NCBI GenBank assembly: GCA_001788415.1
Contig: MGBV01000099.1
Span: 34,430 to 71,294, forward strand
Direction of reading: 5' to 3'
DNA length: 36,865 nucleotides
Source of the DNA: Candidatus Rokubacteria bacterium GWC2_70_16
GTDB lineage: Bacteria; Methylomirabilota; Methylomirabilia; Rokubacteriales; CSP1-6
Part shown: positions 1 to 36,865 of the stretch, in pieces
Position numbering within the stretch: the first letter of the stretch is position 1
Layout of the letters: each line of letters begins with the position of its first letter
Translations under genes and position numbers: made by a program
The notes under the pieces: generated by a model
The model's input: the letters and a program-made list of their open reading frames with translations, nothing else
What the model was told of the DNA's origin: nothing
Database searches by the model: none

Positions 1-284
1 GCTCCCCGCCGGCCGCGGCCCTCAGGCGCCTTGAACCTGGGGCGGGCGCTTCAGGAAATTGATGTGTCAGGCCCATTGACCAGGTGCCGGGCGGGGAAGA
101 ATGTGGGCCAACATACCAGCAGAGTGAATGGGCCCATCAAGTCACCCAGGCCCGGCCCCGGAGGTGGACGGCAGGGCATTATCCCTCCTGACACGAACGT
201 GAACGGCCCCGCAGCCCGATGGAAGTCCTCGCTGCCGGGGATTGCCCGCGCGGCCGACGGGGCTGGCGCGGAGAGGGGGTGGCA

Positions 285-524
285 ATGGCGCAGCTGAGCG
301 CCGACCTGATGCTGGACTGCCGAGGGCTGGCCTGCCCTGTGCCGATCCTGAAGCTGTCCAAGGCCATCACTCAGATTCAGGCGGGGCAGATCATCGAGCT
401 CAGCGCCACCGACAGCGGCTCCCGGGACGACGTTCCTGCCTTCTGCCAGCGCACCGGCAACGCGCTGGTCTCCACCCGGGAGGAGGGCGGCGCCTTCATC
501 TTCTATGTCAGGAAGGGGCCCTGA
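285..524 (+). CDS. tusA: TusA/SirA-family sulfurtransferase
   Basis: Translation MAQLSADLMLDCRGLACPVPILKLSKAI contains the TusA CPxP motif; start chosen at ATG 285 inside the longer ORF 219..524. Confidence 0.9.
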   Translation: MAQLSADLMLDCRGLACPVPILKLSKAITQIQAGQIIELSATDSGSRDDVPAFCQRTGNALVSTREEGGAFIFYVRKGP

Positions 525-545
525 GGGCGCCCCGCGGAGCTACGC

Positions 546-746
546 GTGTACATCGTCGCCATCGATCCTGAAGTCTGCAACGGCAACGGGGAATGCGTCC
601 AGGGATGCCCCGTGGCCATCCTGTCCGAAGAGGGCGAGGGCGACGAGAAGAAATGCGTCGTGAGCGGGGCCATAGCGGATTGCCTCGGCTGCATGGTCTG
701 CGTCGAGGTGTGCCCCACCGGCGCCATCAAGGTGGACGAGGTATAG
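546..746 (+). CDS. 4Fe-4S dicluster-type ferredoxin
   Basis: CNGNGECVQGCP and CLGCMVCVEVCPTGAI motifs; GTG start. Confidence 0.85.
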   Translation: MYIVAIDPEVCNGNGECVQGCPVAILSEEGEGDEKKCVVSGAIADCLGCMVCVEVCPTGAIKVDEV

Positions 747-751
747 GCGCA

Positions 752-2140
752 GTGCATATCCCCCGCCTGGTCATCTCAGCCCCCCATGGCCGGTCGGGCA
801 AGACCACCGTGGCGATAGGGCTGGCAGCCGCCTTCGCCCGGCGGGGGCTGAGGGTCCAGCCCTTCAAGAAGGGGCCGGACTACATCGACCCGAGCTGGCT
901 CGGCGAGGCCGCCGGCCGCCCCTGCCGGAACCTGGATCTCTTCCTGATGGATGCCGACAGGGCCCTGGAGACAGTGGCCTGCGCCTGCCAGTCGGCAGAC
1001 CTGGCCCTCGTCGAGGGCGCTCATGGCCTCTATGACGGGCTCGACGGGGACGGAGCCAATAGCACGGCCCGGCTGGCCAGGCTCCTCCAGGCGCCTGTCG
1101 TGCTCGTCGTGGACGCGACCCGGATGACCCAGAGCGTGGCCGCCCTGGTCCTGGGATTCCGGGACTTCGACCCCGGCGTCCAGCTCGCCGGCGTCATCGC
1201 GAACCAGGTGAGCAGCCCTCGCCACCGCGCCAAGCTGGCCGATGCCCTCGCCCGGCACACGGGCATCCCGCTCCTGGGCGCCCTGCCCCGGGACCCCTCG
1301 CTGTCGATCCCCGACCGCCACCTGGGGCTCGTCCCGAGAGACGAGGACGATGGGCTCCTCCCCGTGGTGGAGCGGGTCCGCGCCGCCGTGGAGGCCTCGG
1401 TGGACGTGGAGGCGCTGCTGGGTCTGGCCCGCGGCGCGCCGGCCCTGCCGGTGGGTCCGCATTGCCCTGAGCGAATGCCTCCCGCCCAGGTGAGGCTCGC
1501 CATCGCCAGAGACCGGGCCTTCACCTTCTACTACATGGAAAACATCGAGGCCCTGCGGGCGGCCGGGGCCGAGCTGGTCTGCCTGGACACGCTCGGGGAC
1601 GGGGCGCTTCCCGACGTCGACGGCCTGTACCTCGGCGGGGGCTTCCCGGAGATGTTCCTCGATGAGCTCGAGGCCAACGAGGCGCTCCGCGCGGACATCC
1701 GCGCAGCGGTTGGCGAGGGTCTGCCGGTCTATGCCGAGTGCGCGGGGCTCATGTACCTGGCTCGGCGCATCGCCTGGCGCGGCCGCTCGGCGGCCATGGT
1801 GGGGGCGCTGCCCTGCGACGTGGAGGTCACGGAAAGGCCCCAGGGGCACGGCTACGTGCGCGCGCGCGTCACGGGCGCGAACCCCTGCTTCCCGGTCGGG
1901 ACTGAGCTCCGCGGCCACGAGTTCCACTACTCCCGAGTGGTGAACCTGGGGCCGGCGCGCTTCGCCTATCGCCTGGAGCGCGGACAGGGCGTGGCCGACG
2001 GGCGGGACGGCCTGGTGGTGGGCAACGTGCTCGCCGCCTATACCCACCTGCACGCCGCCGGCACCGCGGGGTGGGCCGAGAGCCTCGTGGCCCAGGCGCG
2101 CGCCCACCAGGCCCGCCGGCCGGCCAGGGAGGCCCGATGA
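752..2140 (+). CDS. dsrN: Cobyrinate a,c-diamide synthase-like glutamine amidotransferase (DsrN/CbiA family)
   Basis: SAPHGRSGKTTVAIGLAAAF P-loop, KKGPDYIDPSWL, GGGFPE and YAECAGLMYL amidotransferase motifs; GTG start at 752 inside ORF 593..2140; dsr locus context. Confidence 0.88.
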   Translation: MHIPRLVISAPHGRSGKTTVAIGLAAAFARRGLRVQPFKKGPDYIDPSWLGEAAGRPCRNLDLFLMDADRALETVACACQSADLALVEGAHGLYDGLDGDGANSTARLARLLQAPVVLVVDATRMTQSVAALVLGFRDFDPGVQLAGVIANQVSSPRHRAKLADALARHTGIPLLGALPRDPSLSIPDRHLGLVPRDEDDGLLPVVERVRAAVEASVDVEALLGLARGAPALPVGPHCPERMPPAQVRLAIARDRAFTFYYMENIEALRAAGAELVCLDTLGDGALPDVDGLYLGGGFPEMFLDELEANEALRADIRAAVGEGLPVYAECAGLMYLARRIAWRGRSAAMVGALPCDVEVTERPQGHGYVRARVTGANPCFPVGTELRGHEFHYSRVVNLGPARFAYRLERGQGVADGRDGLVVGNVLAAYTHLHAAGTAGWAESLVAQARAHQARRPAREAR

Positions 2141-2490
2141 AGATCGGGGTGATGGTCCAGGAGGGCCCGTATCAGCACCAGGCCTCCGACAGCGCCTGGG
2201 AGTTCGTCCAGGCGGCGCTCGCGCGGGGACACGAGGTCGTCGGCGTCTTCTTCTACACCGACGGCGTGCACAACGTGAACCGGTTCATGAACCCGCCGGG
2301 CGAGCGGGTGATCGGCAAGCGGTGGTCCGAGCTGGGGGCCCAGGGGGTGCCGCTGGTGGCGTGCGTCACCGACTCGACGTACCGGGGCGTCACCCAGGAG
2401 CTCGCCGTCGCCAACGTGAAGATCTCCGGGCTGGGCAGCCTGGCCGAGTTCATCCAGCAAGCCGACCGCTTCGTGACGTTCGGCGACTGA
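2137..2490 (+). CDS. dsrE: DsrE-like sulfurtransferase subunit (TusD/DsrE)
   Basis: MKIGVMVQEGPYQHQASDSAWEFVQAALARGHEVVGVFFYTDGVHN...VPLVACVTDSTYRGV with the conserved Cys; start overlaps dsrN stop. Confidence 0.88.
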   Translation: MKIGVMVQEGPYQHQASDSAWEFVQAALARGHEVVGVFFYTDGVHNVNRFMNPPGERVIGKRWSELGAQGVPLVACVTDSTYRGVTQELAVANVKISGLGSLAEFIQQADRFVTFGD

Positions 2491-2504
2491 GAGGGGGGAG
2501 CACA

Positions 2505-2813
2505 ATGAGGGGGGTCGGAGTTCTTGGCGTAACGCTTCTGGTTGTCCTTGCGTCGGTGGGCGTCTCGGCCCAGATGCCGATGGAACACAAAGGCACAATC
2601 TCGAAGATCGACACGAAGGCGAAGACCTTCGCCGTCAAGGACGAGAAGGGCAAGGAGGTGACGATGCACGCGGAGGATGTCAAGGCTTTGGCGGGCCTTC
2701 GGGTGGGTGACAAGGTCGTCGTGAAGATGACCGCGAAGGACGGGAAGAACATGGCCAAGGAGGTGCTGAAGGAAGCTACCGGACGGGCTCCCGCGCCTGG
2801 GTATGGAAAATGA
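2505..2813 (+). CDS. Small secreted beta-rich protein of unknown function
   Basis: Signal peptide MRGVGVLGVTLLVVLASVGVSAQ followed by KGTISKIDTKAKTFAVKDEKGKEVTMHAEDVKAL; GA-rich RBS upstream of ATG 2505. Confidence 0.6.
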   Translation: MRGVGVLGVTLLVVLASVGVSAQMPMEHKGTISKIDTKAKTFAVKDEKGKEVTMHAEDVKALAGLRVGDKVVVKMTAKDGKNMAKEVLKEATGRAPAPGYGK

Positions 2814-2841
2814 CACGCTCCGCATTGCGAAGGAGGAAGTC

Positions 2842-4146
2842 ATGACGCCGCAATCCTCCGGCAAGACCGCCTGGGCCAGTGTCTCCTGGATCGGCGGACT
2901 CACCGTCTTGATGCTCGCTCTTCTCTCCCTTCCCGACGTCGCACTGGCTCAACAGAAAGCAAGAACGGTGGACGATCTCGCGAAGATGTACGACGTCGCC
3001 TCATGCAAGCAGTGCCACGCCAAGGTCTACGAGGAGTGGGAGAAGTCAACGCACGCGCGCTCCCTCATCGGAACCGGCCGGACCATCGGGGGATTCCAAG
3101 GAATGATCAGGGCCGGCCTCATGGGGGCATTCACGAAATCGGGGGTGAAGGATGTAGGGGACGTCAAAGTCGAGCACCTCGCGCAGTGTTTCAAGTGCCA
3201 TCTTCCGCAGATTTCGGATGCCACCGATGAGGTCGCGCGGGAACTCGTCAAGGCATACCTGGATGCTGATCGGGCCACGCTCGGCAAGGTCAACGTCAAC
3301 TGTCTCGTGTGCCACAACACGAAGGCGATTCTGCACAAGTGGCAGGATGGGGAGCCCGAGAAGGGCGTCGTCTACGGCTCCAAGGACGGTCCGCATCCCG
3401 ACAAGTACCCGGCGATGAAAAACAGCGTGGTCATGAAAGAGGCGGCGATGTGTGGCCAGTGCCACGGCACGGGGCCGAACTTCGAATTCCCGCAGCCTTC
3501 GCAGTGCGCGACCGCGTACGGGAGCTATCTCCACGCCTATATTCCCGCGGGCGGCACAGAGACGTGTCAGGACTGCCATATGAAGAAGGACGGCAAGGGG
3601 CACCTCATGCCCGCCTACCGCGACCCGGATATGGCGAAGAGGGCCGTGGATGTCGACGTGGAGGCGAGGGGATACAAGTTCCTGCTCAAGGCAGGGGACT
3701 CAATCCCGACAGCCGTGGTGACGGTGAAAATCACGAATAAGGCAGGGCATCGAATCCCTGATGGCTGACCCTCGCCCCAGAGAGCGGTCCTGGACGTGAC
3801 CGCGAAGACAAGCGATGGCAAAGAGATCTTCAGGGATTCAAAGATCTATATGCCGCAAGCCACCAATAGTCGTGGTGATGCGATGGTCTACGGGGCGCAC
3901 TTCAAGATGGGATATACCCGCGACACGAGCCTTCAGCCGCTTCAGACCAGGGTGGAGACCTACGAAATCAAGTTCCCGTATGAAGACGTCGAGAAGGAAA
4001 AGGGCAAACCCAGGGTGAGAGAGATACGGGCCAGGGAGATGGACGTGACGGTTGAGCTGCGGTACCAGCCTGATCCTGCGCCAGGTGAAGCGGGAAAGGA
4101 CAGTTTCGTTCTGCATAAGACGACGAAGAAAGTCAGCATCAAATAG
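2842..4146 (+). CDS. Periplasmic pentaheme c-type cytochrome with in-frame TGA (candidate selenocysteine at codon 309)
   Basis: AAGGAGG RBS, ATG 2842, signal peptide, five CxxCH motifs (CKQCH, CFKCH, CLVCH, CGQCH, CQDCH); reads GHRIPDG-TGA-PSPQRAVLDVTAKTSDGKEIFRDSKIYMPQ in one frame to the stop at 4146 (track splits it into 2803..3768 and 3796..4146). Confidence 0.75.
3784..3803 (+). promoter_or_regulatory. Candidate bacterial SECIS-like hairpin downstream of the in-frame TGA
   Basis: GCGGTC-CTGGACGT-GACCGC: perfect 6-bp stem, 8-nt loop containing GG, starting 15 nt after TGA 3766-3768. Confidence 0.5.
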
Positions 4147-4164
4147 AGCGGCTGGGGGTGGTGT

Positions 4165-4587
4165 ATGGAAGATCTGTCGGGGCACGGTGAGCTCCAGGTG
4201 GAGCCCCGCGGGGCTCCACCGAAGAAGGTTTTGGTGCTGATGCGCAAGGCCCCTTATGGAACCCTCTACAACTGGGAGGGCCTGCAGGTGCTCCTCATCA
4301 TGGGGGCCTACAAGATGCAGGGTCTGGTGGACATCGCCGTGGCCTTCGTGGAGGACGGGGTCTTCGCGATCACCCAGGGGCAGGACCCGAGCAGCCTGGG
4401 GATGAAGGCGATCGCGAAGACCTACCCGGCGCTCCCGGACTTCGAGGTGGACCGCTTCTACGTCGACGGGCAGTCACTGGCCGATCGGAGCCTGACCCTG
4501 GATGACCTGGTGATCCAGCCCGAGATCCTCGACGCGGCGGGGATGGCCCGGCTCTTGGAGGAGCAGGACGCGGTCCTGCCGTTCTAG
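4165..4587 (+). CDS. dsrF: DsrF-like sulfurtransferase subunit (TusC/DsrF)
   Basis: KKVLVLMRKAPYGTLYNWEGLQVLLIMGAYKMQGLVDIAVAFVEDGVFAI; alternative GTG start at 4198. Confidence 0.85.
   Translation: MEDLSGHGELQVEPRGAPPKKVLVLMRKAPYGTLYNWEGLQVLLIMGAYKMQGLVDIAVAFVEDGVFAITQGQDPSSLGMKAIAKTYPALPDFEVDRFYVDGQSLADRSLTLDDLVIQPEILDAAGMARLLEEQDAVLPF
4197..4220. repeat. Perfect 24-nt palindrome in the dsrF 5' region
   Basis: GGTGGAGCCCCGCGGGGCTCCACC equals its own reverse complement. Confidence 0.9.
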
Positions 4588-4600
4588 AGGAGGCCGAGTG

Positions 4601-4894
4601 ATGCTCTTCACGGTGAACAAGTCGCCTTACCTGCACGGCAACCTGGAAGGCTGCCTGCGGCTGGCCCCGGCCGGGACGCCGCTCGTGCTCTACGAGGACG
4701 GGGTGTACGCGGCGGCGGCGGGCACGCGCGTGGAAGAGCTGATGCGCCAGGCCCTGGCCCGGCACCCCGTCTATGTGCTGGAAGCCGACCTCAGGGCCCG
4801 CGGGCTCGGGCGCCTGATCGAGGGCGTGCGGGTGATCGACTACGCGGGCTTCGTGGAGCTGGTGGAGCAGCATCCCGTGGTGCCCTGGCTGTGA
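4601..4894 (+). CDS. dsrH: DsrH-like sulfurtransferase subunit (TusB/DsrH)
   Basis: MLFTVNKSPYLHGNLEGCLRLAPAGTPLVLYEDGVYAAAA; position directly after dsrF. Confidence 0.83.
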   Translation: MLFTVNKSPYLHGNLEGCLRLAPAGTPLVLYEDGVYAAAAGTRVEELMRQALARHPVYVLEADLRARGLGRLIEGVRVIDYAGFVELVEQHPVVPWL

Positions 4895-4930
4895 CAGGGA
4901 CCGGGCGGGCGGCGTAAGAGGAGAACGAGC

Positions 4931-6340
4931 ATGCTGGTGGTGCAGCTGGCGTGTCCCAAGTGCGGCTTCGTCATCGAGCAGTACCCGGCCGAGCAGCTCG
5001 AGACGGACTCCCAGAAGCAGAAGCGCTACCAGTACCTCCGGAAGAAGCAGACGCTCTGCCCGAGCTGCCTCACCCAGACCTCCAAGCTCGAGGAGCGCCG
5101 GGTGGAGGCCCAGGCCGGGGCCGAGGCGAGCGTGCTCGCGGCGGCCCAGGCGCCCGCCGAGGCCGGCGCCCCCGAGGCGGACGAGGGGCCGACGCCATTC
5201 TGCGACGAGCTCGGGCGGGGGCCCTGGCCGAGCCACGTGAGGGAGCTCAGGCGAACCCGCTACCACATGCAGATGTACGAGGAGGCCCTGAGGCTCCGCC
5301 AGACCCAGTGGGGCTTCGGCGGCTACGTCTCGCTGCCGGGGGTGGCCGCCGGGCTTGCGGTGCGCGCCTCGGCCCGCCCCGAGATCGCCAAGGGGGCCAA
5401 CTTCCTCCGGATCCTCCCTCCCGGCGGCAGCTTCTACTCCACCGAGACCCTCGGCAAGGTCTGCGACATCGCCGACCGCTACGCCTATGGCCTCCTGCAT
5501 CTGCACAGCACCGGCGGGAACATCGAGATCCTGGGGATCCCCACCGAGCAGCTCAAGGAGGTGGTCTCCGCCCTGAACGCCCAGGGGCTGGACGTGGGGT
5601 CCACCGGCGATGCCTACCGCAACACCGTGGAATGCGTCGGCCCGGCGCGCTGCGATGCGACCCTGATCGACACGCTCGGGATCCGCGACGCATGGTACCG
5701 GCGCTTCCTGGACGACGTGCAGTTCCCGCGCTTCCCCCACAAGCTCAAGATCAAGATCTCCGGCTGCCCTAACGACTGCACCCGCTCCGTCCAGAAGTCG
5801 TGCATCGCGCTCATCGGCGTCTTCCGCGACGCCCCGAAGATCGACCACGAGCGGCTGGCCGCCTGGGTCGAGGGGGGAGGCGACGCGGCCCACATCGCGC
5901 GGATGTGCCCGCCCCGGGCCCTTGACTGGGACGGGCGGCGGCTTGCGATCGACCAGGAGGCCTGCACCCACTGCATGTACTGCATCAACAAGTGCCCGGC
6001 CATCCGGCCGGGGGACGACCGCGGGGTGGCCGTGCTGGTGGGCGGGAAGCTCCGCGGCAAGTACGGCCCGCTCCTGGGACGGGTGCTGGTCCCCTTCGTT
6101 CCCTTGGCGCCGCCCGAGTACCGCGAGCTGTTCGACCTCCTCCACAGGATCGACGAGGTCTTCGACGAGCACGCCCGCCGGAAGGAGCGCCTGGGCGATT
6201 TCCTCTTCCGGATCGGGATGGACCAGTTCTCCCGGCTCGTGGGGATCGAGCCCTCGGCCCATCAGATGGCCGAGCCCCGGAGCAATGTCTTCTATCACTG
6301 GGCCGCCGGCCCGCCCGGCAGCGACGCGGCGGAGGTGTAG
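4931..6340 (+). CDS. dsrA: Dissimilatory sulfite reductase alpha subunit, copy 1, with N-terminal CxxC...CxxC extension
   Basis: GRGPWPSHV, ECVGPARC (CX5C), SGCPNDC (CX3C), CTHCMYCINKCP ferredoxin domain; extra N-terminus MLVVQLACPKCGFVIEQY...KKQTLCPSCLTQTSKLEERRV. Confidence 0.95.
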   Translation: MLVVQLACPKCGFVIEQYPAEQLETDSQKQKRYQYLRKKQTLCPSCLTQTSKLEERRVEAQAGAEASVLAAAQAPAEAGAPEADEGPTPFCDELGRGPWPSHVRELRRTRYHMQMYEEALRLRQTQWGFGGYVSLPGVAAGLAVRASARPEIAKGANFLRILPPGGSFYSTETLGKVCDIADRYAYGLLHLHSTGGNIEILGIPTEQLKEVVSALNAQGLDVGSTGDAYRNTVECVGPARCDATLIDTLGIRDAWYRRFLDDVQFPRFPHKLKIKISGCPNDCTRSVQKSCIALIGVFRDAPKIDHERLAAWVEGGGDAAHIARMCPPRALDWDGRRLAIDQEACTHCMYCINKCPAIRPGDDRGVAVLVGGKLRGKYGPLLGRVLVPFVPLAPPEYRELFDLLHRIDEVFDEHARRKERLGDFLFRIGMDQFSRLVGIEPSAHQMAEPRSNVFYHWAAGPPGSDAAEV

Positions 6341-6342
6341 CC

Positions 6343-7395
6343 ATGCCCGGAATCGGCGTCGCGCCAATGGAAGCGAATCTCCCTCCCATCGTGAGGCGCA
6401 ATTACGGCGCGTGGGTGTGGCACGAGGTGATCCGGCCCGGCGTCCTGAAGCACGTGTCGAAGAGCGGGGAGGCCTGCTTCACCGTGCGAGCGGGGATGCC
6501 CCCCAACGCCCGGGTGTCGACCGCGCTCGCCCGCCGGATCTGCGAGGTGGCCAACCGGTTCTGCGGCGGCTACCTCCGCATCACCCGGCGCCACAGCCTG
6601 GAGCTGGTGGGGGTGGCCGAGGCCGAGCTCGGCGCGGCGATCGCGGCGCTCCGCGAGATCGGGCTGGCGGTGGGGGGGGCCGATCGCACCTTCCACAACA
6701 TCGTCTGCTGCACGGGCTGGATCCATTGCCAGTTCGCCGCCACCGATGCGCCCGCCATCGCCAAGGCGATCTCGGACGGGCTCTGGGAGGATTTCCAGTC
6801 GGAGGGGTACCCGGCCAAGCTGAAGATCTCCATCGCCGCCTGTGTCAACCAGTGCGGCGAGGGCTCCACTGCCGACATCGGGGTGATCGGCATCCATCGC
6901 GACCTGCCGCGGGTCAACGACGCGGAGGTGGCGAAGTGCGAGGTGCCGCTGATCGTCTCCATCTGCCCCACCGGCGCCATCCGTCCGAAGCCCCCCAAGA
7001 GCGTGCAGGTGGACCCCAGGCGCTGCATCCACTGCGTGGCCTGCGTGGGGCAATGCGTCGGCATGCCCATCGGGGACCCCGAGACCGACGGCGTGGCGAT
7101 CTACGTCGGCGGCAAGGCCGGCAACCAGGGGAGCGGCCCCGCCTTCGGCAAGCTGGCGATCCCGTATCTGCCCAACCGCCCGCCGCGCTGGCCGGAGGTC
7201 GTCCAGGCCGTGACGGGCATCATCGGGGTGTGGACGAAGGGGGCCCGGAGGGACGAGCGCATCGGCGACTGGATCAGCCGGATCGGCTGGGAGCGCTTCT
7301 TCGACAAGACAGGGCTGCCGGTGAGCGACAAGCACCTGGACGGCTATGTCCTCTGGCCCATGGCGGCGCGCACCGGGGTGCGGTTCCGCTGGTAG
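6343..7395 (+). CDS. dsrB: Dissimilatory sulfite reductase beta subunit, copy 1
   Basis: MPGIGVAPMEANLPPIVRRNYGAWVWHEVIRPGVLKHVSKSGE, CTGWIHC, CVNQCGEG, ferredoxin motif CIHCVACVGQC, PPRWPEV, IGWERFF; start at ATG 6343 inside ORF 5992..7395. Confidence 0.95.
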   Translation: MPGIGVAPMEANLPPIVRRNYGAWVWHEVIRPGVLKHVSKSGEACFTVRAGMPPNARVSTALARRICEVANRFCGGYLRITRRHSLELVGVAEAELGAAIAALREIGLAVGGADRTFHNIVCCTGWIHCQFAATDAPAIAKAISDGLWEDFQSEGYPAKLKISIAACVNQCGEGSTADIGVIGIHRDLPRVNDAEVAKCEVPLIVSICPTGAIRPKPPKSVQVDPRRCIHCVACVGQCVGMPIGDPETDGVAIYVGGKAGNQGSGPAFGKLAIPYLPNRPPRWPEVVQAVTGIIGVWTKGARRDERIGDWISRIGWERFFDKTGLPVSDKHLDGYVLWPMAARTGVRFRW

Positions 7396-7443
7396 GCCAA
7401 CCCCGCGCATGACGGGAGGGGACACGGTGAGGAGAGAGCGACG

Positions 7444-8856
7444 ATGCTGATGGTGCAGCTGGCCTGTCCCAGGTGCGGCTTCGTCATCGAGCAGTACGGG
7501 GCCGCCCAGCTGGAGGCGGACACCCAGAAGCAGAAGCGCTACCAGTACCTCAGGAAGAAGCAGACCCTCTGCCCGAGCTGCCTCAGCCAAACCGCCAAGC
7601 TCGAGGAGCGCCGGGTGGAGGTGGAGGCTGGGCCCCAGGCCGAGCTCATGGCCGAGGCCGAGGCGCCGCCCGAGGCGGTACCTGCGGGCGAGGCCGTCGC
7701 GCCGACGCCGCTATGCGACGAGCTGGAGCGCGGGCCCTGGCCCAGCCACGTGACCGAGCTCAAGCAGACGCGGTACCACATGCAGATGTACGAGGAGGGC
7801 CTCCGCCAGAAGCGAACCCAGTGGGGGTTCGGCGGTTACACCTCGATTCCCGGTGTGGCCTCCGGGATCCTCATGCGGGCCTCGGCCCGGCCCGACATCG
7901 CCAAGGGCGCCAACCTGGTCCGCGCCTTCTGTCCCAGCGGGACGTTCTACTCCACGCAGACCTTCCGGGCCCTCTGCGACGTGGCGGACCGCCACGGCTA
8001 CGGCATCCTGCACCTCCATGCCACGACCTGCGACATCGAGGTCCTGGGGGTGCCCAAGGAGGAGCTCCGGGCGACGGTGGACGAGCTGGTGGCGGCCGGC
8101 CTGGACGTGGGCTCCACCGGGGATGCCTACCGCAACTGCCAGGAGTGCATCGGCCCCTTGCGCTGCGAGATGGTCCTGGTGGACTCGGTGGCCATGCGCC
8201 AGGCCTACTTCACGCGCTTCCTGGACGACGTCCAGTACCCGCGCTTCCCCCACAAGATCAAGTTCAAGCTCTCGGGGTGCCCCAACGACTGCACGCGCTC
8301 GCAGCAGAAGGGGGACATCGCCATCGTCGGGGTGTTCCGGGATCCGCCGACGATCGACGCGGCCCGGCTCGAGGGCTGGGTCGCTGGGGGCGGGGACATC
8401 GCCCACATCGTCAGGATGTGCCCGACGCGAGCCATGGAGTGGGACGGCCGGCGGCTGGCCATCGACGCCGACGGCTGCGTCCGCTGCATGTACTGCATCA
8501 ACAAGTGCCCGGCCGTCCGCCCGGGGGGCGATCGCGGCGTGGCCGTCCTGGCCGGCGGCAAGATGCGGGGCAAGTATGGGCCCCTCCAGCCCTTCGTCAT
8601 CGCGCCATTCGTCCCCGCCGTCCCGCCGGACTTCACGGAGGTCTTCGACCTCTGCGCCAAGATCACCGATGTCTACGACGAGCACGCGCGCCGCAAGGAG
8701 CGGCTGGGGGACTTCATCTACCGCACGGGGATCGACCAGTTCTGCCGCCTGGTCGGCGTGCCGTCGGCCCCTCAGCAGATGGTCTCTCCCCGCATCAATC
8801 CCTTCTACCACTGGACGCCCGAAGAGCTGCAGGCCTCCCGGAAGGAGGCCGACTGA
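7444..8856 (+). CDS. dsrA: Dissimilatory sulfite reductase alpha subunit, copy 2, with N-terminal CxxC...CxxC extension
   Basis: ERGPWPSHV, ECIGPLRC, SGCPNDC, CVRCMYCINKCP; N-terminal MLMVQLACPRCGFVIEQY...LCPSCLSQT. Confidence 0.95.
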   Translation: MLMVQLACPRCGFVIEQYGAAQLEADTQKQKRYQYLRKKQTLCPSCLSQTAKLEERRVEVEAGPQAELMAEAEAPPEAVPAGEAVAPTPLCDELERGPWPSHVTELKQTRYHMQMYEEGLRQKRTQWGFGGYTSIPGVASGILMRASARPDIAKGANLVRAFCPSGTFYSTQTFRALCDVADRHGYGILHLHATTCDIEVLGVPKEELRATVDELVAAGLDVGSTGDAYRNCQECIGPLRCEMVLVDSVAMRQAYFTRFLDDVQYPRFPHKIKFKLSGCPNDCTRSQQKGDIAIVGVFRDPPTIDAARLEGWVAGGGDIAHIVRMCPTRAMEWDGRRLAIDADGCVRCMYCINKCPAVRPGGDRGVAVLAGGKMRGKYGPLQPFVIAPFVPAVPPDFTEVFDLCAKITDVYDEHARRKERLGDFIYRTGIDQFCRLVGVPSAPQQMVSPRINPFYHWTPEELQASRKEAD

Positions 8857-9908
8857 TGCCGGGCGTCGGCCTCCCCCCGCTCGAACGGAACCTGCCGCCC
8901 ATCGTCCTCCGCAACTACGGCAAGTGGCTGGACCACGAAGAGCCGAGACCGGGCGTCCTCAAGCATGTGGCCGAGAGCGGCGAGGCATGCTACACCGTGC
9001 GCGCCGGGATGCCGACGAATGCGCGGGTCTCCACCACGCTCGCCCGCAAGATCGCGGACCTCGCGGACGACTTCGCCGGCGGGCACCTGCGCCTGACCCG
9101 GCGCCACAGCCTGGAGCTGGTCGGAGTGGACCCGGCCCGGATCGACGAGCTGATCGAGCGGCTCCGGGGTCTCGGGCTGCCCGTGGGCGGCACCGGCCGG
9201 ACATTCCGCAACACGGTGTCCTGCACCGGCTGGATCCACTGCCAGTTCGCTGCCACCGATGCCCCGGCGGTGGCCAAGGCCATCTCCGACGAGCTGTACG
9301 AGGACTTCCTCACCGAGCGCTACCCGGCCAAGCTCAAGATCTCCATCTCCGGCTGCGTGAACCAGTGCGGCGAGGGGTCCACCGCCGACATCGGGATCGT
9401 CGGCATCCACCGGGACCTGCCCCGGGTCATCGACGAGGAGGTGGCCCGCTGCGAGATCCCGCTGATCGTCTCGGTCTGCCCCACCGGCGCCATCAGGCCC
9501 AAGCCGCCGAAGAGCGTCCAGGTGGATCCCGAGCGCTGCATCCACTGCGTGGCCTGCGCCGCGCCGTGCCAGGGGATGCAGATCGGCGACCCCGACACCG
9601 ACGGCGTCGCGGTCGTGGTTGGCGGCAAGGCGGGCAACTCGGGGAACGGCCCGGCCTTCGCCAAGTTCGTGATCCCCTACCTCCCGAACAGCCCGCCGCG
9701 CTGGCCCGAGGTCACGCGGGCGGTGAGGCAGATCGTGGAGGTGTGGGTGAAGGGAGCCCGGCGGGACGAGCGGATCGGCGACTGGATCGCGCGGATCGGC
9801 TGGGACAAGTTCTTCGAGAAGGCCGGGCTGCCGATGAGCGACAAGCTCCTCGACGGCTACGTCCTCTGGCCCATGTCGGCCCGTACCGGGGTGCGGTTCC
9901 ACTGGTAG
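8856..9908 (+). CDS. dsrB: Dissimilatory sulfite reductase beta subunit, copy 2
   Basis: MPGVGLPPLERNLPPIVLRNYGKWLDHEEPRPGVLKHVAESGEACYTVRAG, CTGWIHC, SGCVNQCGEG, CIHCVACAAPC; ATG overlaps dsrA2 TGA. Confidence 0.95.
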   Translation: MPGVGLPPLERNLPPIVLRNYGKWLDHEEPRPGVLKHVAESGEACYTVRAGMPTNARVSTTLARKIADLADDFAGGHLRLTRRHSLELVGVDPARIDELIERLRGLGLPVGGTGRTFRNTVSCTGWIHCQFAATDAPAVAKAISDELYEDFLTERYPAKLKISISGCVNQCGEGSTADIGIVGIHRDLPRVIDEEVARCEIPLIVSVCPTGAIRPKPPKSVQVDPERCIHCVACAAPCQGMQIGDPDTDGVAVVVGGKAGNSGNGPAFAKFVIPYLPNSPPRWPEVTRAVRQIVEVWVKGARRDERIGDWIARIGWDKFFEKAGLPMSDKLLDGYVLWPMSARTGVRFHW

Positions 9909-9941
9909 CTCAGGTCCCTCGCACGAGAGGAGAGAACGGCC

Positions 9942-10259
9942 ATGGCGACGGTAGAGCTCGAAGGCAAGACGATGGAGCTGGACGAGGATGGGTTCCTGCA
10001 GAATCCGGATCTCTGGTCCGAGACGGTGGCCCAGTACTTCGCCGACCAGGAGGGGCTGGGGCAGCTCACGGACGAGCACTGGAAGGTGGTGAAGATGATC
10101 CGCGGCTACTACCTGCAGTTCGGCGTCGCCCCCATGATCCGCAAGGTCGTCAAGGACACCGGCTTCGACCTCAAGTACATCTACCAGCTCTTCCCCTCGG
10201 GGCCGGCCAAGGGGGCCTGCAAGGTCGCCGGGCTCCCCAAGCCCACGGGCTGCGTGTAG
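9942..10259 (+). CDS. dsrC: DsrC sulfur carrier protein
   Basis: C-terminal swinging arm GACKVAGLPKPTGCV with both conserved cysteines (C-X10-C-V end). Confidence 0.95.
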   Translation: MATVELEGKTMELDEDGFLQNPDLWSETVAQYFADQEGLGQLTDEHWKVVKMIRGYYLQFGVAPMIRKVVKDTGFDLKYIYQLFPSGPAKGACKVAGLPKPTGCV

Positions 10260-10275
10260 GCGGGCGGAGGCTCGG

Positions 10276-10851
10276 GTGACGCTGCCCGCGGGCGCCCGCG
10301 CGGCGGGCGGGCCAGGTCTCGAGGCGCTGGCGGCACGGCGGAGCGCCATTGCCGGCCGGTGGCTGGCGCTGACGCTCGAGGGCTACCCGGCCCCCACCGC
10401 GCGCCTGCTGGCGCGCGAGACGGACCCCTTCCGCAACCCCGTCGGGCACACCCTCAGGCAGGCGCTGTCTGGCCTCGCGGAGGAGCTTGTCGGGGCCATG
10501 GACCCCGCCAGGGTCGCCGCCCTCCTGGACAGCGTCGTGAGGATCCGCGCCGTCCAGGACGTGAGCGCGAAGGAGGCGGTGAGCTTCGTGTTCCTGGCCA
10601 GGCAGGCCCTTCGCGAAGAGATCGACAGCGGCGGGGGACTGCCGGCCGGAGACGGGCTGGCGGCCGTGGAGGCGCGGGTCGACGAGATGGCGCTCTCGGC
10701 CTTCGACCTGTTCATGCGCTGCCGCGAGCAGATCCACGCGATCCGGGCCGACGAGGCCCGACGCCGGACGGCTCTCCTGGACCGCATCCGCGAGCGGGCC
10801 GGCCGGCCCGGGAGCGAGCCCGCCGGGGCGGACCCGGGAACTGCGCCGTGA
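10276..10851 (+). CDS. RsbRD N-terminal domain-like protein associated with dsr
   Basis: All-helical protein (RSAIAGRWLALTLEGYP...DPFRNPVGHTLRQALSGLAEEL); position between dsrC and dsrM resembles RsbRD_N proteins of dsr loci. Confidence 0.65.
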   Translation: MTLPAGARAAGGPGLEALAARRSAIAGRWLALTLEGYPAPTARLLARETDPFRNPVGHTLRQALSGLAEELVGAMDPARVAALLDSVVRIRAVQDVSAKEAVSFVFLARQALREEIDSGGGLPAGDGLAAVEARVDEMALSAFDLFMRCREQIHAIRADEARRRTALLDRIRERAGRPGSEPAGADPGTAP

Positions 10852-11840
10852 GCGCGCTGGCCCCCCTGGCCCTCGTCCTGCTCCTGGCCGGGCTGGCCCT
10901 GGCCGGCGGGCAGTTCTCCGGGCTCCGCCCCGTGCTCGGCGTGCTCCTCCCCTACGCGGCCTTCGTCACCTTCCTCCTCGGGGTGTGCCATCGCATCCTC
11001 GTGTGGGTGCGAGCGCCTGTCCCCTTCCGCATCCCCACCACCTGCGGCCAGCAGCGCTCCCTGCCCTGGATCAGGCAGAGCCGCATCGAGAACCCGTCCT
11101 CGACAGCTGGCGTCGTGGCGCGCATGGCGCTGGAGGTGTGTCTGTTCCGGTCGCTGCTCCGCGGCAGCCGGGCCGAGCTGCGGGAAGGGCCCCGGCTGGT
11201 GTACGCCGACGACCGGCTCCTGTGGCTGGCGGCGCTGGCCTTCCACTGGTCGCTTCTCGTCGTCGTCCTGAGACACCTGCGCTTCGTCCTGGAGCCAGTG
11301 CCCGCGGCGATCCGCACGCTGGCCGCGGTGGACGGGTTCTTCCAGCTGGGCGCCCCGGGGCTCTACGCCACGGATGTCGTCCTCGTGGCCGCGCTGGGCT
11401 ATCTCCTCTGGCGGAGGCTCGCAAACCCGCAGCTCCGGTACCTGTCGCTGTCCGCCGACTACTTCGCGCTCTACCTGCTGCTGGGGCTGGCCGCCTCCGG
11501 CCTGCTCATGCGGCATGTGGTCCGGACGGACGTCGTGGCGGTGAAGCAGCTCGCCCTCGGCCTCGTGACCCTGTCCCCCATTGTCCCCGAGGGCGTGGGC
11601 TCCCTGGCGCTCCTGCACCTCGTCCTCCTGAGCACGCTCGCCGCCTACTTCCCCTTCAGCAAGCTCATGCACATGGGCGGCATCTTCCTGAGCCCGACGC
11701 GGAACCTGGCCAATACGAGCCGGGCGCATCGCCACGTCAACCCCTGGAACGCGCCCGTCGCCACCCACAGCTACGAGGAGTGGGAGGACGAGTTCCGGGA
11801 CAAGATCAGGGCGGCCGGCCTGCCGCTCGAGAAGGGATAG
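10848..11840 (+). CDS. dsrM: DsrM, membrane cytochrome b subunit of the DsrMKJOP complex
   Basis: Multiple TM segments, NarI-like; LHLVLLSTLAAYFPFSKLMHMGGIFLSPTRN; GTG start overlaps upstream stop. Confidence 0.9.
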   Translation: MSALAPLALVLLLAGLALAGGQFSGLRPVLGVLLPYAAFVTFLLGVCHRILVWVRAPVPFRIPTTCGQQRSLPWIRQSRIENPSSTAGVVARMALEVCLFRSLLRGSRAELREGPRLVYADDRLLWLAALAFHWSLLVVVLRHLRFVLEPVPAAIRTLAAVDGFFQLGAPGLYATDVVLVAALGYLLWRRLANPQLRYLSLSADYFALYLLLGLAASGLLMRHVVRTDVVAVKQLALGLVTLSPIVPEGVGSLALLHLVLLSTLAAYFPFSKLMHMGGIFLSPTRNLANTSRAHRHVNPWNAPVATHSYEEWEDEFRDKIRAAGLPLEKG

Positions 11841-11842
11841 CC

Positions 11843-13462
11843 ATGGCGGAAGAGGCCCCGGCCCCCGCGCAGCTCGCGCAGGTCGACTACCGGCCGCCGG
11901 CGCGGGACTGGCGGGAGGCCGCCGTCGACTTCCGCAAGGGGACCTACTGCTACAGCGCCGCGCCCAAGAACCTCCAGTACCTGGGGCTGCCCAATCCGCG
12001 ACCGTGGCAGCCCCACGACGCGGACTGGAAGCTCCCCCCCGACTGGAAGCAGACCATCCTCGCGGGCATGAAGGACAGGCTCGAGCGCTTCCGGTCCTTC
12101 CGCCTGTTCATGGACATCTGCGTGCGCTGCGGGGCCTGCGCCGACAAGTGCCACTTCTACCTCGGCACCGGCGACCCCAAGAACATGCCGGTGTTGAGGG
12201 CCGAGCTGATGCGCTCGGTGTACCGGCGCTACTTCACCCTGCCCGGCCGGCTGCTGGGCGGGCTCGCGGGCGGGCGGGAGCTCACCGAGGACGTGCTCAA
12301 GGAGTGGTTCTACTACTACCACCAGTGCACGGAGTGCCGCCGCTGCTCGGTCTTCTGCCCCTTCGGGATCGACACGGCGGAAGTGACCATGATGGGGCGC
12401 GAGCTGCTGACCCTGGTGGGCTGCAACATCAACTGGATCCTCGAGCCGGCGGCGAATTGCTACCGGACGGGCAACCACCTCGGGATCCAGCCCCATGCCT
12501 TCAAGGACAGCGTCGACTTCGCCGTGGACGAGCTGGAGGAGATGACCGGCATCCGCGTGGAGGCTCCCATCAACAAGAAGGGCGCCGAGATCCTGTACGT
12601 GATCCCGTCGGCGGAGACCTTCGGGACGCCCCACTACTACACGCTCCTGGGCACGCTGCTCCTCTTCCACGCCATCGGTCTGGACTACACGCTCAGCGCG
12701 TATGCCTCCGAGGGCGGCAACTTCGGCCTCTTCACCTCCCACGAGGTGATGAAGCGGCTGAACGCCAAGATCTACGCCGAGGCCCGGCGGCTGGGGGTCA
12801 AGTGGATCCTCGGCGGCGAGTGCGGCCACATGTGGCGCGTCGTGCACCAGTACATGGACACCATGAACGGCCCGGCGGACTTCCTGGAGGAGCCCGTCTC
12901 GCCGGTGACGGGCACGCGGTTCGAGCAGGCGCGGTCCACGAAGATGGTGCACATCTGCGAGTTCACGGCCGATCTCATCCGCGAGGGCAAGCTCCGGCTC
13001 GACCCCCGGCGGAACGACCACTGGGTCGCGACCTTCCACGACTCCTGCAACCCGGCCCGGGCCATGGGGCTCCTCGAGGAGCCGCGCTACATCCTCCGGA
13101 GCGTGTGCCAGCGCTTCCACGAGATGCCCGAGAGCACCATCCGGGAGCGGACCTTCTGCTGCGGCAGCGGGTCGGGTCTCGGCACGGACGAGAATTTCGA
13201 GATGCGCATGCGGGGCGGCTTCCCCCGGGCCAATGCCGTGAGGCATGTGCAAGACCGGTTCGGCGTGAACCTGGTGGCGTGCATCTGCGCCATCGACAAG
13301 GCCACGCTCCCGCCGCTCCTGGAGTACTGGGTGCCGGGGATGAACGTGGCCGGCGTGCACGAGCTCGTGGGCAATGCCCTCGTGGTCGACGGCGAGAAGG
13401 CGCGGACCCAGGACCTGCGCGGCCAGCCCCTGGTCTCGCCGGAGGCACCCGCCGGTGCGTGA
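11843..13462 (+). CDS. dsrK: DsrK, HdrD-like Fe-S subunit
   Basis: CVRCGACADKCHFYLGTGD, CTECRRCSVFCPFGID, CCGSGSG and related CCG-domain motifs; ATG 11843 inside ORF 10985..13462. Confidence 0.93.
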   Translation: MAEEAPAPAQLAQVDYRPPARDWREAAVDFRKGTYCYSAAPKNLQYLGLPNPRPWQPHDADWKLPPDWKQTILAGMKDRLERFRSFRLFMDICVRCGACADKCHFYLGTGDPKNMPVLRAELMRSVYRRYFTLPGRLLGGLAGGRELTEDVLKEWFYYYHQCTECRRCSVFCPFGIDTAEVTMMGRELLTLVGCNINWILEPAANCYRTGNHLGIQPHAFKDSVDFAVDELEEMTGIRVEAPINKKGAEILYVIPSAETFGTPHYYTLLGTLLLFHAIGLDYTLSAYASEGGNFGLFTSHEVMKRLNAKIYAEARRLGVKWILGGECGHMWRVVHQYMDTMNGPADFLEEPVSPVTGTRFEQARSTKMVHICEFTADLIREGKLRLDPRRNDHWVATFHDSCNPARAMGLLEEPRYILRSVCQRFHEMPESTIRERTFCCGSGSGLGTDENFEMRMRGGFPRANAVRHVQDRFGVNLVACICAIDKATLPPLLEYWVPGMNVAGVHELVGNALVVDGEKARTQDLRGQPLVSPEAPAGA

Positions 13463-13850
13463 CCGGGGTTTGCTGGTCGGCGGCCTGGCCCTCTTCGTGG
13501 CCGTGATCACCTTCCCGGTCTGGTACAACGTCGCCGCCGGGACGCCCACGCGGGGCCCCGAGCCCGTGCGCCCCGCCGGGACCGGGCGCTGCGTTGGGCC
13601 CACGGAGTACATGCGCGCTTCCCACATGAGCCTGCTCATGGCGTGGCGCGACGACGTGGTGCGAGGGCAGGACCGCAACTTCGTGGGCCCCGACGGGAAG
13701 ACCTACGCCAAGAGCCTCACGCGCACCTGTCTCGGCTGTCACACCAGCAAGGCGGAGTTCTGCGACCGCTGCCACGACTACGGCGCCGTGAAGCTCACCT
13801 GCTGGGAGTGCCACATCGACCCCGCCTCACTCCGGAAGGCTCAGCGATGA
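13455..13850 (+). CDS. dsrJ: DsrJ, triheme c-type cytochrome
   Basis: CLGCH, CDRCH, CWECH motifs; single N-terminal TM; GTG start 13455; between dsrK and dsrO. Confidence 0.9.
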   Translation: MRDRGLLVGGLALFVAVITFPVWYNVAAGTPTRGPEPVRPAGTGRCVGPTEYMRASHMSLLMAWRDDVVRGQDRNFVGPDGKTYAKSLTRTCLGCHTSKAEFCDRCHDYGAVKLTCWECHIDPASLRKAQR

Positions 13851-14614
13851 GCATGGATCGCCGGGCTTTCCTGGGCGCGGCCGGGCTCTCCGCGCTGGCC
13901 ATGACCGGGACCCAGTCCCTCGAGGCCCTGGCCGGCGCCGGCCGCCCGGAGACAACGCCCGAGGGGCGCCGCGCCCCGCGCTGGGGCATGGTCATCGATC
14001 TGCGGAAATGCCTCGAGGACCGGGGCTGCACCGATTGCATCGCCGCCTGCGAACGCGCGCACAACGTGCCGCGGCTCGAGTCGCGGGCCCACGAGGTGAA
14101 GTGGATCTGGCGGGAGCCCTACGAGCGGGCCTTCGCCCAGCGCGGGAGCGGGTACGGGGACGAGGCCCTCAGGGGCAAGCGCGTCCCCGTGCTCTGCAAC
14201 CACTGCGACAATCCCCCGTGCGTGCGCGTGTGCCCCGTCAAGGCCACGTGGAAGCGGGGAGACGGCATCGTCATGATGGACTGGCACCGCTGCATCGGCT
14301 GCCGCTACTGCATGGCGGCCTGTCCCTACGGGGCGCGGAGCTTCAACTGGCTCGACCCGCGCCCCCGGGTCAAGGAGGTGAACCCGGATTTCCCCACGCG
14401 GACCAGAGGGGTCGTCGAGAAATGCAACTTCTGCGAGGAGCGGCTCGCCCAGGGGCGCGGGCCGGCCTGCGTGGAGGCGTGCCGGGAGCGGGCCCTGACT
14501 TTCGGGGACCTGCGGGACCCCGGCTCGGAGGTGCGCGGGCTCTTGCGGAGCCGTCACGCCATGAGGCGGAAGCCCGAGCTCGGCACCGAGCCGAGCGTCT
14601 ACTACCTGGCATGA
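13847..14614 (+). CDS. dsrO: DsrO, periplasmic Fe-S protein
   Basis: Tat-like MSMDRRAFLGAAG leader; CTDCIAACERAHN, CNHCDNPPCVRVCPVKAT, CIGCRYCMAACPYGAR. Confidence 0.93.
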   Translation: MSMDRRAFLGAAGLSALAMTGTQSLEALAGAGRPETTPEGRRAPRWGMVIDLRKCLEDRGCTDCIAACERAHNVPRLESRAHEVKWIWREPYERAFAQRGSGYGDEALRGKRVPVLCNHCDNPPCVRVCPVKATWKRGDGIVMMDWHRCIGCRYCMAACPYGARSFNWLDPRPRVKEVNPDFPTRTRGVVEKCNFCEERLAQGRGPACVEACRERALTFGDLRDPGSEVRGLLRSRHAMRRKPELGTEPSVYYLA

Positions 14615-14632
14615 GGAGGCAGGGAGGCGGCC

Positions 14633-15832
14633 GTGCTTGACAAGGGGCTCAGTGGGGGCGGGCGGTACTGGGCCTGGCTCGGCGCCCTGGCCGCGCTGAT
14701 CGTCGCGGGCGCGCTGGCCTACCAGCGGCAGCTCACGCTGGGGCTGGGGATCACGGGGCTGAGCCGGGATGTGACCTGGGGTCTCTACATCGCCCAGTTC
14801 ACCTTCCTGGTCGGGGTCGCGGCCTCGGCCGTCGTGGTGGTCCTGCCCTATTACCTGCACGACTACCGCGTCTTCGGCAAGATCACGATCCTCGGCGAAT
14901 GCCTCGCCGTCTCCGCCGTGGCCATGTGCCTGCTCTTCGTCTTCGTGGACATGGGCCAGCCCGCGCGCGCGCTGAACGTGCTCCTGTACCCGACGCCCAA
15001 CTCCATCATGTTCTGGGACATGCTCGTGCTCGCCGGCTACCTGGCGCTCAACGCCGTCATCGCCCGGGCCACGCTCTCGGCCGAGCACCGGGGCGTGCCG
15101 CCGCCCCGGTGGCTCCGGCCCGTCATCGTGCTCTCCATTCCCTGGGCCGTCAGCATCCACACGGTCACGGCGTTCCTGTACAGCGGGCTCCCCGGACGGC
15201 ACCTGTGGCTGACCGCGCTCCTGGCGCCGCGCTTCCTCGCCTCGGCCTTCGCCTCGGGGCCCGCCCTGCTGATCCTCCTGGCCATGCTCCTCCGCCGACT
15301 CACGGGCTTCGACGTCGGCCGGGAGGCCCTCCAGAAGCTCGGGCTGATCGTCGCCTACACGATGACCGTCAACGTGTTCTTCGTGCTGGTGGAGCTCTTC
15401 ACGGTCTTCTACAGCCAGGCGCCCGAGGCGATGCACCACTTCGAGTTCCTGTTCCTCGGACTCGAGGGCCAGGCGGGGCTGGTCCCGTGGATGTGGGCCT
15501 CGGTGGTCCTGGCCATGATGTCGCTGGGCCTGCTCCTCACGCCGCGCTGCCGCCAGGACATGCGGCTCCTGGCCGCCGCCTGCGCCATGGTGTTCGCCTC
15601 GCTGTGGATGGACAAGGGCCTCGGCCTCATCGTCGGCGGCTTCGTGCCCTCGCCCCTGGGAGAGGTGACGGGCTACGCCCCGACGCTGCCGGAGGTCGCC
15701 ATCGCGCTCGCCATCTGGGCCGTGGGCTCGCTGCTGGCCACCGTGCTCTTCAAGGTCGTCGCCGCCGTGAGGGGGGAGCCGAGTGGCCCCGACCCCCACT
15801 CCCGCTGGGCCCGGGCCCCCGTCGAGCCATGA
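14633..15832 (+). CDS. dsrP: DsrP, NrfD-family integral membrane protein
   Basis: About 10 hydrophobic segments, ITGLSRDVTWGLYIAQFTFLVGVAASAVVVVLPYYLHDY; locus context. Confidence 0.92.
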   Translation: MLDKGLSGGGRYWAWLGALAALIVAGALAYQRQLTLGLGITGLSRDVTWGLYIAQFTFLVGVAASAVVVVLPYYLHDYRVFGKITILGECLAVSAVAMCLLFVFVDMGQPARALNVLLYPTPNSIMFWDMLVLAGYLALNAVIARATLSAEHRGVPPPRWLRPVIVLSIPWAVSIHTVTAFLYSGLPGRHLWLTALLAPRFLASAFASGPALLILLAMLLRRLTGFDVGREALQKLGLIVAYTMTVNVFFVLVELFTVFYSQAPEAMHHFEFLFLGLEGQAGLVPWMWASVVLAMMSLGLLLTPRCRQDMRLLAAACAMVFASLWMDKGLGLIVGGFVPSPLGEVTGYAPTLPEVAIALAIWAVGSLLATVLFKVVAAVRGEPSGPDPHSRWARAPVEP

Positions 15833-16326
15833 AGGTCAGGCGCGAGAGCAAGTACGGCCTCCTCGGCCTGATCTTCCTGGCCCAGCAGGCGCCCGGCCGC
15901 GTGGTCGGGCTCAAGGAGATCGCGGCGCGCCAGGGGCTGCCCGAGCACTTCCTGGCCAAGATCTTCCCGAAATTCGTCCGCTACCGGCTGGTGAGGGCCT
16001 ACCGCGGCGCCACGCGAGGGTATGCCCTGGCGCGGGCCCCGGAGCACATCAAGCTCCGCGAAATTCTCGAGGCCATCGAGGGGCCCGAGGTGACCAACCA
16101 GTGCTTCTTCTGGGGCAGCGAGTGCGACGTGACCAACCCCTGCCCCGTGCATTGCCGGTGGAGAGAGATCCGGCCCTGGATCACCGACATCCTCGAGCGG
16201 ACCACGCTGCAGGAGCTGATCCTCAAGCAGTTGATGGTGAACGAGGTCACGGGCAAGGAGCGAGGGCCCGCTGACAGCCCCGCCGCGCCGGCCCGGATCG
16301 GTGAGCAGGCCTCAGGGAGCCCCTGA
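15829..16326 (+). CDS. Rrf2-family transcriptional regulator
   Basis: KVRRESKYGLLGLIFLAQQAPGRVVGLKEIAARQGLPEHFLAKIFPKF winged helix; Cys cluster CFFWGSECDVTNPCPVHC; ATG overlaps dsrP stop. Confidence 0.88.
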   Translation: MKVRRESKYGLLGLIFLAQQAPGRVVGLKEIAARQGLPEHFLAKIFPKFVRYRLVRAYRGATRGYALARAPEHIKLREILEAIEGPEVTNQCFFWGSECDVTNPCPVHCRWREIRPWITDILERTTLQELILKQLMVNEVTGKERGPADSPAAPARIGEQASGSP

Positions 16327-16329
16327 CGG

Positions 16330-16959
16330 ATGGGCAGCTATCCGGTGTGCCTCGAGCTTGCGGGCCAGCCCTGTCTCGTCATCGGCGGCGGGCCCGTCGC
16401 GGAGCGGAAGGTCGAGGGCCTCCTGGCCGCGGGGGCGGCGGTGACCGTCGTGAGCCCTTCGCTGACGGCCGGCCTGGCGGCCCTGGCCCGCGGGGGGCGG
16501 ATCCGCCACCTGCCGCGCGAGTACGGGCCCGGGGATGTGGCCGGAAACCGGCTCACCCTTGCCGCCACCGGGAAGCGCGAGGTCGATGCGGCAGCCAGCC
16601 GCGAGGGCCGCGAGCGCGGCGTCTGGGTCAATGCCGCGGATGCTCCCGATCTTTGCGACTTCACCCTCCCGGCGGTGCTCCGTCGCGGTGACCTCGTGGT
16701 GGCCGTGTCCACCGGGGGGGCGAGCCCCGCGCTGGCGCGAGCGGTCAGGGAGGAGCTCGAGGGCCACCTCCCCGAAGCGTATGCCGCGCTCGCCGACATC
16801 GTCGCCGAGGTCAGGCGGGAGCTGAGGCAGCGCGCCTGCTCCCCCGGCGGAGAGGCGTGGCGCCAGGCTCTCGACGCCGATCTCCGCCGGCTGGTCGCGG
16901 AGGGACGACGGGCGGAGGCGAAGGCCAGGCTCCTGGCGAGGCTCGCCCCATGCCCGTAG
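16330..16959 (+). CDS. Precorrin-2 dehydrogenase / siroheme synthase N-terminal domain (CysG-N/Met8-like)
   Basis: PVCLELAGQPCLVIGGGPVAERKVEGLLAAGAAVTVVSP; VSTGGASPALARAVREELE. Confidence 0.9.
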   Translation: MGSYPVCLELAGQPCLVIGGGPVAERKVEGLLAAGAAVTVVSPSLTAGLAALARGGRIRHLPREYGPGDVAGNRLTLAATGKREVDAAASREGRERGVWVNAADAPDLCDFTLPAVLRRGDLVVAVSTGGASPALARAVREELEGHLPEAYAALADIVAEVRRELRQRACSPGGEAWRQALDADLRRLVAEGRRAEAKARLLARLAPCP

Positions 16960-17729
16960 GCCCCGTGTATCTGGTCGGCGCAGGTCCCGGCGATCCAGGG
17001 CTCCTCACGGTGCGAGGCCTGGAGCTCCTGCGCCAGGCGGAGGTGGTGGTCTACGACCGCCTGGTCAATCCGGCCCTCCTGGAGGAAGCCCCCAGCGAGG
17101 CGATCCGGATCTTCGCCGGCAAGCTCACGGCCATCCACAGCCTGCCTCAGGAGGAGATCAACGCCCTCCTCATCGCGCATGCCCGCCGCGGCCGGCGCGT
17201 GGTCAGGCTCAAGGGCGGGGATCCCTTCGTCTTCGGCCGGGGCGGCGAGGAGGCCGAGGCCCTCCTGGCGGCAGGGATCTCCTTCGAGGTCGTGCCCGGC
17301 GTCAGCTCCGCCGTCGCGGTTCCCGCCTACGCCGGCATCCCGGTCACCCATCGGGGCCTGGCCTGCTCCTTCGCCGTGATCACCGGCCATGAGGACACCG
17401 GCAAGGGCCAGCCCGCCGTGGACTGGAAGCGGCTCGCGACGGCCGTGGACACGCTCGTCATCCTCATGGGCGTGACGGCCCTGCCCGGAATCGTGGCCGA
17501 TCTCCTCGCCGGCGGCCTGTCACCGGAGACCCCCGTCGCCCTCATCCGGTGGGGAACCACGGCGGCCCAGCAGACGATCACCGGCACCCTCGGAGACATC
17601 CTCCCACGGGCGACAGGGCTTGCGCCTCCCGTCGTCGTCGTCGTCGGTGAGGTCGTCGCGCTCGGCCACCGGCTCCAGTGGTTCGAGGCCGCCGCCGGGG
17701 CCATCCCCCTCCCCGCGCTGGCCACCTGA
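16950..17729 (+). CDS. cobA: Uroporphyrinogen-III C-methyltransferase
   Basis: VYLVGAGPGDPGLLTVRGLELLRQAEVVVYDRLVNPALL; VRLKGGDPFVFGRGGEEAEAL; ATG 16950 inside ORF 16857..17729. Confidence 0.94.
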   Translation: MPVGPVYLVGAGPGDPGLLTVRGLELLRQAEVVVYDRLVNPALLEEAPSEAIRIFAGKLTAIHSLPQEEINALLIAHARRGRRVVRLKGGDPFVFGRGGEEAEALLAAGISFEVVPGVSSAVAVPAYAGIPVTHRGLACSFAVITGHEDTGKGQPAVDWKRLATAVDTLVILMGVTALPGIVADLLAGGLSPETPVALIRWGTTAAQQTITGTLGDILPRATGLAPPVVVVVGEVVALGHRLQWFEAAAGAIPLPALAT

Positions 17730-17792
17730 CCAGCCGCCTCGGACGGCGCGCCCCGCGCTCGCCGGCGCGCGAGCCGACGGGACCCTGAGCCC

Positions 17793-17911
17793 ATGACGGT
17801 TGCGGACCCGCCGGAATATGAGACCATGGCGCTGGAGCGCGTGGCCGAGGCCCCGCAGGTCCGGGGGCTCGACGGCCGCCACCGATCCTCTCTCCGGGAG
17901 GCCGTTCAATG
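17793..17911 (+). CDS. Possible small ORF (38 aa) coupled to the downstream gene
   Basis: MTVADPPEYETMALERVAEAPQVRGLDGRHRSSLREAVQ; stop overlaps the next ATG (ATGA). Confidence 0.3.
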
Positions 17912-18487
17912 ACCAGCGCGCAGAGCCCCCATCCGATGCGGATCGGCCGCGAGGGAACGACCCTCCTCGTCGTGGACGTCCAGGAGCGCCTCTTCCCAGC
18001 CATGGACGCCGACCACCGCGAGGAGGTCATGCGCAACATCAAGGTGCTGGCCACGGCGGCGCGGCGGCTCGGGCTGCCGGTGGTCGTGACCGAGCAGTAC
18101 CCGAAGGGCCTCGGGCACACGCTGCCGGAGCTCAGGGAGACGCTGGGGCCCGGCGTGGAGGTATTTCCGAAGGTCGCCTTCTCCTGCGCCGCCGCCGAGG
18201 GCGTGCGCGCCCACCTGCGTGCGGCGGGCACCCGCCAGGTCGTTCTCGCGGGCATCGAGGCGCATGTCTGCGTGCTGCTGACAGCCCTCGATCTGCTCGC
18301 CGAGGGATACGGGGTCCACGTGGCGGCCGACGCCGTCACCTCCCGCACCCAGGCCAGCTGGCGGCTGGCCATGGATCAGCTCCGCCAGGCCGGGGCCGTC
18401 GTCACGAGCACCGAGACCGTGCTCTTCCAGCTGCTGGGGCAGGGCGACACCGAGGAGTTCCGCGAGTTGGCCAGACTCATCCGCTGA
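17909..18487 (+). CDS. Isochorismatase-family cysteine hydrolase
   Basis: TLLVVDVQERLFPAMD; PVVVTEQYPKGLG; VVLAGIEAHVCVLLTALDLL. Confidence 0.9.
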   Translation: MTSAQSPHPMRIGREGTTLLVVDVQERLFPAMDADHREEVMRNIKVLATAARRLGLPVVVTEQYPKGLGHTLPELRETLGPGVEVFPKVAFSCAAAEGVRAHLRAAGTRQVVLAGIEAHVCVLLTALDLLAEGYGVHVAADAVTSRTQASWRLAMDQLRQAGAVVTSTETVLFQLLGQGDTEEFRELARLIR

Positions 18488-18488
18488 G

Positions 18489-18920
18489 ATGCCGCGCTAC
18501 TTCGACATCGGCTCCACCGTGCTGATCGTGGTGGGCTACGGCATCCTCGCCGAGGCGGAGGACCGGCCGACGGCCTACGAGCTCAAGCGGATGATCGACT
18601 CGCGCGGCGAGGGCACGGAGAGCCGCAGCGCCGTGGTGGTCACCGACATGTGGGTGCTGAACCAGGAGATGGCCGATCTCTTCCCGGCCATCGCCGTCGG
18701 CGGCCCCGGCGTCAACGCCTTCACGGCCCAGATCTACGAGGAGCTGCCCGTGGCCGTCGCGCGCGATCAGCGGCTCTTCGTCCAGATGAACCAGGACGCG
18801 GGCAAGCGGGTGGCGCTCTGGGGGATGGACCAGTCAGCCACCCGGGAGGCCGTGGAGCTGTTCATCAAGGATGGGCTCCTCGACCGCCTCCTGGACCTGG
18901 TCTGGCACCGCGACCGCTGA
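18489..18920 (+). CDS. Hypothetical protein
   Basis: Complete 143-aa ORF with start 2 nt after the upstream stop; family not recognised. Confidence 0.6.
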   Translation: MPRYFDIGSTVLIVVGYGILAEAEDRPTAYELKRMIDSRGEGTESRSAVVVTDMWVLNQEMADLFPAIAVGGPGVNAFTAQIYEELPVAVARDQRLFVQMNQDAGKRVALWGMDQSATREAVELFIKDGLLDRLLDLVWHRDR

Positions 18921-18937
18921 GCCCCCCGGGGCCGCGC

Positions 18938-19492
18938 CTATCGAGAGGCGTCCCAGCGCGCGGCGTGATAGACCGCCCGCTGCGCCTCGGTGAGGATCTC
19001 CCGGGTCCTCAGGTGATAGCGCAGGTGGACGAGCCGCAACCCGGCGCGCAGGCGCTCGCTCTCGGCCACCTGGGCCTGCAGGCTCTCCTCCGCGGCCCGC
19101 TTCGTCTCGAAGAGCGCACGCAGCCGCGCCTCGGCCTCGAGCAGCGCCGCGCCGGCCGGCCGCGACTCGGCATGCATGGCCGCGACCAGCGCCCGGACCC
19201 GTCCCTCCTGTTCGGAGGTCAGCCGGAGCCGCTCCCGCAGCTCGAGGACGTGGGTGGGCCCGGGGTAGCCGTTCCGATCTGCGGTGAAGGCCATCCCGAA
19301 CCCCAGCCCCTGTCGGACCACCTCTTCGAAGCGCTCCTCGCAGCGCAGCGCCTCGATGTGCCCCTGCGGGTGCCCCGCCGTGTGCCCCGGCGCGGCTCCG
19401 CCGTGGGCCGGGCTGCTGCCGTGCGTCTGCGCCGCCGCCGAGCCGGCGAGAAGAGATGTTCCCGTGAGTAACACCCAGATGAGTGCACGCAT
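18938..19492 (-). CDS. Periplasmic Spy/CpxP-like His-rich protein
   Basis: Signal peptide, His-rich N-terminus HGSSPAHGGAAPGHTAGHPQGH, ELRERLRLTSEQEGRVRALVAAMHAE...LTEAQRAVYHA. Confidence 0.65.
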   Translation of the reverse strand: MRALIWVLLTGTSLLAGSAAAQTHGSSPAHGGAAPGHTAGHPQGHIEALRCEERFEEVVRQGLGFGMAFTADRNGYPGPTHVLELRERLRLTSEQEGRVRALVAAMHAESRPAGAALLEAEARLRALFETKRAAEESLQAQVAESERLRAGLRLVHLRYHLRTREILTEAQRAVYHAARWDASR

Positions 19493-19548
19493 GCTCGCCT
19501 CCTCGACGCGTCGAGTGGGGTGGGATGCGGGGCGTGGAGCCCGCGGGC

Positions 19549-20220
19549 TCAGCGCAGCCTGAGACCTGCGGGCGGGCGGATATTTGTGTAGGTGACGGTC
19601 CCGTCGGGATCCTCGTAGCGGTAGATGACCTGGACGGGCTCGCCGCCGCCGTGGGTCTCGAGGATCTTCCGCACGTACTGCTGCGTCTCGGGGTAGGGCG
19701 GGATGCCGCGGTAGTGGGTCACCGCGTTCTCCCCCGCGTTGTAGGCCGCCAGGGCCAGCGGCAGGTTCCCCGGGTATCGGTCCACGAGGGAGCGGAGATG
19801 ACGCACGCCGCCCTCGATGTTCTGCCGGGGGTCGAAGGCGTCACGCACGCCCAGCGACGAGGCGGTTTGCGGCATGAGCTGCATGAGCCCCTGCGCCCCC
19901 TTGCGTGACATCGCCCACGGATTGAAGGCCGACTCCACGCGAATCACCGATTCCACCAGTCCCGGGCTCAGACCGTAGCGCGCCGCGATCTCGCGGATGT
20001 CCTGCGCATACTTCCCCGCCGCCCCCTCGGGGAGCCTGAGCCAGCCGGCCAGGGTCCCGGACATGCCGGGGATGCGGCGGTAGCGCGGGTCCGTGGGCGC
20101 ATTGGTGAAGTGAGTGACGCCGTCCGGATCGGTGAGCCGGTAGGACCCGGCCGCGGAGACAGACGGCAGCGTGACTGCCGCGAGGCCGATGAGCAGGGGT
20201 ACCAGGAGTGAGAAGATCAC
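19549..20220 (-). CDS. Lytic transglycosylase (SLT domain) with DUF4124-like segments
   Basis: GLSPGLVESVIRVESAFNPWAMSRKGAQGLMQLMPQTA; AYNAGENAV; YRLTDPDGVTHFTNAPTDPRY. Confidence 0.9.
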   Translation of the reverse strand: MIFSLLVPLLIGLAAVTLPSVSAAGSYRLTDPDGVTHFTNAPTDPRYRRIPGMSGTLAGWLRLPEGAAGKYAQDIREIAARYGLSPGLVESVIRVESAFNPWAMSRKGAQGLMQLMPQTASSLGVRDAFDPRQNIEGGVRHLRSLVDRYPGNLPLALAAYNAGENAVTHYRGIPPYPETQQYVRKILETHGGGEPVQVIYRYEDPDGTVTYTNIRPPAGLRLR

Positions 20221-20262
20221 CGCGCCTCTATAGATAGCGAACCCGCCGGCCCCCAGGCAACG

Positions 20263-20292
20263 AAAAAAAGAGGCGCTCGTCGCCGGCGAGCG
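20263..20292 (-). terminator. Rho-independent terminator downstream of lon
   Basis: On - strand: CGCTCG-CCGGCGA-CGAGCG then CCTC then TTTTTTT, 30-60 nt past the lon stop. Confidence 0.8.
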
Positions 20293-20322
20293 ATTTCGCC
20301 TTGTGCTGCTGCGGGTTGCCGG

Positions 20323-22752
20323 TCAGTTGCTGGAGGCGAGCAGCCCCGTGTGCGCGGGCTCGGCCGGGACCTGAGCCGATTCCAGCGCCAGGGCCAGCAC
20401 CTGGTCCACGGAGTCCACCAGGTGGAAGGTCATCCCCTCCCGCGCCTCCTGCGGCACGTCCTCCACGAGGTTCTTCTCGTTGCGACCGGGCAGGATCACG
20501 GTCTTGACCCCCGCCCGTCGCGCCGCCAGCACCTTCTCCTTGATGCCCCCCACCGGCAGCACGCGCCCCGACAGCGTCACCTCGCCGGTCATGGCCAGGT
20601 TCGGCCGCAGCGGACGCCGCGTGAGCAGCGACACCAGCGCGGTGAGCATGGTCACGCCGGCCGAGGGTCCGTCCTTGGGGATCGCCCCCGCCGGGATGTG
20701 GACGTGCAGGTCCGAGTGCTCCCAGAAGTCCGGCCGGATGCCGACCTCGGTGGCGTGGGAGCGGACCCAGGAGAGCGCGGCCTGCGCGGACTCCTTCATC
20801 ACCTCCCCCAGCTGCCCCGTGAGCGCCAGCGTCTTGCCGCCCCGCATGCGCGTCGCCTCGATGAAGAGGATGTCGCCGCCGGCCGCCGTCCAGGCCAGGC
20901 CCACGGCCACGCCGGGCACCCGCGTGCGCTCCTCCAGCTCCTCGAAGAGGAACCTGGGGGCGCCCAGCAGCTCACCCACGAGCGCCTCCGTCACCTCCAC
21001 GGCCTCGGCGTGCCCCTCGACCCGCCGCTTGGCGACCTTGCGGGTGATGGCCGCGATCTCGCGCTCCAGATTGCGCAGGCCCGCCTCGCGCGTGTAGCCG
21101 CGGATCAGCAGGCGCAGCGCCTCGTCCGTCCACCGGATGTGCTCGCCCGCGGCCAGCCCGTGGTCGGCCGTCTGCTTGGGGATCAGGTGCCGCCGGGCGA
21201 TGTGGACCTTCTCCTCCTCCGTGTAGCCGGCGATCTCGATGACCTCCATCCGGTCGCGCAGCGCGGGCGGCACCGTGTCCAGGAGGTTCGCCGTGGTGAT
21301 GAACAGCGCCCGGGACAGGTCGAAGGCCACGTCGACGTAATGGTCCCGGAAGGCCATGTTCTGCTCGGGGTCGAGCACCTCGAGGAGCGCCGAGGCCGGA
21401 TCGCCCCGGAAGTCCATCCCGAGCTTGTCGATCTCGTCGAGCATGAACACCGGGTTCCGCGACTCGGCGCGGCGCAGCCCCTGGATGATCTGGCCGGGCA
21501 GCGCGCCGATGTAGGTGCGCCGGTGGCCGCGGATCTCCGCCTCGTCGCGCATCCCGCCCAGCGAGATGCGGTGGAACTTCCGGCCGAGCGCCCGCGCGAT
21601 GGAACGCCCCAGCGAGGTCTTGCCCACGCCTGGGGGGCCCACGAAGCAGAGGATGGGGTCCTTGCCCGCGGGGCGCATCCCCTTGACCGCCAGATACTCG
21701 AGGATGCGCTCCTTGACCTTGTGGAGCCCCGAGTGGTCCTCGTCGAGGATGGCGCGGGCCGCGGCCAGATCCAGGTTGTCCTGGGTCTCCTTCGCCCAGG
21801 GCAGCGCGACCAGCCACTCGAGGTAGGTCCGCGCCACGGTGTACTCGGCGGCGGCCGGGGGCATCTTCGCCAGGCGGTCCAGCTCGCGGAGCGCCTCCTT
21901 CCTGGCCTCCTCGGTCATGCCGGCGGCCTCGATCTTCTGGCGCAGCTCGCCGATCTCCTGGCTGCGCTCGTCGCTCTCGCCCAGCTCCTTCTGGATGGCC
22001 TTGAGCTGCTCGCGCAGGTAGTACTCGCGCTGGGTCTTGCCCACCTCGGACTCCACCTGGGACTGGATCTTGGAGCCGAGCGTCAGGATCTCGACCTCCT
22101 TCGTCAGGGAGGCCACCAGCCGCTGGAGCCGCGCCTTGACGGCCGCCGTCTCCAGCAGCTCCTGCTTGACCTGCGTGCTGAGCCCGGGCAGCGCGGCCGC
22201 GATGACGTCCGCCACATGCCCGGGCTCGGCGACATGCTGCACCGCCCCCGCCAGCTCGTCGGGCAGGAAGGGCGACAGCTCGACCGTCTGGCGGAAGAGC
22301 GTGACCGCGTTCCGCATGAGGGCCTCGGTCTCGAGATCCCCGGCAGGCGGCAGCGTTTCCTCCACCGCCTCGACGCGGGCCTTGAGGAAGGGGCGCGTCT
22401 GCACCAGCTCCACGATGCGGACCCGGGCGATCCCCTGGACGAGCAGGCGGACGATGCCGTCGGGCTGCTTGCCGACCTTGAGGATCGTGGCCACGGTGCC
22501 GACGCGGTGGAGGTCGGCCTGCTGGGGGTCTTCCACGGATGGATCCCGCTGCCCGAACACGCCGATGAGCCGACCACCGCGGGCGGCGTCCTCGATCAGG
22601 CGCACGGAGGCCTCTCGCCCCGCGGCCAGGGGGGTCACCGCCTGCGGGAAGAGGACCGTGTCGCGGAGCGGCAGGATGGACAGCACCTCGGGGACGCTGC
22701 CGCCCGCTCCCAGCTCTCCAGCGGCTCCACTGCCGACCGTCGTCTCAGCCAT
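20323..22752 (-). CDS. lon: ATP-dependent Lon protease
   Basis: [68 protein letters not shown] Ser-Lys protease motif; start at MAETTV (or 22761 MRRMAET). Confidence 0.96.
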
Positions 22753-22785
22753 GCGCCTCAATCCTTTCCTTTCCGGGAGCCCGTC

Positions 22786-23172
22786 CTAGAACGGCTCCAG
22801 CGGCGAGAGGTGGCTCGCGGCGGCTCGCACGAGAGCCTCGCCCGTCCCGCGCGCGGCCGGATCGCGCGCCTGCGCCAGGTCCGTCCGCACGTACCGCGAC
22901 AGCTCCTCGAGCTGCTGCTGCATGGCGGTCATCCGGCGCCGCATCTTTAGGATGATCTCCACCCCCGCCAGATTCACCCCCAGGTCCCGCGTGAGCCGGA
23001 CCAGCCGGGCGACGTCCTCCACGTCCTCGGCGGAGTACATCCGCGTCTTGCCCACGGTGCGGCTCGGCCGGATGAGTCCCTTCTTCTCGTACATGCGGAG
23101 CGTCTGGGGGTGGAGCTTGAGCATCTCTGCCACCACGCCGATCATGTAGAGGGGCTTGCTCTTGTCGCTCAT
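22786..23172 (-). CDS. hspR: MerR-family heat-shock repressor HspR
   Basis: PLYMIGVVAEMLKLHPQTLRMYEKKGLIRPSRTVGKTRMYSAEDVEDVARLVRLTRDLGVNLAGVEIIL; adjacent to dnaJ. Confidence 0.92.
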   Translation of the reverse strand: MSDKSKPLYMIGVVAEMLKLHPQTLRMYEKKGLIRPSRTVGKTRMYSAEDVEDVARLVRLTRDLGVNLAGVEIILKMRRRMTAMQQQLEELSRYVRTDLAQARDPAARGTGEALVRAAASHLSPLEPF

Positions 23173-24182
23173 GCCCGCGCCGCCGCCCGGGGCTCCCCGC
23201 GGGGCGCCTGCGGCAGGAGCCGGCCGATCTCGCGGAACAGCTCCTGGGTGCGCGCGTCGAGCCCGCGGGGGATCTCCAGCCGCACCGTGACATAGAGGTC
23301 GCCCCGTCCGTCCGCCGCCAGCCTCGGCATGCCCCGGCCCCGGATGCGGAAGACCTGGCCGCTCGTCGTGCCCGGCGGGATCACGAGGTCCACGTGGCCG
23401 TGCAGCGTGCCGACGGGAATCCGGGCGCCCAGGACGGCCTCGACGATGGTCAGCGGGAGCTCGCAGTAGAGGTTGTCCCCCTTGCGGGTGAAGACGGGAT
23501 CGTCGTGCACCCGCGTGATGACGATGAGGTCGCCGCGGGGGCCGCCGAAGGGACCCGCGTGGCCCTCGCCCGGGACGCGCAACTGGGCGCCCGTGTCCAT
23601 GCCGGGCGGTATGGGGACCCGGACCACCGCGCGCTGACGGCTGGCGCCGCGTCCCCGGCAGGCCGGACATGCCTCCGTCACTCGCTCCCCGAGCCCGTCG
23701 CAGGCCGGGCAGCGCTCGGCGTGCGCGGCCGTCTCGCCGACCCATACCAGGCCGGCGCCGCCGCAGTGCCCGCAGCGCAAGGCCGGCGCCCCGGGCCTCG
23801 CCCCCGTGGCACCGCAGCCCTCGCAGGCCGACAGCCGGTCCACGGCCAGGTCAGCCGCGATCCCCGTCACTGCCTGGTGGAAGGCGAGTTCCACGGGAAC
23901 ATGCAGGTCCTCCCCTCGGCGTCCGTCCCGGTGCGACTGCCCCGCGCCTGCCTCCCGCGCGGCCTGTCCGGCCCCCGATCCATGACGGTCATAGAGCATC
24001 CTCGCCGAGGGATCGCTCAGGACCCGGTAGGCCGCGGAGATTTCCTCGAACAGCGCCTGGGCCTCGCGGTCCCACAGGTTGACGTCCGGCGAGTAGCGCC
24101 GAGCCAGTCCCTGATACGCCCGGCGGATCTGCGCCTGCGAGGCGTCGAGGCTGACGCCCAGCACCGCGTAGTAGTCCCTCAT
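23169..24182 (-). CDS. dnaJ: Chaperone DnaJ
   Basis: MRDYYAVLGVSLDASQAQIRRAYQGLARRYSPDVN J domain; CxxCxGxG-type zinc repeats; C-terminal substrate domain. Confidence 0.94.
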   Translation of the reverse strand: MRDYYAVLGVSLDASQAQIRRAYQGLARRYSPDVNLWDREAQALFEEISAAYRVLSDPSARMLYDRHGSGAGQAAREAGAGQSHRDGRRGEDLHVPVELAFHQAVTGIAADLAVDRLSACEGCGATGARPGAPALRCGHCGGAGLVWVGETAAHAERCPACDGLGERVTEACPACRGRGASRQRAVVRVPIPPGMDTGAQLRVPGEGHAGPFGGPRGDLIVITRVHDDPVFTRKGDNLYCELPLTIVEAVLGARIPVGTLHGHVDLVIPPGTTSGQVFRIRGRGMPRLAADGRGDLYVTVRLEIPRGLDARTQELFREIGRLLPQAPRGEPRAAARA

Positions 24183-24198
24183 GGTTCCTCACCCGGCA

Positions 24199-24230
24199 CG
24201 GGCACCCGGGCTGGCGCCCGCCCGTGCCCG
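24199..24230 (-). other. Stable stem-loop between dnaK and dnaJ
   Basis: CGGGCAC...GTGCCCG outer 7-bp stem and CGGGC-TGGC-GCCCG inner stem, immediately upstream of the dnaJ RBS. Confidence 0.6.
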
Positions 24231-24284
24231 ACGGATTCGCGGGCTCGCTTCTTCACTCACGCTTCGCGAGTCGCTCGCGGCCCG

Positions 24285-26185
<1,901 letters not shown>

Positions 26186-26198
<13 letters not shown>

Positions 26199-26407
26199 GA
26201 GTCATGTCTCCTGTTCGGGTTGCTGCGCTGGTCTCTCCCGGGACGGAGCCGGCGGGGCAGCTCTGCCGTCACCACGAGATCGTCCTTCGTCTGGTACATG
26301 TCCACAGCCGGGGCCCAGGCTCTGTCGACGCCGCCCAGGGGGCTTGGCCGGCCGAAGACGCCGTCGAAGAGACGATTCACCTCCCACCGCTCGACCCCCT
26401 CATTCAT
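26186..26407 (-). pseudogene. Truncated Hsp20 (small heat-shock protein) remnant
   Basis: MNEGVERWEVNRLFDGVFGRPSPLGGVDRAWAPAVDMYQTKDDLVVTAELP matches the Hsp20 N-terminal pattern, then diverges and stops just inside dnaK; alpha-crystallin domain missing. Confidence 0.65.
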
Positions 26408-26492
26408 CGGATGCCACCTCAAGGTGGCTATACACAAGCCTCCTTCGCCGGGTATCCTCAACTCCGGCAATCCAATATCTAAGCCTGTTTCA

Positions 26493-26521
26493 TATATATT
26501 CCCTGAGTGCGTTCGTGTCAA
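26493..26521 (-). promoter_or_regulatory. Sigma-70 promoter for the dnaK operon
   Basis: - strand TTGACA-N17-TATATA. Confidence 0.75.
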
Positions 26522-26522
26522 G
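26502..26522 (-). promoter_or_regulatory. HAIR-like HspR operator
   Basis: - strand CTTGACA-CGAACGC-ACTCAGG versus HAIR consensus CTTGAGT-N7-ACTCAAG (11/14, exact spacing); hspR in the same operon. Confidence 0.7.
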
Positions 26523-26604
26523 ATCTCGTGGCAAGAAATCCCTAACACTACGGAAGTGCTCGAATCTTTGACGCATTGGGAGGGCTGGTGCTAAGGTCTT
26601 CCTG

Positions 26605-27255
26605 ATGAGGATAGGCTGCTTCGGTTGCCTCACCCTGGTCGTGACGATTCTGGTCGTGGTCGTCGCCGCGGCTGGCTTCCTGTTCCTCTCGGGAAACATC
26701 GCGGCAGCGCCGGAGTTCTCGCCCACCCGCTTCACCAGGGGCGACGGCTTCTCGGCGCAGCAGAAGCTCTACGAGATCGTCCTCAGACAGTCCGGCCGAT
26801 CCACCCGCCAGGACGACGTGGTCTTGACGCAGCAGGAAGTCAACGCCTTCCTGGCAATCCATCTCGCAGAGGCCGCCGATCTGCCCTTCAATCCGCTGAG
26901 CGTGAAGTTCACTGGAGGGCTCATGGAGGTGAGGGGCCAGACAGCGCTCAGGAACCTGCTCCAGGGACCCCCGTTGGCGCAGCTCCTCCCGTATCTGCCG
27001 ACGGAGAGGATCGAGCGTCCCATCTGGGTGACGATCAAGGGGCGGATCGTGATCGAGCCGGGGCCCGCCGGCGCCACCCGGAGCTATGGACGGGTGCACC
27101 TCACCGAGTTCGACCTGGGACAGCAGCCCGTGGGAACGTGGCTGCTCTCAGTGATGCTCGGGCCCACGGGCGGCCGCCTGCTGCGATGGCAGGTGCCGGC
27201 CGTGGTCCAGGGGGTGAGGATCGAGGAAGGCCGAGTCGTCATCCACACCCGCTGA
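26605..27255 (+). CDS. Hypothetical membrane-anchored protein
   Basis: N-terminal TM MRIGCFGCLTLVVTILVVVVAAAGFLFL, soluble C-terminus; complete ORF. Confidence 0.7.
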   Translation: MRIGCFGCLTLVVTILVVVVAAAGFLFLSGNIAAAPEFSPTRFTRGDGFSAQQKLYEIVLRQSGRSTRQDDVVLTQQEVNAFLAIHLAEAADLPFNPLSVKFTGGLMEVRGQTALRNLLQGPPLAQLLPYLPTERIERPIWVTIKGRIVIEPGPAGATRSYGRVHLTEFDLGQQPVGTWLLSVMLGPTGGRLLRWQVPAVVQGVRIEEGRVVIHTR

Positions 27256-27268
27256 GGCTGGCGCGGCC

Positions 27269-27691
27269 TCACCCGGGGCGGCCGGCCCTCCTCGTGGCCT
27301 GGACATAGCGCATCTGCAGGTCGTAGAGGACATCCTCCAGGAAGCGGCTTTCCTGCTCGGTCCGGTTGCCCTCGGTCTTGGCTCGCAGCAGCAGCAGGGT
27401 TTCGATGGCCTCCTGCGCCTGCTCGAAGTCCACGCGCTGCGCTCCCGTCACCGGGTCCGGGGCGGCGCCGAGACCGATGAGGGCAGAGCTGGCAAACATG
27501 ACGAAGAGCCCGCTCAGATCGGCCTCCCCGGGCGGCTCCTCGCGCGGGCCGGGGCGCGGGGGCGGAGCCGACGCGGAGGGGGTCGGGCCTGGAGGCGGAG
27601 GTGGCGTCGGGGCCGGCCCGCGCCCCTCCGTGAACTCGCGTTCGAGGCCTCGCCGGTCCGTGACCTTGAAGCCCTCTTCCTCGGCGGTCAT
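27269..27691 (-). CDS. DUF1844-family protein
   Basis: DLSGLFVMFASSALIGLGAAPDPVTGAQRVDFEQAQEAIETLLLLRAKTEGNRTEQESRFLEDVLYDLQMRYV. Confidence 0.82.
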   Translation of the reverse strand: MTAEEEGFKVTDRRGLEREFTEGRGPAPTPPPPPGPTPSASAPPPRPGPREEPPGEADLSGLFVMFASSALIGLGAAPDPVTGAQRVDFEQAQEAIETLLLLRAKTEGNRTEQESRFLEDVLYDLQMRYVQATRRAGRPG

Positions 27692-27814
27692 TTCGATGGC
27701 TCTCCCGGGCCTGCGCCCGTGCTTTGGCCTGACCTGCCCCCAGCCGCGCTCTCCCGGAGGGCGAGGCGCGCGCGCAGCGCCGTCCGCCCGAACCTAACAC
27801 GTCCGTCGAACTCC

Positions 27815-27843
27815 TTACAAGGAGCGGCGCCCTTGTGTATAAT
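27815..27843 (+). promoter_or_regulatory. Promoter upstream of mazG with an internal inverted repeat
   Basis: TTACAA-N17-TATAAT with ACAAGG-N8-CCTTGT (27817-27836) overlapping the -35 and spacer. Confidence 0.5.
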
Positions 27844-27866
27844 GCCGATCACCTCCAGGATCGTCC

Positions 27867-28691
27867 ATGGCTGACGCCGCCGGTGCCCTCTTCGAATCCC
27901 TGCTCTCCGTCATGACCCGCCTCAGGGCGGAAGGCGGCTGTCCCTGGGACCGCGAGCAGACGCGGGAGTCCCTCAAGCCGTACCTGATCGAGGAGGCCTA
28001 CGAGGCCCTCGAGGCCATCGACGAGGGCTCCCCCGAGCACATCATGGAGGAGCTCGGCGACGTTCTCTTCCAGGTGGTGTTCCACTGCCAGGTGGCGAGC
28101 GAGCAGGGCGAGTTCACCATGGCCCATCTGCTGGCACGGCTCCACGACAAGATGGTCCGCCGCCACCCGCACGTCTTCGGCGATGGCGCCGTGGCGAACG
28201 CCCAGGAGGCGCTGAGCCAGTGGGAGCGCATCAAGCGGGGCGAGGGCGGCAGCGAGGGCGGGCCCCGGTCAGCCCTGGAGGGCGTCCCGCGGAATCTCCC
28301 CGCGCTGCTCAGAGCCCAGCGGCTGCAGAGCAAGGCCGGGCGCCTCGGCTTCGACTGGCCGAGCTGGGAGGAGGCGTGGGCCAAGGTGCGCGAGGAAGTG
28401 GGGGAACTCGATCGCGCCGCGGCCGAGGGCAACGCCCAGCAGGTGCGTGAGGAGCTGGGCGACCTGCTCTTTTCCATGGTCAACGCGGCCCGGCTCCTCG
28501 GCGTCGACGCCGAGGACTGCCTGAGGCAGGCCGCCGAGAAGTTCACCCGTCGCTTCAAGGAGGTGGAGGCTGCGATGAGGGCCACGGACCGCACGGTGGG
28601 CGAGGCGTCACCGGAGCAGCTGGACCTGACGTGGGAAGCGGTGAAGTCCCGCGAGCTCGGGCGCGGGACGGGGTCCGGGGGCGCGCCATGA
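27867..28691 (+). CDS. mazG: Nucleoside triphosphate pyrophosphohydrolase MazG
   Basis: GGCPWDREQTRESLKPYLIEEAYEALEAID; EELGDVLFQVVFH; second EELGDLLFSMVN repeat. Confidence 0.95.
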   Translation: MADAAGALFESLLSVMTRLRAEGGCPWDREQTRESLKPYLIEEAYEALEAIDEGSPEHIMEELGDVLFQVVFHCQVASEQGEFTMAHLLARLHDKMVRRHPHVFGDGAVANAQEALSQWERIKRGEGGSEGGPRSALEGVPRNLPALLRAQRLQSKAGRLGFDWPSWEEAWAKVREEVGELDRAAAEGNAQQVREELGDLLFSMVNAARLLGVDAEDCLRQAAEKFTRRFKEVEAAMRATDRTVGEASPEQLDLTWEAVKSRELGRGTGSGGAP

Positions 28692-29224
28692 AGGTCAAGC
28701 TCGGATCCGCCACCGTCTCGGTCGCGCGCGGCGACATCACCGACGCCGAGGTCGACGCCATCGTCAACGCGGCCAATTCCCAGCTCTGGATGGGCGCCGG
28801 CGTCGCGGGGGCCATCAAGCGCAAGGGCGGCACGGTGATCGAGGAGGATGCCGTGAGGCAGGGCCCCATCGAGGTGGGGGAGGCTGTCCTCACCGTCGCC
28901 GGCAACCTGGCGGCCACGCACGTCATTCACGCGGCGACCATGGGGGGCGATCTCAGGACCGACCCGGAGAAGATCGCCGCGGCGACCAGGGCGAGCCTCG
29001 CCATCGCCGAGAAGCACCGGCTGTCGTCCATCGCCTTCCCGGCCCTCGGGAGCGGGGTCGGCGGGGTCCCGCCCGAGAAGTCGGCCCAGGCGATGGTGGC
29101 AGTTCTCGTGGAGCATCTCAAGGGGGGCAAGTCGAGTCTGCAGAAGGTCCTGTTCGTCCTCTACCAGGACGAGGCCCACAAGGCATTTACGGATGTGCTG
29201 AAAAAGGCGGGTGGAGTACAATGA
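28688..29224 (+). CDS. Macro domain protein
   Basis: VARGDITDAEVDAIVNAANSQLWMGAGVAGAIKRKGG; FPALGSGVGGVPPEKSAQAM. Confidence 0.9.
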   Translation: MKVKLGSATVSVARGDITDAEVDAIVNAANSQLWMGAGVAGAIKRKGGTVIEEDAVRQGPIEVGEAVLTVAGNLAATHVIHAATMGGDLRTDPEKIAAATRASLAIAEKHRLSSIAFPALGSGVGGVPPEKSAQAMVAVLVEHLKGGKSSLQKVLFVLYQDEAHKAFTDVLKKAGGVQ

Positions 29225-29257
29225 CCGGACCGGACCCCGAGAACGGGCCCGGACGCG

Positions 29258-30994
29258 ATGGCGGAACCGAAACTAGGGCAACCGGTTAGCCGACGTCTCG
29301 GGGACCTCCTGGTTCGCGAAGGGCTCATCAACCAGGAGCAGCTCCAGCGCGCCCTCGCCGAGCAGAAGGGGAGCAACGAGAAGCTCGGCTCCATCCTGGT
29401 CCGCCACAACGTCATCACCGACGACCAGCTGATCGCCTTCCTCTCCAAGCAGTACGGCATCCCCTCCATCACGCTGTCCCAGCTCGACATCGACGCCGAC
29501 GTCCTCAAGCTCGTTCCGGCCCCGATCGCCAAGAAATACGAGGTCCTCCCCATCAAGCGGGCGGGCAACTCCCTGACGCTGGCCATGGCCGACCCCACCA
29601 ACGTCTTCGCGGTGGACGACGTGGGGTTCATGACCAACCTCCAGGTCGTCCCGGTGGTCGCCTCGCAGGGGGCCATCCGCAAGGCCATCGACCGACTCTA
29701 CGAGGCGCAGGGCTCGGGGATGGCCGAGGTCATCTCGGAGATGGAGGGGAGCGCCGGCGACGTCGAGGTCGTCGAGGGCGACGAGGAGTCATGGGCGAAG
29801 GCCGACATCTTCGAGCTGAAGGAGTCGGCGGACGAGGCCCCGGTGGTGCGCCTCGTGAACATGATCCTGGTGGACGCCATCCGGCGCGGGGCGTCGGACA
29901 TCCACCTGGAGCCCTACGAGAAGGTCTTCCGCGTCCGCTTCCGCGTGGACGGGGTGCTCCACGAGATCATGACGCCGCCCAAGCGGCTCGAGGCAGCGCT
30001 CACCTCCCGCGTGAAGATCATGTCGAACCTGGACATCGCCGAGCGGCGGCTGCCCCAGGACGGGCGGATCAAGCTCCGGTACAGCCAGCGCGAGATCGAC
30101 TTCCGGGTCTCCACCCTGCCGACGATCTTCGGCGAGAAGACCGTCATGCGCATCCTGGACAAGGAGTCGCTCCAGCTGGACCTGACCATGCTCGGCTTCG
30201 ATCCCTGGAGCCTCGAACAGTTCACGAAGGCCATCCACCAGCCCTACGGCATGATCCTCATCACGGGGCCGACGGGCTCGGGCAAGACGACGACGCTGTA
30301 CTCGGCCATCCACAACATCAACTCCCCCGACGTCAACATCATGACGGCGGAGGACCCCGTCGAGTACAACCTCAAGGGCGTCAACCAGGTCCAGGTCAAT
30401 GAGGGGGTCGGGCGGACGTTCGCCGCGGCGCTGCGCTCCTTCCTGCGCCAGGACCCGGACATCATCCTCGTCGGCGAAACGCGCGACCTGGAGACGGCCC
30501 AGATCGGCATCCGCGCCGCCCTCACGGGCCATCTCGTCCTCTCCACGCTGCACACCAACGACTGCCCCTCCACCGTCGCCCGGCTCCTGGACATGGGCAT
30601 CCCGCCTTTCCTCGTCTCCTCGGCGCTGACGCTCATCCTGGCGCAGCGCCTCGGGCGCAAGATCTGCAAGGACTGCAAGCAGCCCTATGAGGCGGACGAG
30701 GAGAGCCTGACCCCCTACGGGCATGTGCCCCAGGGGCTCGGCAAGGTGCAGTTCCACAAGGGCAAGGGCTGCCACACCTGCAGCTTCACCGGCATGAAGG
30801 GGCGCGTGGCCGTCTACGAGGTGATGCCCGTCAGCGAGGAGCTGCGGGAGCTGATCCTGCGCAACGCGCCCAGCGCGGAGATCCGCGAGCTGGCCCTCTC
30901 CCAGGGCATGAAGACGCTCCGCCAGAACGCGCTGCAGAAGGTCCTTGACGGGGTGACCACTCTGGAGGAAGTGCTCCGGGTGACGCTGGCATGA
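29258..30994 (+). CDS. pilB: Type IV pilus assembly ATPase PilB
   Basis: LLVREGLINQEQLQRAL; LITGPTGSGKTTTLYSAIHNIN; AEDPVEYNLKGVNQVQVNEGVGRTFAAALRSFLRQDPDIILVGE; KICKDCKQ. Confidence 0.96.
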   Translation: MAEPKLGQPVSRRLGDLLVREGLINQEQLQRALAEQKGSNEKLGSILVRHNVITDDQLIAFLSKQYGIPSITLSQLDIDADVLKLVPAPIAKKYEVLPIKRAGNSLTLAMADPTNVFAVDDVGFMTNLQVVPVVASQGAIRKAIDRLYEAQGSGMAEVISEMEGSAGDVEVVEGDEESWAKADIFELKESADEAPVVRLVNMILVDAIRRGASDIHLEPYEKVFRVRFRVDGVLHEIMTPPKRLEAALTSRVKIMSNLDIAERRLPQDGRIKLRYSQREIDFRVSTLPTIFGEKTVMRILDKESLQLDLTMLGFDPWSLEQFTKAIHQPYGMILITGPTGSGKTTTLYSAIHNINSPDVNIMTAEDPVEYNLKGVNQVQVNEGVGRTFAAALRSFLRQDPDIILVGETRDLETAQIGIRAALTGHLVLSTLHTNDCPSTVARLLDMGIPPFLVSSALTLILAQRLGRKICKDCKQPYEADEESLTPYGHVPQGLGKVQFHKGKGCHTCSFTGMKGRVAVYEVMPVSEELRELILRNAPSAEIRELALSQGMKTLRQNALQKVLDGVTTLEEVLRVTLA

Positions 30995-31029
30995 CCGGGC
31001 CCGACCCCACGCCGAACGCGAGGTAGCCC

Positions 31030-32154
31030 ATGGCCGCCACGATGCACGACCTCCTGAGCATCATGATCGAGCGGGGCGCCTCCGACGTGCACATCACGAC
31101 GGGCACCTATCCGCAGATCCGCCTGCACGGCAAGCTCACGCCGCTCAACCAGTTCGAGGTGCTGATGCCCCAGGACACCCAGCGGTTGGCCTACAGCGTC
31201 CTCAACGAGGGGCAGAAGCAGAAGTTCGAGGAGGAGAACGAGCTGGACCTCTCGTTCGGGATCCAGGGGCTCGCGCGCTTCCGGTGCAACGTCTACCGGC
31301 AGCGTGGCGCCGTCGCCGCGGCCATCCGCGTCATCCCGTTCAAGATCCGGACGTTCGCGGAGCTCGCGCTGCCGCCCATCGTCGAGCAGCTGGCGGACCG
31401 GCCCAAGGGCCTGATCCTGGTCACGGGCCCCACGGGCTCCGGCAAGTCCACGACGCTGGCGGCCATGGTCGACAAGATCAACTCCGAGCGCAGCGAGCAC
31501 ATCATGACGATCGAGGACCCCATCGAGTTCGTCCACCAGCACAAGAAGTGTCTGGTGAACCAGCGGGAGGTGTTCTCGGACACGCAGTCGTTCAAGAACG
31601 CCCTGAAGTCGATCCTGCGCCAGGACCCGGACGTCGTCCTCGTCGGCGAGATGCGCGACCTCGAGACCATCGCCGCGGCGCTCACGATCGCCGAGACGGG
31701 CCACCTGACCCTCGGCACGCTGCACACCAACTCTTGCGCCCAGACCATGAACCGCGTCATCGACGTGTTCCCCACGAGCCAGCAGGGCCAGGTCCGCGCC
31801 CAGCTCTCCCTGGTGCTCGAGGGGGTGCTCTCCCAGCAGCTCATCCCCACGGCCGACGGGCGGGGGCGGGCCATGGCGCTGGAGATCATGGTCACGACCC
31901 CCGCCGTCCGCAACCTGATCCGGGAGGAGAAGATCCACCAGATCTACTCCGCGATGCAGGCGGGGCAGAAGTTCGGGATGCAGACGATGAACCAGTCCCT
32001 GGCGGAGCTGGTGCAGAAGCGGCGCATCAGCCGCGAGGAGGGCCTGAACCGGAGCACGATGCCCGAGGAGCTGGACCAGCTGCTCAAGGCCGGAGGCCTG
32101 GGGCCATCCGCGGCCGCGGCCACCGGCGGCGGCTCGCCCTTCGGGCGGCGCTGA
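31030..32154 (+). CDS. pilT: Twitching motility/retraction ATPase PilT
   Basis: MIERGASDVHITTG; LVTGPTGSGKSTTLAAMVDKIN; EDPIEFVH; AEIMVTT-like ALEIMVTTPAVRNLIREEKIHQIYSAMQAG. Confidence 0.96.
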   Translation: MAATMHDLLSIMIERGASDVHITTGTYPQIRLHGKLTPLNQFEVLMPQDTQRLAYSVLNEGQKQKFEEENELDLSFGIQGLARFRCNVYRQRGAVAAAIRVIPFKIRTFAELALPPIVEQLADRPKGLILVTGPTGSGKSTTLAAMVDKINSERSEHIMTIEDPIEFVHQHKKCLVNQREVFSDTQSFKNALKSILRQDPDVVLVGEMRDLETIAAALTIAETGHLTLGTLHTNSCAQTMNRVIDVFPTSQQGQVRAQLSLVLEGVLSQQLIPTADGRGRAMALEIMVTTPAVRNLIREEKIHQIYSAMQAGQKFGMQTMNQSLAELVQKRRISREEGLNRSTMPEELDQLLKAGGLGPSAAAATGGGSPFGRR

Positions 32155-32166
32155 GGAGAACCCACC

Positions 32167-33366
32167 ATGCCGGTCTTCACCTACACGGGGCGGGGAGCGC
32201 GGGGACTCAGCACCGGGGAGATCGAGGCCCCGGACCGGACGGCGGCGGTGGGAGAGCTGCGGAGCCGCGCCATCCTGGTCACGAAGATCGAGGAGAAGGC
32301 GGGCGGCAAGACGGTCGTCAAGTTCGGCGGCAAGGTCAAGGACCGCGAGATGGCGATCTTCACCCGGCAGTTCTCCACGATGATCGACGCCGGGCTGCCG
32401 CTGGTGCAGTGCCTGAACATCCTGGCCGAGCAGAGCGATTCCAAGACGCTGCGCGGCGTCACCGCCAACGTGGCCCGACACGTGGAGGCCGGCTCGACCC
32501 TGGCCGAGGCACTGCGGCGCCACCCGCGGACCTTCGACGATCTCTTCACCAACCTGGTCCAAGTGGGCGAGGCGGGCGGTATCCTCGACGTGGTGCTCCA
32601 GCGCCTCGCCGTGTACATCGAGAAGGCCGCCGCGCTCAAGCGGAAGGTGAAGGCGGCCATGGTCTATCCCTCGACGATCATCGGCGTGGCCTTCCTGATC
32701 GTCATCTTCATGCTCACCTTCGTGATCCCGACCTTCGCCACGATGTTCAAGAACCTCGGGGCGGACCTGCCGCTGCCCACGCAGATCGTCCTCTGGCTGT
32801 CGGACTTCGTGCGCGGCTACATCATCTTCATCATCCTCGGGGTGATGGGCGCGGTGTACCTGCTGCGACGGTACTACAGGACCGAGACCGGCAGGGCGAC
32901 CGTCGACGCGCTGCTGCTCAAGCTGCCGGTCTTCGGTGTCCTGATCCGCAAGGTCGCGGTCGCGCGCTTCACCCGGACCTTCGGGACCCTGGTGTCCTCG
33001 GGCGTCCCCATCCTCGAGGGCCTGCGCATCACCGCCCGGACCGCCGGCAACAAGGTGGTGGAGAAGGCGGTCATGCAGTGCCGCGCCGCGGTGACCGCCG
33101 GGAAGACCCTGGCCGAGCCGCTCAAGACCTCCGGCGTCTTCCCGCCCATGGTGACGCAGATGATCGCCGTGGGAGAGCAGACCGGCGCGCTGGACGCGAT
33201 GCTGAACAAGATCGCCGACTTCTACGATGACGAGGTGGACACGGCGGTCGGCGCCCTGACCGCGTTGCTGGAGCCGCTCATGATCGTCATCCTGGGCGTG
33301 ATCATCGGCGGTCTGGTCGTGGCCATGTACCTGCCGATCTTCCGCCTGGTCACGCTGATCAAGTAG
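32167..33366 (+). CDS. pilC: Type IV pilus inner membrane protein PilC
   Basis: FTRQFSTMIDAGLPLVQCLNIL; VGEAGGILDVVLQRLA; FTRTFGTLVSSGVPILEGL; VGEQTGALDAML. Confidence 0.95.
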   Translation: MPVFTYTGRGARGLSTGEIEAPDRTAAVGELRSRAILVTKIEEKAGGKTVVKFGGKVKDREMAIFTRQFSTMIDAGLPLVQCLNILAEQSDSKTLRGVTANVARHVEAGSTLAEALRRHPRTFDDLFTNLVQVGEAGGILDVVLQRLAVYIEKAAALKRKVKAAMVYPSTIIGVAFLIVIFMLTFVIPTFATMFKNLGADLPLPTQIVLWLSDFVRGYIIFIILGVMGAVYLLRRYYRTETGRATVDALLLKLPVFGVLIRKVAVARFTRTFGTLVSSGVPILEGLRITARTAGNKVVEKAVMQCRAAVTAGKTLAEPLKTSGVFPPMVTQMIAVGEQTGALDAMLNKIADFYDDEVDTAVGALTALLEPLMIVILGVIIGGLVVAMYLPIFRLVTLIK

Positions 33367-33376
33367 CGCGGCCATC

Positions 33377-35020
33377 GTGGCTCACCCGGCAGGGCTGCTC
33401 CGGCCTTCCCTCCAGGGGCTCGGCTGGGCGCGGCTCGCGATGGCCGCGCTCGTGTTCGGCGCAGGCACCGCCCTCTGGTACGCCGACGCCCTGCCCTTCC
33501 AGTTCCCGCTCTTCCTCCTGGCCGCGGGGGGCAGCGCGCTCACCTCGCTGCCCCTGCTGCTGGGCCCGCTGCGGATCCCGGACCCCCGCCGCTTCGCCTG
33601 GCTCCAGCTCTCGCTGGACGTGGTCCTGGTCACGGCCATCGTGGCCACCAGCGGCGGCCCGCGGTCGCTCTTCACCTTCGTCTACGTGCTCCTGGTCATG
33701 GAGGGCTCCTTCCTCCTCTCGCGGGTCGGGGGCATGGTCGTGGCCGGACTGTCGAGCCTCCTCTACATCGGCCTCGTGCTCGGCAAGACGATCCTCCCGC
33801 TCGTCGACCTCATGGAGCCCACCGAGACCACGGCGCTGGAGATCCTGACCGTGTTCGTGAACGCGGGTGTGCTCATGATCAGTGCCATCGTGGCCGGCTC
33901 ACTCGCCGAGCGCTACCAGCTGGCCCGGCGGGACCTGGAGGTGCAGCAGCGGCACCTGTCGGACGTCCAGGCCTTCCGGGACCTGATCTTCGAGTCCGTG
34001 GGCACGGGGCTCATCGGCGTGGACCCCGAGCACCGCGTCACGGCGTTCAACCGGGCCGCCGAGGCCATCACCGGCGTCGCGGCGGCCCAGGCCCTCGGCC
34101 AGCCGTGGGCGTCGATCTTCGGCGGCGCCGTGGATCTGGAAGCGGTGCGGGCGGCCGTGGCGGGCGGCGGCCAGTCGCAGCGCCACGAGATCCAGCTCCG
34201 GCGGCGCGACGGGCGCGTCGTCCCGGTGGGCATCTCCTTCTGGCTGCTCAAGTCGGGCGAGGGCGGCGCGGCAGGGGTCATCGGCGTCTGCCAGGACCTC
34301 TCCTCCATCAAGCAGATGGAGGAGCGGGTGCGCCAGGCCGATCGGCTGGCCACGGTGGGGCGGCTGTCGGCGAACATCGCCCACGAGATCCGCAACCCCC
34401 TGGCCTCGGTGTCGGGCGCCATCGAGGTGCTGGCCCGCGAGCTCCCGCCGGACACGACGCGCAGCCGGCTCGTGGAGATCGTGCTGCGGGAGTCGGAGCG
34501 GCTCAACCGGCTGATCTCCGACTTCCTCGAGTACGCGCGGCCGGCGCCCCTCACCCTGGTCGACGTCGACGCGGCGAAGGTGCTCGACGAGGTGCTGCTG
34601 CTCCTCGAGCACCGGCCCCTCCCCGCCGGGGTCAAGGTGATCCGGGAGTACGGCAAGAGCCTGTGGATCCGGGCCGACCCGCAGCAGCTCCGCCAGGCCC
34701 TCTGGAACCTCTGCATCAACGCCGTGCAGTCCATGCCCGACGGCGGCGAGCTCCGGGTCGGGGGCCGGCGGCGACAGGAGGCCCGGGAGGCGCCGGCGCT
34801 GTCCATCTGGGTGACCGACAGCGGGCAGGGAATCTCCGAGAAGGACCTGCCCCACATCTTCGAGCCCTTCTACTCGACGAAGGCGGAGGGCAGCGGCCTC
34901 GGGCTGGCGCTGGTCTACCGCATCGTGCAGGATCACGGTGGGGACGTCGACGTGCGCAGCTGGCCGGGCACGGGCACGACCTTCACGCTGAGCCTGCCGG
35001 CCATCGAGGGACAGGGGTAG
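33377..35020 (+). CDS. pilS: Sensor histidine kinase PilS-like (PAS + HisKA/HATPase)
   Basis: LSANIAHEIRNPLASVSGAIEVL H-box; IFEPFYSTKAEGSGLGLALVYRIV; N-terminal TM segments. Confidence 0.9.
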   Translation: MAHPAGLLRPSLQGLGWARLAMAALVFGAGTALWYADALPFQFPLFLLAAGGSALTSLPLLLGPLRIPDPRRFAWLQLSLDVVLVTAIVATSGGPRSLFTFVYVLLVMEGSFLLSRVGGMVVAGLSSLLYIGLVLGKTILPLVDLMEPTETTALEILTVFVNAGVLMISAIVAGSLAERYQLARRDLEVQQRHLSDVQAFRDLIFESVGTGLIGVDPEHRVTAFNRAAEAITGVAAAQALGQPWASIFGGAVDLEAVRAAVAGGGQSQRHEIQLRRRDGRVVPVGISFWLLKSGEGGAAGVIGVCQDLSSIKQMEERVRQADRLATVGRLSANIAHEIRNPLASVSGAIEVLARELPPDTTRSRLVEIVLRESERLNRLISDFLEYARPAPLTLVDVDAAKVLDEVLLLLEHRPLPAGVKVIREYGKSLWIRADPQQLRQALWNLCINAVQSMPDGGELRVGGRRRQEAREAPALSIWVTDSGQGISEKDLPHIFEPFYSTKAEGSGLGLALVYRIVQDHGGDVDVRSWPGTGTTFTLSLPAIEGQG

Positions 35021-35121
35021 GGGAAGCGCGTGCCTGCGGGCTGCCCCGTGCTAGGCTATGGCCCCAGCCGGGGAGAGCGCGTCGGCAGCCCCCGCCGCCG
35101 CCCCGGACCGAGGGCGATCCC

Positions 35122-36516
35122 ATGAGCGAAGCGCGAGTGCTGGTGGTGGACGACGAGAAGAGCATGCGTGAGCTGCTCGCCATCACCCTGGAGCGGCAGG
35201 GCTACGACGTCAGCGTGGCCGAGGACGGCGAGACGGCCATCGGGGCGGTGCGGCGAGACGGCTTCGACGTGGTCGTCACCGACCTGCGGATGCCCAACGC
35301 CGACGGCCTGCAGGTGCTCCGCGCGGCCAAGGAGCACTCTCCCGAGACCGTCGTGATCGTGATCACCGCCGTCGGGTCCACGGAGACCGCCGTCGAGGCC
35401 ATGAAGCTCGGGGCCTACGACTACATCACCAAGCCGTTCAAGCTGGACGAGATCCACCTGATCATCCGGCGGGCGCTGGAGCGCAAGCGCCTCCGCGACG
35501 AGAACCTCTACCTCCGCAAGCAGCTCGAGACCCAGCACCGCTTCGACAACATCGTCGGCAAGAGCGCCGGCATGGCGGAGGTCTTCGACACCATCCGGAA
35601 GATCGCCGACAGCCCCTCGACGGTCATGGTCTCGGGCGAGAGCGGGACGGGCAAGGAGCTGGTGGCGCGTGCCATCCACTTCAACAGCCAGCGGCGCAGC
35701 AAGCCCTTCGTGTCGGTGAACTGCGGGGCGATCCCGGAAGCCCTGATGGAGTCCGAGCTGTTCGGCCACGTCAAGGGCGCCTTCACCGGCGCCGTCGCCA
35801 ACAAGGTGGGGCTCTTCTCCGCGGCCGAGGGCGGCACGCTGTTCCTCGACGAGATCACCGAGATCCCGGCGCTGCTGCAGGTCAAGCTCCTGCGCGCGAT
35901 CCAGGAGCGGGAGATCCGGCGCGTCGGGGATACCCGCGACGTCAAGGTGGACGTGCGCCTCATCGCCGCCTCGAACCGGGAGCTGGAGCAGGCCGTGAGC
36001 GAGGGAGTGCTCCGGGAGGACCTCTTCTACCGGCTGAACGTCATCCCGATCCACCTCCCGCCCCTGCGCGAGCGGCGCGAGGACATCCCGCTCCTGGTCG
36101 CCCACTGCCTCCAGAAGTTCGGGCGCCAGCTGAGCCGGGAGGTGCGGGGGGTGACCCCGGAGGCCCTGGCCATCCTCGAGCGCTACCACTGGCCGGGCAA
36201 TATCCGGGAGCTGGAGAACGTGCTGGAGCGGGCCATCGTGCTCGGCTCGGGCGAGGCGCTCGGCGCCGATGCCCTGCCTGAGGCCGTCCGGCGGGAGCGC
36301 CCCGTGAAGGCCCTCGAGGTGGAGCTCCCGGAGGACGGCATGGACCTCGAGGCCACGCTCGACGCCCTCGAGCGCCGGTACCTGCAGCGAGCCCTGGATC
36401 GGAGTGGGGGGGTGCAGACCAGGGCGGCCGAGCTGCTGCGGATGACCTTCCGCCAGTTCCGGTACAAGCTGCAGAAACACACGATGACCCGCCGGGGGAC
36501 AGCCCCGGAGGAGTGA
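35122..36516 (+). CDS. pilR: Sigma-54 dependent response regulator PilR-like
   Basis: [19 protein letters not shown] receiver; [22 protein letters not shown]-terminal Fis-type HTH; ATG 35122 inside ORF 34105..36516. Confidence 0.94.
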
Positions 36517-36701
36517 CATTCTTCGGCTCCGAGGTTACAGCGCGCGTCACCCGGAAGCCGCTCGCATGGTCCGGTCACCGCTTACCGACTCGGCCCGGCG
36601 CGCCTGAAAAGTCACGGTCTTGGGTGGCCTCGTACCTGTCTGTGGCTTGAGAAATGAGGCACAACTGTCGGCGGGCCGACGCTTCCGCGGCTACCGCGAC
36701 G

Positions 36702-36717
36702 TGGCACCTTCCCTGCA
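36702..36717 (+). promoter_or_regulatory. Sigma-54 (-24/-12) promoter for pilA
   Basis: TGGCAC-CTTCC-CTGCA; GG-N10-GC spacing; follows pilR and precedes pilA. Confidence 0.75.
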
Positions 36718-36796
36718 TCGGTCTTGACCGGTCGGCCTCTCTTCTCAAGCGCTCGGGCCGGCCCAGACAACGACATAAAGGGGGACACACGACACC

Positions 36797-36865
36797 ATGT
36801 TGAGCTTCTGGCACAAGAGACGGAAAGTCCTGGGGGGACAGCGCGGCTTCACCCTCATCGAGCTC
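36797..36865 (+). CDS. pilA: Type IV pilin (PilA), truncated by window end
   Basis: MLSFWHKRRKVLGGQRGFTLIEL prepilin leader with G/FTLIEL cleavage motif. Confidence 0.88.
   Translation, partial: MLSFWHKRRKVLGGQRGFTLIEL

Follow-up and report, generated by a model that had tools for sequence, protein, structure and literature searches.

The window, that is, the whole stretch of 36,865 nucleotides analysed here, stems from the 4.7-Mb metagenome-assembled genome (MAG) of Candidatus Rokubacteria bacterium GWC2_70_16 (G000, C99:34430-71294; 87% complete, 5.3% contaminated). On its + strand lies one complete dsr gene cluster in the order tusA, dsrN, dsrE, a multihaem cytochrome gene, dsrF, dsrH, dsrA1, dsrB1, dsrA2, dsrB2, dsrC, a gene for an RsbRD_N protein, dsrM, dsrK, dsrJ, dsrO, dsrP, an Rrf2 regulator gene and siroheme synthesis genes (Table 1). 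The two dsrAB pairs, dsrA1B1 (4931-7395) and dsrA2B2 (7444-9908), encode dissimilatory sulfite reductase, the enzyme behind sulfur respiration or sulfur oxidation; they are arranged head to tail and span 2465 nt each; a first-pass annotation of the DNA had described two tandem intact pairs of just this length, and its coordinates are exact, all four frames being intact with no internal stop. The equal spans are a coincidence, since dsrA2 is one codon longer and overlaps dsrB2 by 1 nt, while a gap of 2 nt separates dsrA1 from dsrB1. The encoded proteins are real paralogues, and as diverged as that annotation had it (67% identity between DsrA1 and DsrA2, about 75% between DsrB1 and DsrB2). A feature absent from it is the N-terminal extension of ~85 aa in both DsrAs, which contains a zinc-ribbon-like segment (CPKC/CPRC...CPSC).

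Table 1. Features of the dsr gene cluster, with positions counted from the first nucleotide of the window
Feature	Position	Strand	Remarks
tusA-like sulfurtransferase	285..524	+	PF01206
dsrN, CobB/CbiA-type amidase	752..2140	+	profile match and conserved position; start codon approximate
dsrE	2137..2490	+	TIGR03012 above cut-off
dsrF	4165..4587	+	TIGR03010 above cut-off
dsrH	4601..4894	+	TIGR03011 above cut-off; ends 36 nt upstream of dsrA1
dsrA1	4931..6340	+	469 aa; Zn-ribbon-like N-terminal extension (~1-85), then DsrA core; loop HSTGGN with Gly at the position of A. fulgidus Thr133
dsrA1, first ~50 codons	4931..5080	+	recombination segment matching the dsrA2 5' end; G090 junction near codon 49
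dsrB1	6343..7395	+	350 aa; cluster motif CTGWIHC...CVNQC
spacer between pairs	7396..7443	+	48 nt; no terminator-like site on the + strand; ribosome-binding-site-like GAGGAG upstream of dsrA2
dsrA2	7444..8856	+	470 aa; Zn-ribbon-like extension as in dsrA1; loop HATTCD with Thr at the Thr133 position
dsrA2, first ~50 codons	7444..7593	+	counterpart of the dsrA1 5' segment
dsrB2	8856..9908	+	350 aa
dsrC	9942..10259	+	both C-terminal Cys present (...CKVAGLPKPTGCV)
RsbRD_N-domain protein	10276..10851	+	between dsrC and dsrM; kept in relatives
dsrM	10833..11840	+	NF038037, 488 bits; start codon approximate
dsrK, dsrJ, dsrO, dsrP	11843..15832	+	order and similarity across relatives; names from position and sequence reading
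Rrf2 regulator	15829..16326	+	family match; order in relatives
siroheme synthase N-domain and uroporphyrinogen methyltransferase	within 15829..17729	+	cofactor supply; both named from sequence reading

Because the genes share one strand, the spacers around the pairs are at most 48 nt and terminator-like sites are absent from the + strand, both pairs are probably co-transcribed from one apparent operon. The multihaem cytochrome encoded between dsrE and dsrF has no match in relatives or plasmids. Further genes of sulfur metabolism present in the genome are soxB, sat and aprA.

In comparisons with PDB sequences the two DsrAs match DsrA of Archaeoglobus fulgidus with E values of 1e-74 and 8e-78, and both DsrBs match DsrB with E<1e-87; Pfam assigns NIR_SIR, and the matching NCBI profiles are TIGR02064 (DsrA) and TIGR02066 (DsrB). 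Both DsrBs score above the cut-off of their profile; the DsrAs, with 326 and 333, remain below theirs (392.85), which might fit a basal lineage. The siroheme-cluster and ferredoxin motifs listed in the first-pass annotation are indeed there, as ECVGPARC and ECIGPLRC, as GCPNDC in both DsrAs and as the ferredoxin cysteines in all four proteins, and every siroheme-cluster cysteine is retained in both pairs. In place of the siroheme-cluster motif CXnCCX3C of solved DsrB structures, DsrB1 and DsrB2 have CX5CXnCX3C, which they share with the other basal and archaeal DsrBs of the set (13 of 50 rows); it marks the whole deep lineage rather than pair 1, so both pairs are read as DsrAB of the basal lineage, not as canonical DsrAB. 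An AlphaFold model of DsrA1, of moderate quality (mean pLDDT 70, pTM 0.52), retrieves DsrA structures first in a fold search (3mmc_A, E=4e-26), confirming DsrA and nothing further.

Sulfite is bound in A. fulgidus DsrA by Arg98, Arg170, Lys211 and Lys213 (PMC10202398); the equivalents in DsrA1 and DsrA2 are R160, R230, K271 and K273, and they are invariant in 49 DsrAs. The two proteins part at the position of A. fulgidus Thr133, which is occupied by Thr in 44 of the 49, DsrA2 included, and by Gly in DsrA1, three Verrucomicrobia and one archaeal copy; assimilatory enzymes have Arg at this conserved Thr position (PMC10229431). The difference is read from an ungapped alignment in which the residue just before the Gly of DsrA1 is a Thr (HSTGG), and this Thr might take over the place of Thr133, partly restoring the Thr through a one-residue shift of the loop. 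Verrucomicrobia encode a single pair with the Gly form only, which indicates that this form can serve as the sole DsrA.

In trees of DsrA, of DsrB and of both concatenated, the two pairs are sister groups in one Rokubacterial clade (100/99) which Verrucomicrobia adjoin (90/85). Together with the Verrucomicrobial and archaeal basal DsrAB they make up a basal group (basal type II) that is separate from canonical enzymes of both the reductive and the oxidative type (100/100), and neither pair falls into the oxidative-type rDsrAB clade; the tree set covered basal DsrAB without type I, such as that of Moorella, and its few oxidative sequences are from Lambdaproteobacteria. DsrB1 of the window groups with DsrB1 of a MAG from another genus (G071; 100/97), and pair 2 forms a clade of its own (100/100). 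The sister relation of the pairs and the occurrence of DsrB1 orthologues across genera place the duplication before the split of the two genera (g1/g13) and after the split from Verrucomicrobia. Dating by dS was set aside, as changes at synonymous sites have probably come close to saturation with a GC content of ~70%. A separation of Thr form and Gly form that predates Rokubacteria, Verrucomicrobia and archaea, with pair 1, Verrucomicrobia and the archaeal second copy on one side, was rejected in an AU test (p=0.004) of a grouping that had been named after the loop motif was seen.

DsrAB of the window's type occurs in five of 95 genomes of the phylum (that of the window included), which belong to three genera; a further genome (G004) has another type. 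All five encode pair 2. Pair 1 was not found genome-wide in G089 and G090, both of the same genus as G000, nor in G081; these three have a single type-2 pair immediately 3' of dsrH. G071 has the order dsrB1-dsrA2-dsrB2, with an assembly gap where dsrA1 is expected: one contig ends ~31 residues into dsrB1, the other, which carries tusA, dsrN, dsrE and dsrF, ends inside dsrH, so that dsrA1 most likely lies within the unassembled gap. Beyond the phylum, a second dsrA near the first was seen at none of 80 loci from many phyla (flanks of up to 6 kb), and two DsrA matches were obtained in four of the 147 Desulfobacterota genomes with DsrA, none of them adjacent among the matches listed. The first-pass remark that most dsr organisms carry one dsrAB agrees with the Desulfobacterota count and with a published figure of 415 DsrABs in 376 genomes (PMC12948486).

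The 5' ends of the two dsrA genes are far more alike than the remainder: third positions are equal at 45 of the first 50 codons and at 26-34 of 50 elsewhere. The single dsrA of G090 is pair-1-like at 11 of 13 informative sites before about codon 49 and pair-2-like at 511 of 542 thereafter, and none of 2000 permutations gave a junction as extreme. A junction of this kind would result if one pair were lost by recombination across the two dsrA 5' ends. The same product could arise from a deletion in G090 or from an insertion in the line of the window; deletion is favoured because of the G071 gene order and the large divergence of DsrA1 and DsrA2. The recombination scars in G089 and G081 are weaker than in G090 and are not taken as proof, since the 5' segments seem to exchange anyway. 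Over their final ~220 nt, dsrB1 and dsrB2 of G071 differ at three sites, and the preceding 30-nt blocks are roughly 67-97% identical; judging from this pattern, the 3' end is a gene-conversion tract.

Outside that tract (244 codons), dS between the window and G071 is 0.30 for dsrB1 and 0.31 for dsrB2, and dN/dS is 0.32 (95% 0.20-0.49) and 0.11 (95% 0.05-0.19), respectively; DsrB1 has thus undergone ~3 times more amino-acid change, and purifying selection on it is ~3 times weaker. The comparison covers the DsrB copies, and the constraint on pair 1 is that of DsrB1, dsrA1 being available as a single sequence. By this measure pair 1 appears to be constrained rather than decaying, albeit less so than pair 2. 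Real and intact paralogues, a DsrB1 under purifying selection and DsrAs that are unlike at one active-site position make specialisation plausible, and to this extent the first-pass suggestion of subfunctionalisation holds; in its strict sense, with both copies needed, it is weakened, as three relatives do without pair 1, which must be dispensable.

Taken together, pair 2 probably serves as the main enzyme, and pair 1 would be an optional isoform whose function has shifted. A basal-type dsrAB would have been duplicated in tandem in the Rokubacterial line before the sampled genera split, and a single dsr operon would so have come to hold two pairs of like orientation. Pair 2, always kept, would work with DsrC and DsrMKJOP; pair 1, with a pocket altered by Gly in place of the conserved DsrA Thr, would be made from the same transcript, have DsrC and DsrMKJOP in common with pair 2, evolve faster and be easily lost when the two dsrA genes recombine at their similar 5' ends. 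Gene anatomy, the sisterhood of the pairs, selection on dsrB1, the traces of recombination and the residue difference are read directly from the sequence; co-transcription, shared partners, the direction of the reaction and a functional effect of the Gly are what we infer. Both pairs would probably serve mainly sulfur oxidation, from sulfane sulfur to sulfite, since soxB, sat, aprA, tusA and dsrEFH are found in the genome; in sulfur oxidation of the Allochromatium type, such a gene set suggests that sulfane sulfur is oxidised via sulfite to sulfate. DsrEFH by itself is no proof of direction (PMC7596348), and the papers disagree on basal DsrAB, which elsewhere has been interpreted as reductive (PMC10591310).

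It is rather unlikely that the pairs are equivalent in function and that pair 1, drifting slowly, is kept just for more enzyme. One operon, the like catalytic Arg/Lys residues and cluster cysteines, stretches held similar by gene conversion, the weaker constraint on DsrB1 and the three genomes without pair 1 would all suit such a dosage effect; however, duplicates kept for dosage are usually near identical, and here the DsrAs diverge by ~33%, far above the divergence of pair-2 orthologues, and differ in Thr and Gly at the active site. Improbable is also an impaired or non-catalytic pair 1 that tunes pair 2 through mixed heterotetramers (A1B2, A2B1 or A1B1-A2B2): subunits of equal length and family from co-localised genes could assemble in this way, and DsrA1 lacks the Thr and DsrB1 is under relaxed constraint, but the substrate-binding Arg/Lys residues and the cluster ligands are all intact and Verrucomicrobia rely on a Gly-form DsrA alone. 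The first-pass annotation had further proposed opposite directions, one pair for sulfur oxidation and the other for sulfite reduction, in line with genomes elsewhere that combine oxidative-type and reductive-type DsrAB (PMC7596348, PMC10591310) and with the mixed gene set of DsrEFH and TusA beside a basal DsrAB; this is quite improbable, because the phylogeny puts both pairs as sisters into one basal clade that is neither oxidative nor canonical reductive, because they share a single dsrC, a single DsrMKJOP and one apparent operon, and because dsrD was not found in a search run without a positive control. Most improbable is that two strains were merged in assembly or that an unsampled relative passed on the second pair by horizontal transfer, although transfer between Rokubacteria is conceivable. 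For all the contamination of the MAG and the same-genus genomes without pair 1, the same dsrB1-dsrA2-dsrB2 order in the other-genus MAG largely answers the earlier worry about an assembly artefact, which is unlikely; this order, and a dS between the two genera that is equal for dsrB1 and dsrB2, argue against a chimera, and both flanks are continuous with relatives.

Rokubacterial dsrAB was reportedly first described in a 2018 study; as this lay outside the scope of the literature search, earlier notice is possible, and within that scope no description of tandem sister dsrAB in Rokubacteria was found. What is already known is that Rokubacteria have basal DsrAB and that some genomes have two unlike DsrABs. 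Three papers report basal type II DsrAB from Ca. Rokubacteria, Verrucomicrobia and Hydrothermarchaeota, with DsrD and DsrL missing in the Rokubacterial phylum (PMC10504309, PMC7174415, PMC12948486); both window pairs conform in grouping with Verrucomicrobial and archaeal copies, and DsrEFH is present, but a tandem second Rokubacterial pair is not described in the parts of these papers that the search covered. Moorella spp. likewise have two dsrAB copies per genome, one of them basal-type, yet these lie in different regions and differ in ancestry (PMC10504309), whereas the window pairs are adjacent sisters. Two intact DsrAB systems, oxidative and reductive, are found in CG2-30-53-67, some Actinomycetota and Desulfopila, in one Actinomycetota MAG even on one contig; there, two known types come with their own DsrL/DsrD, whereas the window pairs are of one type and such partner genes were not seen with them. 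An archaeal MAG (G097; L043, L124, L125) resembles the window in combining Thr-form and Gly-form DsrA in two DsrAB copies, but these are on separate contigs and much more diverged, the intact copy has no Zn-ribbon extension, and they show no one-to-one grouping with the window pairs.

Sulfur metabolism and its direction are widely inferred from DsrAB as a marker; here, duplication of the whole enzyme in a single deep-branching lineage has left both copies in one gene cluster. As this basal branch holds recombining paralogues and hybrid genes such as that of G090, it may mislead trees of the origin of DsrAB. The natural difference at a position which separates assimilatory from dissimilatory enzymes offers a ready pair for probing the role of that position. 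Tentatively, Thr-form and Gly-form DsrAB may run different chemistry side by side, for example with other sulfur substrates or another hand-over to DsrC. The same combination exists in the archaeal MAG, apparently reached by a separate route; if the reading were true, retention of the two forms side by side would be a design that recurs.

Both DsrBs of the window carry the siroheme-cluster motif CX5CXnCX3C, which is also that of the assimilatory enzymes and Fsr, whereas canonical DsrB has CXnCCX3C; the former is present in 13 of 50 DsrB rows, namely those of the archaea and of the basal lineage, the deep branch to which both window pairs belong. The two DsrAs begin with a zinc-ribbon-like extension of about 85 residues, to which Pfam zinc-ribbon models match only weakly; it is shared with Verrucomicrobia and was not seen in the remaining DsrAs examined.

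Features of the dsr region
Feature	Position	Remarks
Multihaem cytochrome c	2803-4146	flanked by dsrE and dsrF
DsrA1 N-terminal extension	4931-5180	CPKC/CPRC...CPSC
DsrB1	6343-7395	
DsrA2 N-terminal extension	7444-7700	CPKC/CPRC...CPSC
DsrB2	8856-9908	
RsbRD_N-domain protein	10276-10851	between dsrC and dsrM

The cytochrome c frame is interrupted by a single in-frame TGA (3766-3768; GHRIPDG-TGA-PSPQ), past which it runs on to 4146. As the genome encodes SelA (573 bits), it is possible that this codon is read as selenocysteine; the RNA downstream of it folds no better than shuffled sequences (z -0.33). Alternatively, the TGA may have arisen by nonsense mutation or through a sequencing error. No relatives of the cytochrome were found in 94 genomes of the phylum, nor in a search of plasmids.

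A second DsrAB is also present in an archaeal metagenome-assembled genome (G097; loci L043, L124 and L125), which, like the window, has one Thr-form and one Gly-form DsrA; there, unlike in the window, the copies lie on separate contigs.

The RsbRD_N-domain protein is conserved in every Rokubacteria genome with the dsr type of the window, and occurs also in one acidobacterial locus and in G004, a member of the same class. The DsrAB of G004 (locus L038), near which dsrN, dsrC, dsrM and dsrK are found, is a different one, of a canonical clade; therefore, dsrAB was probably acquired more than once within the phylum.

Follow-up and report, generated by a model that had tools for sequence, protein, structure and literature searches.

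DsrAB is central to the sulfur cycle, its genes are widely used as a marker, and the N-terminus is near-uniform among the DsrAs compared here; the question raised by this locus is what the additional residues at the start of its first DsrA are, and what they might do. The window, meaning the whole stretch of DNA analyzed (36,865 nucleotides of genome G000, Methylomirabilota), contains an open reading frame with an ATG start (4931-6340, plus strand) that encodes DsrA1, a protein of 469 amino acids. A first-pass annotation had placed some 90 residues ahead of the DsrA core, with two CxxC pairs 30-odd residues apart, and had stated that DsrA of Desulfovibrio and Archaeoglobus has no such domain. 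These observations were borne out with slight adjustment: solved DsrA chains align with DsrA1 only from residue ∼86-88, so the extension comprises residues 1-86 (nucleotides 4931-5188), the two pairs are separated by 31 residues, and Archaeoglobus TPLLDELEKGPWPS aligns with DsrA1 TPFCDELGRGPWPS, the beginning of the core. The extension is laid out as a 59-residue module followed by a 27-residue Ala/Glu/Pro linker:

4931-5107, plus strand: Cys4 module of DsrA1, residues 1-59 (from conservation, dN/dS, and AF2)
4952-4963, plus strand: first CxxC of the module, C8-P-K-C11, with cysteines invariant in all six Rokubacterial DsrA
5009-5056, plus strand: basic stretch, residues 27-42, SQKQKRYQYLRKKQTL (pI 10.7, 6 K/R, no D/E)
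5057-5068, plus strand: second CxxC, C43-P-S-C46, with invariant cysteines; the next residue is Leu, not Gly
5108-5188, plus strand: acidic Ala/Glu/Pro-rich linker, residues 60-86 (pI 4.05, dN/dS ∼0.5)
5189-6340, plus strand: DsrA1 sulfite reductase core (NIR_SIR 3.3e-27, NIR_SIR_ferr 1.2e-10)

Each of the six Rokubacterial dsrA genes whose 5′ end could be read has the same extension. They represent all five Rokubacterial genomes in which dsrA was found, with two genes in the window and one each in Rokubacteria CSP1-6, GWA2_70_23, NC_groundwater_1477, and a further genome, G090. Fifty of the 63 alignment columns of residues 1-63 are invariant in the six proteins, as are C8, C11, C43, and C46 and the basic residues K29, K31, R32, R37, K38, and K39. 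Chance occurrence of the CxxC pairs is excluded by their presence in six genes, on the paralogue as well as in four further genomes. The first-pass annotation had also allowed for an internal start with no conserved coding signal upstream; DsrA elsewhere does begin near the TP..DEL motif, which would make the upstream frame spurious, but this is exceedingly improbable given the good Shine-Dalgarno sequence at the upstream ATG (AAGAGGAGAACGAGC-ATG), a GC3 of 0.96 in the DsrA1 frame, conservation of the frame in six genes, and a module dN/dS of mostly ∼0.1 between species (0.09-0.22), similar to that of the A2-type core (0.05-0.13). The purifying selection acting on the module effectively rules out an internal start. 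Little constraint was seen in the linker, where dN/dS between species was ∼0.5 (0.25-0.67). The start of the second copy, DsrA2, likewise has a good Shine-Dalgarno sequence.

To define the distribution of the module, DsrA was sought by HMM in 95 Methylomirabilota genomes and found in six, with the module in five of five from the window's family; the sixth, G004, belongs to another family and has an ordinary DsrA without it. The module was absent from the DsrA of 27 genomes outside the window's family (G004 included) in a sample of 388 genomes across bacteria, and from 12 more DsrA-bearing genomes of another phylum, as judged by query range, for a total of none in 39 non-Rokubacterial DsrA-bearing genomes examined. 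The module is restricted to Rokubacterial DsrA within this sample, in which the other lineages with reported early-diverging DsrAB (Verrucomicrobia SbV1, Hydrothermarchaeota, the second copies of Moorella, and Diaforarchaea) were not selected by name. Mobile or free-standing homologs were also sought: no stand-alone copy was present in the 95 Methylomirabilota genomes at E≤0.01, a module-only profile returned, beyond these DsrA genes, only short chance-level fragments from the 388 broadly sampled genomes (E 0.015-0.1), the module was not found in plasmids, and viral contigs gave no match for either the module or the DsrA core. One scan of a large contig collection, which detects close relatives only, returned three Rokubacterial loci and nothing else.

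The cores that follow the extension are themselves distinctive. The siroheme/[4Fe-4S] cysteines (C-x5-C ... C-x3-C; C235/C241 and C279/C283) are present in all six Rokubacterial DsrA, and the cysteines of the inserted ferredoxin domain (C326, C345, C348, and C351) align with those of all 25 other DsrA. Core identity to other DsrA is about 31-40%, with short deletions around residues 112 and 156, and in a tree of the cores the six Rokubacterial proteins form a single clade with full support, well removed from the remaining DsrA. With 326 bits (DsrA1) and 333 bits, both short of its cut-off of 392.85, TIGR02064 was still by far the best family; by that rule the protein counts as a divergent DsrA and not as an equivalog. 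Additional cysteines were also observed: Cys91 at the start of the core (nucleotides 5201-5203) is present in all six Rokubacterial DsrA, the position being Leu in 25 of the 25 others; Cys355 (nucleotides 5993-5995), likewise in all six, extends the ferredoxin motif to CxxCxxCxxxCP where other DsrA have M, L, F, or Y; and at positions 163, 196, 232, 404, and 434 the five A2-type proteins have a Cys that A1 lacks.

DsrA2, whose extension the first-pass annotation had not mentioned, lies 2.5 kb downstream of DsrA1 as part of a tandem duplication, dsrA1-dsrB1-dsrA2-dsrB2 (4931-9908), the remaining parts of which are:

6343-7395, plus strand: dsrB1 (reading frame), 74-76% identical to B2-type Rokubacterial DsrB
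7444-7620, plus strand: Cys4 module of DsrA2, residues 1-59, 86% identical to the DsrA1 module
7621-7701, plus strand: linker of DsrA2
7702-8856, plus strand: DsrA2 core, 90-99% identical to its orthologs
8856-9908, plus strand: dsrB2 (reading frame), 90-96% identical to other Rokubacteria

The orthologs of the DsrA2 core are the single DsrA of G089, G090, and G081 and the DsrA read in G071. From the 86% identity of the module, identity between DsrA1 and DsrA2 drops to 33% in the linker and 66% in the core, and the DsrA1 linker is 25-33% identical to those of other Rokubacterial DsrA. Divergence is evident in the A1 core, with dN/dS of 0.36-0.44 relative to the others, and not in the A1 module; the module ratios of the A1-A2 pair (0.46) and the A1-G090 pair (0.57) are uninformative because they rest on few synonymous changes. 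Between A1 and A2, the module has a dS of 0.16 and the core one of 0.60, a difference that suggests gene conversion. The dsrA of G090 (loci L011/L015) is chimeric, being A1-like in its upstream DNA and at almost all informative sites to about +150, and A2-like at informative sites from about +178. Recombination within the module-coding DNA appears to have fused the A1 upstream region to an A2 core in this genome, and the chimera is what recombination through the common module would leave behind if it removed the A1 core together with B1. Since CSP1-6 has kept a B1-type gene upstream of A2 (85% identical to B1, 78% to B2), the sequences indicate a dsrAB duplication older than the split of these Rokubacterial species.

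As to what the module is, the first-pass annotation had proposed a zinc-ribbon or rubredoxin-like domain. The four-cysteine metal knuckle fits both the sequence and an AF2 model of moderate confidence; the likeness to rubredoxin did not survive. HMM searches placed the module in no Pfam or NCBIfam family above cut-off. The best matches to zinc-finger families (E 0.002-0.003) were far under the curated cut-offs, the weak matches including the Pfam families Zn_Ribbon_TF, zf-HYPF, zf-Mss51, and Zn_ribbon_TFIIB. Searches of PDB sequences gave matches of knuckle length only, and Foldseek comparison of the module model with the PDB and viral libraries gave no similar fold. The model itself (pLDDT 70.7, pTM 0.50, five sequences in the alignment; pLDDT ∼80 for residues 1-30) consists of strands at residues 3-7 and 14-19 and helices at 27-38 and 46-64, with the first CxxC in the hairpin turn, a helix across the basic stretch, and another beginning at the second CxxC (C46). 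The second CxxC at a helix start makes the predicted arrangement closer to a treble clef than to a two-hairpin ribbon, and the module is probably a structural Zn(Cys)4 fold, treble-clef-like or ribbon-like, with the metal inferred. It shares with zinc ribbons and treble-clef fingers four cysteines as two CxxC, the first in a predicted β-hairpin knuckle, but differs in falling below every curated cut-off (best E ∼0.002) and in having no fold match. With rubredoxin it shares two CxxC ∼30 residues apart, the first as CxxCG-aromatic. Rubredoxin, however, has Gly after each CxxC, and the module departs from this two-CxxCG pattern, its motifs being CP[KR]CG and then CPSCL in six of six Rokubacterial DsrA, and the AF2 model places a helix at the second; rubredoxin matches were lacking in Pfam and PDB sequences at E≤10, as was any match in fold. 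A full-length AF2 model of DsrA (pLDDT 41.7) was too poor for use.

The module is encoded within a dsr cluster ordered dsrN, dsrE, multihaem cytochrome, dsrF, dsrH, A1B1A2B2, dsrC, RsbRD-N protein, dsrM, K, J, O, and P, from which the genes bearing on its possible role are:

2137-2490, plus strand: dsrE (TIGR03012 3.7e-27, over cut-off, at G000:C99:36572-36910)
4165-4587, plus strand: dsrF (tusC-like), pI 4.4, a candidate partner (PF02635 4.5e-19; TIGR03010 6.1e-27, with 93.9 bits just under the cut-off of 94.15)
4598-4894, plus strand: dsrH (tusB-like; PF04077 4.8e-25, TIGR03011 4.5e-25)
9942-10259, plus strand: dsrC with both C-terminal cysteines (GACKVAGLPKPTGCV), pI 5.0, a candidate partner (TIGR03342 6.9e-36)
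10848-15832, plus strand: dsrM, dsrK, dsrJ, dsrO, and dsrP (by families and position)

DsrK (NF045796 8.5e-216) and DsrO (NF045797 6.3e-93) were assigned by family, DsrM by Nitrate_red_gam, and DsrP by NrfD, and dsrJ, which had no family match, by position and conservation in relatives. DsrL was not found between the dsrM and dsrP genes (10848-15832), and HMM searches recovered no member of the DsrD family from the five Rokubacterial genomes or from G004, which is of the same class and only 76% complete. AprA is present in five of five Rokubacterial genomes, in pieces in two. Earlier reports describe Rokubacteria as lacking DsrL and DsrD (PMC7596348, PMC10591310), and another terms their Dsr system chimeric (PMC10504309).

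Several other features of the cluster were recorded. The multihaem cytochrome gene (2842-4146, plus strand) matches NF040886, “cyt_C_like_Sec (seleno)protein ExtKL” (1.7e-118 over the portion that precedes the TGA), and its frame runs through an in-frame TGA (3766-3768) to 4146; the product is probably a selenoprotein, given this continuation, and a tRNA-Sec over cut-off is present in the genome (G000:C150:4858-4951). This gene and a small ORF set dsrE apart from dsrF and dsrH (2137-4894, plus strand), and in relatives the gap between dsrE and dsrF holds different genes or almost nothing. The protein with an RsbRD N-terminal domain, encoded between dsrC and dsrM (10276-10851, plus strand; PF14361 1.7e-15), is likewise conserved in G004, whose dsr cluster has an ordinary DsrA. 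Downstream of the cluster, a 143-residue protein (18489-18920, plus strand) had no NCBIfam match.

A constrained module followed by a little-constrained linker is what a tethered, folded domain would be expected to show. The reading tentatively favored here, at somewhat less than an even chance, is that the extension is a Zn(Cys)4 module whose flexible linker makes it an arm on which an acidic Dsr protein docks; metal, docking, and partner (DsrC or DsrEFH) are all inferred. The two CxxC pairs would clamp the β-hairpin knuckle and the helix start, with the metal holding the fold, and the invariant basic helix (SQKQKRYQYLRKKQ) would bind a soluble, acidic Dsr protein, for which the best candidate would be DsrC, or the DsrEFH complex that loads DsrC. 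The flexible acidic linker might then let the bound partner reach the active-site cleft of DsrAB. Docking of DsrC, DsrEFH, or an electron donor had also been suggested in the first-pass annotation. Docking is favored by the invariance of the four cysteines and six basic residues, by the pI of the basic stretch (10.7) against those of DsrC (5.0) and DsrF (4.4), by the occurrence of the module on Rokubacterial DsrA without exception and never as a free-standing copy in the 95 or the 388 genomes, by the predicted hairpin knuckle and helices, and by the setting, a lineage in which DsrD is absent by HMM and DsrL is reported absent. Sharing of the module by A1 and A2 and its exchange by recombination, between cores at 66% identity, would be expected if both enzymes use one partner; alternatively, this sharing could be gene conversion without functional meaning. 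Against docking, DsrABs elsewhere work with DsrC without any such arm, and the model of the module is of moderate confidence and resembles no fold found by Foldseek.

Small metal modules are often structural, and the main rival is that the module acts in assembly, stability, or maturation (of the A2B2 heterotetramer, or in insertion of siroheme or siroheme amide) with no transient partner. The module is always on DsrA, dsrN is in the cluster, and the core has diverged strongly (about 31-40% identity with other DsrA, and the deletions near 112 and 156), all of which suit such a role; the long, fast-evolving flexible linker better suits a mobile arm than a fixed structural element, and we regard assembly or maturation as unlikely, at a chance of roughly one in five. 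Less likely is a redox role, in which the four Cys would bind Fe in the manner of rubredoxin or act as a redox dithiol. Electrons would then pass through the module to or from the ferredoxin domain of DsrA in place of DsrL, which Rokubacteria are reported to lack (PMC7596348, PMC10591310). Two CxxC motifs and the extra Cys in the Rokubacterial ferredoxin motif (CxxCxxCxxxCP, elsewhere M/L/F/Y) are in its favor, but CPSCL lacks the rubredoxin Gly, searches at E≤10 gave neither a rubredoxin family nor a rubredoxin structure, and the second CxxC lies at a helix start in the AF2 model, which leaves it improbable. Marginally less probable still is a regulatory or sensing element that would tune DsrAB activity as a switch responding to redox state or zinc, or by binding nucleic acid, and might for instance stand in for DsrD, an activator. 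The failure to find DsrD in the five Rokubacterial genomes, the basic stretch, and weak matches, none of them significant, to the zinc fingers of proteins that bind nucleic acids would fit, yet DsrD was not found in G004 (76% complete) either, where DsrA has no module, and a nucleic-acid binder tethered to an enzyme would be unusual.

Whichever role applies, the enzyme is known, and the domain architecture on it appears to be new. As a conserved, lineage-specific module on a catalytic subunit, residues 1-59 provide a concrete, small target for identifying the metal and the Dsr partner, as well as a simple sequence signature of Rokubacterial dsrA in metagenomes, and they may show how DsrAB finds partners in uncultured soil and groundwater Rokubacteria without the usual ones. 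Literature searches for DsrA extended at its N-terminus or by a zinc domain returned nothing relevant. The main-text passages searched in PMC10504309, PMC10591310, and PMC7174415, which discuss early-diverging DsrAB, make no mention of an N-terminal module.

Compared with the DsrA of Archaeoglobus fulgidus (3MM5) and Desulfovibrio vulgaris (2V4J), Rokubacterial DsrA shares the core from TP..DEL..GPWPS to the C-terminus, the siroheme-[4Fe-4S] and ferredoxin cysteines, and the pairing with DsrB and DsrC, but adds the 86-residue N-terminal extension, Cys at 91 and 355, and short deletions. The system as a whole shares its lineage and gene set with the early-diverging DsrAB of Rokubacteria/Methylomirabilota treated in PMC10504309, PMC10591310, and PMC7174415, with DsrEFH, DsrN, and DsrMKJOP and neither DsrD nor DsrL. 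DsrL, like the module, is an added element beside DsrAB in DsrEFH-containing organisms, and is described in PMC7596348 as having a long flexible linker that bears a terminal domain; it is, however, a separate flavoprotein with FeS clusters, whereas the module has four Cys and is fused to DsrA. It is conceivable, though we consider it rather unlikely, that the Rokubacteria have arrived at a third solution to the partner problem of DsrAB, in which a fused Cys4 module, not DsrL or DsrD, would recruit a sulfur carrier or electron partner, an early-diverging DsrAB would work with DsrEFH, and the module would be exchanged between tandem isoenzymes.
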